Positions 1 to 64,000 of a stretch of DNA of 64,000 nucleotides are shown in pieces. The notes beneath the pieces were generated by a model. The model was not told the DNA's origin. It was given only the letters and a program-made list of their open reading frames with translations, and did not search any database. Position numbers and translations under genes: made by a program. This DNA is from Bryopsis sp. KO-2023 (taxonomy: Eukaryota; Chlorophyta; Ulvophyceae; Bryopsidales; Bryopsidaceae): assembly GCA_030272585.1 (NCBI GenBank), contig BSYQ01000014.1, forward strand, positions 496,001-560,000, read 5' to 3'. Within the stretch, counting starts at the first letter, position 1, and every line of letters starts with the position of its first letter.

Positions 1-2951
1 TCCAAAGACCATTTTGACCATTTTAACAGGTTCTGTTTTCCGTTTGGTTCATCTTCTTTCAAAATGAGCCCATCATTCTCAAAACAACAAAAAGACGAAA
101 GAAAATTGTGGTTGCAAATAAGATCCAGTGACAAGAAATGCCTTTTTTTGTCTCGAAGCCTTACAAAATCAAGCGATACATGTTGACATGCGATTAAGAA
201 ATCCTTCCTTTCCCCAAAAAAAACTTTAATAAAAAATATATAAAAAAGTAGATATAAACATAATTAAAAAACTCCATGGGATCGAAAAAAAAGGATCCGA
301 GGTTCTTTCGTACCTCTCTGTCATGAAACGGTCTGCAGTTCAGTTTCACCCTGGAAGCCCAATATAACATGTAGGCTGGCAAAGTCCCCAGAGATACGTC
401 TGCTTGATCCTCCATGTTTTTCCAAATCCCACTTTGTTGAATGTACACCACATCCCCATCTTGCAGACGCAACTGCATTGCAGCAACACCGCCAAAATAA
501 AATAACAAACAAAGGCACAAAAAATCCACAGCAAACCATTTTTTTTTTTAAACATGCATTTTTGTTTTGTCAACCCCCTTCCCTTCTGTTTGGTAATTTT
601 TTTCTCCAGAAAAAGCACCCGGTTGACGAAGCCTATTTTAAAATTAAAATAATAATTATTATTATTACGATACATAATCGAGGATGACTCACCCTGTGAG
701 GTGACAGATGCTTTTCCAACTTGGGCCAATCAGTGACACTGTTTCCGCTCTTGGAGTCCTCGTAGAGGTCAATTTCCACTCCCTCTGCGAGACCTGCCAT
801 TTGACAGAGATCATCCCAAAACAAGTCCAAAGGCGAGTGCCTGAAGCATCATAAAAGATCGGAATTCGTGTCGGGTGCTGCCTTTTCTAAGAGGGGGCAT
901 TAGGAAAGAAAAAGAAGATTTTTCGCCACACAAGAGCGTAAAAAATCGACAGAGAAAGGGAAAAGATGAACACAGCCCCTCTGTGCCTTGAGGGAAAAGC
1001 AAGCCCACAATTTTCTTTTTTTTTTTGGGGGGGGGGGATGTTGAGGTGAAGACCGCACACAACTGGCTATGTTTGTATTATGGTGATCTTGTTTTGTCTC
1101 CTTGTTTGGACACAACAAATAATTCCTTTTTACCGTGGAATGCTCCTTTCGCCCAGAAACTCCAAGGTCCCCTTCGAAGGGTCGAAAAACTTGAAGAACA
1201 GCAAAATACTTTCGTCGTTTTTGCTGAGAAGGTCGGGTTCTTGCAAGTACAAGGGAATCGTCATCAGAACGTTTTTGTTGTTGGCAGGGTGACCTGATGT
1301 ATCTCTGAAACCAGCCAAAAAAAACAAAGGTTACGAGCAGTAGCACACAATTTTCATTCGCATGCATCGAGGATGCCCAAAACGCATGATTCTGTCCAAC
1401 AATTCCTAGTAATTCAATCAGATTTCATCTTGGTACCTTGTTTTTCTCTCTTTGAACTGCGTTTTTTTTTACTTTCAATTTTATTTTATTTTATTTTTTT
1501 AAATCGCGTCCACACTGCATTGCAACAAGATGCCTTGAGGGTTTTCCATGGGATATGAATCGGTGGCATTTTTTTCCCCAGTGGCACTGCAACAGCGTCA
1601 AAAAAAACAACACTCAATGGAACCCATGACCTACCTGTGAGTCTTGATGTCAAGCAACCTGCTTTCTGGTGGGGCTTTCAGTGAAAGCCTCATCAGATTT
1701 TGTCGTTTCGACCAAAGCCAAAGCTTGTGTGCGTCTTGGGATATCCCTAAATCCCTGCAAAGCTGACAGACAAACCAAAAAACGGATTTTCAGCATTAAA
1801 CACACTCATTTAATTTATCATTACTAAAAATAAACTCATCCACAACAAGAAAATAAAAAAACACCTCGAGAATTTGGATCTTCATTCCTTTTCGACTGAA
1901 TTTTTTGTGTGGGTGGTGGGGAAGGATTCATGCGCTTGTCACAATTGATTTACGATGATGCTAATGCGACATAATTTATTGTTCAAATTTCTGTGGATGT
2001 TGTTCTTGTCAAAAATACCTTGCGTCGAACATCTCCGATGGATTCGTGTTTGTGCATTCGATACGAAAACACTTTCCGGTCCGGAGCCATAACTTCCAGG
2101 CAATGCAAATCCAGAGATGCCCTTTCCAAATCCTCCTCCGTTATCACATTCACGTCGACATACAGGTGCCCCTCCGCAGGGCCAGCCATTGCTTTGCTGA
2201 CCTCTGCCAATTCATCCTGGGAAAAACAAACATCTATGCTTTGTAATACCAAGCTGAAAACTTCAAAACATACGATTTCTCAGTTCGAAATCCAGGGCAT
2301 CCAACACAGGGAGGAAAGCGTATATTACTCGTCATTATCAAAAGAGCAATGCTGGGGCTCCACACAGGGTTTATTATCTAACGTTATATACATAATATAT
2401 ATATGTTGATAGAGGTTACTTTCGTGTGAATGCGTAATGCACACCTCGAGTTCGTGTCGAATGTTTTCTGGAATTTCGCTTTTATCCACTTTGCACACCA
2501 CCCGGTCCCATTCATCCTCCCTGATGTATACCAACACCACGGCTGTGGAAACCGCACTTGCATCCGCTGCCGTGTCTGACCCTGACACACAACATTCACA
2601 GACATCCCTCCCATCAAACCCCACACCATCACGTTTTCCTTACCATAGAATGCACATGCATCGTGCACCATGACTGACAGACAACACTGAAATGTTTCCA
2701 TTGCTTTGGATGCCATTAGTCTAGAAATAACTTTCGGAGAAGTTATTCCTGAATCTGAAATTAAATAATTGGTCTAAATATTGCAACAGGCCTAAGAGAG
2801 TCTGTATTTGCATGTCAGAGGAAATCACAGAATTCCCAAACCTACAACTCTGGTTTCCTTTTCTTTTTTTCTCTTTTTTTTTTGCATTGGCATCACATGG
2901 AGCATCTAAGCCAAATGCCATGTGCATACAAGGCTGCTCTCTTTCTTTCTT

Positions 2952-2985
<34 letters not shown>

Positions 2986-5900
2986 CACACACCATAATTT
3001 CTGTTTATGGCTTCCTCCTCCGTGACCTCCACCACGCTGTCCTCATCCAGCTGCACCCAATTGCCACCGAGCGTCTTTCTCACGTAAACGCAGTAGGAGC
3101 CCTCCAAAGGAGTCCCCAAATGCACCACCACACTGTGGAGCAGATATCGCATCGTCGTGGAGGGGGTGGCGCCTTCCACCATTAAATCCTTCATGTGAGC
3201 TTCCAGGTCGATCGTCGGATAAAACTGAAATTGTCCGTTTGTCTGACAAGAATACACAAGGAAATTAAGTAAACCACCCAAACAAAAAAACAGCAGTTGA
3301 ATATGTCTGGGCTGTCCAAATGTTTCTTCGAAAAATTTTTAAATTTAGTTTTTGTGAATAAAAGAGAGTTTGGGTTTTGAAGTTTTGAATCTTGTGTATT
3401 TTGGTCCAAGGCCTTAAAAAATGCTGTGGAAGTTGATGGGTCAAACCTTAACGATTGAAGAGCTTTCAGAATCATATGTGAATCGTTTCGGTTGCAGCCG
3501 TAACACTGGAGGCAATCTCTCCAGGCGAGTGTATCGTCGACCATCCTGGAAAAATGAAAAAAAAAAGTTTTTTTGCAGTTACTTTTACAAAAAAAAAACA
3601 AAGAATCAACACATACGCCAGCAAAAACGACGCTGTGCCTAAAAGTTGAAAACAGGGTAAAAATCGCGGACCAAAAGAAATGAATCGCATACGGTTATTT
3701 TCAATATCACAGAGTCTGGCAATCGTTTCCCTGATGACTAACACAAATTCAACACCACTGTATAAAACAGAAAAAAAAGCCCTCCATACCACGAGGCCAT
3801 GACCTTCCACGTGAATTTGATTGGCTCCCTCCAGCTCCTCCACTTTGCAGGATGTCAGCAGCGATTCGTAAATGTTTCGACAACCCTCCACTTCCAGGCT
3901 CAAGTCTACGAACTGCTCTTTTTCAGAAGTCCGATGGTTTATGTCTGGGTCGGCGGCTTCGATGTAATTTCGACATTGCCCAACAAAAAGCTCGTTGTGA
4001 ATTTCGTCCGCTCCAGTCCCCTGTGCATTGCAGAGACGATTATTGCATTCGTAACTGAAACGGCCCATATCATTCATTTGCTATTCTCTGACTGCGATTC
4101 AGTGGTGGGGGGAAAAACACTCCACGTTTTATCAACATTGTGGAATAAATCATGGATTGGGGAGGGACTTGATGGAGACATTGTGTCGATGTATGATTCT
4201 CAAAGGAAAAAAAATCAAAATCAAAATTGATAGGGTTAAAAAAAAAAAAGTGATGAAATCGAAATTGAGAATGATAGGCAATGAGAAAACCATCAGATCC
4301 AAACAGTCGAATGTTACTTTGGTGAAACTGTCGTACGATTCTCACCCTGAGTTTCGACACAAGGTCCCCAGCCAATTCTACAATATCTGCAATGTTGTCA
4401 GGGCATCCGGCGGCCCGACTCAAATTGTCACACATTACGCACACGGAGCTGTACTGCAACTGCCAAAAACATTAAAAAAAGGTCACACTTTTATTGTGTT
4501 GCATGCAATGGGGGGATTGACTGAATATTGACCCAGTAGTGTGAATTCATAGATGCTCGAATTCGATATCGTAAAAAATAGGAAATCAAAGTTCATGTTT
4601 GTTTTACCCAATCTTTCGACAAACCTTTAGACTTTTTTCCAACTTTCAATCTGGAAAAAAAATGGCCGGAAGTGAAAGACTTACATGAAAAAAGACCTTT
4701 CGAAGCTCTCTGGAAAATGCATGTTCCGGGCCCGACACAGAAAACTCCGGAAGTTGGTAAACGGCCTGAGACAACCACAGCAAAGCATCAGATCCTTGCA
4801 GTTTATGCCAAGCAAATTTAACAAGCAACACTGAACCATAAAAAATGAGGTCCAAAATAGCAGAAAGGTGTGTTGCAACCAGGTAAAACTAGATGAATGC
4901 TGAATTCTTAATTTTTGAATGCATGACTGGATTCATTTACCTCTTACTCATGGAAAAAATAAGAAAAAAATCAAATTAATGCAATCAACTCACTTCCAAT
5001 CAGTGAAGGAATAAAAACTGATCGACGGGTGAATCGAATCATTTTTTACCACAATCCATCGACTGCAACCGCACCTTTCTAAAAATAGGAAGGTGATAAA
5101 GGCACTGAACAAGCGCACTCAATCCTGAGCTCCAGGCCTCCAAATTGAAGGGCTCCATTTTGCATCGGACGCCGACACACCTACCGCCAAAATAAAGGGA
5201 TTAAAAAACTTGCAGCTATAGGTGTACTCAAAGGTTAAAAGCAGAACACTATTCGACGCAAAAATAAGGCCTGACTGCAATATTTTCACATCCACTTTTT
5301 TTTTGCCACTCTATTTCTACAAACAAAAAGCTTCGGCTGTGACTACGTCATCAAGCAATTCTTCAAGTCACTCCAATCAATAAAATTTTATTTCAAAGCA
5401 ACTTTTTCCTTTCAAATCCGGAAAAAAACAACACCACAAAAAGATTACCCTGTGGCTTGGCGAGCCTCCCTTGCCCTCCGGAAGCGGTCCTCCTCCAAAG
5501 CTATTCTCACTTTCACTGTGAAAGTGTCATCCACCACGAAGCCTTTCGGAAGCTCCCGGATGGCCACGAATTGAGTGAAACCCCAATCGTTGGCACTTTC
5601 CGTGAACTTGTGCGATGCCTCTACACACAAGGGGCAAAAATCAGCCAATGCTTTTTTTTCCCCTCAACTGAACTACGATTTACATCGATACCTAATGCAT
5701 ACAGCCTTTGAAAAAAGATTTTCGTGGTTGAGCGATAATACAGCTTACACAAATCTATTTTGGGAACACGGTTTTGTAAATCTATTTTGGGAACACAGTT
5801 TTGTAAATCTATTTTGGGACGGGGTACACAGTTGAAGGAAATGAACCTTCGGTGAATGCCACATTCAACTCTTTGTTTCAGGAAACAATTCATTTTTTTC

Positions 5901-6921
5901 CTCCTCTCACCCCTGACGATGTTGCTTCCGGGTTTTTCTTTGTTCACTGCCACCAGTTCAAATCTTGCCTTAGGGCACAGGTTTGGGGGCGTGATTCCTG
6001 CCTCAGGATAGTCAAGGTACAATGCAACGGATTCGCTGCCGCCAGCACTTGGGTTTCCCTCCGGAAATAGTAGCAATCGCCTAAAAAAAAAACGAACAAA
6101 ACTCTTCAGCAATTGGATGATTGCATGTGTTGAGTAGGAAGGGTAACCCACAAATTCCAGCAGCATTCCACAATTATTTTCCTTGTCTAAAGCATCTCAC
6201 AAAATTATCAAATCAAGTAATAATTCATCCGTTGCTGTTATGTTGCAGCTTATGTGTTAGGTCTGACTTTCCATTCCAGCGAAAGGTAGCAATCCTTAAA
6301 TTGGCACTTCTTTCCAATTAGAAAACATATTTTTCCTCCTGAAAAAACGTTACAATTATTCCTGTATGGTTTTTATAGTATTTGACTACAGGCAACCCCC
6401 CTGCAGTACTCGATTATGAAAGGTGGGTGTCCAGATTTCATGATACTGTCACCAAACTTTATCAACTTTTAGGCAATATCCACAAGTTAGGCATTTGCTG
6501 GATGGGCACTCACCACTCCCGAGTGCCGACAATGAAAGACTTGGAGTACAGTTTCTTGTCCTGCTGCGAGAAGTTCTCGACGACCCACTGTAATCAACGC
6601 CACAACGAATGTGTGGGAAAAACGTCACCTCAACATCAATGCTCGTGGCAAACGCCCGAACCCGTCAGACAACAAAGACAATCAATGGAAGGTTTTCCAC
6701 TAAAACCTTTTAGTGGGAAGCGACAAGAGGGGTGGAGCGAGAGGAGGTATGCTGGACGCTAATACGATCCACTTATTTGAAAGAACAAAGGGATGAAAAA
6801 ACGTCGCAAATCTCAGTTGGCGAAGTTTTGGATATTTTCGCTGCAGAGCGTGTACCGTGAATTCCCCTGAAGGCAATATGGGGGGACTCGTGGAACTGGA
6901 AGGCCCACCGGGGTGATACAT
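1..6921 (-). CDS. USP7-like: USP7-family MATH + ubiquitin-specific-protease-like protein, probably inactive; 5' complete, 3' end off the window
   Basis: Seventeen exons were assembled by frame and GT-AG sites: 6921-6856, 6587-6514, 6080-5911, 5620-5449, 5180-5075, 4765-4685, 4459-4346, 4080-3790, 3545-3447, 3242-2993, 2581-2445, 2216-2019, 1762-1635, 1304-1134, 840-693, 472-314 and 77-1 (the last is weaker). They encode about 813 aa before the edge. Residues ~20-145 form a MATH/TRAF domain (EFT|WVVENFS; ANDWGF). The USP core follows (LPPVLRLQPKRFTYD; EEEAINRNYG), then the start of the USP7 ubiquitin-like repeats (AVVLVYIRE; GHLYVDV). In the Cys box the aligned position is Ser179 (EAWSSGLSALVQ against the usual GATCYMNSLLQ), and in the His box GSYCVY replaces GHYVVY (Ser440). 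The family cleaves ubiquitin from substrates; this copy looks like a binding-only paralogue. The ATG at 6921 is the first in frame and splices straight into the MATH domain. Confidence 0.85.
5751..5818. repeat. 27-bp tandem repeat in a USP7-like intron
   Basis: Units start at 5751, 5778 and 5805, each beginning AAATCTATTTTGGGA, giving about 2.5 copies. It lies inside the intron between the exons 6080-5911 and 5620-5449. No function is visible. Confidence 0.7.
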
Positions 6922-7654
6922 CTCTCGCGGTTTCCGCAAGGTTGACTTTCAAATGGCTGCGTTCGCAACTAGCGGAAGTTTGGCTTCGCTAAAGATCCCA
7001 GGATCTGCGGGCAGGCGGGAAATAACCCTTTTTTTCCAGACGGGACGCTGCAAGTGTGGGCTACGTGCTCCGCAACGCATACGAAGCTGGACTTTCGACA
7101 GCTTGCGACTGTGTGGCGTGGAGATGGGAAAGATTGGAGTCATTAGTTCCATGACCGACAGAAAGGAATGCCAGCGCTGCGAAGTGACCAAGGGCTGATG
7201 GTGTTCTGTTGGGTGCATCTGTGCCTCTCCTTGGCGGGGTGGCCAGGGTTTGTCGGATTTTCTAGAGTTTGGTTGATTTTTTTGGGGGGGGATGCTTCCC
7301 GGAACATTTGATTGTGTAAATCTATCATGTAAATCTATCATCACTGTCCTCAAGTGAAAAACAAATATCGATCCAAACCACGAAAACAACAGCCACACAG
7401 GTAAACCACCAGGCGCAGGCACTCAAACACAAAGTTCCGAGATATTTCCAAATACATACAGAACTCCTTAAACGATGAACCCAAGGGGCCTTGCATGCAC
7501 CTTTCGTCCCGGAGTTCACTGTCCGAAGTTGCCCCCAAAATATCTCCTATCCCCCATGCACTCCCTATCGACCCTTTCGCCCCATGTCGTCGGTCCTGCC
7601 CCTTTGCCTGGTCGCCCTGCTGTAGCACCGACGTCCTCTCGCAGCATGCACGTA
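6922..7654. other. Upstream region of the USP7-like gene; no supported gene
   Basis: This stretch holds the promoter side and probable 5' UTR of the minus-strand USP7-like gene, then host sequence up to the 5-bp target repeat of the large LTR element. Short frames exist on both strands (for example plus-strand 6953-7198), but none shows a recognisable domain or convincing splice partners. Host sequence resumes at 24355 beyond the LTR insertion. Confidence 0.5.
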
Positions 7655-7659
7655 CATGC

Positions 7660-9126
7660 TGTGACGGAGCTAGAAAGAACATGGCAGATGTACTGCCACG
7701 AAATGTCACAATTATTCCGATGTTAATTCGGATGAACGGAACTCACCAGCTCACACTGATAAACAGTCGTATTACGCGCTGCTCTATGTGAGACCTGGTG
7801 GTTCGCACGTTGGGTTCAACTCCTGACGAGGTCGACGACGTAGGAAAAGTTGTATATCGATGCGCTGGAGGATATCGAATAGCTGGCACGCCAACCCATG
7901 GCAGCGCAGAGTATTAGCAGTCTTACTGTCGGCACTGTCACTCTGTGATATCCGAGGTATGACTTCTACGAAACGTGCAGCTGGGAAAACAAGGAGCCAG
8001 CGAAAACACGATGGAATACAACGCATAGAATATAGCTCACTACGAAACAAGATCTTTAAGACGATCTATACAGCTTTCAGTCGAGTCGCTAAGCGACCCT
8101 CGCTGTGACGTCGAACTCGCAGCCAACACATGTGTGTTGGCACTAGAACTGGCTGCGAGTATAAAAATAGAGCGAAGTTTTCTACGGATAACTAAGTTTC
8201 TGAAACCTCGGCAGTATACCCCCTCGGAAGTTTATTAAAAGTTTACTGAAGCTCTGAATCGGACGTGGAAAAGATTAGCTATCGGATCCGCACGGGAAAT
8301 CTAATTCGGACGAGGTATAACTTCGATCGATTAATAAACATACCCAAGGATATGTACTACTGTTTTTCTGTGGGATACACCATCCCTTCTCTTTTTCTGT
8401 AAACATTTTCTTGCAAAGTATATATGTGTGTGGGTGTGGGTGTGAATAAGGAAATCACTGAAGATTTCCTCTATCCTTCTGAAAGTTCTGATGTTAGATT
8501 AAGTGTTTCTGAAAGTTCTGAAGTTAGATTAAGTGTTTCTGAAAGTTCTGAAGTTAGATTAAGTATCTCTGAAAGTGCAGTAGAATTTCTGGAAGTACTA
8601 GAGTAAAATAGGGTGTTTTCTGAAGTATTATAAGTCTGGAAGTAAAAGGGATAAGGGTGCTGTCCCTCCCTTAGGAGTTTTTCCACTCAGAGGAGCTGCC
8701 CTCTCCTCTGAGTGTTTTCTTGTGTTTAGTTTCTCCCTTCTCCAGGTCGGTTTTCAGAGTCTCCCTAGGCCATGGTCTCTTAGCGACCACCGTTTGGGGA
8801 ACTCCACCTTTTGTCTTAGTCGCAGGAGCAAGTCCCTCTTAGCGGGTGTCTCCTTTGACTTCGACTCGTCTTACTTTCAAGTGCCTGGTCTTAGGCCTTT
8901 CGTTATTAGAGGGGTTCGAGACTGTGACTCTCGGATTGCAGTGTTCGTTAGTGCGACTGGTCTTAGCCGACTTCTTGGGTGACGATAGTTTCAGAGCGCG
9001 AGTGTTTCTATACCGAGTTTTTGATGCGACCGTCTTAAGTCGGCACAGTCCGACTTGTTTACCTTGGTCGTGAACTGGGGTAATTTCGTCGTAACACTTT
9101 TTAGTAGTTGCGCCGAATGCGTTTTC
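7660..9126 (+). repeat. Left LTR of the outer element
   Basis: It matches 22820-24338 almost throughout and starts TGTGACGG right after the CATGC target repeat. It contains about three tandem 33-bp units (GTTCTGAAGTTAGATTAAGT type) near 8479-8575. Short frames inside it recur identically in the right copy and are not genes. Confidence 0.85.
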
Positions 9127-12100
9127 TGGTTTCGGAGCGTTGCGAGCTTCGGACATGTTAGGATTATGGGCCCACCAAAAATGATTATATTAACCATATT
9201 GTGTTTGTGTTGTTTTCAATCACGAACGAGCACACCAAAACGAGATCACTAGTGGACGAGGAACAAAAGACGTAACTGTCAAGCTAAAGGAGCGAATGGA
9301 ACAGTGGATGGATTTAGTCTGGAGATGAAGCAGATTATCCACGACTCGAACTGCACCTGTCGAAGGCACAGCTCAGAACAGGAATGAAATGTCGACAACG
9401 ACAAGCACATGGTCGCGCAGCACCCTTGACCACGCCAGAGCACAAGGACTATCGAATCGCAATTTATGTGCGGGATAGTGCTGGTCAGGTGGCTTGTCAA
9501 ATGAATTGCAGTAGACCTGTCCTTTTCGACGCTGTAGACATTCCCTGGGAGGGAATCAAAACTCTTTGATGGAGGTTGGGAATGATTGGCGAATTCGAAC
9601 AAGGCACGACTCGAAAACTGTGGCGGTTTTTCTGGAGAGATATTTCAAAGGCAGAGCAGCAGTGGACAGAACTAAAAGCAAACATGAACTGCGATGATTC
9701 GATCGAACTGTGGCAGCACTTCTGGAGAGTTAAGGAGATCGGAATTTTGCAAAGGACATGATTCCAGGGATTATTAAGTTGATCGATAAGAAAGTTGAAG
9801 AGATCTTCCTTCTCCCTCGAGAAAAGGAACTGGCATTATTGGCACTGATAGAAATGGAGAACACTGGTTGATGGAGGGATTCGTCAGTATGGAGATCTGA
9901 GGAATAGAATCTTTCGGAAGCAGAAATAAGCTTGGACAGGAGTAACTCCAAATGTGGTAGCTCTGGAGCATAAAGAAGGGAGATGCTCACGGTGACTGGG
10001 CAGATATAGGAGAATGGATATACACCCTGCCAAACGTAAACCATCCTTGCCAAGGTTGATGAGGGGAGAATGCTTTAATGTACAATGAATCCAAGAGCTG
10101 GAAATTCTGGTCGTCTGGTCGTCTACTGGGAAAAAGGAATGATCCAATTGTGGAGAGGAAAGTGCTGAAGGCTTTGGTTAGAAGGATTTGGAACTACTGA
10201 TCCGACAATTCTACTGACAATCGAAGAAGGTTGTGAGGATTCACAAAAAGGAGGTGTCCAACAGCAGAAGGAGTCGCTATCACAGCAACTGCAAAAAGAT
10301 AGGGATTGCTGGGATGGGATGGAGCAAACCTAAAAACTCTTTGGCATTTATGGAGAGTCAGTCGGGACAGCTCTGGCGAACGAGTTCGGATGATGCAGTG
10401 GAGTAAATCTTCTAACACCCATGAGGAGTCAGGGAGATCGGAATTTACAGAAGTTGAATCATTCTATTATGGATAAATGGTAGAGGCGAACCCTTGTTAT
10501 TCGAAGAAGCTACTGCAGAAAATATATATACACAAAGTGGGAGACGCCAGGAGGAAGGAAAAAGGGAACATAGGAGTAGGGAGTCAGGCGAACATTATTT
10601 TTGCTGAAGGGGCATTACTGGTGCAGCTAAGAATGGCAACCAGTGAAGTTGAGAAGGACGCATGAATTGGAATAGTTTGGCGTTCCTGAGGCCTGGCGCC
10701 TGGTGAAAGTATGCAGGGCTAGGGTGCGCTTCTGTCGGTTGTAAAAAGGTGGCAGAAAAATTGACTGAAAGCTGAGGGTGTGACTGGGGTGGAGGAGAAA
10801 CTCGATGGCCGGAAAATTGAGCTGCTCAACCGAGCGAATGAAGTGGACTGGAAACTTAAAAAGGGAACTGGAAGGCTATTCTTCGACTACAACTGATTGA
10901 GAGCCGACATGGGAGAATGCATCGAGCGATTTACAATATGGTGAAGATGGCCGTAGGAGCAGTTGGCATTCGGCAATGACAGAGCCGGTGCCAGAATGAG
11001 CGGAAGTTTCAGGTCAGGAAAAGATATGAAAGAATCAGTTGAAGAATGATGTGCCAGAATGGGCAGAAGTTTCAGGTCAGGAAAAGTTATGAAAGAATCA
11101 GTTGAAGAATGAAGAACAAGAATATTTGTGCAGAAATTGTGGATGCGTTCAAAGGATTGTTTGGCTCTATAAGCGGAATTTCTGCAGTTATGAAACAGCA
11201 GAATTGAATCAGCTTAAATCCAGGCAATTCATAGACTATTGAAGGAGATGTGGAGGCACTAGATCCTAGTGGATAGGAAGTGTTTTGAGACATTGGAAAA
11301 AGATATGGAAGAAGTAGATGTTAGCCTGGTATGCAGAAGGGAAAGTTGAAGTCATGTCGGGGTTGAGAAGTGGTTCTGTAAGCAGGATTCTGCCTTTTTC
11401 TTAAGTGATATAAGTTATCTCAGGAATAGTTAAGACTCCTGGAACAAATGAGTTCCACCTCTTAACGGAACACCAGTCTGAGTTTCTTTCAATCTACACT
11501 GAAAAACAGAAAACCACTCTGCTCACAGCCGGTCAATCTCTAAGGTTGTTAAGTGAAGGTCTGAGGATTAGAGGTAGTCCCAGACAAAAGTTTAGATTCT
11601 GCAGAGATAAGGTATCCTGATAGGAGACTCTCAGAATGGAGGACTACAGACTTGGTTAAGACTGTACACACTTTGATTTGCAAAAATCAATCCCTGTGAG
11701 GACCTCATCCACTAAGTATAAAACGGCGTGGTGTTAGATCCAGCCTAGAAGTTAAGGTCACTTAAGGTCACTTAGAGTAGTGATAGGTGCTCTTTCCTAG
11801 AACAGGACTGAAAGTCCAGCCCCTAGGATTAAATCATAGTAGGCCAGAAACCTAAGAGAAGACTTCCAAAGCTTACAACACACTCAGCCAGCTCACCAGC
11901 CAGCTGTGACAGTTGTTTCAACCTGGAGGACTTGTATTTTGAGTGGAAACCCATATACCTTGAGGAACAAAAGGGAAAGGGCCAACATTGTTCTATCTAC
12001 CCAGGATAGGCAACTTAAAAACAAGAAGATGCAGAGGCCAAGAGGCTCTGAGAACAGAAGTAGAAGTCAGTGTTGAGAAGAGGAAGTATGACGTTTGGGA

Positions 12101-13463
12101 GGACCCTTGCACCCTTAGTCTTTTGTAGGAAGACTTTGTTTCGTTCTCTAAAGTTTACTAGTTAACCGGTTAGGCTTGTTAGGAAGTTTTTGAAGTGTTG
12201 AAAGAGGATTAAAAAAGGAGAATCTTATGAGAGCAAATAATACAGTTTCTTTCTGGTAGTAAAACATTTAGAAAGTAAAGGGAATCAAACCGACAATAGG
12301 CCATTAAGGAAAACAGTTTTTCAGAGATTAAGGCACCATTGAAAAATTACCTCAGTTCAGTTTTGTTTTTGTTTTGTTTTGTCAAGAAAGAAGGAACAAA
12401 TTTTTGAAGTTTAGAAAGAAAGTAGGAAAGAGGGCAGATTTGTTTTCGATATTGGCTATAGAAATTAGTACTTACAAGAGGATAAAAAGAGAGAAGGAAA
12501 ATCAGGCAGTGGGAGAAAAATAATAGAGAGTGATCAGAGGAAGAAAGAACAAGAAAGTAAAAAAAAAAAAAAAATCAGTGGAAAAGAATAGGAGAATTGT
12601 AGGGTGAACTTTTAGAAAAGAACTTTAGAGTGGAATAGTGTAGATCAACAGCGGAGAAAGACAGTGGTGAATCAACGCTAGACTGGAACAGGAAGGAGAA
12701 CATTAGAGAAAGGCAGAATTGACTGGACAGTAAACTGAAAATCGGAAAGGAAATCAGGGAAGAGTATTAGAAAGGAACGGCGGGAGAGGATGGGCAGAAA
12801 AGATTGAATCAAGAATATGATAACAGAGTGGATCTGGGGGAAAAGTATTCCACTTTTGATTAGGTACTTAAAAAAAAAAAAAACTGGAAGTTATATTTTG
12901 CGAAAGAAAAAGAGTGCTAAGGAGATTGGAAAGGGATAAATTCCCTCAGCACAAAAGAGGGTGTGCGAGATAGGGAGAAAACAGAAAAGTGGCTGCCGAG
13001 TGTTGGCAAATTCCTTAGGATCGTGGACAGCGGAAATATGGGAACTTAAGGCTGGAATCAGAGGCAGAACATGGGAACGTAAGGATGGGATCTATTCAAC
13101 GTGCACAGGACGTCGAGGAGCACTATGGGAATAGGATACAGGAGACTACAATCAGTATGCACGAGTCTTACAGTAAGTTGGGCACTCGAAAATAAACGAA
13201 TAAGGAGGGACAGTGGAAAATGATGATGATGATTTCGAAAATCTTTAAATGGTGATTTGGAAAATTCTAGTTCGCCTGATTGAGATTAGTTATTTGGAGA
13301 AGAGAAACAGGCAGACAAAATATAAAGTAAATTTGGAGAAGGAGATTGACAGGATTAGATTTCACTTTTTAAACTTCTAGCATACTGAATTAAGAAGGGC
13401 ACAACCATTACTTACATTAGGAGAAGATACAGTTTTTATTTTTAAGACTGAAGGGTAGATGCA
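9127..13463. other. Left interior of the outer LTR element, apparently non-coding
   Basis: This is 4.3 kb of purine-rich sequence between the left LTR and the nested gypsy element. It begins with the primer-binding-like TGGTTTCGGAGC. It has A-rich tracts and an internal ~62-bp duplication, and no frame resembles gag or pol. Confidence 0.6.
10990..11113. repeat. ~62-bp tandem duplication in the outer LTR element interior
   Basis: Two near-identical copies in tandem share the block GAAGTTTCAGGTCAGGAAAA and end ATCAGTTGAAGAATGA. They lie in the purine-rich interior of the outer element. Confidence 0.75.
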
Positions 13464-13936
13464 TGTAGCGAATCAGGGTTTCTGACAGCCCTGCAGTACG
13501 TCAGCAGGCTTGCTGACAGTCCTGCAGTACTTTAAGTAGGAGGCTGGCTGCCCTGAGGCAGCATACAGTCAGTCAGGGTGTGCTGGCAGTGAAGTAGTAC
13601 GTGGACTACTGAGCTGGCAGCTAGAATGTTCTAGAAGGTCGCTCAGCACCACAGGAATGGCCGTGGGGCTGAGCTGGGCTCTGATTGAAAGGACTGCAAG
13701 GTCTGATGCCTTGCAGCAGTGATGCAGACTGATGTTACAGCCTATGATCAGTTAGGATCAAGGCTGCTAGGGTATTCTATAAGTTCTTGGGGTTTGAACG
13801 TTCTTGTAACCTTACTTTGGGATTGAACTCCCTTTGTCTCGCTTCCAAGTCGTCTATTCTTTCCCTCCAAGCCGTTTCAGGCTTGCAGTTCACAGCCAGC
13901 AGCCCACAATAGCGGTCTGCAGGCGAATTCACTACA
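13464..13936 (+). repeat. 5' LTR of the gypsy element
   Basis: It is 473 bp, TGTAG...CTACA, the same length as 21596-22068 and identical by eye, with the primer-binding-like site two bases downstream. Confidence 0.93.
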
Positions 13937-14530
13937 TTGGTTTCGGAGCAGGGGCGCAGCAAGACTGTGCAGGGTCGCTGGAGGACCTTGGAAGGCCCCA
14001 CAGCCTTGGGAGAGATAGAACTGGAGAGTGCTGTGAGCAGCACATAGAAGCAGCGCACAGGCGCAGCACACAGACGCAGTTTTTGCGTTGTTCAGGGAAG
14101 CAGACTTGAAAAGTCACAGACGCAGCTGTTGCTTGGTCGAGTTTTGGTTGTATGAGTTTCGGCAGACCTTTTGGTGGTAGTGACAGAGTTATTGAAGTGG
14201 TTTCTGACTCCGAGACGAGTATTTATTCAGAGGACTCAGGAGAGAACCACCCAGAAAGGGTGCTGCCACACACACTGCGTTTTCCTGATACAGTGGTTCG
14301 TTTACCCTCTCCTCTTCGTTTTGCTCAGCCTGTACATATACTTGGACCTGTCAGACACCCTTTGGCAGTGTTGGAACCAGGCGCTCTGAGAGCACCCCCT
14401 CACGGTCACCGCAGAGCAGAACAGGGTCCAGGGTACTTCAGATACACAGAGTGTACTGATCCCAACTGCAATATATACAGGAATCGCTTGAGAGGACAGC
14501 AGGAAAGAGAACGCAGAGAGCAGCGCAGAG

Positions 14531-15712
14531 ATGGCCGGACAGGACGAGCAACCGCAGATAGGAATGCCGGCCCCAGATCCCTTCGACGTGCAGGGATTGA
14601 GGCAGATGATTTTGGACATGCAGGAAGAGGTCCAGCACCTGAGACACGTAGCAGCCAACGTGAACGTGCAGATGGACGACGCAGCTCGGAACGCAGTGCA
14701 CAACAGGATGGCACAGCAGCAACCTCCCGCAGCTCTGGGCAGAGCTAGGGCGAAAGGCCCTGACATGTGGTATGGTGATCCACATGATGTTCCCCTCAAT
14801 GAGTGGCAAGTCCAGTTGCAGACATACTTTGATGTTACTGCAACCAGGGACAGGGAACAGCAGGTATTAGTGGCTGCAGGATGCTTGAGAGGAGCAGCAG
14901 GCACTTGGTGGAGAGGTCGGTATGAAGCTGCGATGGCAGGACAGCTGAATCTGCCACAGGACGTTCCAGCTTTGGTGACAGCACTCAGACAGCAGTTTGG
15001 TAAAACGAATGAGAACAAAGACTTCAGGCGGGAATGGTCACGTCTGAAGCAGGGACGATCTACTGTTGCTGAGTATGTGCATCAGTTCAGAAGACTTATG
15101 CTGCAGATCAATGACAGCAACGCTGGAGAGCAGCTGTTTCGTTTTGTAGAGGGTCTGAATGACCGTCTGCGAACTAAGGTTGAAATGGAAGATCCTGCAG
15201 ATCTGGAGCGTGCGATAGCACTCGCCGCCACTTGGGAAGGTCCGCTGGAGGCGTACCGCAGAGAGGGACGCAGAGGCCACAGTCCCAGAGGCAGGCGTGA
15301 AGGATCACGCAGAGACAGATCAAAGAGCAGAGGCCGATCTTACAGCAGAGGCCGATCCTACAGCAGAGGAAGATCGCAGAGTCGAGGTCGCAGTGCTGGT
15401 CGTGGCAGAACTGACGCAGATCGTGATAGGTATACACCACACCAATATACACCACAATTAGGGGACCGCATGGAGGTTGATGGCCTCCAGCGTAACCGCG
15501 TGGGTTTTGATGTTGGTAGAAACCGAAGCGACAGTCGCAGTAAAAGCAGAGGACGCAGTGGTAGTCCTCGCAGACAGAGGCAGAACAGAAGATCTGGAGA
15601 GAGTATCTCTGCCAGAAGGAGCAGAATGGATGCAGGTCACTCTGCAGCGAATGTTGATTGTTACAACTGCGGCAAGAAAGGACATTTTGCTGCAGACTGT
15701 CAGGAAAACTGA
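14531..15712 (+). CDS. gag: Gypsy Gag polyprotein
   Basis: This 393-aa frame is the structural protein of the nested gypsy element. It contains a retrotransposon gag core (MWYGDPHDVPLNEWQVQLQT region), a long Arg/Ser-rich basic stretch and a C-terminal CCHC zinc knuckle (CYNCGKKGHFAADC) for RNA binding. It overlaps the start of pol by ~55 bp in a different frame, an arrangement in which this family is known to use frameshifting. A shorter frame at 14152-14748 overlaps its start; whether that is translated is unclear. Confidence 0.85.
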   Translation: MAGQDEQPQIGMPAPDPFDVQGLRQMILDMQEEVQHLRHVAANVNVQMDDAARNAVHNRMAQQQPPAALGRARAKGPDMWYGDPHDVPLNEWQVQLQTYFDVTATRDREQQVLVAAGCLRGAAGTWWRGRYEAAMAGQLNLPQDVPALVTALRQQFGKTNENKDFRREWSRLKQGRSTVAEYVHQFRRLMLQINDSNAGEQLFRFVEGLNDRLRTKVEMEDPADLERAIALAATWEGPLEAYRREGRRGHSPRGRREGSRRDRSKSRGRSYSRGRSYSRGRSQSRGRSAGRGRTDADRDRYTPHQYTPQLGDRMEVDGLQRNRVGFDVGRNRSDSRSKSRGRSGSPRRQRQNRRSGESISARRSRMDAGHSAANVDCYNCGKKGHFAADCQEN

Positions 15713-18700
15713 GGAGGCCAGAGTCTGGAGAGGCTGCTGGCCGGGAAATCCTGGCGGAGGAGGATAGAAGTGGAGTGTGGGAAGGCCGGTGCAGCCCACC
15801 ACACAGAGAGGCTACCAATTGGGGGGTAGCAGGAATTTCAAATCAGAACTCCAAGGTTGGAGAGCCATGCGTAGCCTCAGCCAAGGAGAAGAAGAAGAAG
15901 AAGAAGAAGAAAATGATGGAGAACCTTGCAGGTACAGAGCCATGTGTAGCCATACCTGAAGGGGATCCTGCAGTGTCAGTGTTGAATTTTGCAGGTGGAG
16001 GGCCTTGTGTAGCCACATTTGCAGAATGTTTGGTGAAGGATATAGAGACAACGAAGGAGGGTTGTGGGCTGAGTGAAGCCACAACCACTCTGGTCTCTGA
16101 GGCAGGAGGTGATGAGCCAAGTGAAGCCACACCCAGCCTGCAGGTGATGTCAGGCAGTGCAGGTTTGGGAGGTGTACAGCCTGAACCTGAGCTGCACAAT
16201 GTTACGGAGTGTAAAAGTACTGATGGTGATCTGAGGGCAGACACATCAGATTTTTCAGTGAGAGAGGAGCTTGAACAGGGGAAACTTAGTGCAGATTCCC
16301 TCAAGAATGTTTGTTCAAGTGAACCCCCAGTTTTGAAGTTGAGAGGAGTCCAAGGGGGGACTCAAGGATTGTTGAAGACCACAGGGGCTGTGGCAGGTTG
16401 TTTTGCAAGAATTTTGTTAGATAGTGGTGCAACCGACAATTTTGTTTCGAAAGATTGGTTGCTAGAAAATGACATTCAGGCAAAGACTTCGGAGGTGGTT
16501 ACTGAAGTGCAGTTAGCAGATGGCAAGACTTCAGAGAAGGTAGAAAAAGAACTGCAGGCCAGTGTCAAGATGGGGAGGTTTGTTTCAGAGGAAAAGATGT
16601 ATGCAGTGACACTAGGCAGGTATGATCTGGTGTTAGGTATGTCTTGGCTGAGTAAACACAACCCTATGATAGATTGGCAGAAGAAGAAATTGGTTTTGCA
16701 GACACCTCAGGGAGTAGTCAAACTCAGAATGCAGACAGGTAGAGTAGAGGATTGCAGTACTGAAGATTTGGATATGATGTCCGCCAAAGAGTTTGCTCGG
16801 GCAGCCCGCAAGGGTATGCCGATGTATTTGGTAAATCTTCGGGAAGTTCAGGAGGAACATTTGATTAATAATGTGGAAAGTACTGATGCAGTAAAAGGCA
16901 GTGTGGCAGAAACCTTGTCAGAGGAAGGAAAAGAGGCAGCTGAGTTAGAAAAACAGATCAGAAAGGAGTTTCAGGATTTGTTTAAAGAGGAACTGCCGCA
17001 GGAGTTACCTCCTGACAGGGGTGTGAATCATAAGATTGAGTTGGTGGAAGGTGCAGAACCAGTAAAAAAGGGGCTTTATAGGGCCAGTTTTGCAGAAAGA
17101 GAAGAACTGAAAAAGCAGTTAGCAGAGCTGCTGAAGCAGGGATTTATCAGACCTAGCAAGTCTCCATGGGGTTCGCCGGTTTTGTTTGTTCCTAAGAAAA
17201 ATGGGAAACTTAGGATGTGTGTGGATTTTCGGGCACTTAACAAACTAACGGTGAAAAATAGGTATCCTATCCCGAGGATAGAGGAGTTGCTGGATCAGAT
17301 TCAGGGAGCACGCTGCTTCAGCAAGATTGACCTCTGCTCAGGCTACCATCAGGTGCGGTTGGATCCTGCAGATTGTGAGAAAACGGCCTTCCGCACCAGG
17401 TATGGCCTTTATGAGTATGTTGTTCTTCCTTTTGGGCTGACGAATGCCCCTGCCACTTTTATGAACACAATGAATCATGTGCTGCATGATTTTCTGGACG
17501 TCTTTTGCATCGTTTACTTAGATGACATTTTGATTTTTAGCAAAGATTGGGCAGAACACAAAGTTCATTTGCGGAAAGTGATGCAGAGGTTGAGGGAACA
17601 AAAGTTATATGCATCAGCTTCAAAGTGTGAGATCTGCAGAGATCAAGTTGAGTTTTTGGGGCATGAGTTAAGTGCTGCAGGAGTACAGGTGTTGCAGAGC
17701 AAGGTGCAGGTTATCAGAGATTGGCCACCCTTGACATCAGTGAAGGATCTCAGGTCCTTTCTGGGATTGGCAAACTACTACAGGAGGTTCATGAAGGACT
17801 TCTCTGCCGGAGCCAAGCCTTTGACTGCATTACTCAAAAAGGATGCAGAGTGGAAATGGACTGAGACAGAAGCTGCAGCCATGCAGGATATCAAGGAGGC
17901 ATTGATGTCTGCACCAGTACTATTGGTGCCTGACCCAAGTCTGAAGTTTGAAGTCACCACCGATGCTTCGGACTATGCAATAGGAGCAGTCCTAACTCAG
18001 GACAAGGGACAGGGTCAGCAGCCAGTGGCATTTGAAAGCAGGAAGCTGCAACCTGCAGAACTCAACTATGCTACTCATGAAAAGGAGCTGCTAGCAGTTG
18101 TGCATGCTCTGAAGGTCTGGAGACACTATTTGGATGCACAAGAGTTTGTGGTGCACACCGATCATGCACCCCTCAAGTTTTTGCATACTCAGCCTCACCT
18201 GTCGCAGAGGCAAGCAAGATGGATGGAGACTCTGCAATCTTTCAAGTTCGAGATCAAGTACAGACCAGGCAGAGACAATGTGGTGGCAGATGCTCTGAGC
18301 AGGGCCACACATCAAGTGGAGGAAACAAAGTCTGAAATGAATGCTCAGGCTAGGCTGGAAGTTGCAGAAGGATTCCTGCAACAGGTGCAGACAGCTTATT
18401 CGAAAGATCCACTGTGTCAGCAGTTGATCACTGCAAGATACAGACCTGGACATGTGAAATGGGATGGCCAAAGGCTCTGGAGAAGAATTGGGAATGCTTG
18501 GAAATGGTGGATTCCTGAAGCAGATGGGCTCAGGGAGAAAATACTGCATGACTGCCATGAGTCCCCATTGGCAGGACATTTGGGCAGAAGGAAGACCCTT
18601 GTCAGGGTGCAGTTGCATTATTTCTGGCCTCACATCTCCGAGTCAGTGCACAAGTATGTCCGGAATTGCATTTCATGTCAGAGGAACAAGGCTTCTAATC

Positions 18701-20061
18701 AGAGGCCTTTGGGTAAGCTGCAGCCCCTGCCTATTCCTGATGGCAGGTGGACCAGTGTTTCACTTGACTTTGTAGGGCCTTTACCTAGAACTCGAACTGG
18801 GTCAGATTATTTGTTGGTGGTTGTGGATAGGTTCACAAAAATGATCAGACTTATTCCGACTAAGCAAACGGTTACTGCTGCAGGGGTAGCAGATTTGTTT
18901 TTCCAGAATGTGGTTCGTTTCTTTGGGTTACCTCAAGAAATTGTTTCTGATCGGGATACTCGTTTCACTAGCAATTTTTGGAGGTCTCTTTGGAAGAAGG
19001 CTGGAACAAGATTGGCAATGTCAAGCAGTTATCATCCTGAGACAGATGGTCAGACTGAAAGGGCTAACAGAACAGTGCAGGAAATTCTGCGCAGTTATGT
19101 TGAACCTGCAGGAACAGATTGGGATCAGCACTTGGCAGCTGCTGAGTTTGCTTACAACTCCAGTGTCAATGCTACTACTGGATTCTCCCCCTTCTATTTG
19201 ATGAATGGGCAGAACCCAAGGACTCCTGCAAGTGCTGTGGCTGTGTCAGTCTGCCCAGCAGTGGATGATTGGTGGACTACTTGGCAATCTGATCTGGAAA
19301 AATGCAGACACAATATTGCTGCTGCTCAGGCACGTCAACGCCAGGTGGCGGACGAAACCAGGCGGGGAGGGGGCTTTGAGCCAGGCGAAAAAGTTTTTCT
19401 GGCCACAAAAGACTTACCCTTACCTGCAGTGTTGAGCAGAAAGTTGTCAGCAAAGTACTGTGGACCATTTGAAGTCACTGAGAAGCTCTCTGAAGTTGCA
19501 GTCAGGTTGAGACTGCCGGGTCATTGGAGGATACATGATGTGTTTCATGTGTCCAAGCTCAAACCTGCATTTGAAGATCAGGTGGGCAGCTTTCCAGCAA
19601 GGGAGGCACCCAGGTGGCAACCTGAACCTGAGCTTGTGGATGGCAGAAAGTTGTCAGCAAAGTACTGTGGACCATTTGAAGTCACTGAGAAGCTCTCTGA
19701 AGTTGCAGTCAGGTTGAGACTGCCGGGTCATTGGAGGATACATGATGTGTTTCATGTGTCCAAGCTCAAACCTGCATTTGAAGATCAGGTGGGCAGCTTT
19801 CCAGCAAGGGAGGCACCCAGGTGGCAACCTGAACCTGAGCTTGTGGATGGTCAAGAGGAATATCAGGTGGACAGAATTCTGGCAGACAGAACTGTCAGAG
19901 GCAGGAAGCAGTACCTTGTTCGATGGCAGGGATATGATCAATCTGAGGACACATGGGAACCTGCAGAACATTTGCAGAATGCTCGAGATGTACTACGTGA
20001 CTATCAGCAAAGGAGTGAAGGGACCGCGATGAGGCGACGTCCTAGTCGGAAAGCACAGTAA
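15658..20061 (+). CDS. pol: Gypsy Pol polyprotein with C-terminal chromodomain
   Basis: This is an open frame of up to 1,467 aa. The domains in order are an aspartic protease (LLDSGATDNF), reverse transcriptase (active site YLDDIL), RNase H (TDASDYAIGAVL; HTDHAPLKF), integrase (zinc-binding HHCC region, then the D,D,E core with SDRDTRFTS and YHPETDGQTERAN) and a chromodomain (YLVRWQGYDQSEDTWEPAEH). This order places it in the chromovirus branch of Ty3/gypsy. A 207-bp in-frame tandem duplication lies between the integrase and the chromodomain. The frame is otherwise open throughout. Confidence 0.93.
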   Translation: MLQLRQERTFCCRLSGKLRRPESGEAAGREILAEEDRSGVWEGRCSPPHREATNWGVAGISNQNSKVGEPCVASAKEKKKKKKKKMMENLAGTEPCVAIPEGDPAVSVLNFAGGGPCVATFAECLVKDIETTKEGCGLSEATTTLVSEAGGDEPSEATPSLQVMSGSAGLGGVQPEPELHNVTECKSTDGDLRADTSDFSVREELEQGKLSADSLKNVCSSEPPVLKLRGVQGGTQGLLKTTGAVAGCFARILLDSGATDNFVSKDWLLENDIQAKTSEVVTEVQLADGKTSEKVEKELQASVKMGRFVSEEKMYAVTLGRYDLVLGMSWLSKHNPMIDWQKKKLVLQTPQGVVKLRMQTGRVEDCSTEDLDMMSAKEFARAARKGMPMYLVNLREVQEEHLINNVESTDAVKGSVAETLSEEGKEAAELEKQIRKEFQDLFKEELPQELPPDRGVNHKIELVEGAEPVKKGLYRASFAEREELKKQLAELLKQGFIRPSKSPWGSPVLFVPKKNGKLRMCVDFRALNKLTVKNRYPIPRIEELLDQIQGARCFSKIDLCSGYHQVRLDPADCEKTAFRTRYGLYEYVVLPFGLTNAPATFMNTMNHVLHDFLDVFCIVYLDDILIFSKDWAEHKVHLRKVMQRLREQKLYASASKCEICRDQVEFLGHELSAAGVQVLQSKVQVIRDWPPLTSVKDLRSFLGLANYYRRFMKDFSAGAKPLTALLKKDAEWKWTETEAAAMQDIKEALMSAPVLLVPDPSLKFEVTTDASDYAIGAVLTQDKGQGQQPVAFESRKLQPAELNYATHEKELLAVVHALKVWRHYLDAQEFVVHTDHAPLKFLHTQPHLSQRQARWMETLQSFKFEIKYRPGRDNVVADALSRATHQVEETKSEMNAQARLEVAEGFLQQVQTAYSKDPLCQQLITARYRPGHVKWDGQRLWRRIGNAWKWWIPEADGLREKILHDCHESPLAGHLGRRKTLVRVQLHYFWPHISESVHKYVRNCISCQRNKASNQRPLGKLQPLPIPDGRWTSVSLDFVGPLPRTRTGSDYLLVVVDRFTKMIRLIPTKQTVTAAGVADLFFQNVVRFFGLPQEIVSDRDTRFTSNFWRSLWKKAGTRLAMSSSYHPETDGQTERANRTVQEILRSYVEPAGTDWDQHLAAAEFAYNSSVNATTGFSPFYLMNGQNPRTPASAVAVSVCPAVDDWWTTWQSDLEKCRHNIAAAQARQRQVADETRRGGGFEPGEKVFLATKDLPLPAVLSRKLSAKYCGPFEVTEKLSEVAVRLRLPGHWRIHDVFHVSKLKPAFEDQVGSFPAREAPRWQPEPELVDGRKLSAKYCGPFEVTEKLSEVAVRLRLPGHWRIHDVFHVSKLKPAFEDQVGSFPAREAPRWQPEPELVDGQEEYQVDRILADRTVRGRKQYLVRWQGYDQSEDTWEPAEHLQNARDVLRDYQQRSEGTAMRRRPSRKAQ

Positions 20062-20119
20062 AAAACTGAAGAAGAAAAGGGAGAGTGTTATTTTCTCTTT
20101 ATCGTTCGCGTGAGCAGGA

Positions 20120-20968
20120 ATGGTAGACCACGCTCAAGAGACCGAGGATCAGGTGGAACAAGCTTTCAAGTTGTTGAGCTCCAGGGCAGCATCAGCAGCA
20201 AATCTGTCCGCACAGCTTCGGAAAGCAAGAACTGAGTTGCAGGCCGCCCGTGCTGAAAATTATCGTTGGCGCGAGTGGGCAGCGAATATACCAGAAGTGG
20301 TGCAAGGGACTCAGCTCAGAGATGCAGATGCAGATAAGATCTCAGGAAGAGTAATGGAGTGTGAAGGAAAGTCAGTTGCAGGAAAGGAAAAGGTGGCTGA
20401 TGTTAAGGAAGAAGAAGCAGGGTGGTACAGCAATTCTGTTGACAGAATACTTCCAAATCAGACACTGCTACTGCCAGAAGTGCAGCTAAACCCTGTGGAA
20501 GGGCTGACAGAGTCAAGCATGGGATGCACTCTGTGTTTCAAGACCTGTAACAGACCAGTGTACACATTCCCTTGTGGTCAGCACAGGGTCTGCTGCAAAT
20601 CTGTTTGTTGGATGAGGATGTGGTATGCCTATGATACCACTATTCAGCTCGATGCCGAGGGAAGGATGCAAGCGAACTGTCCAATTTCTCTGAAGGTAGC
20701 AAGTCCAGGACCTGCTCAGTTTGGAGAATGTGGATTGTGCAGGATGATAAGGAGACATCCAGGCTTGGCAGTCCCTCCAGCAAGAGTCATGACAACACTT
20801 CGGATTGCAGGATTGGAGTTGCCTAAGAGCACTGCAGGAAGAAATCAGACAAACCGTGATGCAGCACCACACCGGATTGTTGAGTGGGAGGTTATACCTT
20901 CTAAGAAATCTGGGTCAGCAAAAAAGAGAAGTCTAGATGAGGTGATCTCTCAGGGTGCAGGTGACTAG
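20120..20968 (+). CDS. Third frame of the gypsy element, Cys-rich, unknown role
   Basis: This 282-aa frame lies between pol and the 3' LTR, on the same strand. Its N-terminal third looks coiled-coil-like. The middle has paired cysteines and a histidine (CTLCFKTC, CGQHRVCC, then CGLC), which suggests a zinc-binding fold. Chromoviruses usually lack a gene here. It could be an accessory protein or a captured host gene; I do not recognise the family. Confidence 0.5.
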   Translation: MVDHAQETEDQVEQAFKLLSSRAASAANLSAQLRKARTELQAARAENYRWREWAANIPEVVQGTQLRDADADKISGRVMECEGKSVAGKEKVADVKEEEAGWYSNSVDRILPNQTLLLPEVQLNPVEGLTESSMGCTLCFKTCNRPVYTFPCGQHRVCCKSVCWMRMWYAYDTTIQLDAEGRMQANCPISLKVASPGPAQFGECGLCRMIRRHPGLAVPPARVMTTLRIAGLELPKSTAGRNQTNRDAAPHRIVEWEVIPSKKSGSAKKRSLDEVISQGAGD

Positions 20969-21595
20969 TGCAGTTTGCTGCAGGTCACTTGAAGGAATGT
21001 TTGGTTTTTATTGAAATGTGATTTGCAGTGGGAGCTGCCAGTTCAGGCAGAACATATTAGGCTGATTGAATGAAACTTGGTATATTTCTTGACTTGGTGG
21101 AATTTGAAAAAGAACAATTTTCTGAGGGAGTTATATCATTTTGTTCCTTTTTCTTGAGTGCTTATGGGACAGGCAGAGTATTTTTCAGAGATTCTTAATA
21201 AACCTGCCAACTAGATACATTTTTGATAGCTGCAACAGAATGTGGTTTATTGCTGCAGCATAATAGTATCCTTTGAGAAGGGACATTTTTACTGATTACT
21301 AGAACTTTGTGGGCTGATGAGCAGTGTTTATTTTGGAAAACTGCTGATCAGTCATTTGACTAATGTTTTCTAATGATTGAGGTTTTTATATGCCAAAGAA
21401 GTAGGAAGTTGCAGAAAACATAAGTTCAAGTGTGCAGCAGGGTTCTTTGGTTGTTGATGTTTTATTAGACCTACAAGGGAGTAGGGTTTGATTTGATGAT
21501 GAGTTTTCAGATTTGAGCTATGGAATTTCTCTAAAAGGTTGATTTATTTCAGTCAAAGTGCAGTAAGGGGCTACTGCAGTTCAGATGGGGAGGAA

Positions 21596-22068
21596 TGTAG
21601 CGAATCAGGGTTTCTGACAGCCCTGCAGTACGTCAGCAGGCTTGCTGACAGTCCTGCAGTACTTTAAGTAGGAGGCTGGCTGCCCTGAGGCAGCATACAG
21701 TCAGTCAGGGTGTGCTGGCAGTGAAGTAGTACGTGGACTACTGAGCTGGCAGCTAGAATGTTCTAGAAGGTCGCTCAGCACCACAGGAATGGCCGTGGGG
21801 CTGAGCTGGGCTCTGATTGAAAGGACTGCAAGGTCTGATGCCTTGCAGCAGTGATGCAGACTGATGTTACAGCCTATGATCAGTTAGGATCAAGGCTGCT
21901 AGGGTATTCTATAAGTTCTTGGGGTTTGAACGTTCTTGTAACCTTACTTTGGGATTGAACTCCCTTTGTCTCGCTTCCAAGTCGTCTATTCTTTCCCTCC
22001 AAGCCGTTTCAGGCTTGCAGTTCACAGCCAGCAGCCCACAATAGCGGTCTGCAGGCGAATTCACTACA
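21596..22068 (+). repeat. 3' LTR of the gypsy element
   Basis: It is 473 bp, identical by eye to 13464-13936, and is followed by the ATGCA target repeat. Confidence 0.93.
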
Positions 22069-22819
22069 ATGCAGTTTTCATAAAAGGAATTCTTAATAAT
22101 AGAACTGAATAAAAGCTGGGGAATATACCTTGGAGAGAACTAGAATAGCAAGAGAATGGGCAGGCAAAAAGTTCAGTGATCAGAAGAAAATATAGAAGGG
22201 AATTGGAATTTCCAAAGCTGGTTAGAGATACTGGTGGATAGAGGACTGAAAGGAGTCTTTTTTAAAAAAAAAAAAAAGGGGTTTGGACATAAAGATTTAG
22301 TAAAAGGAACAAGACTAGCAGATCAAACTGCAGTGGAGAAGGTTCTTATTTTATTGAGAGGAATTTGAAAAGGTTTGATATAGCTTAGGAAGGACATATA
22401 CCAAATACGAAAGGGATAGATATTGTCGCCAACAGCGAGCAGTTAAAATACTCTCAAAAAGAGATATTGACATAAGGACAAAGGACATAGGAAGAGTCGG
22501 GTTTCGTGTTTATTTCCAGCGTCAGGTTTGGCCAAAAATGAACTGCAGGAATAGTAGGGCACTTGGTCGTGAGTGCATAAAGGGGAATTTTACTGCTGGT
22601 GTGAGGGTGCTGTTTTGAGCGCACATTAGCAATTAGAAACAAAGGGGTTTTGGCAGTGGACGTTGGAATTAGGAAATTGGATTAGCAAAGGGTGCAAGGG
22701 GTGAATATGAAGTATGAATGAAGGGAAGTGAAACTGCATGGGATGCAGTGGGTTTCTAGCCCGCGTGAGGTGTACGCATAGAGTGGTTTCTATGCGGGTG
22801 TAAGGGGGATCGTCACAGC
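22069..22819. other. Right interior of the outer LTR element
   Basis: About 750 bp continues the outer element after the nested insertion. It ends in a purine-rich tract (AAGGGGGA) just before the right LTR, the expected position of a polypurine tract. No coding frame is recognisable. Confidence 0.6.
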
Positions 22820-24349
22820 TGTGACGGAGCTAGAAAGAACATGGCAGATGTACTGCCACGAAATGTCACAATTATTCTGATGTTAATTCGGATGAACGGA
22901 ACTCACCAGCTCACACTGATAAACAGTCGTATTACGCGCTGCTCTATGTGAGACCTGGTGGTTCGCACGTTGGGTTCAACTCCTGACGAGGTCGACGACG
23001 TAGGAAAAGTTGTATATCGATGCGCTGGAGGATATCGAATAGCTGGCACGCCAACCCATGGCAGCGCAGAGTATTAGCAGTCTTACTGTCGGCACTGTCA
23101 CTCTGTGATATCCGAGGTATGACTTCTACGAAACGTGCAGCTGGGAAAACAAGGAGCCAGCGAAAACACGATGGAATACAACGCATAGAATATAGCTCAC
23201 TACGAAACAAGATCTTTAAGACGATCTATACAGCTTTCAGTCGAGTCGCTAAGCGACCCTCGCTGTGACGTCGAACTCGCAGCCAACACATGTGTGTTGG
23301 CACTAGAACTGGCTGCGAGTATAAAAATAGAGCGAAGTTTTCTACGGATAACTAAGTTTCTGAAACCTCGGCAGTATACCCCCTCGGAAGTTTATTAAAA
23401 GTTTACTGAAGCTCTGAATCGGACGTGGAAAAGATTAGCTATCGGATCCGCACGGGAAATCTAATTCGGACGAGGTATAACTTCGATCGATTAATAAACA
23501 TACCCAAGGATATGTACTACTGTTTTTCTGTGGGATACACCATCCCTTCTCTTTTTCTGTAAACATTTTCTTGCAAAGTATATATGTGTGTGGGTGTGGG
23601 TGTGAATAAGGAAATCACTGAAGATTTCCTCTATCCTTCTGAAAGTTCTGATGTTAGATTAAGTGTTTCTGAAAGTTCTGAAGTTAGATTAAGTGTTTCT
23701 GAAAGTTCTGAAGTTAGATTAAGTATCTCTGAAAGTGCAGTAGAATTTCTGGAAGTACTAGAGTAAAATAGGGTGTTTTCTGAAGTATTATAAGTCTGGA
23801 AGTAAAAGGGATAAGGGTGCTGTCCCTCCCTTAGGAGTTTTTCCACTCAGAGGAGCTGCCCTCTCCTCTGAGTGTCTCCTTGTGTTTAGTTTCTCCACTC
23901 AGAGGAGCTGCCCTCTCCTCTGAGTGTTTTCTTGTGTTTAGTTTCTCCCTTCTCCAGGTCGGTTTTCAGAGTCTCCCTAGGCCATGGTCTCTTAGCGACC
24001 ACCCTCTGGGGAACTCCACCTTTTGTCTTAGTCGCAGGAGCAAGTCCCTCTTAGCGGGTGTCTCCTTTGACTTCGACTCGTCTTACTTTCAAGTGCCTGG
24101 TCTTAGGCCTTTCGTTATTAGAGGGGTTCGAGACTGTGACTCTCGGATTGCAGTGTTCGTTAGTGCGACTGGTCTTAGCCGACTTCTTGGGTGACGATAG
24201 TTTCAGAGCGCGAGTGTTTCTATACCGAGTTTTTGATGCGACCGTCTTAAGTCGGCACAGTCCGACTTGTTTACCTTGGTCGTGAACTGGGGTAATTTCG
24301 TCGTAACACTTTTTAGTAGTTGCGCCGAATGCGTTTTCGGATCGTCACA
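22820..24349 (+). repeat. Right LTR of the outer element
   Basis: It is 1,530 bp, TGTGACG...CGTCACA, followed by the CATGC target repeat. It nearly matches 7660-9126 and carries one extra ~53-bp tandem unit near 23890. Confidence 0.85.
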
Positions 24350-24354
24350 CATGC

Positions 24355-25536
24355 TGCGTGAGTCGTCCCCCCTGTGACCGACACCCCCCCCCAATCGAAC
24401 GCGGAAAGAGTAATTCAACATGCCCTAGATCCGTTCACGCTTTGGTTCATCCATTCGTTTTCTGAACAAGCACTGAACCAGCTTTCCTGGAGGGGGCTGC
24501 GTCCCCTCAGCTTCGAGCGCTGCGTGGACGAAATCGAATTGGCAGCGACATGCCAGGAAGTCTTTGTCACAAAAGCCATATCACGTCATCCAAACTTTCC
24601 CTGTTCAACCGCCATCCGTGTGCAACACGGATGCTCCACAGGATATCACCACCAGCTTCGCACTTCTAAACCCAGCGCCGTCAAGGGGAATTACACAGCC
24701 CGTTTTGCCGTTATTCGTCAACACTCCACTCTGATCTGGACGAAAAGGCGGCCTGGGAAAGGCCTCTGAGAAAGTTGTCCACCCACAAGGCTGGAAGTCG
24801 TCAGCGCCGACCTTCGCCCGCCAGCGTTCTTGGCGATCTTATTCTGGTGCGGGCCCTATCTGCCAATCGAGAACGACAGTATTGTAGTCCTCGGAGTGTG
24901 TAGCTGATGTGTAAAGAATGGGCGGAACTACAAAAAACATGCCTTTAGCGCAGCAACAGCTAAAAGCATTCGTGTCGTCGTTGTGTGGCACTCTTTCTTT
25001 TTTGGGTGGTCGGTGTTGGGAAGTGACGAGAAAAACAAAAAAAAAGGAAGCTTTTCTTATTGTTGTTTGTGGTCGCGCTCGTCGAAAGGAACTGAACTTC
25101 GACAGGCTTTTCGACTTGGGCTTGATTCGTTGTTCCAAAAATAGATCAATATACAAATCGATTTTTATATCGATGGATGAGTCGGCTCCGCGGACTTCGG
25201 GGCTCGCGAACGAAATTCGAAATTCGATCGAAATAAGTTCTCAGATCCAGATGCCCATTGAATGAAATGATGTGGATTTCATTTTGGAGCTGCACCCATG
25301 TCAGACAAATGCCTTGAAGTCTTGAAAGAAAGACTCAACTCACCTCAAGACTCTTGACTTTTTTTTTTTCTCAGAAATAAAATCACCCCTCCCCCTTTCT
25401 CCTTTCGCAGGTGGCTCAAAATGAAAATTTTCCAACCCAACAATTCTGTGAATTAAAACGAAAAAAGAGTGATATGGGAGTGACGACCCCTTCGGTTCAT
25501 TTTGGTTTAGGTCTTTAAAAGGACACGGGATATAAA
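24355..25536. other. Intergenic host DNA upstream of the S74-helicase gene
   Basis: Host sequence resumes here after the LTR insertion. A 131-aa plus-strand frame (24374-24769) has no recognisable domain and no splice partners I could support. The last few hundred bases probably contain the promoter and 5' UTR of the gene starting at 25537. Confidence 0.4.
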
Positions 25537-28500
25537 ATGGACAATTTTGTGCTGGGGTTGGGAAAACATATTCACACCGGGAAGCCCTTGGAGCCTAGCT
25601 TCCTGATGCAAATTATCCAAAAATGCCGAACCAGGGAGGAAACAGACATGTGGGTCAATGCGAATGACATTGGCTGTTGCATCCAACCTGCCGACGGGTT
25701 TCAAAACTCCATAAACCACCTGCACACGTTGAGGATGAACTGCCCCTTCTACAAAGGCATGATTTATATTGATTGGGGGTTGGAGCAACCAAGGAAGCAA
25801 GCACATTTCAAAGGGAGTTTTGGTGGGAGGTTAAAATTTCACTTGGGGGAAAAGGGTGTGCCTCAGTTGGTGAAGAGAAACACTGTTTTCACGCTGAAGG
25901 ACAATGAGAATATCAAGGTGGGTTCCCCGGCGTAATTAATGCAGTCGAAATGTTACATGTAGTGAAATGACCCCAAGTTTGCCACACCCCAACTGACACC
26001 AACCAAAATGCTGGCTTGCCCAAGTGGGGGTGAAAGAAATCAGTCAGTCAGTCAGTCAGTCACCTGCCTCGTTGCAAAGAAACTCTCTTGATCTGACTCT
26101 GGAACCCTTTTTTTTCTTTTTGACGATGTTGGGTAAAACAAACTAAAAATGGTGGATTTGGGATGAATTTTCAGTACACAGTCATCTGGGCGAACCTGAT
26201 GGAGGATGCTGACCCAGCAGCAGCCAAGGAATTCCGGGTGTCCAGCATTTCCCAGGAAAAACCTGGCCCCAGGTATTTTCTAGGAGACTATTCCCATGAT
26301 ATTTTTTGGGACGTGGAAAAAAAGCTTTCAATTCGTCAACAGAAAATGTATTTATATGTAAAAAGCCCCACTGGGACTCCAAACATGACAAAAACTAACA
26401 AAAAGTTTCTGTCCCCTCCTAATTCACAAGCCTTGTTTTTTATCGAACAGAACAAGTTTTTTCATTCTGTCCAAATATCAGCATTCTAAAAATGTTCGCG
26501 CTCCCATGAACCTTTCTGTTGCTGAATAGGTCATTCAGATGGGTTTTTCACAGCCGAACTGCTAGCCCGTTTGGAAAGGAATCAGGCAAACACGTTGCCT
26601 TGGTGGAATGGCTCTACGATCGCAACGACATAGAGTCGTTTTGCCTAAAAATGGATGCGCAGTTAGAGTCCTTCGAAGAGGTGAAAATCCTATCCAAGAA
26701 AATCAGATGAATAGAGAATGGCTTGATTTTGTGTCAGCCTGGCTCTTACACACCAACATATGCCGTTGCTTGGGATCCAGGGTCATGTTGTTTTTATTTA
26801 GTAATTCAATTTATTTTTTATTTTTTTTTGGGGGGGGGTTTCAGTTTGGCCTTGGACAAAACACGTCAGAGAAAAAAAGGAAAGAATGTATCATAAGTAT
26901 GCATGTGTGTGTGTGGCAGATAATAGGGCTGATTTCAGGATACCTGACATTGGAGGTGTGCGCTGAGGACCATGTGCAAGTCAAAGGCTCCAAAAGTCAG
27001 TTCGATGATTCCAAAATGGAGCTGTGGATAACTTTGCTGAACCAGATGCTGGGTGAGGGCCTGGTGCGGCTTGTCCTGAAGGAAACCAGGGTGATGAAGC
27101 CGGACTTGCACCTATACATGGTCCTTGCCAAGGAAAACGTTTCAGAGGGAAGCACCGAGGTGCCAGTGGAGGCCGAAACAGGGCAGGACTCTTTTGAGGA
27201 TTTCGAGTTTGGTTCGCTGGAGCCCAATTTCTCAGACGATGATGTTTTCGCCAGTTTTTCTGGCAATCCTTTGTATGATCCTGTACGAGAAGAGATCAAT
27301 GCTTTAATGCCCCCCCACAGCGACGAACCGGGGACATCAGACAGATTGAGGTTAGTCTTTGTCATTCCCGCAGAATCACCATGCAGGTCTGACATGAAGC
27401 CCTGGTTCCATGCTCAAGACAAACGACGGGCTGTCTTCTCTGGATAGCCTATGTTTCAACAAAAGCAATTTTGCAGTTTTCGAAATGAACTTGGTTGGAG
27501 GAAACTCAGTCTCTTCTTGTTGAGTCGGTGGGTCCATCAGTCATACAGAAAACAGTCAGCTTGATGTTGGATTGGGCATGCATCACCACATGCGTACAAT
27601 TGTTTGCTGGTATAGAAAGTGCAAATATCACTGCAGTACAAATTTCCATAGCTGTTTTGAGGAAATGGTTTGGACATTGTGCACAGTACAACCGAGATCT
27701 ACAATAATTCGGAAACCCAGCAAATGCCTGGTTATGACTATGCTGGCAATATCACCCTCGCTGGGAGGATCACAGCCAAAGAGGTTTCCATCAGACAGGA
27801 TGGCCATCTGTTTCTCGGAGGGAATGCCGACATTTTGCAGCTGTCTGACATGAACGAGAAGGAAAACATCGAACAGATGGGGAGAGATTCCTACCAAAAA
27901 ATAATGAAGCTGCAAACCTACTTTTTTTCGTACAAGAACAGTTCGAATAAAAGAGCAGGATTCATCGCCCAACAGGTACGATAATTAAAACACCAAAAGG
28001 CATCAACTAGTTTTTTTCCTGCTTGTTTTTGTTTTTTTGGGAAGGGCTTTGGCTTGGGAAAGATCCTTTTTTTGTTCCATTTTTTTTGTCAATTATGAAG
28101 GATTGCACATCTATGTCAGGATTTCAAACAAGCAATAGCTCATATATACATACATTTCCTGTTTTTCTTTTTTGTAAAACAAAACATCAAATACAAAACC
28201 CTTTAACTTTTGACAGTGCGTGAGACTCTATGAAGTTGTTTTTTTGCACCCTGAATATCCAAAATGAGCAACAATTGCTGTAGTTTTTAGTGGTGTGCAT
28301 TCTAAAATAAAAGTTCAACTTGGAACATTTTTTTTAATAAATTGAAACAGTTGTTCAACCATGGCAATTCAGTCGTTGGTACTGATTCTTGCGTTGATAA
28401 AAATCCCTGACCAGGTGAAGAAGCACATCGAGGAGGCGGTTACTCAAGATGAAAATGGTGTGCACTACGTTTCAGTGGGGACACTGATCCCGTTCATCGT

Positions 28501-31500
28501 CCAAGCTCTGCAGGCGCAAGACAAATCCATCGATAAGCATGTCAGTGGGGAAGTTCACCATGCGCTTTTATGCGCTTTTCTGTGCTTTTCTAAGATGGAT
28601 ATAGCATCCCCCAACTCTATGCACTATATATGTTGACACTTGCAATGTTGATCGGTGATTCCCAGCGAATCCGAAAGAAACCCACTGTTTTGGGAGCTGG
28701 TATCTTTGATGTACAACTCATTTGACAGTCTCATCATTCCTGGGCAGTTCTGATTGCAAAGACAGTTTGGCCTCCAAACCTGGCCAGGTGCAGAGCTGGA
28801 TTTAACCCCCCTCCTCTTGTTCTGTTGTCTGACAATTTTTTTTTTCAACTGGATTTCTAGGAAGGGATGATCATGCTCATTCTCGGAGCTTTACTGGATT
28901 TGTTGAAAAAATGGGAAAGAGAGTTTGGAGGTCAAGAACCCGAATCAGACGAAACTGAGGATTCCAGCGAAGGGGGCGACAAGGATAGAAAAGACTCGGG
29001 GTGGGTGTGTCTTGATTGAATAAAGAGCGTCGAATGAGCTGTGCAATACTCTTATATATATGAGAGTATATATTACCCCCCCCCCCCGCATCAACTAAAT
29101 AAGAAAGATGTGCAGATCCCCCTTCCTCCCAAACAATTCCTTTTCTTTTGTGAAAGGTGTGTTCGCCACATATGGTACAAAAGAAAATTCTTCGATTTTC
29201 CCTGATAGATCCATGTTGATTCATTAATCCTGTATTTTTTCAGCTATATCCTTCAGGCTCCAGTTCCCCACACAGATCCCTGCTTGCAGAAACTCAGATG
29301 AAAACAGTACGTTTCGTAGAGGAGATCCCAGTCATGCCATGGTTGGGAATCTAGTTTTTGGAAAAGAATAAACAGAAAACTGAAAAGAGCAACAGCTGAT
29401 GGGTGCCCAATTTGACGTGTACATTTGCTTTGATACAGAAAGGAAGAGTCAGAGGAGGAGGACTTTGAAAAGGAGTTTTTCTGCAAAGAGTTGACTCACC
29501 ACGATAAGGTTTGCTGCCTCATAAGGGAACTGGAGGAGAAAGATGATCAGCATAAATATTTCCTCAAGCTTGTAAGCAGTATGGATGCAGAGGTGTTGTG
29601 GCAAGCGAAAGAGGCAGCAAAAAAATCAACATCACTGAAGGACGATGGTACACCCAGAAGCAAAGGGGGGGAATTCATTAAGGTATGTAATAAATTTAAG
29701 AGTTTTTTTGATGCACAACTCTGAAAAGACAGGACCTACTGTTTTTCTTTTGGATCGAAACTGCTCCTTTAAAAAAGCAGGCGGTTATTCCAGATACCAG
29801 GTGCATGCAGTGTTCCATAGTTTTGATCCTCCATGGTTGATGGTTCCAAACCAGTAAATGGAGTTTGTCGACAACAGTCCTATATATATGTTATATATAA
29901 ACATATAACAGTCCTAGTTATAGTTATATATATAACTATATACATAGTTATATGTCTGTCTATAACAGTCTGTTCTGGAGGAACAGCTCTTTCCCATACT
30001 TTAACGCAATCTGACACAACCCCTGGAGCATTTGAGTCCAATAACTAGTTCTGCAAACAAAATTGGCTCCAGTGTATCCTATCCATTCAAGTGCTGTATT
30101 TTTTTTTTTCTGGTAGCTGGTGAAGCTGCATAAAAAAAAAATGGAGGTCAGGAAAACCATGATCACGTCACCTGAGGTGGCGGTGGAGCTGAGGTCCTAC
30201 CAGCAGCAAGCTGTGAAAGTTGCCACAGAAAATTGGGACCCCAAAATCAAGCAGGCTGGATCCAAGAATTTTTGTTATGTAGCTCCCACCGGGAGCGGCA
30301 AAACAAGAATATTTATTGAGTGCATCAGGTACCAACTGATCACCTCTTCTCCATAGAACAAAAAAACTGAATCGCTTCGTCCCTGTTTCCAAAAAAGAAC
30401 AAAAACTGTCGAAAGATGTTTTGGAAAGAAGAAAGAGTTGGGAAAAAGAAATGGACGAAGTTGGGGAGTGCCCTAGTGCACTACATTGTGTGTGTGTGTG
30501 TGTGTGTGTTCGGTATCTTTCTTACAAGCGTTTTGACCTTTCGGTATATCACACCCCATTGATCGTGTCCTCTGTATCTGAATCCCCAAGTATCCACGTA
30601 CAACTGTTCACTCTCTAATTCTGTATCAGCTGGCAGTATTCTCCTCCACCCCGAATCGAACCCTAGACCTACCGGCCTTCCACTCCAAACTTTCAGACAA
30701 TTTAACCGTCTTACCCAGGACGTGTGTGTGTGTGAGTAAATATCTGGCTTTACTTTGTTCCTTTTTTTTTTGTAGGAATGGATTGGTGAAATTCTCCGGT
30801 TTGAAAGCGCTGGTGATCATTCCAAATATCGCACTCTCAAAACAGCATGAGGGTAGCTTTATGATGGGTGGCTTTGGGGAAGCCGGATGGAGGGTGGAAT
30901 CCTACTCATCGGAGCATTCCGTGAATCGGACATCATGGCCAACGGAACTGGAAAAGCAATCGGTCATGATAATGACGGCCCAAATCTTCCTGAATCTTTT
31001 GGAGGATGGGGCCGCCCACATGGAGCAGTTACACCTCATAGTAAGTGGAGAAAGAACAGGCACCGATACAGTGGGTATTGAACATCGTTCAGGCCTCGAC
31101 GAAATCACTGATCGTTGTCCCCAAGGGTTTGGTAGAAGATGTGTTTGAATTGTATTGTCTGCTTCAACGAGCGACAAAATTGATATTTATGGTCTTACCC
31201 TTTCAACACATCCAAAGGAAGGGAAAACTGTGGATCCACTCTTCAAGATATGCTGTCTGTTCTGGCCAGCAGAAAGGGTCACTCACTCCATCCATACCCT
31301 TACTTTTTCCTGCAAATGCATTACATTACATGAGGCTTTCAGTCAAGTGTGTCTTGTACCCTGTGCAGAGTGATGTGAACCCATCACTCAAACCCTAATG
31401 CCTCCAGTCTGACGCAATCAATCGACTCGGGACATGATTTGTCGATTCTTTTTGTGTTGGCCGGTAGATTTTGGATGAGGTGCACCATGCACGATCACGG

Positions 31501-34500
31501 AGTCCTTACAAAAAAATAATGGAGCATTACAATAAGGCCAAGGCACGAAACAAAGCTTATGTACCAAAGGTGTGGCACATTCATTTCCCCCGAGGCTGCT
31601 AACCAAAACATCAAAAAAGTCAGATGTTTCTAATGAAGCAACGAAAAGTGAGGATTTCCCCTGGTTTTAAGGTGGAAACTCGATTTTTTTTGGGGGGAAC
31701 CGGTCATTGCAACGGGAAATTGCCTGGAAAAAAAAAATGTTTCTGGAAAAGAGCTGCTGAGCTGCTGAAATGACATGCTGAGCACCGTTCACTGAAGTTT
31801 TTTTGTTTTCTGTGAAGGTGTTGGGCTTCTCAGCCAGTCCTGCCAATCACGACACAAGGGTGAGCTACATGGCTTGACTTGTTGATGTCCATTGCCGGTT
31901 TTCAGTGGGGTGTTCTGTTTCATTTTTTCATTTTTTGGGGGGGTTTGGGGGGGAATGTATTTCATTCCCCCAAATAAAATAAACTGAAATAAACTGTATA
32001 AAATGTAAATGTATTAATAAAATGTTCAGGTCTTGGTTGTCGAATTGCACCAAGGGTTCACTTCGGAACATGAATGTTTTTTTTTTTTTTTAATATTTCA
32101 AAAGTGGGGAGTTTTTAACCACCACGTTAAAAATCTTGCCAGGCGGGGACATACAAAAAATTAGTCGACCTCCGAGAGCTGCTGGATGCAAAATTGGTGC
32201 TGATTCCAGATGACCACCACGAAATTCAAAAACACGTGCCAACTCCAGACGAACGTACCATTTTCATAGAGCCTCGCCAGCAAGATGAGGATTTTGACAG
32301 GGGAATGCAAACTTACAAAGCTCAAGCTATTGATCGGCTGACTGCTCACTTGCGAAGATTCATAGCAGGTGAAACACAGAACCACCAGCCCCGGCACCCC
32401 ATAGTAAAAAGAATTTTAATATGAAACAGAAAATCCTTCCCTTGGGGAACGCCACAGTAGATATTTCGGTGGAAATGTGCTATGCATCCACTGGAATTGG
32501 TGTTATATCACCTCAATCTTTTCATTTCTTTCTGTTTTTTCTGTGTTTTTTTTTCTTTTTTTTTTGGGGGGGGGTATTGGATATGCCTTCTTTCCAACCA
32601 TCGTGTTTAATTTGGCTTTTTCTTTTTTCAGACGAAAACGCGGGGCCGACAGTCGCAAAAAAGTTTGTCGCATTTTTCAGCGAGAATAATGGACGCTCAG
32701 CAGCTGAGACCTTCCTAGATAATCACCCAGAGTTGAGCAACCTCAGCAGATTGGAAATGGCTGAGCTGCTTGCTTCTGCCCAGCTCCTTCAGGAATGCGA
32801 AAATTCCCTCCAGGTTTTGAAGGAGTTTGGATATGAGCGGGCCCTGGCGCATTGCGCACAAAAGTGTATCGAAATCATGGAAAGTTTTAACCTGAATCTG
32901 GAGGGGATGAATGTCAACATCTCAAGCCATGGGTTTTTCAAGCAGTTGGTGTTTCTGGTGAGAAAAAAAATTATCGCTGTTGGGGACATCTTAACTGCCA
33001 TTCAACTTGGGCATATAATTCTTTTTTTGCGATTTTTTTTTTTTTTGCATCTCCAGTGGAACCACCCCTTTATTTTTGCAGTCAAATCTGATCTTCCTCA
33101 GCGAAACTGTTTGCTCCCAAAATCCAAAACTTGGATATTTGGGTGAAAGATGGTTTTCCGAATTTCATCACACTGTCTTGGAACTCGTCTGACTAACCAA
33201 TTTAATTTTTTTTCAACAGCTTTGCAACACAGCACCAGTAAACGACAGCCGTTTCGTGACATCTGCACTCGGTCAAGACGTGCTCTGCCATGGGAAGTCC
33301 TTCCCTAAATTTGTCGAGTTGATCCATTTGCTCGAGACGGAGTATGTCAAAGAAAAGGAGTTTTTCCACGGAATGATATTTATCGAGACGAGGGCAGGGG
33401 TGCACCATCTTTCTCACATGCTCCGGTCAGACCCCAGGACGAGGTCTATCCAGTTCATCGAATTCACTGGGCATGGCTGCTCAAAGAAATCGGACTATGC
33501 GAATGTGAAAGGTGACAGGAAAATTCATGTTTTGAAAGGGAGGGAGGGGGGAAATTGCTGAGAAAGCTAGGAGCTGCTCCATGTCCACTTTGGGGTTTCA
33601 AAAGCGCATATTTTTGAAAAAATGTTCTGCCATTCCACTCAAAACGTCCAGAGGCCCTGGATTTTGGCTCTGTATACATTCACCTTTTTTGGATACAAAA
33701 TTTCCACGTAACCAGTTGCTTTCAGAATGTCAGTCCAGCATGTCAGAATTCTCGTCGGTGGAGTTGCAACCTAAAACACACTTCCATGGAAGAATGGCTC
33801 CGTAGATTTGCCTCATGCAAATAATAACATCTCAATATGACAAATGAAAAACAAAAATTCTCTTCCCCCTCCCCCCCCCCCCCCAAAAAAAAGATAGTTC
33901 ACATAGCAACTTTTGACCTTTCACTGATATTCTTAAGTATTCATTTTTTTTTTCAAATGTGTTACATCGAGGCAAACCGCCCCATGTAGCCCGTCCACTA
34001 TACAAATGAGTGATATGGGCCCTCCACTCTAATAATAATTGTCTGTACTACCCCTGTCCCGAATTTACTCCCAAAAACAACCTGCTAGAATAAAAATCAC
34101 CCTTCTTCTGATTCAGCACGTAAATTGTACATACGAACACAAAATTCCACTAGTACCCTTAACCCAATTTCCGAAGCAAACATCCCCTCCTGCCAAATCA
34201 GGGGTTCCGATGAAAAAAGTTGAACCACCGCGATACTATCCCGCCTGCAATCCTCGAGCCCCGGACAATCCCATAGTAAATGGTTCCTAGATCCCAACAC
34301 TAGATCCCATCATTATTATCAGTTCTTTGTTTTATTGTTTTGTTGTCCATTTTCAGTAGTTAGTATATTGACTTCATATATTTCATTCATTTTTTTTTTT
34401 CATTTTTTTTTCAACTCCAGGGATGACGGGGAGAATGCAGGAGAGACAGCTCCGTTCATTCCGGCAACAAGGCAGGAAAATCCTGGTGGCGACCCAAGCG

Positions 34501-34731
34501 GCCGAAGAGGGTCTGGATATCGTCGACTGTGAATTTGTCATCAGGTACACGGCTCCCAAAACTGGAATCCAGAGGGTGCAGTCAAAAGGCAGGACCAGGA
34601 AAAAAGGGAGTGTTTATGTGTCCCTGATCACGAAAAAGTCGTTGGATGAAAAAATGGAGGCAAAGTCGAAGGCGGAGGAGACGAATCTGCAGTGGGTCAT
34701 GAAGAAGATCGACTCCATTATAATTGAGTAG
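25537..34731 (+). CDS. Fusion of a peptidase-S74 autoproteolytic domain with a Dicer/RIG-I-type DExH helicase
   Basis: Sixteen exons, all frame-consistent: 25537-25917, 26175-26272, 26530-26680, 26920-27350, 27687-27975, 28415-28540, 28861-29000, 29439-29682, 30117-30328, 30776-31040, 31468-31569, 31818-31859, 32143-32368, 32632-32957, 33220-33511, 34421-34731; 1,211 aa. Residues 1-350 are unrecognised. Residues ~370-490 form an S74/intramolecular-chaperone domain (LSDMNEKENI with Ser407/Lys412; GFIAQQ|VKKHIEEAVTQDENG; LIPFIVQALQ). An acidic linker and a helical segment (~493-620) follow, then the helicase: Walker A APTGSGKT (676-683), motif II ILDEVHHA, motif III LGFSASPA, a helical insert (~903-1010), then FTGHG, ATQAAEEGLDI and motif VI VQSKGRTR. 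The protein stops soon after the helicase, with no RNase III or PAZ domain. Known S74 domains trimerise and cut themselves before the Ser, so the helicase half could be released. Its partner and substrate are unknown. Confidence 0.85.
30630..30722 (-). repeat. tRNA-like (tRNA-derived SINE?) sequence in a helicase-gene intron
   Basis: Read on the minus strand, this intron segment has a GGTAAGACGGTTAAATTG block like a tRNA A-box/D-arm and, about 40 bases on, GGGTTCGATTCGG, a near-consensus pol III B-box. I cannot pair a clean acceptor stem, so a functional tRNA is unlikely; a tRNA pseudogene or SINE head fits better. Confidence 0.4.
34097..34300 (-). repeat. Possible LINE ORF2 C-terminal remnant in the last helicase intron
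   Basis: A minus-strand frame reads NHLLWDCPGLEDCRRDSI, like the H-x-LL-x-C-P tail found after the reverse transcriptase in many LINEs. It is isolated and short and no reverse transcriptase core is visible, so this is tentative. Confidence 0.3.
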
Positions 34732-35694
34732 AGTTTCGTTTCGTTCTTTTTGCTTTTGGGAGGGGGCTGGGTAGAATGAATCGAGCCAATTTTGTTGTGT
34801 TTTTTTTTTTGTGTGTTTTTGGGGGGGCATAGGTGCAACCAGGATTTCAGGAAAGGGGGTGCCAAGATAATTTTTTGGGGGCCCATTTATTTTTGGTATT
34901 GTAGATTTCTAGGAGATTTTTTTGTTTTTGCTGGCTGACTTTTTTGGGGGAGGAGCCAGAATTTTTCAGGGGGGGGGGCTGAGTAGAATGTCAATGTCAG
35001 ACATGGAAAATATAAGTAGAAACATATATAGGAGCAAAGCTTGGTGGATGTAGGGGAGATGGGAAAAGGTGTTGTGCATTGATGAGTATTTGGAGTTGTG
35101 GTTGCTGGTTCTTTTCGAAACAGAGCTCATGGAAGAGCCCGCCATAGAGCGGAGCAGTTGAATCAACACAATTAGGATGGGAAATGGTGGAATGAAAGAA
35201 GGAACTGTTTCTTTGATAGGTAGATAGGGAATTGCGATTCTATGATGCAATATGATATTGTAGGATATCCCGAAATCCATCTTCCCAGTCTATCCTGAAC
35301 CTCCTTACAATATTGTGAGAAGGATGTGGGGTCGGGGTAGTTATTTGCAGTGCAATGATATTATGTGAATGGGCTGACTGGCTGAGATGCCTGTTACGAT
35401 TTGGTTGGAGGGGAATGGGAGTTGTGATTTGTGTCGGTTTGGCGAACCGCCAGGTACATTGTTAGGTTGGGAGCAAAACAGTAGAGCATGAATGGGACAC
35501 CTTTTTGTAAAGTATCATCATCGAGTGCAATCGTGGAAACGTGACTGGTAAACTGAACTCAGACAAATGGAGAGTATCGACATTTTTTTTTTGGTGAATC
35601 GTATCCCGACTCGTCAAGTCGACAGCAATGTTTCTGGTTGGTGCTGAAGACAGACAGGGTACGAATGTTACATCAAATTCAAAACTGACACGGG
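34732..35694. other. Intergenic region between convergent helicase and kinase genes
   Basis: This holds the 3' flanks of two convergent genes. It contains several T-run/G-run tracts (near 34800-34828 and 34930-34978) and no supported coding sequence. Confidence 0.5.
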
Positions 35695-38600
35695 CTAGGT
35701 GAAGGTAATTTGCCTCAGCTCCTCTTTCAAGGAAGCCAGAATTTCTTTGAATGTTGGCCTTGTGGCTGGCTCTCTATCCCACGAACGTTGTATGAGATCC
35801 CGCAGGAAGTGTGGGCAGTCATCAGGTATCGGAAGTCGCTTTCCCTGAACTCCCACCGCATAAATGATCTGCAAACCACAAAAAAACAACTCAGAAACAA
35901 GCCAACACACAATCAGCAACACACAGGTGTGTTCACGAACTTCCTGATTGTTGATTGCTCCCAACTTCAGCGGGGAATTTTACGTGAAGAACGATTGACA
36001 CAAACTTTTCCTTCCGCTTGCTGGACCTTATACTTCAGCCAGCGAAAAAAACGAATGGTTCCGAAGGAAAGCTCAAGAAAATTGAGATAAAGGTGTGCCT
36101 TTTGCACGCAAAACTCGGCGGGTTGCGGAGACATCCTACCTGCATCGGATTGTCGTATTCGGCCCAAGGAGCCAGCCCTGTGATGCTCTCCCACATCATA
36201 ACTGCAAAGGAGAATACGTCCACTTTTTCAGTCAGTGCCTGGCCTTCGAACATCTCTGGAGCCATGTAGGCTGGCGTTCCAGCAGTCACGTTTTTCGTGG
36301 TCATGAATGTGCTTTCCTTGAATTTTGCAATCCCAAAGTCGCACACTTTCGCTCTCCCCTGATCATCTATCAAAACGTTTTGGGGCTTCAGGTCTCGATG
36401 CACAACGGTAGGGTGCAAATACGCCATTGCACTCGAAATGTCAATCCCCAGGCTGAGAACCTGTGCGTAATTACAAACTTCAGTAAAAAAAACAAGAAAA
36501 ACAAACAAACTTAAGCATTGAGGCCGTGGGGAATGCCTGAGACAAGAAAATTGTTTCACCTCGGAGTAAGTCAGAGGGTTGGCTTTACCCTTCTCCCTGT
36601 ACAACAGCGTCGCCAAAGATCCATCGGCCAGCTCCTCAAGAATACAAACGCGTGGAGGTACAAGGCACGCTCCGTAGAAACAAATGATGTTGGGGTGCTG
36701 GAGTCTGCTGAGAACCTGGATTTCGGATTTCAAACTCTCAAGCTCCTTCTCCCCACAGTTTCCAGCATCGACCACTGATACCATTTTGACGGCCACTTTT
36801 TTCGATCTCCACCATCCTTGGTACACGCTTCCAAATGCTCCAGCGCCAATTTTCGTTCCCAAAACAACATCTTTCGCAAAATCAACATCAAAAACACCCT
36901 ACAAAACACAACTGGGTAAATCCGGGGACAAAAAGAAACTGAGCAACGCGTTTTGAAGTGCCAGAACTTGAGCATTTCAGCAGCACCTTACCTGGCTCTT
37001 GTTTCTTTTGCTGACGATAGGCAATCCATTGGTCTTTACATGTCCATAGCTTTCAACATCTCCATCTAGGACTGTTGTCTGTATTGCAAGCGAACCGCTT
37101 TCGCTGTCTGTCACGGTGAATTTCGGCCTCTTCCATGACAAGTTCTCCAATTCCCCCTCTTGCAACTCTGTCGATGTTGCAGACACCGATGGATGGAGGG
37201 AAAGCTTGAGGCCACGTACTTCAGATGGATATTTCAGTACCTCCCCTTTCGCAGAAACGATCATAGGCTTCTTTGAATGCTTCCCTCTCTTCTTGGAAAA
37301 CCAGAAAGCACCTAGGGAAAGGATACAAATCCCAACAACGACCGCTCCAGCCCCAATAAGCATGTTTTCGATGCTAAAGCGGGAGCCTTTCACGTTGGCA
37401 CGATCGGGGCGTCTACTCTCTTGAAGATCTGGTGGCGAAGCGTCCAGTTTGGGTGGCTTTTGTGGTAAAGGACTGGAATCGTTTACAGGGGGGCTCTCTG
37501 AAACAAAAAAAAAAGAGCCGTCATGTTTTGCACTTTGGTTACATAACAAAACATTTCTTGATACAATGCAAGTTATCACTTTGATGCTTGTAATTCTTTA
37601 AAAGAAAATTATCATAGCTCCTATTTAGTTCCTGAACGTTCTAGTTCCACAGCTATAGATGCGGTAAAAAAAACCTTGAAATTACCTTGATCCAGAGGTG
37701 GTCGAAACTCGTGCTCTTCAGGAGTTTTCTTATCACCAGTATCAAGTAACACCGTGTTGATTGGTGGTGTTGTTTCCTCCTCCTTGTCTGTTTCTTCTTC
37801 AGGGCCCATTGCCAACGGTGCAGACTCACACTGCTGCAAATCGTTCGAGTCTTCCTCGCCAGCGACTCTGTCCCCGCAACAAAATATCGACACACATGAA
37901 GGTGAACTAAGAAGCGAACTATCTTTTATCCCAAGTCCTGTGAACGCCGCCACAGGGGAGCTGCACATAGGAACTTTACACACTCCGTAGCCCACAGGTG
38001 TGCAGCGCATTCCGTTCAAGCTCACGTCCCTGATGTCCAGTGTGTTCACTGCGTCGAAAGATTCGTTCATCGCAGCGAGAGTGAAATCTGTTCTGGACCC
38101 GTTAGCTCTTATCAACGCGTTTTCTTGGGTGTTCACAACCCTGACAGGTGCTCCATAAGCTGCAGCAATCCACAGGAACCTCAGGATTCTCTGATAGAGC
38201 AATAAACAACAACGGACCCAGCGAATGTAAGGACTGCCTCCTTACCGTTGCCAGGGCTCAGCAAAATAGCTCCCTTGGTGCTGTCAACAGACATCTCCCC
38301 GAAATCTTCGAACGTCCACACGACTTGCCAGGTTATGACATCATCCTCTAAGTTGTTCACAAGGGAGAAGCGGGCTCCCAGTGTGCTGTCTGCGACTCCA
38401 GCAATTTCATAGAGCACCTCCATTTCGCACATTGCAGGTGCCGCCAAAACATCCCATGCAATCTTCGACTCCCAAGGGGTGACGGCGCATTGTGGATTGT
38501 TGCACTCGAAGAAATCTGCAGACCAGAGAATATATGAACTACTGCCATAAACGGTAAAACCATGGCTCGGGGTGTGTTGTAAGACACAGAAACCAGCTAC

Positions 38601-38773
38601 CAGCGCAAAAGAACCTGAACAGACGGAGGCAGCTATCTCGCAAGACTGGTCGCACACAAGTGCACGGAGTACCAGCCACGATTCGTTCGAGTTTCCCTAC
38701 CATTTTGCCAGGCTGAGATTGTGCTCGCCAGCTGCAAGCATACCACCAGGAAGAGAGCTACATTTTCGCCCAT
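35695..38773 (-). CDS. Receptor-like Ser/Thr kinase with CBM2-like ectodomain
   Basis: Seven exons, all frame-consistent: 38773-38701, 38515-38246, 38159-37686, 37497-36992, 36898-36560, 36460-36140, 35868-35695; 718 aa. Residues 1-~21 form a signal peptide (MGENVALFLVVCLQLASTIS). Residues ~54-167 resemble a family-2 cellulose-binding module: Cys54, ITWQVVWTFEDF, VRVVNTQENALIRANGSRTD and the closing VSLNGMRC (Cys167). An acidic Pro/Glu-rich stalk follows, then a membrane span (~318-339) with basic KKRGKHSKK after it. The kinase domain starts near 455: glycine loop IGAGAFGSV (459-), Lys479 in VAVK, HRDLKPQN (Asp577), DFG (595) and GTPAYMAPE. LKPQN and overall layout fit TKL-type Ser/Thr kinases, and all key catalytic residues are present. 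It probably signals from the cell surface in response to a glycan. Confidence 0.88.
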
Positions 38774-40372
38774 TCCCGAGTTGCGTTTCAAAATTCACTG
38801 AGAGGCAGAGCCCATCCGATGTCGCCTTACACGCGCCAATCAAAGCGCGCTGCGCTGTGTTTTGCTGTGAATGAGGTCGCTGTGTGGAAAGATCACCTTG
38901 CATCTCACGGTCCGAAAGGTGGAGTGATGTTACAATCGAACGTGCCCAGAATTCTCTTTCACATCGACAAAAGAGCCTTTTATCAATTGTCGATTGTACC
39001 AACAATTTCCCACGAAATTGAGCAAAAAAGAATACTCCACTGGGGCAGGACAAAAAAACAACCAAACTTAGGTTACACAGTCAAACTTTGATAGCAAGTA
39101 AGAGAGCTTCTTCGGGTGCTGGATGGTTTATTATAAGGTTATTGGAGTCAGTGTTTCGTTACATTGCGAAAGGGGGGGAGTGGTCCCTCGGGCAATGTGC
39201 AATTTCTGTTATTGTTCTGTTAGACAGTCAAATGTTCCCTGAAGCAAATCCTACATCCACTGTCCCCCCCTTCAAAATCAACCATCCTTGATAAAATCCG
39301 GAAAAGCCTGGCCACCTAGTCAATGTTCAAGCAGCATGTGAGCTTGCGCCAGGTGGAAGGAGAGAGACAAATTCATCCCAGAACGAACAAATTCTGCTCT
39401 CCTGTCACTCAATATATCAATTGATTTCTATAAACATCAAAAGAAGGTCATCAACCATAATGAAATCATTACGAATTCGTAATTCCTTCGAAGGAAATGA
39501 CGATACCACGTCCAGACACACAAAACGATGACGATGGTATGGTCGATTGTTGTCGAGAGTGGTCGCTTTGAAAAAATTGTGGCGTCTCCTTCTCAAGAAA
39601 CTTCTGCTGAGCAATCCATCGAGTGTCGAACCATGGGACCTGTCCAATGACATTTTAAGTGAAAGGGAGTACTCAAAGAAGAAGCAAAGCTGTTTTGTTC
39701 CAATGAGAAGGGGGGGGGGATGGCAGGAAGGGTCTTGAAAAAAAGGGACCCACAAAAGCAAAACCAACAAACCAGCCCAGCGCGTGACTTCTTTCTGTCA
39801 AAGGAATGATGCCCTGCCAAAAAAACAGAGCGAAATTCGAATTCCATGCATTTCACATCCATCAAACACACACACACACGAATATTGACCTAATCGATTC
39901 GCACTTTTTGAGTGGAGACGAAGGGAGATGGAAGCTGGAGGTACGTTAATTTTTTGCCCGGGAGGTTGGAGGTTGGTCAGCTTTTTTGAGTGGAGGTCGG
40001 GAACTCTACTGGTGACGTTGCATGGAATTCTTGGCGCTGCGAGGATTTCCAACAGGCGTCAGCTACTTAGCTGGTAGGAATCTTACGAACCAGCCACCAC
40101 AGCTGGTCGTTGCGACTGTGGCGGCCAGGAGAGTTTACCAACATCACTGAACGGCAAAGAGGTTCAGGTACAACCCGCCGAATCCCAACCCGCCGAAGTT
40201 TTGCCTTGTATCGAAAAAGTCACATATATCAATAATATATATACACGGACACGGTGTATAATCCAATATATATGTAAAGGAGCACGTGATGGCAGGCGTT
40301 TGCTGACGGGCTCACCCAGCACGAATTGGATTTCTGTCAACCAGGCGACAAACCGCAGGTGAGATACTGCAA
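38774..40372. other. Intergenic region between divergent kinase and WW-like genes
   Basis: This 1.6-kb stretch separates two genes transcribed away from each other and should hold both promoters. I see short AT and CA repeats (near 39866 and 40229) and no convincing coding frame or RNA gene. Confidence 0.5.
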
Positions 40373-41324
40373 ATGAACGCACTCGTCAGAGCGTATCGAC
40401 GATCGAACGAAAATATTTCCGCGGCGGCCCTCTCTAGAGCGTTGTCTCGACGTTCGAGCCCGCGACCCAGATCTGGCTCTGCCTTGACGCCTCAAGGCGA
40501 AAAGAAAGCCGAGGTGGTGGACAGCTGGACAGAAGTGAGGGATAAGACAACAGGGGAGCTCTATTACTGGAATGAGCGTACAGGTAGGCTTTCATTCCCC
40601 CTGAATTATGTCAGAGAAGTGAGGTTGGATCTGGGCAGGACTGGGCTCCCCATATCTTTTTTGGGTTTTTTTTTTGCACTGGAATTAGTCTTGAAAATAT
40701 CCTGATAGCTTCAAGCAAATGCAGAATTTTTCGAGGTGCAGCACCGGGTTTCTGTTTTTTAATCGGACTATTTTTCCAAGTTTCAATACTTACATCAAAG
40801 GCACAGTTGCCTTTGACTATCCGAAAGGATATCTTTCCATCATCTTTTCGAAGAAAAATACAAAGATTTAATGGTTAAGATTGATTTGGGTGCGGGTTCA
40901 AGAGCACCATGTTCAATGTGGCTGTGATCCCTGATCAATTGGATTTTTTTTTTTTAAGATTCTCAGAAAATGAATCCCCATTGAATAATCTGCATCCACA
41001 ACTAGCGAATCTGAAGCTCCGAAAATCTGCCCCTCCCCCTTGCGTATAACTTGACCATAATCTTTAAATAGTTTCACGGGTGTAGGAATGAAAATGCCGA
41101 TTTTCACGGGTCGCTGCCTCCCTCCCAACTCAACAGCATGATGCGCTTTATTTTCAGGTGAAACGACAGCCCTTGGAGAGCCCCGACCGGGCCCTGAGGG
41201 TCGCCGTGTCCAGCAACACGAGCAGCCTCGATTTTCACAGCCCACTGTTGGCAGCATGGGCCAGATGTTGGTGATGGGCGCCGGTTTCGTCTTTGCTGCC
41301 TCCATGATTAGAATGATCTTCTAA
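40373..41324 (+). CDS. Small WW-like, probably mitochondrial, membrane protein
   Basis: Two exons, 40373-40583 and 41158-41324, encode 125 aa. The N-terminus (MNALVRAYRRSNENISAAAL...) is Arg/Ser/Ala-rich without acidic residues except one Glu, as in mitochondrial presequences. Residues ~51-80 read like a WW domain (SWTEVRDKTTGELYYWNERT then GETTALGEP), but the usual second Trp is Leu. The C-terminus (MGQMLVMGAGFVFAASMI) is a likely single membrane span. The splice falls inside the WW-like motif and restores it exactly, which supports the model. No precise function can be assigned. Confidence 0.75.
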
Positions 41325-42320
41325 TGTGCAGCATATAGTTCCGAAATTCTGAAAACGAGTTGGTCTGGTGGCCTGCTCGCCCTCTATATCTGATGCTCCG
41401 TTGAGGTGCAGTGCATTTATTGGGATGTGTCGCAGATTGAATCTTGTAGATGAGCTTGATGTGTGGCTCCTGCTATGAACGAAAGTGCAGGCTGCATTGT
41501 TGCTTCGGCAGAAAAAGAATCGGGGGGGTAGAAGAGGGTGAAAATGAAGTTGAGGGTAGATTTGTGGGTGGAGAATGTTTGAAAGCAGGGCAGGGCTATT
41601 CCTTTGAGGGAATATGCATGTAGCTTAGAATGAAGATTCCAGAATGGGAAGTGTGTAAAAAATGGAGGGGGTGGAATGGATTGCCTCTCCACTAAGACTC
41701 AACTGTGAATAAATCCCTCTCTTGATTGTGAATGCAGCGTCTCGTGCGATTTTGTTTTTGCCCAAAATCTTCGATGTTGAATTTCCAAGGATGGAGGTGT
41801 CTGTGGAAAAAAATATCTGGTAACAAACAAACAAACATCAATTACATCAATATCTGGTAAGCAAACTATCCGCTGACAAATTTTATCATGGCGCGACAAT
41901 GAGGCCTTGCATAAAAAGAATGAGATGAAAGGATTGGTGGGTGAAGAACCACAGGTTGGGCAGCATCAATAGAAACGAATTGTTGTCAGGCCCTTCGCAC
42001 TCCTCTCGGAGCGAATCGCAAAAAAAAACGTCCCTCTGCTTTGAGACGACCGCAGTACGACTCTCCATCCCCTCCCTCCCTCAGCTGGCTTCACACCAAC
42101 CCAGAGGCACGACTATCAAGCAACGAAACGAGTGTTTTTTCCCCTTTCTTGCCCGTACGAGTACGTGCAATCGTCAGAGGCGGTGGTTCTTTCTCCGTTT
42201 TGTTTCCTCCATCCTTATTGCGGGAAGGGCGGCTTTCGTCCAGCGATAGGATTCCCTCTCTCTTGTGCGGCAGAGGGGAAAAGATTTTGACTGGGGTGAT
42301 TGAACTCGCGAAAACTCGTG
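41325..42320. other. Intergenic region between the WW-like gene and CNOT3
   Basis: It contains the 3' flank of the WW-like gene and the probable promoter and 5' UTR of CNOT3. No supported gene is visible. Confidence 0.5.
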
Positions 42321-45300
42321 ATGGGAGCGGCACGAAAGCTTCAGGCGGAAATCGATAGGACTTTGAAGAAGGTCCAGGAGGGGATAAACGAATTCGACGA
42401 GATCTGGAATAAGGTCCGATACAGAGAGGCCGCCCTGCCCCTTGCTTCTACCCCAACGGTGCCGTCCCCTCTCAACACAATACTGCATTGAAGAGATTAA
42501 AAAAAACGATAAACGAAATGGGCGAAAACTGGAACGAAGCCAATAAGACGGCCGGGGGGTTTCTTTTCTGTGTATAAAAATAGACTTACAGACTCCGACA
42601 ACCGAAGTTGGCCCAGTGCTTGTGAGAAGAAGGGGAGTTGAGCTTCGTTGGTCCTCTTTTTTGTCCGGGCTGTGTGCACCGGGTGGTTCTGATTGCGGAA
42701 GATTATCTCGGCGCCAAGGATGTATTTTTTCTTGCGAAAGGATGCTGTCCGTAGCGTTAAGCGCGTTCCCTTTGTGAAAAAGAAAAAGGGGTGGGGGGGA
42801 TTCTGCTGTGAACATAGTCCTTTCCCTCCAGTGTTTCTGGCTGGAGTGGAAGATTTATTTTGGAGAACATGTTGCTTGACCATTCATGTTTGTTTATTTA
42901 TTGAAGCAGGTCTATGACACGGATAACCAAAATCAGAGGGAGAAATATGAAGCAGACCTCAAAAAGGAAATCAAGAAGCTTCAGAGGCTCCGGGATCAGA
43001 TCAAAACTTGGTGTGTGTTTGTGTTAAATTCTTTAGTTCAATTACGATCCCTGCTTCCTCTGTTCATTTTCTTTTTTTTTTTTGGACAAGAAAGGGCCTC
43101 AATATTACTTGGAGAGGCTTATCTTAATTCGCCTTGCAAATTAGCCTTGAACCTGAGAAATCGAATTTGATGGCCGATCCCTTTCTGCCGCACACACTCG
43201 TGGTTACTTTCTTTCCTCGACATACTTTTCATGGGCTATTTTGCTTCGGTCAAAAATTTGTATTGGATTAAATTTATATCATGCGACATCGCAATCGCTG
43301 TTTTTCCCCTCCCACCCTTTTTGCTCATCTTGAGGGAAAAGCAGTTTAAAAAGATGCAGGGGTCAATGAATTACTAATTCGAACAGGGGTATTGAGAAGC
43401 TGACGCTTCGTTTTGAATTTTTTGGGGGTTGGCACCAGGATTGCCAGCAGTGATATAAAAGATAAGACGCTGCTGCTCGAAGCTCGGAAAGCTATCGAAA
43501 GGGAAATGGAGAGGTTCAAGGTTTGCGAAAAAGAGGCGAAAACAAAAGCGTTTTCCAAAGCAGGCTTGGGCCTGGCTGCCAAACTGGACCCCGAAGAGAA
43601 GGCCCGACAGGAGGCCAGAGATTGGCTAAATGAGCAGGTCGAAGCTCTGCAGATTCAGGTGCAGCCGTTGAAAGAAAAACCGATGTTCCCTGCCGCCAAA
43701 GAATTCAAGAACAAAAAGAAAAGCTCAAAACGATTTTAATTCCAATTCAGAAGCTCCTCCAATCGTCAAAAGGTGTTCAAATTGGCAATAGCATGGCCAA
43801 AGCACTGCTCATGTCTGGAACGACATGGTGATGTTGAAACATGGTTTCTTTTTTGCAGATAGACGAGTTCGAGGCAGAACTGGAGAGCTTGGGGGGCCCG
43901 ATGCACAAAAAGAGCAAAGCCAGACCTCACAGAATTCAATGTCTGGAGGAATCGGTGGATCGCCACAAGAGCCACATCATGCGACTGGAGCAAGTCATGC
44001 GGTGTCTAGATAACGACACAATATGTGCCGATGAAGTCGAAGAGCAACTGAAAGAAATGGTGGAGTGGTATGTGGTAAGTATAGTGGCCCGGCCAGCTGC
44101 AGATAGGAGGTGGAAGTCTGGCACAACGAACAGACTTGTGTGCGCTTTGAAAAGAGAATTTGAGAGGGTGCCAGCCACTGTAACAATTGCTTTCTTTTTT
44201 TTTTTGGGGGGGGGGGGAAACCCTTCACATTGTTTGTTACATGTCACACCCAGACGCACTTTTTTTTATGTGAATGTGTGTGTGTGTGTGCTGTGTTTAT
44301 TTTTAGAGCGAGAACCAGGAAGACCCTGTGGTTTTCGAGGTTGTAGATGACACATACGGGGATCTCATCGACAAATTGAATGCTGCAGCTCTGGGCGTGC
44401 AGCCCCCCCCTTTGAAAGTCAAGAAGTCCATAAAGGATCAGGAAGAGGTGGACGAAAAGGAAAGGGAGAGGGAACGTGAAAGAGAAAGAGCTGCTGCTGT
44501 TGCACTCAAAGCCCAGCTCATAGCCCACGGAAGGTACCTGTGGGTTTTTTTTGAGCTCCTTCCTTGCAGTGCGTTCGTTGGACTGCATCGCTGATATGCG
44601 GTAGAAACTATTCCATTCCCCGTTACATCCAAGCCAGGGAAAAAAAAATGTTTTGCTGAGCCCATCAGGGTTTTGCACTATCTAAGGCTTGGATAAAATA
44701 GAAATATAAGAATAAATGAAATCCCCCTTCACCGTATATTGGAAGATGTGCATGTGGGCCCATCAGCATGGGGATTTGGTCCTTAATGCAGTACATTAAA
44801 ACAAAACGTATTTGAATGTACTTTGTCCGATGCCAGAGTGAAAATGCGGAGGGTAACCTATGTTGTTTTTTGGGGGGGGTTTCTAGTACTTCAGCTGCTG
44901 AAGATGACAAGAAGCTGCCACTGGGAAAAGCTTTGTCGATAACGGCATCCACAGGATTACCATCTGGCACTCCAGGTAGGGAAAAATAATAAAAAAAAAA
45001 TCTGTGTTATTTTGAAGATTTTCAGTGATTAGGGATGTGACTTCCTGTGTGGCGGTTGCATGAAAGGTGTTTTGGACATTTTTTGGGAGCAGGAATGTTT
45101 ATGGTTGTGGTTGTACCCCAACAATGCAGGATCCCCGACATCTAAAAAGAAGGTGAACTTTGCGGCCACTCCCGGGACCGATGGAGCCACCCCCACATCT
45201 GGGGCAGCGTCGACCATCGGAGATCAAAGTCCGGTACCTGCAGGAAGCTCCCCCCAAATCGTCACGCCCGCTCACACTGGGCCAGGTCTATTGAAGCAGG

Positions 45301-47622
45301 AGGCTTCCCCCAGTCCGATCCCGAACAGCAGCGGTGTTTCCTTCGCCTCCCTAGCTGCAGGGCGTGGACCCTCGGCACCCAATTCTCAAGCTGGTGGGCC
45401 TCTAGTCCAGCCACAGAGGCAATCATCGTCTGTTTGGGGCATTTCTGGCCAAGAGAGTGAGGTTTTCAACAGTGACACAGACCAACAGGGTGCAGTTCCA
45501 CCCTCCAGAACGCCCGAAAGACCCAATAATGTTGGGGGTTGCATGTCTTATGGGGGAGTGGATTGATCATGATTGTCGTTGGGCAGGTGAGGACGGTGCA
45601 TTCCCGAGGCTTGGTTCGAACACCACGGATGTTCGATCAAAGGGTGGAGCTGATACTCAGCCCCAGGATGCAAAAACTTTGCTCTCCAGAATCCAGCAGA
45701 TCAATTCATCCCCCCTGCAGCCTGCCCAGGGACCGGCAGGGACTCAGAAAGTTTCAGGATCACCTGTACCTCCCATCCAACCACCAGGTAAAGATGCCAC
45801 AGAGTCCAGTAAACTCTGCTACTTGGTGGCATCTCTCGTTACGTGGGTAAAGTGACGTGCACCAAGCAGTCCACCACGCCCTGGCATGAGGAAAAGCGTA
45901 TGGTGTGGGGTAATAGATTGCAACAAATTCCTGTGTTCGTTGCAATCTTTACGACACCAAAGAGTGACATTTGACATTTGGTTCATTTGTTCGTCTGCAG
46001 CTCCAGGTTACACAGTTGGAAGGCAAGCATCTGACGTAAGTCAGGGGGCTGGTTCGAATCCTGACGTCGCGGCTGCTGGCACTGTGACATCATCCAGTGG
46101 GGCAAATCCACAGGAGACTCAGCAAAGGAGGGTGCAGGATTCTGAAACGGCACGGTTAGCCAATGTGGTGGATTTGAATCAGCTCATTGGCGAGCTGAGT
46201 CTCGAGGGAATGAGGTCAGAGGTTGCAGGTGTGGCTGCAGGCCCAGGCCATTATGAAGGGAACCCAGCAGCCAGTCTGGAACTCTTGCAGGCTTGCTGCA
46301 GGTCGGTGTTGATTTTGGGGGGGAAGAGAAAGCAGAAAAAAGGGAGGGGGGGAAAAAACAGAAAGAAAACCTTTCTCGGCACTCAATCTGCTAACTGGAT
46401 TTCTGATTGTTGCGAAAGCTGGTTTGAGAAGCTCTTGATAGATCCGGTCACGACCGTACATTTTCGTGTTGATGAAAAATGCATGTCCAATTTGACTATT
46501 TTGATATTTGTGTTTAATCCCAACGTGTTCAAATGCACCTTTTCAGCTTAAATTACTGGTGGAGCAGTCTCTGACAAGCGAAGTCTGTGTGCTTTCCAGG
46601 CGGTCGATGCCCCAGCCTGCAGACTCTGACTACAAGAGTGACTTATCGCATCATACCAACCGAGTGACCCCCCATCTGCCTGCATCTTACCCCACCACTC
46701 GGCTTCCTCAATTAGATGATCCCAACTTTTACCAGAAAATGGAGCAAGAGGGTCTTTTCTTCTCGTTCTATTTTCAGCCCGGGTCCATTCAGCAGTTTGC
46801 TGCTGCAAAGGACCTGAAGCGACAGGCTTGGCGGTATAATATCGAACACAAGGCATGGTTTCAGGTAACGATGCCGTAAATGCTGTTAGGAACTAAGGCT
46901 GTCCAGAGGGTAGAAAAAAAGTCTTTGAAATGGAGGGTTTGTTGGAGGAATCTCCATGGGGGGGGGGACTGAGCCGTTTGGTTTGATATGTGGTTTTCCT
47001 GCAGCGATCAGGGGAGCCAAAGGCGACGACTAAGGACTATGAACAGGGCAGCTATATCTACTTTGATAAGAGTTTATCGCCAGGGAACTCGGACAATCCT
47101 GCAGATGTGGTGAGTGTCACACTCGCAAAAGAAATATCAAACTCCTTGAAAAAAATATATCTATTAAAAAAAAAAAATGCCAGCTGCTGATTGTTCGATC
47201 AAAGGCCAGGCTCCAGCTTTTATTCCAGGTTGTGGGTGGGAAAACGTAACTTTGTGTTGCAACGCATTGAAAATGACATTGAATTTTGTGGAACGCACAG
47301 AAGCTGAATGTATATTATATTGAACCACAATATTATTGAGAAAGATCCAATTTTCTGCCACCAAATTCAACGTCCTCTGGTTTTTCGAGGGGACCTCATT
47401 TTCTTTCTTGCTGTTACTGTTGTAATACAAATACGAAAATAAGTAATGAATTACCAAGTAGGGGGGAAAAAAAATTAGGCAAGAGTGAACGAGAGTAAGG
47501 TAGTGGAAATAACTGTTTCTTTTCTTTTTGTTGTCTGAAAATTTCAACAGAATGGCTGGTGCTATCGGAAAAAAGACAATTTCACTTTCCGTTACGACCA
47601 GTTGGAGGATGAGCTCCAGTGA
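42321..47622 (+). CDS. CNOT3: CCR4-NOT complex subunit 3
   Basis: Twelve exons: 42321-42413, 42910-43010, 43439-43658, 43859-44074, 44307-44533, 44887-44975, 45130-45537, 45587-45787, 46001-46301, 46600-46864, 47005-47109, 47551-47622; 765 aa, close to human CNOT3 (753). The N-terminal coiled-coil domain is highly conserved ([50 protein letters not shown]). An (RE)n-rich run and a Ser/Pro/Gly-rich middle follow, then the C-terminal NOT box ([43 protein letters not shown]). The protein is a scaffold of the cytoplasmic deadenylase that shortens mRNA poly(A) tails. The donor at 45538 (GTTGCA) is weak and that junction is the least certain. An in-frame ATG 21 bases upstream exists; 42321 fits the family start better. 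Confidence 0.95.
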
Positions 47623-48273
47623 TTCCAACAGAAAGGGAGGAAAAAAACAAAACAAAACAGTAATTTGGTTTGGAATTTTTTGGGGTTCCCTTCATATATT
47701 GTCAATGTGTAGTTTTTTTTTCTTTTTTTTTAATCCCTCATTGTTTCGAGTCCTGTGAGTGTTTTCTGTTCTTTTGTTTTTCCCCTTTTCTCGTTGCCTT
47801 GATTGAACTTAAAATCTTCAATGTTCTTCGTCTTTTTCTTTAAAAAAACAAAACTTGATAGAAAAAAAAAGAATATATGATAAAATGTCAGTGGGGCACA
47901 GACAGGTAGCAGATGGCCGTGTCCATAAGGAGTTGGTGTAAATTTTTACTATGTAACTTCATGAAAGGAATGGGGGGCAGAATGATTTTTTATTTTCAAA
48001 AATTGGACCTTGATGAAGCAGGGGGGTGATTGTGAACGGAATATTGGAGCTTGTTAGCCCCTCTCCTTTCAATGAAAGGTGACGGATATATCCTAAACAA
48101 GGGCACTCTCCACACCCCTGAAAAACCGACTGGTTTCCATCTTGCATGGTTTTGTGACATATGAAACGATTTGGTTTTCCATCTTGTTCTATCAGAAAAA
48201 CGTCGTTCCCCCAAGACGTTTTCAAACGAAGCGTTCAGACACACGTTCGTTCACTCTGCCCCTCCTTTTACTC

Positions 48274-48401
48274 GGAAACAGAAATTATATGCATGTTGGT
48301 TGCCTGTTGCGACCACATACAATGTCTCGGCCATGTCCAAATGTCCACAAAAGATGAAGTCTCAAATAAAGCCCCGATACCATCAGCGAGAGACCCATTG
48401 C
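48274..48401 (-). repeat. Diverged 3'-end fragment of LINE family A
   Basis: It starts with an A/C/G tail (GGAAACAGAAATTA) and then matches, with mismatches, the 3' end of the LINE at 56105 and the copy at 55009: the TGTTGC hairpin, CATGTCC, and AGATGAAGTCT. It is a 5'-truncated old copy. Confidence 0.6.
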
Positions 48402-48648
48402 TCAGGTTACGAACCTGGCCAGCTCAGGCCAACAGGCAGACGTCCTGGTTTCTTGCCCACGAATAAGACATACAAACAACCACCATCGTCCAAGTTATAC
48501 TTCCCAGCGATCTCCAGACGAGGGAACACTGGAACCAAGAACTGGTTTCTGTCTGGTGGAACCTCGTAGAGGTGCACAGCTGTTTCTTGCACACTTCGTT
48601 TCCACTTTAGCGCAAACAAACTCCGAAAATAAAAAAAATCATGAGAAT

Positions 48649-48894
48649 CTAAACTTTAATTTTCGTTTTCCATAAAATTTTCCATCTACTAACTTTATCC
48701 GCTACTAAATTTCGAATTCCATCTATGTGCCGAATTCTAACTGAACTCCACCCAAAAGTTTCTAACATTTCTCTCGTTGTAGTTCCAGCCCTTAGAATTC
48801 TTAATCCTTTCGAACACGTAGACTTGAAATTATCCACATCCCTTAGATCACTCAAAACATGTACAGCCGCTCTATTCTTCATATATACATTCAC
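48649..48894 (-). pseudogene. RNase-H-like fragment of an unidentified retroelement
   Basis: The frame contains SKGLRILRAG and IRHIDGIRNLVADKVSRW, resembling the end of a retroelement RNase H domain (the common pattern is HI-G-x-N-x-x-AD-x-LSR). It is an isolated fossil fragment. A minus-strand frame at 49535-49900 may belong to the same element. Confidence 0.4.
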
Positions 48895-48917
48895 TTCAGT
48901 GCCCCTAAAAACGTATA

Positions 48918-49275
48918 CCGTAAAAGTCCGAAAATAAGCCCCGGGCGTATAGAATAGTAAGCCCTAAAAAGGGGGCGTATACATGGGCAGGGGCTTATAT
49001 TCGGGCAGGGGCGTATACAGGGATCGACTTCGACTTCGTCGATCCAGTGGATGAAAGCGCGCCGAAGTGCTCCGTTCATGTTTCGGAACTGTCCAGTGTG
49101 GGTATTAGGCAGTAATAGTCAATCGAACATGTTGCTGGGGATGTCACTGCGCGAGACGCGAGTTGTACAACCAAGGGGGCGTATACACGGACCACAAGTG
49201 TTGTTTTTCGTACCGGGCGTATACACGGGGGGGGGGCGTTATTTGAGGGGGGGGCTTATTTTCGGACTTTTACGG
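48918..49275. mobile_element. MITE with ~26-bp terminal inverted repeats and TA target site
   Basis: The left end CCGTAAAAGTCCGAAAATAA (continuing GCCCC) is mirrored at the right end GGCTTATTTTCGGACTTTTA (then CGG). TA flanks both ends (48916-48917 and 49276-49277). The element is 358 bp with GC-rich internal repeats (GGGCGTATACA) and no frame. TA duplication and end sequence fit a Tc1/mariner/pogo-type non-autonomous element. Confidence 0.85.
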
Positions 49276-49383
49276 TATTATATGTATTTTTATAGGGTGA
49301 TTGACGTGAGCCAAGCTCACCAGTCACCGACTTAGAGATGTGCGCCGTTGGAACGGGTTTCCGTGAAAACGGGTAACGGAACA

Positions 49384-49440
49384 AGGAAACAAGGACTACA
49401 AGTTGCGTAGGGCAAACCACCCTGAGTTGTAAATCCCCAC
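49384..49440 (-). repeat. Short LINE B 3'-tail fragment
   Basis: The sequence AACAAGGAAACAAGGACTAC leads into the family-B terminal hairpin AGTTGCGTAGGGCAAACC, then the match stops. It is a very strongly 5'-truncated copy. Confidence 0.6.
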
Positions 49441-49939
49441 TTGATGTACCCAGCTGGGCCACCAGTTTGTGAATCATTGCAGTGTCCTTCATGTGCATCG
49501 AGATAAATTGAACCTTCTTGTTTTGAATGTTGTTTCAGGTGTTGATGTCGGGTGCAGATTGTGTCCCGAGAAACTGTCTCGGAAGTCGATTGGGATATTG
49601 CCTTTCTGGTAAAGGAACGTTTGGCTGAGACTGGGATGAAGTACGAGGGCCACAATTCCTGGATGGATCAACCCCAACACCCGTCCCCAATGGTGAAGGT
49701 AAATCCTCGGTGGCCAAATCAACAATCCCCGGTTCCCTGATACTCTCCTCTTGAATCCCTGCAGATGTGCCCCCCCTATTCTCAGGTTGTCTGTCCAAAG
49801 GTTCGGGAAGTTGAACTCTTGTGGATTCTAAAACAGGCCTTTGCATCCAATCCGAACCAGTAGCAATTGTGATCCTTTGTGATTCCTCCAAAACATCCAT
49901 TGAATTGTCATCTTGTGGTTGTGTAGGAACTGAAATCCA

Positions 49940-50440
49940 GAAACAGAATTACAAGTTGCGTAGGGCAAATCGCCCTGTTGCAACAACGTACATGAGTGAA
50001 TCGTTGTCCAAACGTTCGACGCAAGGCAAAAGCCTCTGAACATACGCATCTCCTAAAAAACAAAATCTCCTGAAAATGAAAAGATCTCTCACGTCTCTGA
50101 AACCTGAAATACCCAATCAAGACTCGAAAAAGAGCCCAAACCTCGAAACAAAAGCACCGCAAACACCAGAATCGATCGCTGCAAACTCAGAAAACCAAAG
50201 CGAGCGCCCGACAACGAAAAAAAATAACGAAGTACCCAAACGTCCACAAAACATCCCGAGTATAAGACTAGAACTCTTCATCCAAACCCAGAACTGAATC
50301 CTCCTCGGAGCAAAGAACCTCCAAATAACCATCTAAATATTCCCACACGCTCTCATGACCATATTGATGAAACAAATGCTCATCTAACGATTCCAATCGT
50401 GACCGACTCCTGAAGTACTCATCCCTAGCAAGCTTATAAA
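49940..50440 (-). repeat. Diverged 3' UTR of a LINE B-related element
   Basis: It shows the family-B terminal hairpin (AAGTTGCGTAGGGCAAATCG), then blocks shared with the 3' UTR at 56700-57000: AGGCAAAAGCCTCTGAA, AACAAAATCTCCTGA and AGCGAGCGCCC. Similarity is clear but lower than among the other B copies, so this is an older or sister subfamily. The right limit is uncertain. Confidence 0.55.
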
Positions 50441-50809
50441 AGAGACAGACCCCGATATCTGGGTGTTCAAATGAGAACGTGCATCCAGAGCTGGGCTGTA
50501 CCGTAACGACCCCCTACGGTACGGTACGACACGTTACATACCGTACCGTACCGTAAGGGGTCGTTACGGTACGGTACGGTACCGGATATTTTCACGTTAC
50601 GGTACAACATCGGTACCGGGTCGGTACAATACGTTGTCGCCAACGGGCGCCACCCGTGTAACGGTCGTTGTTGCAACGTGTCACTGGCGTTGTTGTACCG
50701 CCCTACACGGTTCGAGTAACGATGTTCGTTACAACAACGTAATGACGTTGCAATAACGTCATGTGAATGACGTACAAAGTGACCCCCTCAGGGTCCCCAG
50801 AACCCAAGG

Positions 50810-50893
50810 GAACCGAGTGGGATTCGAACACCGTACCGCACGGTGTCGAGTCATCTACACTAAGCGCTAAGCCAAGTGGACCACGATGATTTT
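50810..50893 (-). repeat. tRNA-like sequence, left arm of the foldback element
   Basis: Read on the minus strand: GGTCCACTTGGCTTAGCGCT resembles a tRNA A-box region and TGTTCGAATCCCACT is a B-box/T-arm. The middle is long, as in tRNAs with an extra arm. It is the inverted partner of 50977-51056. Confidence 0.5.
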
Positions 50894-50976
50894 GTGGTTG
50901 TTGCAATAATATACCCCAATTTCACAGAATTACAAACAGATTAAGGTATATCATCGCAACAGCCACAAAATCATCG

Positions 50977-51056
50977 TGGTCCACTTGGCTTAGCGCTCAG
51001 TGTAGATGACTCGACACCGTGCGGTACGGTGTTCGAATCCCACTCGGTTCCCTTGG
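50977..51056 (+). repeat. tRNA-like sequence, right arm of the foldback element
   Basis: GGTCCACTTGGCTTAGCGCT, then a long middle part, then GTGTTCGAATCCCACTCGG with the B-box GTTCGAATCC at 51031-51040. It differs from the left copy at few positions. A clean acceptor stem and anticodon arm are not evident, so it is called tRNA-like. Confidence 0.5.
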
Positions 51057-51453
51057 GTTCTGGGGACCCTGAGGGGGTCACTTTGTACGTCATCCACATG
51101 ACGTTACTGCAACGCCATTACGTTGTTGTACCGACCTGGCCGTTGTTGTAACGTGTTATCGTTACATGTAACGCAACCGATCGTTGTTGTAACGTCTTGC
51201 CTCGGTGCGGACGTTATAGCAGCCGGCGCAGACGTTACTGATAACGTACTGCGTTACAACAACGCTTTGGCGTTACAGTAACGTCGGATCGTTGTTGTAC
51301 CGGACTTGGACGTTGTTGTACCGACTGGGTCGTTGTAACGTGTGCAACGTGTTGTAACGTCCGGTCGGTGCGTGCACCGACCGGACACGTTACTGTACCG
51401 ACCCTGTGCGTTACGGTACGGTGCGTTACAAACGGGTTACTGCCCAGCTCTGG

Positions 51454-52361
51454 TGGGGATTCAAAAGGTATTGGTTTCGCTGGTGCGAGGTATTGCGAAC
51501 CTGGAGCGGTTGACGTCGCAGGTGAATGAGTGTGTGACGGATCTCAATCAGTTGCGGCACACTACTGATAGCCGTTTTCAGGCTTTGGAGGCTCGTCTCG
51601 ACAAATTAGAACAATCCCCCCCGGATGCTGGCTCTACGGAAGAGGTGAAACGGGCCATTGGTACCTTGGATGACCGCCTGAGTTCTCTTGCGGATGAGGT
51701 GGCCAAACAGTCGAAGCGGAAGAATCTGATCTTTGCGGGCATTGAGGAAGGCCCTGGGGAACGTGGACCTGCGTTGCGGGAATCGATCAAAACTTTGTTG
51801 GACAACCTTCAACGGGAGTTACAGGACGAGACTGCAGTGACGACGGACTCTTGGTCCTCCCAAGTCTCGTTTGTGTCGCGATTGGGATCGTCCACTTCTG
51901 GCCGTGCACGAATGGTGCTCGTGCGCTTCAAGTCGGACCTTGCGGCCGAACGTCTGTGGGAGAGCCGTAGGGACATCAAGATGTTGGTGCAATCTGGTCA
52001 CGGCCTTCCTTCTGGGTTGGTGGTCAGGAGGGACTTGACTCAGCGTCAGCTTCAACTGCGTCGGGAGTTGATGCCTGTGCATCACCTTGCTTGGGATGAG
52101 TTGCGCAAGGCGAATTCGAGGATATCACGGGCTTTTTTCGCTGAGGAGAAATTGTTCGTGGTTCCAGTCTCGGGTGCACCACTGCCCGTTGGTTTGCTGG
52201 CACAGGACACACGTTGGCGTTCTCTCTTTATGGACCAGAGCGCTCTCAATGACCTTGTTTATGGCCCTGTTCGCGCTCGTCCTTCTGCGCCGGCTCCCGC
52301 TTCTTCCATGCCACCACCAGGTTCGTCTATGGCCTTGGTTTCCACCTCGGGTGGTCACTAG
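51454..52361 (+). CDS. LINE A ORF1 protein (L1 ORF1p-like), N-terminus missing
   Basis: About 300 aa are visible. A coiled-coil N-terminal part (FQALEARLDKLEQ) is followed by an RRM-like region (KRKNLIFAGIEEGPGERGPA; RARMVLVRFKSDLAAERLW) and a basic C-terminal domain (RQLQLRRELMPVH), the layout of L1-type RNA-binding chaperones. It aligns to family-B ORF1 from about residue 60 of the latter. It ends in TAG at 52359-52361, and ORF2 continues in the same frame. Confidence 0.75.
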
Positions 52362-55008
52362 GGGTGCCGCCGTTCGGTTTTCCTGAGGGTGGGGACTTGG
52401 AATGTTCGGGCGGCGGCTGATTGGAAGGGTTGTTTTTTCGAAGATGTTTTAGATCAGGTGGATATTTTATTTTTACAAGAGATTGGGGATGTTTCTTTTT
52501 ATGATCGGTTTTCTGATTTTTCTGTTTTGTTACGGTCGCGTCAGGGGGTACGTCGACGGTCTGGGGGTGTTGGGGTTATGGTACGGAAGTCTTTGGATGC
52601 GTCAGTTTCGTTTTTGGATGTGCAAGACGCCAGCAGTTCGATTGTTGGGGTTCGTTGTTTTATTGGTCCTTCTGAGTTGATTTGTTTTGGTTGCTACCTG
52701 CCTTCTGCAGGCTCTGATTTTCGCGATTTGGATGTGTGGGACTTTCTTTCGGAGGAAATTTCTGGTTTGGGTACGCTTGGAGATTCCCGTTTTGTTTTGG
52801 TGCTGGGTGATTTCAACGCTAGCACTGCGGTTTCCAGTGATGGACCGGACGTTCCTGGATTGCCAGTTCGTGTTTCTAGTGATTCTCGTGGTGTTGACGC
52901 CAATGGTCGGCTTTTGCTTCGTTTGTGTTCAGAAAATGATCTCAGGATTTTCAATGGTCGTGTTTCGGGCGACGCTCAGGGCTTGCCCACTTTTCGTTTG
53001 GGCTCTACGGGTGGTTTGCAGTTGATTGATTACGTTTTGGGATCGCCGGGGCTGTTTGCGTTTGCTGATTCTTTGCGTGTGTGTCCGGAGACGATTGCAT
53101 CGGATCACATGCCTGTTGTTCTGAGTTTGTCCTTTCGTCAGGAGTGGAATCGGCAGGTAAATGCAGGGCGTTTCCGTTTGGGGGCTCGAGAGCAGCAACA
53201 GTTGGCGTCGTTTCTTTCCGTTCACAGAGATTCGTTGCTGGATGAGATCGAAGATGCGCCATCGGTGGATGCGATGGGCTCTGCGGTCTCGGATGTTGTG
53301 GAGCATCGTTTGGAGTGGTTTCCTCCTTCTCGACCACGACGACGTCTTGCGCGACAGCCGTGGTATTCAGCGGCGTGTGTGCTGGCCTACAGAGCGTATC
53401 GTGCTGCATGGCGTGCACATCGTTGTCGGCGTTCGGACGTTGCGTTGGCTCAATCGGCACGTAATCTCCGGAATCGGTATTATGCGGTGTTGAGGCGGGC
53501 GCGCAGAGAGTTTGATCGTTCTTATGGCGACAGGATGCAGGCTTTGTTCACGAGTGATTCTCGGGCGTTTCATCGTGCTTTGTTTCCGAAGGGCCAGCGA
53601 GCGTCTGATGGTGTGGATGTGGCCGTCTGGGAGCGTTACTTTGCGGACTTCTTTGCGGAACGTGGTTTGGCTGGGGATGATCCGGAACCTCGGGTTTCGA
53701 TCCAAAAAGATTGCTTGTCTCATCCGTCGTTGGTGGAACCTTTTACGGAATTCGAGGTGGCGGCGGCTTTGGGGCGTTTGCATGTGCGGACTTGTGGGGG
53801 CGCGGATTCGTGGACTCCTGCCTTTTTCAAGGGACAAGGCTTGGCGGAAGCTTGGCGGCCGCTGCTGGTGGCCATGTTCAACAGGTGCCTTGCAGAGCGT
53901 CGCGTGCCGCGGCAGTGGCTGCTGGGCGTCATCAGGCCTATCTGGAAGCGGCGTGGTTCCAAGGGGGACCCGTTCCGGTACCGACCCATTATGCTTTGTA
54001 CCTTGTGGTACAAAGTGTTTGTGTACTTGTTGATGGAGCGGCTGGCGCCTCTTCTGGATCCGATTCGACACCTCTCCCAAGCTGGCTTCAGGCGTGGTTG
54101 CGAGACGACGACGTGGATTTTGGTGACTTGGGGTTTGTTGTACAAGGCGCGGCGGTCTGGTGCTTTGTTGATTCTGTTATCGCTGGATTTGGAGAAGGCG
54201 TACGATAGCGTTAGCCATTCGCGATTGTGGCTGCACTTGCGGAGGTTGGGCCTGGCTGATCCCTTTTTTGTTGTACTGACGTTCATGTACGAGAACTCGA
54301 CGGCGGTGGTTCGTGGGACGAAGGGGTGCACGGCGCCGTTTGGAATCGGCAGGGGCGTTCGTCAGGGCTGTCCGTTCAGTCCGCTGCTTTTCACGTTATA
54401 TCATGACAACTTGCCGCGACTGCTGGAGGGGGCGCAGGTTAGCCACATCGTTCTGGGTTTGGCGATCATTGTGGCGCTCATCTTTGCGGACGACACGCTG
54501 GTGCCGTGCTCGTCTGTGGAGGATGTCTCGGCTGTTGGTGATGTGCTGGGGCAGTATGAGCACGATTGGGGAGTGAAGACGAATCTGGAGAAGACGGAAG
54601 GGATGGTGGTGAATGCGCGGGGGCTCACGACTGTGTCGCTGCAATCGACGATGAAATATTTGGGAGTTTTCTTCAAGGATGGTCCGGGCAACGTGAACGT
54701 GTTTGGAAATCATATCGACAGGACTCTGCAAAACGGACAGGCGGCGGTGGGGCGCTTGTTGGCTCGATTCGGGGATCTGGGGCTTCGCGATCCGAAGACG
54801 CTTCTGTCTCTGTTTCGCATGTATGTTTTGGGGAAGGTTCAGTATGCGGCGCCAGTTTGGTGCTTCTTCTTGACTCAGGCGCACAAGGATGCGTTCAACG
54901 GTTTGCAGATTCGTTTTCTGAAGCGGGTGTTGCGGCTTCCCGTGAGGACGCTTCGCAATGTGGTGTATTTGGAGATGGGTGCTCTGCCGATCCTCTACTA
55001 CTTCAACA

Positions 55009-55210
55009 AGAAACAGAAACAGAAACAGAAATTACATGTTGCGAAGGGCCAATCCGCCCTGTTGCAACCACACACAATGTCTCAGCCATGTCCAAAAGTC
55101 CACAGAAGATGAAGTCTCCAATAAAACCCCAGTACAATCAACGAGAGACCCATCAAGGAAACAAGGAAACAAGGATTACAAGTTCCATCACTAAGGAATC
55201 AATGTACAAA
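55009..55210 (-). mobile_element. 5'-truncated LINE A copy inserted in LINE A ORF2
   Basis: On the minus strand it equals the last ~170 bases of LINE A (compare 55935-56105), ending in the same hairpin and (TTTCTG)n tail, seen on the plus strand as AAACAGAAACAGAAACAG at 55009. It is itself split by a ~31-bp family-B tail at about 55155-55186. Confidence 0.8.
55155..55186 (-). mobile_element. Minute LINE B tail insertion (~31 bp)
   Basis: AAGGAAACAAGGAAACAAGG then ATTACAAGTTC is the extreme 3' end of family B. It interrupts the LINE A fragment between GAGACCCATC and CATCACTAAGG, with CCATC on both sides as a probable target repeat. Confidence 0.65.
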
Positions 55211-56105
55211 AGAACAGGAAATGCCGATCGGAAGCCACGGTCTCTCAGCGCTCTTGGTGGGTTTTGTTCAAGGATATGGTGCGCCGATTTGCTCCTGGAT
55301 TCGATGGATCTGGAGAAGTGGACCTTGCGTCGTGGACTGCGGCGTATAAGGCGGACATTGTGGCTCGTCTTCGTTCGGGACATCCTCGTATTGTTGCGTT
55401 TTACAACGTGTTGAAGCCGGTGTTCGGCTACTCGAGAGCGCTGTCTTCTTTCGAGGATGTGGGGCTGCGGACGGTGTGGGTGCGTTTTCGTGCGCGTTTG
55501 CACGGTTTGGAGATCGACGTGGCGGATCTGCTACGGAGGGATGTGCCTTTGCACGAGCGTTTCTGTCCTTATTGTTTGTCGCAAGGCAACAGGACGGCTG
55601 AGAACGAGCGGCATTTCCTGTTCTTTTGTCCGTTGTATTCTGGTTTGCGTGTGGGATCGGTTGTGTCTGAATCGGGGTTTTCGTTGCGTCGTTTGTTCAA
55701 TTTGCCGGGTCAGTATCGGGTGGCTGTTTACCTTCGTCGGGCGTTGGATTTTCGAGCTCAGTGGCTTGAGGCTCAGCCGTGACGTGGTTTTTGTTTGTTT
55801 GTTTTGTGTTTGTTTGTTTCGTTTTGTTTGTTGGTCGTTTGTGGTGGGCGTTTGACAGTAGTTTTCGCTCTCCTTTCGGTTGTTGCTTGGTGTTCCGGGT
55901 TTCTTTTTCTTGGGAACGTTTTTTGGCAATACTTTCTGATACATTGATTCCTTAGTGATGGGTCTCTCGTTGATTGTACTGGGGTTTTATTGGAGACTTC
56001 ATCTTCTGTGGACTTTTGGACATGGCTGAGACATTGTATGTGGCTGCAACAGGGCGGATTGGCCCTTCGCAACATGTAATTTCTGTTTCTGTTTCTGTTT
56101 CTGTA

Positions 56106-56636
56106 AATGGGGCGCACCATACCAAACAGCCAGCTCCGAGGAACACGTCTCTCGCGAAGGCATCGATTAAAGAGAGCGAGCAGCAACGGAAGCCAAGCCT
56201 CCTGCAACCCCTGTCCCTTGAAGAACGCCGGCGTCCACGAATCCGCACCAGCACACGTCCCCAGTTTCAACTTTCTCACCGCCTGCTTGACCTCCACGTC
56301 AGTAAAAGGCGTCACAAGGTCGTCACGTCCCAACACATCGCTCCTGATATCTACATGAGGCTCTGGATCATCCGTATCAAGAGAGGAGGCCTCGAAAAAC
56401 TCCGTAAAGTGCTTGTGCCAATCGTCCAAAGTTACAGCATCAGAAGCACGCTTCTGCCTCGGAAACAAAGTGGAGTGAAAACGTTTGGAATCCTCCTTGA
56501 AGAGGCGCTGCATATAGTCACCATATCCCAGGTCGAACACAAAAGCCCTGTGATCCGAAATGTGCAACGGCGGATCGGGCTCCACAAACAAAGAAACGTC
56601 CCAATCCGACAAAATAGACTCACTGCCCACGACATA
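56106..56636 (-). pseudogene. Middle fragment of an older LINE B copy (B'), ORF2
   Basis: It encodes the same residues as the ORF2 at 59650-58715 (GSESILSDWDVS; GYGDYMQRLFKEDSKRF; AGADSWTPAFFKGQGLQEAW) but lacks the block between the endonuclease SDHRA and the FDLGYGDY segment, so it is deleted internally. LINE A interrupts it on the left, after the ATTTAC of the MVRPIY codons, and the full-length B copy interrupts it on the right at CGACATA. Its remainder reappears at 63689. Confidence 0.8.
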
Positions 56637-57001
56637 CAAGGATACAAGGATTACAAGTTGCGTAGGGCAAACCGCCCTGTTGCAACGACATACATGAGTG
56701 AATCGTGTCCCAACGTTCGAAGCAAGGCAAAAGCCTCTGAATGTAATCAACTCCTAAATGAACAAAATCTCCTAAAACAAAAAAGTTCCAACGTCTCTGA
56801 AACCAGAAATCCCCAATCGAAACTCAAGAAAGAGCCCAAACGTCAAAACATAAAACCAAACACAAGAATCGGTCGCTTCCAACTCAGAAACCCGGAGCGA
56901 GCGCCCAACAAACAAAGCAAACAACGAAGAACACCAACTTCCCCATCAAACGAAACATCCAGAACAACGAAAAACAAACACCACCAGTCGCTACAAGCCC
57001 A

Positions 57002-60000
57002 CTACGAACGAGCGTCCAACCACTCCCTACGCAAGGCGAGCGCCCGGCGAATATAAACAGCCACACGAACCTGCCCCGGACAATTAAACAAACGAAATAG
57101 AGAGCCACGACTCTCTTCCACGACCGAGTTCACACGCAACCGCACATAAAGCGGACAAGCAAAAAGAAAATGCACCTCGTTTTCAGGCGTCGAAACCCCA
57201 GCGGCCAAACAAAACGGACAATACCTCTCGTTCAAAGGCACGTCTCTATCACTCAAGTCCACAGCATCGATCTCCAAACCGTGAAGACGAGCCCGAAAAC
57301 GCACCCAAGTCGTACGCAAACCCAAATCCGTAAAAGAAGACAACGCGTTCGTGTAACAAAACGTCGGTTTGAACCGATTATAATACGCCACGATACGCGG
57401 ATGTCGGGAACGCAATTGACCCACAATATCTGCCTTATAGGCACGCGCCCAGGTCGCCACGTCCACCTCCACAAACCCATCGAACTGTGGAACAAAGCGT
57501 CTCACCATATCACGAAACTGAACCCACCAAGAACGCCGAGAATCCGGCTGACCACGCAACCAGAACAGCATCGCCCGCGTGGGATGCGTCGCCGGCAATT
57601 GCATCAGGCGATTCCAAAACTTCAACGCGTTCCGGTACAAATAAAACGTGACCGGCAAAACACCACACTCCAAATACACGAAATTCTTCAGCGCCCTCGT
57701 CGGAAGACGTAGCACCGATTTTAGGTAACGCACCAACAGATCGTTCAGCTCCCGCTTGTGCTGCTGAGTCAGAAAGAACACCCAAACCGGCGCAGCATAC
57801 TGCACCTTCCCCAAAACGTACATCTTGAAGAGAGCCACCAGAGTCCGTGGATCCCTCAAACCGATCTCAAACGCCCTCGCACGCAAACGCCCAACAGCCA
57901 CGTTGCCCGCACACAACACCTTTGAAATATGCTCCCGAAACACGTTGACGTCCCCAGGCCCATCGTAAAACACCACACCCAAATACTTGAGCGTGCGCTG
58001 CAACGGCACATCGTGTCCACCAAACGAAACCGAAGTACGCGACCCCGGGTTCACCGCAAGCACCTCCGTCTTCTCATGGTTCGTCTTGATATGCCAGTCT
58101 TGCTCAAACCGAAGCGTCAAGTCGCCCACCGCCTGCACACCTTCCTCATCACGCAAAGGCACCAGAGTGTCGTCCGCAAAGATCATCGCGACGATCTTCA
58201 CCAGGTCAAAAACAACTCGTTCCAAGTCCAGTCGCTCCAAGAGAAGAGGAAAGTTATCATGGTAACAAGTATACAACAGAGGACTGAAAGGGCAGCCTTG
58301 TCGCACACCACGGCGCATCTCAAACGAGCGCGAACAGCCACGAGTCCCCCTAACCACCGCCGAGGAGTTCTGATACATGTACCTCACAAGTTCAATCAGC
58401 CAAGGATGCAGGCCCATACGTCGCAAGTGCAACCACAAGCGATCGTGATGCACACTGTCGTAAGCTTTCGCCAAATCCATCGACAGCAAAAACAACAAGT
58501 TCCCAGTCTTCTTCGCCCAGAAAATGAGACCCCACGCCAGCAAAATCCAAGTCACCGTTTCACAGCCCCTCCGAAAACCGGCCTGAGTGGGATGACGAAC
58601 AGGGTCCAACACAGGTGCGACGCGCTCCATCAACGTATAAACAAACAGTTTGTACCACACCGTACAGAGCATGATCGGACGATAACGAATGGGATCCGAA
58701 CGATGTCCACGGTTCTTGTAAATGGGGCGCACCATACCAAACAGCCAGCTCCGAGGAACACGTCTCTCGCGAAGGCATCGATTAAAGAGAGCGAGCAGCA
58801 ACGGAAGCCAAGCCTCCTGCAACCCCTGTCCCTTGAAGAACGCCGGCGTCCACGAATCCGCACCAGCACACGTCCCCAGTTTCAACTTTCTCACCGCCTG
58901 CTTGACCTCCACGTCAGTAAAAGGCGTCACAAGGTCGTCACGTCCCAACACATCGCTCCTGATATCAACATGAGGCTCTGGATCATCCGTATCAAGAGAG
59001 GAGGCCTCGAAAAACTCCGTAAAGTGCTTGTGCCAATCGTCCAAAGTTACAGCATCAGAAGCACGCTTCTGCCTCGGAAACAAAGTGGAGTGAAAACGTT
59101 TGGAATCCTCCTTGAAGAGGCGCTGCATATAGTCACCATATCCCAGGTCGAACTGACGCTTCTCTCGAGCCAAAACAGCAAAATAGCGATTCCTCAATCT
59201 CCTCGCATCAACAGCCAGATCAGGCGATTCGGGTCGCCGCAAATATGCCCTCCAAGCACGCCGGTACTCACGCAAAGCATCGATACACGCCTGATTATAC
59301 CAAGGCTGCCGAGAAACGCGCCGAGCTGGAACAGATGAAGAGCGCTTCACCAACTGGGTAGTCACCACAGCCGAAACCGAACGAGCAACACAATCCACCG
59401 ATGCTCCCGAATCGATTCCTGAAAGCAAAGAATCACGATTGCATCGCAAAAACCGAGCCAATCGCTGCTGATCCCGTGCCGCCATACGATACCTTCCACG
59501 ATCCACAGCCTGATCCCACACCTGAGAAAACGCAACAGTCAAAACAACAGCCCTGTGATCCGAAATGTGCAACGGCGGATCGGGCTCCACAAACAAAGAA
59601 ACGTCCCAATCCGACAAAATAGACTCACTGCCCACGACATAGTCCAAAAGACTCCAAACACCCTGTTGCCGAAACGTACACTCCCCAATCAAATCCCCAC
59701 GAACACGGCCATTGAAAATACGCACACCAGCAGCCTGACACAAAGACAAGAGACGACGACCATTCCAACTAACAGCAGAGCGATCACAATTGGATCTCTC
59801 CTGAAACCCAACATCCTCCCCGTCCACCTCGGTGCCCGTATGCCCATTGAAATCCCCAAGCAAAACAACGTTTCCAGAACGACGTGACAAAACAGCCGAC
59901 TCCAAATCGTCCCAAACACTCTGATCGGAGTAAGAAGAACTCGGACTAGGCAGATAAACACCAAAAACGGTCAAAGAAAACGAACCAAAAACCAAAGAAA

Positions 60001-60286
60001 AAGCAATCACAGAACTACCAATATAGGCGTCTTGCAAAAAAGAAACGTGCGCCTCAACAGTATTGCGGACCAAGACAGCCACCCCCCCCGATCGTCTACG
60101 TGCATCCCTCTCCAAAAAATGTGCCGTAAAATGAGGCAAGTTTGAAAGCAACCCAGTATCCCCAATCTCCTGCAAAACCAAAACATCGATTCTATCTAGC
60201 AATTCAATCAAACAGGCCATCTTCCCCACAGTTGCCGACCGAAGATTCCACGTTCCGAGACGAAGGAATATCGGTCGGCCGCACCC
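57002..60286 (-). CDS. LINE B ORF2: APE endonuclease + reverse transcriptase
   Basis: About 1,094 codons are open after the ORF1 TAG. The endonuclease has LGTWNLRS, LQEIGD, LLGDFNGHTG and SDHRAVVL. The reverse transcriptase has LSMDLAKAYDSV, RGVRQGCPFSPLLY and FADDTLV. The C-terminal CCHC-like segment is YCPFCL...EVHFLFAC. The protein nicks target DNA and copies the element RNA in place. The first ATG in this frame is at 60220, after the conserved TWNLRS, so an ATG start would lose part of the endonuclease. The frame is continuous with ORF1 except for one TAG at 60289-60287. Confidence 0.9.
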   Translation of the reverse strand, partial: GCGRPIFLRLGTWNLRSATVGKMACLIELLDRIDVLVLQEIGDTGLLSNLPHFTAHFLERDARRRSGGVAVLVRNTVEAHVSFLQDAYIGSSVIAFSLVFGSFSLTVFGVYLPSPSSSYSDQSVWDDLESAVLSRRSGNVVLLGDFNGHTGTEVDGEDVGFQERSNCDRSAVSWNGRRLLSLCQAAGVRIFNGRVRGDLIGECTFRQQGVWSLLDYVVGSESILSDWDVSLFVEPDPPLHISDHRAVVLTVAFSQVWDQAVDRGRYRMAARDQQRLARFLRCNRDSLLSGIDSGASVDCVARSVSAVVTTQLVKRSSSVPARRVSRQPWYNQACIDALREYRRAWRAYLRRPESPDLAVDARRLRNRYFAVLAREKRQFDLGYGDYMQRLFKEDSKRFHSTLFPRQKRASDAVTLDDWHKHFTEFFEASSLDTDDPEPHVDIRSDVLGRDDLVTPFTDVEVKQAVRKLKLGTCAGADSWTPAFFKGQGLQEAWLPLLLALFNRCLRERRVPRSWLFGMVRPIYKNRGHRSDPIRYRPIMLCTVWYKLFVYTLMERVAPVLDPVRHPTQAGFRRGCETVTWILLAWGLIFWAKKTGNLLFLLSMDLAKAYDSVHHDRLWLHLRRMGLHPWLIELVRYMYQNSSAVVRGTRGCSRSFEMRRGVRQGCPFSPLLYTCYHDNFPLLLERLDLERVVFDLVKIVAMIFADDTLVPLRDEEGVQAVGDLTLRFEQDWHIKTNHEKTEVLAVNPGSRTSVSFGGHDVPLQRTLKYLGVVFYDGPGDVNVFREHISKVLCAGNVAVGRLRARAFEIGLRDPRTLVALFKMYVLGKVQYAAPVWVFFLTQQHKRELNDLLVRYLKSVLRLPTRALKNFVYLECGVLPVTFYLYRNALKFWNRLMQLPATHPTRAMLFWLRGQPDSRRSWWVQFRDMVRRFVPQFDGFVEVDVATWARAYKADIVGQLRSRHPRIVAYYNRFKPTFCYTNALSSFTDLGLRTTWVRFRARLHGLEIDAVDLSDRDVPLNERYCPFCLAAGVSTPENEVHFLFACPLYVRLRVNSVVEESRGSLFRLFNCPGQVRVAVYIRRALALRREWLDARS

Positions 60287-62392
60287 CTATTCATCGATCG
60301 TGATGGGATCACCACCCATCTGAAGCGCTGGAGAAAAAGGAACCAACTCAGAACCAACAGGTCCCTGATGAGCACGCGAACCCGATGGAGCAGAACCGTT
60401 CTGGTGAGGAGGACCACCATGATGTCCACCCACAGGCCCAAAAAGAATGTCGGTCAGAGCCGCCATATCCACGAACATACCCCTCCACCTGCTGTTCTGG
60501 TTGCGTGGTCAGCCGGATTCTCGGCGTTCTTGGTGGGTTCAGTTTCGTGATATGGTGAGACGCTTTGTTCCACAGTTCGATGGGTTTGTGGAGGTGGACG
60601 TGGCGACCTGGGCGCGTGCCTATAAGGCAGATATTGTGGGTCAATTGCGTTCCCGACATCCGCGTATCGTGGCGTATTATAATCGGTTCAAACCGACGTT
60701 TTGTTACACGAACGCGTTGTCTTCTTTTACGGATTTGGGTTTGCGTACGACTTGGGTGCGTTTTCGGGCTCGTCTTCACGGTTTGGAGATCGATGCTGTG
60801 GACTTGAGTGATAGAGACGTGCCTTTGAACGAGAGGTATTGTCCGTTTTGTTTGGCCGCTGGGGTTTCGACGCCTGAAAACGAGGTGCATTTTCTTTTTG
60901 CTTGTCCGCTTTATGTGCGGTTGCGTGTGAACTCGGTCGTGGAAGAGAGTCGTGGCTCTCTATTTCGTTTGTTTAATTGTCCGGGGCAGGTTCGTGTGGC
61001 TGTTTATATTCGCCGGGCGCTCGCCTTGCGTAGGGAGTGGTTGGACGCTCGTTCGTAGTGGGCTTGTAGCGACTGGTGGTGTTTGTTTTTCGTTGTTCTG
61101 GATGTTTCGTTTGATGGGGAAGTTGGTGTTCTTCGTTGTTTGCTTTGTTTGTTGGGCGCTCGCTCCGGGTTTCTGAGTTGGAAGCGACCGATTCTTGTGT
61201 TTGGTTTTATGTTTTGACGTTTGGGCTCTTTCTTGAGTTTCGATTGGGGATTTCTGGTTTCAGAGACGTTGGAACTTTTTTGTTTTAGGAGATTTTGTTC
61301 ATTTAGGAGTTGATTACATTCAGAGGCTTTTGCCTTGCTTCGAACGTTGGGACACGATTCACTCATGTATGTCGTTGCAACAGGGCGGTTTGCCCTACGC
61401 AACTTGTAATCCTTGTATCCTTGTATCCACCTGGTATCCGGGCCATCGATCGTGACCGGGAGTGGCCTGCCAACCTTGGGCACCACAAAAAGACGCTCAT
61501 CATCGAAGAACGCCCTCTCAAGACGAGCGTCAGGGCGATCCTTCTCCTTGAACGCCAACTGGTGAATCGGCATCAACTGTTGGCGAATCGCTCGCTGACG
61601 AGCCGTCAGATCGTGTCGAAGGCCAAAACCGGCAGGAACACCAGCCAAGCTGCCAGCAGAGATGGCCAAACGGATGTCCTTCTTCATTCCCCACAACGCC
61701 AATGGAATCAGATCGGTCTTAAACCGCACCAGTAGAGGCCGCGGACGAGCACCAGCCCGGAAACGACCAAGACGAGTCACGAACGCGACGTGAGAGGAAT
61801 ACCGCTCTGTCGAGGAATCCATCAGCTCGTCCTGAAGCCGATCCAAGATGCCAACAACTGTGTCGCGCAGGGCAGGACCCCGTTCAGCCTCCGAATCAGG
61901 TACACCAACAAACAGGAGATTCGATTTCTTCTCCAACTGACTGATAGAATCAACTGCAAGAGACAAGCGATCCTCCAGACCACCAATAGTACGTCGCACG
62001 TCCGCAGGAGGGCCAGCCTGCTCAAATGACTTCACCTTGGCCTCCAAAGCCACAACACGTTGAGCGAGGTCAACTTCACATTTCTCCACACGAGCCTCCA
62101 GGCTCTGGATTCGAGAAATCATCGATTCCTGCATGGACTCCAGTTTCTCCGGAACCGAATCGAGACGCATCAGCGTAACCACCATTTTTTTAACACACGC
62201 CTGGAGGTCCTTGATCACACGCACCGAATCAGTCTGTGCATCAACGCGCTCATGCAAAAAGGTGAACGCCGGATCCCTCACGTCAATAGACGGGCAGGCT
62301 GCTGCGTCAGTTCGGGGGTCTGAGTCCGCCCGGCGCTTAGGACGCTGAACCCCCTCCATACTGGTCCCCTGGTCCTCAGGTCCATCCCCCAT
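60287..62392 (-). pseudogene. LINE B ORF1 (L1 ORF1p-like), split by a LINE B insertion
   Basis: Its two pieces are 62392-61426 and 60490-60287. The ATG at 62392 starts MGDGPEDQGTSMEG. Coiled-coil heptads follow (MISRIQSLEARVEKCEVDL; RRTIGGLEDRLSLAVDSI), then the RRM-like region (KKSNLLFVGVPDSEAERGPA; RPLLVRFKTDLIPLALW) and the C-terminal domain (TARQRAIRQQLMPIHQ). The end after the insertion reads MFVDMAALTDILFGPVGG... to ITIDE then TAG. The inserted copy is flanked by TCCACCT on both sides, so the interruption is an ordinary later insertion. Confidence 0.85.
60491..61425 (+). mobile_element. 5'-truncated LINE B copy inside LINE B ORF1
   Basis: The 7-bp repeat TCCACCT stands at 60484-60490 and 61426-61432. 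The copy holds the last ~190 codons of ORF2 (60491-61058, ending WLDARS) plus the full 3' UTR, hairpin and CTTGTATCC tail. It is nearly identical to 57569-56637 of the host copy, so it is a very recent insertion in the opposite orientation. Confidence 0.9.
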
Positions 62393-62576
62393 ATCACTGC
62401 CCTCACGATTTCGCCAAAGGCGTAGAGCCGTACGAAAAATAAACGAGCTGGCTGACGCAATCGTGCCTGTTCTACACCCCTTGCAGCCGAGAGCAATGGA
62501 GTTCCACACCCCCAGATGACGTTCCACGGTCCAAGCAAGTTTATACTTCAGCAAGTATAAACGGCTGCAAGCTTAC

Positions 62577-62712
62577 GTGCAAGTATATACCGTGCAAGCT
62601 TACACCCGGCAAGCTTACACCCTGCAAGCTTACTCCCTGCAAGCTTACACCCTGCAAGCTTACACCCTGCAAGCTTACACCCTGCAAGCTTACACCCTGC
62701 AAGCGTACACCT
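62577..62712. repeat. 15-bp tandem repeat in the LINE B 5' region
   Basis: About nine units of CTGCAAGCTTACACC with few variants, upstream of ORF1 in the full-length B copy. On the minus strand it could be read as a (KLAGC)n peptide, but that frame is upstream of, and separate from, the likely ORF1 start. Confidence 0.85.
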
Positions 62713-63033
62713 GTTCCACACCACAGTACTACAGGGCGACACCCGTGTAACAGGTGCGACACCCCTGAGCGAACGTGTGACAGGTACCCACAATGCCCAG
62801 TCCAATCGTGACAACCCCCTGCAGTGGCTGTCACTAGCGTGATGAACCGTGAAAGGACAGGTCAGGCGCTCGAATCCCAGTGATCCCACAACACAGCACA
62901 ACACCTCCCACAGCAGCTCCCACAGGCCCAAGCGAAAAAGGAATGATCCAGAAGGGAAATCAGCGCCAGAGAAGGCGAAAACAGCGAGCCAGAGGCGAGC
63001 AGAGCCTAAGGGAAGCGATCTGAGCCGAAGGAG

Positions 63034-63685
63034 AACGTTCTGAGAATCAGGAAAACGTTCTGAGAATCAGGAAAACGTTCTGAGAATCAGGAAAACGTTC
63101 TGAGAATCAGGAAAACGTTCTGAGAATCAGGAAAACGTTCTGAGAATCAGGAAAACGTTCTGAGAATCAGGAAAACGTTCTGAGAATCAGGAAAACGTTC
63201 TGAGAATCAGGAAAACGTTCTGAGAATCAGGAAAACGTTCTGAGAATCAGGAAAACGTTCTGAGAATCAGGAAAACGTTCTGAGAATCAGGAAAACGTTC
63301 TGAGAATCAGGAAAACGTTCTGAGAATCAGGAAAACGTTCTGAGAATCAGGAAAACGTTCTGAGAATCAGGAAAACGTTCTGAGAATCAGGAAAACGTTC
63401 TGAGAATCAGGAAAACGTTCTGAGAATCAGGAAAACGTTCTGAGAATCAGGAAAACGTTCTGAGAATCAGGAAAACGTTCTGAGAATCAGGAAAACGTTC
63501 TGAGAATCAGGAAAACGTTCTGAGAATCAGGAAAACGTTCTGAGAATCAGGAAAACGTTCTGAGAATCAGGAAAACGTTCTGAGAATCAGGAAAACGTTC
63601 TGAGAATCAGGAAAACGTTCTGAGAATCAGGAAAACGTTCTGAGAATCAGGAAAACGTTCTGAGAATCAGGAAAACGTTCTGTGA
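63034..63685. repeat. 20-bp monomer array (~32 copies) at the 5' end of LINE B
   Basis: The unit TTCTGAGAATCAGGAAAACG repeats about 32 times with almost no variation. It starts just upstream of the element's 5' UTR and ends at the 7-bp target repeat CGACATA. Its place inside the target duplication makes it part of the LINE, like the tandem promoter monomers known at the 5' end of some mouse L1s. Promoter activity is inferred only from position. Confidence 0.9.
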
Positions 63686-63688
63686 ATC

Positions 63689-64000
63689 GCGACATAGTCC
63701 AAAAGACTCCAAACACCCTGTTGCCGAAACGTACACTCCCCAATCAAATCCCCACGAACACGGCCATTGAAAATACGCACACCAGCAGCCTGACACAAAG
63801 ACAAAAGACGACGACCATTCCAACTAACAGCAGAGCGATCACAATTGGATCTCTCCTGAAACCCAACATCCTCCCCGTCCACCTCGGTGCCCGTATGCCC
63901 ATTGAAATCCCCAAGCAAAACAACGTTTTCAGAACGACGTGACAAAACAGCCGACTCCAAATCGTCCCAAACACTCTGATCGGAGTAAGAAGAACTCGGA
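63689..64000 (-). pseudogene. LINE B' fragment: ORF2 endonuclease region, continues beyond the window
   Basis: It matches 59634-59945 of the full-length B copy (VVLLGDFNGHTGTEVDGEDV; GVRIFNGRVRGDLIGECTF) with a few differences. It is the other half of the B' copy seen at 56106-56636, separated from it by the insertion of the full-length B element. Confidence 0.85.

Follow-up and report, generated by a model that had tools for sequence, protein, structure and literature searches.

To our knowledge, the self-cutting S74/ICA domain has two settings, i.e., virus-type fibers and MYRF-type transcription factors. In MYRF (PMC3742443), the ICA domain trimerizes the chain and then cuts it to yield two independent oligomers, the DNA-binding domain being part of the N-terminal oligomer, while its C-terminal counterpart remains in the ER membrane. 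The cut in MyRF lies between P586 and S587, the S587A and K592A variants remain uncut, and S587 and K592 are equivalent to S911 and K916 of endoNF, with further residues shaping the cut in MyRF or endoNF (PMC8326128). The corresponding dyad of MrfA is composed of S767 and K772, both of which are needed for the cut (PMC3828593).

The window analyzed here is a stretch of 64,000 nucleotides (G000:C14:496001-560000) of the 91 Mb genome of the green alga Bryopsis sp. KO-2023. Judged from its sequence, it contains a real and unusual combination of two known families in this alga, namely an S74/ICA domain, whose self-cutting center looks intact, followed by a helicase of the Dicer/RIG-I group.

Gene model and surroundings

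The coding region (25537..34731, +) was rebuilt independently as a manual join of sixteen exons, with all fifteen introns being GT-AG, which yielded 3,636 nt, or 1,211 codons plus stop, in an unbroken frame. Its translation is identical, over all 1,211 residues, to the public nr protein BSKO_13324, and the initial annotation, which had proposed sixteen exons and 1,211 codons without a frame break, is thereby borne out. The borders proposed for the S74 exons (27687-27975 and 28415-28540) and for the linker exons (28861-29000 and 29439-29682) proved exact, and a Pfam search of the joined protein returned Peptidase_S74, ResIII, DEAD and Helicase_C, all above cut-off. Neither AATAAA nor TGTAA is present within 600 nt 3' of 34731.

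Coding status was assessed by codon-usage log-ratios trained on exons 9-16, with 500 random 300-nt intron pieces serving as the null. Each of exons 1-8 scored positive in its true frame (0.079 to 0.462), and in exon 7 one alternative frame, which contains stops, outscored the true frame (0.328 vs 0.227). Exons 1-4 (25537-25917, 26175-26272, 26530-26680 and 26920-27350; 25537..27350, +), which encode the N-terminal 353 residues, look coding, since their pooled score of 0.204 exceeds that of every intron piece (mean -0.302, maximum -0.037, n=500).

Searches with this N-terminal module returned no relatives. The best match outside BSKO_13324 in the alga's own genome reached only E 0.058, a protein search returned the query alone among 2,605 candidates, and Pfam gave no match for residues 1-353 at E <= 1, nor for exons 1 and 4 when these were searched separately. 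The result for residues 1-353 includes the NDT80-type DNA-binding domain, a remote relative of which could be missed at this threshold. A profile comparison of residues 1-353 with the N-terminus of the Dunaliella salina helicase DUNSADRAFT_5829 (P0004) was empty, while an AF2 model of residues 1-649, generated from a single sequence without alignment, reached a pLDDT of 35 and was discarded. A candidate N-terminal kinship to a second Bryopsis helicase, BSKO_01324 (P0003), was rejected, as its profile score was 13.3, while 20 shuffled P0003 sequences scored as high as 22.0.

The same window contains several other features, those resembling protein families being assigned by eye. A 1,467-residue open reading frame at 15658-20061 (+) resembles a Ty3/gypsy polyprotein with a chromodomain-like tail, and kinase-like exons at 35695-38696 (-) lie on the opposite strand, heading towards the helicase gene. 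Two long open reading frames at 52362-55112 (+) and 57002-60286 (-) resemble LINE-type endonuclease/reverse transcriptases; together with two arms of 937 nt that are 100% complementary (56634-57570 and 60490-61426), they fit a swing in AT skew. A tandem array at 63029-63688 consists of 33 copies of a 20-nt unit with 99% matches.

The S74/ICA domain

The S74/ICA domain spans residues 362-514, approximately, within which Pfam places Peptidase_S74 at 407-460 with 39.3 bits (cut-off 22). Exon 5 (27687..27975, +) encodes a beta-stalk-like stretch, the first S74 part and the cleavage dyad, as deduced from alignment and profile, and exon 6 (28415..28540, +) encodes the second S74 part and the start of the C-terminal helix, as deduced from the join, the AF2 model and comparison with a second copy on contig C11. 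A profile made of 22 viral S74 domains only gave scores of 62.7 bits for BSKO_13324 and 67.5 bits for the C11 copy, whereas none of 200 shuffles of BSKO_13324 scored above 4.9.

Ser407, Asp408 and Lys412 do not vary in any of the 25 rows of one alignment (two algal, P0011 and 22 viral) or of the 52 rows of another (one algal and 51 viral), the agreement among viral rows being partly built in because one of the six fetching patterns held the dyad motif. The PDB chains 6f45, 8jov and 3gud, which were found by profile, possess a Ser with a Lys five residues later, an agreement that is free of this pattern bias, and in the profile alignment the MYRF chain 7dc3 retains the Lys and carries Ala at the Ser position. 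This profile ranked the PDB chains in the order 6f45 (1.2e-16), 8jov, 7dc3 (4.7e-11), 3gud and 8hqz; it was used in place of a PDB search with the S74 region as a lone sequence, which had found nothing better than E 0.44. By these alignments and the MyRF/MrfA dyad rule, the codons for Ser407 to Lys412 (27844..27861, +) are predicted to specify an intact-looking self-cleavage dyad, with the Lys five residues after the Ser and the predicted cut before Ser407.

An AF2 model of residues 362-516, based on 52 alignment rows, has a mean pLDDT of 80, the means over blocks of ten residues being 85-95 from residue 412 onwards. Among the best 50 of 112 Foldseek matches at E <= 10, three have E <= 0.001, all of which are MyRF ICA chains, the best being 7dc3 (E 5.2e-06, TM about 0.5); ranks 4-10 are occupied by 3gud, 4uw8 and 3gw6, all intramolecular chaperone structures, and rank 11 by a ribosomal protein. 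The TM values of 0.50-0.60 and rmsd of at least 7 A against the MyRF chains perhaps arise because a monomer model was set against stalked trimer chains. The predicted model contains an ICA fold with its C-terminal helix. This modeled helix (471-514), which we take to be an extended coiled coil, crosses the exon 6/7 junction, and the most hydrophobic 15-residue stretch of the protein (493-507, at the start of exon 7) is modeled as part of it.

Linker, second copy and helicase half

The S74 domain is connected to the helicase by exon 7 (28861..29000, +), which is predicted to continue the S74 C-terminal helix and then encodes an acidic linker, and by exon 8 (29439..29682, +), a linker without a known domain. 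Both are retained in the second copy. The genome search, whose counts are lower bounds, returned two S74 matches, i.e., that of BSKO_13324 and one at C11:424077, which is followed by the second S74 part, both linker exons and the helicase exons in the same order as in BSKO_13324. This second locus (G000:C11:423920-438967) has a 7 kb gap inside the helicase.

Exons 5-10 have equal phases at their start and end in both copies, and those of 289, 126 and 265 nt are equal in length, while the others differ by 15, 45 and 18 nt, all multiples of three. As the comparison of locus against locus gave many low-complexity matches, exon-by-exon matches alone were used. Introns 5-9 align between the copies over 3-16% of their length in the window, compared to 63-96% for the exons, and four of the five introns still outscore 30 shuffles, indicating that some intron likeness is left. 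The S74 stretches of the two copies are 71% identical, with the dyad kept in both, and exon 14 is 58% identical. The pN/pS between the copies is 0.33 for S74, 0.42 for exon 7, 0.47 for exon 8, 0.44 for exons 9-10, 0.46 for exon 14 and 0.26 for exons 15-16, with bootstrap values of 1 or above in two of 500 replicates for exon 7 and none of 500 for exon 8. The linker is thus under purifying selection and has evolved as coding sequence, like the neighboring exons. On this comparison, the S74-helicase fusion predates the BSKO_13324 copy.

The C11 locus itself is, to judge from its sequence, a damaged or remodeled copy. Its exon 8 contains two stop codons, and its public model, BSKO_11733, starts at 431085, within the helicase region, and omits S74; this model joins the C-terminal half of the helicase to an F5/8C (galactose-binding) exon at 438482-438967. 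Open frames on the opposite strand lie ~1 kb upstream of the C11 S74. Window exons 1-4 have no match in the 30 kb examined at C11; the sole evidence that places them in the same gene is consequently their frame, their codon usage and the public model. The phase shared at the start of exon 5 implies that the C11 copy once had, or still has, an exon ahead of S74. The fusion is thus intact in one gene of one species, with one damaged relative.

These data also bear on whether gene prediction, in which merging errors are common, has fused two neighboring genes, the first, for an S74 protein, reaching as far as exon 7 or 8, and the second, for a helicase, beginning in exon 8 or 9. In-frame Met codons do occur in exons 7, 8 and 9 of the window, and the stop at which a read-through of exon 7 would end is overlapped by an AATAAA at 29019, so that the sequence leaves room for such a boundary, and the public C11 model also begins later, without S74. 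Against this, both linker exons are kept in C11 in the same phases and under purifying selection, and exons 6-9 of C11 are devoid of an in-frame Met, so that a separate helicase start would there have to lie elsewhere. Moreover, the modeled S74 helix runs on into exon 7, and S74 precedes a helicase of the same kind in both of the two genomic occurrences found. We therefore consider two merged genes very unlikely. The joining of S74 and helicase in one gene, as initially annotated, is confirmed as an observation, and it is very probable, from the sequence comparisons, that both belong to one gene, which would be read as a single transcript.

The copy on C11 is equally relevant to the suggestion of a viral or transposon insertion, in which the S74 exons would be what a polinton-like or giant virus recently left next to a host helicase. 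For polinton-like viruses, S74 fibers are reported to be ubiquitous across most eukaryote groups, and the window holds the retroelement-like open reading frames (identified by eye) described above. A recent insertion is nevertheless highly improbable, as the S74 region is split by an intron, is in frame with the helicase and has a paralog with conserved exon structure and a pN/pS of 0.33; a pattern scan of viral contigs with BSKO_13324, which finds close relatives only, confirmed no relative. An ancient viral origin of the S74 part is possible.

The helicase starts in exon 9 (30117..30328, +), which carries Walker A (APTGSGKT) at 30282-30305. Exons 10-15 (30776-31040, 31468-31569 with DEVHH, 31818-31859, 32143-32368, 32632-32957 and 33220-33511; 30776..33511, +) encode the helicase core and the stretch between its halves, as located by Pfam and PDB matches, and exon 16 (34421..34731, +) encodes Helicase_C with motifs V and VI and the stop at 34729-34731. 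Pfam matches are ResIII at 643-821 (77.9 bits, cut-off 22.5), DEAD at 648-822 (61.7 bits, cut-off 26) and Helicase_C at 1062-1168 (47.8 bits, cut-off 23.5). SF2 motifs, i.e., Walker A, motif II (DEVHH) and motif VI, are present, and a PDB search with the exact protein returned AncD1D2, plant Dicer homolog 1, LGP2, MDA5 and RIG-I as the nearest solved structures by sequence. Residues 643-1168 are assigned, by these matches, to a DExH helicase of the Dicer/RIG-I group. No Pfam match to PAZ, RNase III, CARD or the RIG-I C-terminal domain (PF11648) was found in BSKO_13324, which ends 43 residues past Helicase_C.

In a helicase tree of nine rows, from which P0007 was left out and in which C11 was represented only in part, the BSKO_13324 helicase groups with the C11 copy (100/100) and then with the green-algal P0003 and P0004 (97/97). 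This four-member algal clade sits with a snail RIG-I-like protein, apart from four Dicers; the placement with the snail protein is unsure, because the program warns of long branches.

Genome searches returned four matches to RNase III, of which two lie on C5 and two on C16, the C16 pair being close to helicase exons of this group, as well as 27 Piwi matches, counted exon by exon, and a Dicer/Argonaute system is therefore probably present in this alga. Searches of the genome for NDT80 and for the RIG-I C-terminal domain gave no match, but carry no weight, as the control genomes gave none either. Further helicase exons of the same group occur on C1, C4, C5, C8 and C16, which looks like an expanded Dicer/RIG-I-type family. 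PADLOC matches were set aside, as they look like generic helicase similarity.

Proposed mechanism and comparison with known systems

The protein would be organized as an N-terminal orphan module (1-353), a short beta-stalk-like stretch with S74/ICA (about 362-514), an acidic linker and a helicase (about 640-1211). By analogy with phage fibers and MYRF, S74 would fold as a homotrimer, bringing three chains together, and each chain would be cut between Leu406 and Ser407, leaving two products, both of them probably trimeric, namely an N-terminal piece of 406 residues and an S74-helicase of 805 residues. Family membership suggests that the helicase acts on double-stranded RNA, for which trimerization would raise its avidity, and its role may lie in virus or transposon surveillance, or beside the alga's Dicer/Argonaute system. 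As a whole, this proposal, in which S74 both trimerizes and cuts the chain to leave an N-terminal trimer and a trimeric S74-helicase, is reasonably likely and is the one that we favor.

The cut is the element of the proposal on which a simpler view differs. S74 might act in the same gene only as a trimerization or folding clamp, with the cut absent or without a role and the full-length trimer being the working form. The helicase, being on the S74 side, would be trimeric either way, and the conservation of the linker and of the C-terminal helix fits a clamp; on the other hand, the two algal copies, 71% identical in their S74 stretches, have both retained the dyad Ser407-Lys412, without which MyRF is not cut. 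We regard a clamp without a functional cut as unlikely.

The initial annotation had envisaged a membrane- or complex-tethered sensor whose helicase is freed by self-cleavage. Of this idea the self-cleaving part is supported by the intact-looking dyad, while the membrane tether is not, as no membrane segment was found by hydropathy: no 19-residue mean reached 1.6, the usual mark for a membrane segment, and the maximum (1.53) lies inside the helicase, in a scan of 19-residue means conducted in place of a dedicated membrane predictor. The release of the helicase had to be abandoned, given that a cut before Ser407 would free the N-terminal 406 residues and the helicase would stay on the S74 side. 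MYRF does act by release from a membrane (PMC3742443), which is the precedent for such a sensor, but with neither a membrane segment nor the helicase on the released side, a membrane-held sensor of this kind is scarcely credible. A more speculative extension of the favored proposal, which we consider quite unlikely, is that an immune helicase took over a viral-fiber-type domain, so that S74 would assemble three RNA-sensing helicases and release an N-terminal effector trimer; the host S74 could then mix with viral chains as a decoy, if the alga's polinton-like or giant viruses carry S74 fibers.

Protein searches were performed against 5.77 billion sequences and require shared five-residue words within length limits, such that distant or short relatives would be missed. 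Residues 360-1211 returned ten proteins at E <= 0.001, including the query, from 7,997 candidates scored, and by their listed Pfam domains the query is the only one of these ten with S74 and helicase together. With residues 340-640, the search yielded the query and a single S74 protein (E 0.049) from 3,674 candidates. The literature search, which covered few subscription journals, found no description of an S74-helicase fusion or of this alga's helicases, and little on green-algal RNA sensing of this kind. Within these limits, no second S74-helicase came to light. If the proposal is correct, BSKO_13324 would represent a further setting of the ICA domain, and, among those encountered in our searches, the only one in which the retained side carries an enzyme; such a protein would, in addition, show how a green alga can trimerize a helicase of the Dicer/RIG-I type in the absence of CARDs.

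Its closest helicase relatives, BSKO_01324 of Bryopsis and DUNSADRAFT_5829 of D. salina, belong to the same helicase group, with identities to BSKO_13324 of 34% and about 31%, respectively, across the part that matches; they differ from it in having no S74 match and no detectable N-terminal likeness. With RIG-I-like receptors and Dicers, BSKO_13324 shares the helicase core of the duplex-RNA-activated SF2 ATPases. It differs from both in carrying S74 in front, from the former in that it has no CARD or PF11648 match, and from Dicer in that it has no PAZ or RNase III match. The fibers and spikes of phages and polinton-like viruses possess the same S74 domain with the same dyad, but in these fibers S74 is C-terminal, or nearly so, and is removed by the cut, whereas in BSKO_13324 about 700 residues follow, including the whole helicase. 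MYRF and MrfA resemble BSKO_13324 in being eukaryotic and in having an internal S74/ICA domain with a Ser-Lys dyad and a C-terminal helix; MyRF is the best match by predicted fold and the third by sequence profile, behind two phage fibers. BSKO_13324 differs from them in that no NDT80-type match or membrane segment was found, and in that a helicase, rather than a membrane anchor, follows the ICA domain. Finally, the known working part of MYRF is N-terminal (PMC3742443), the reverse of the arrangement in BSKO_13324, where the helicase lies on the S74 side.
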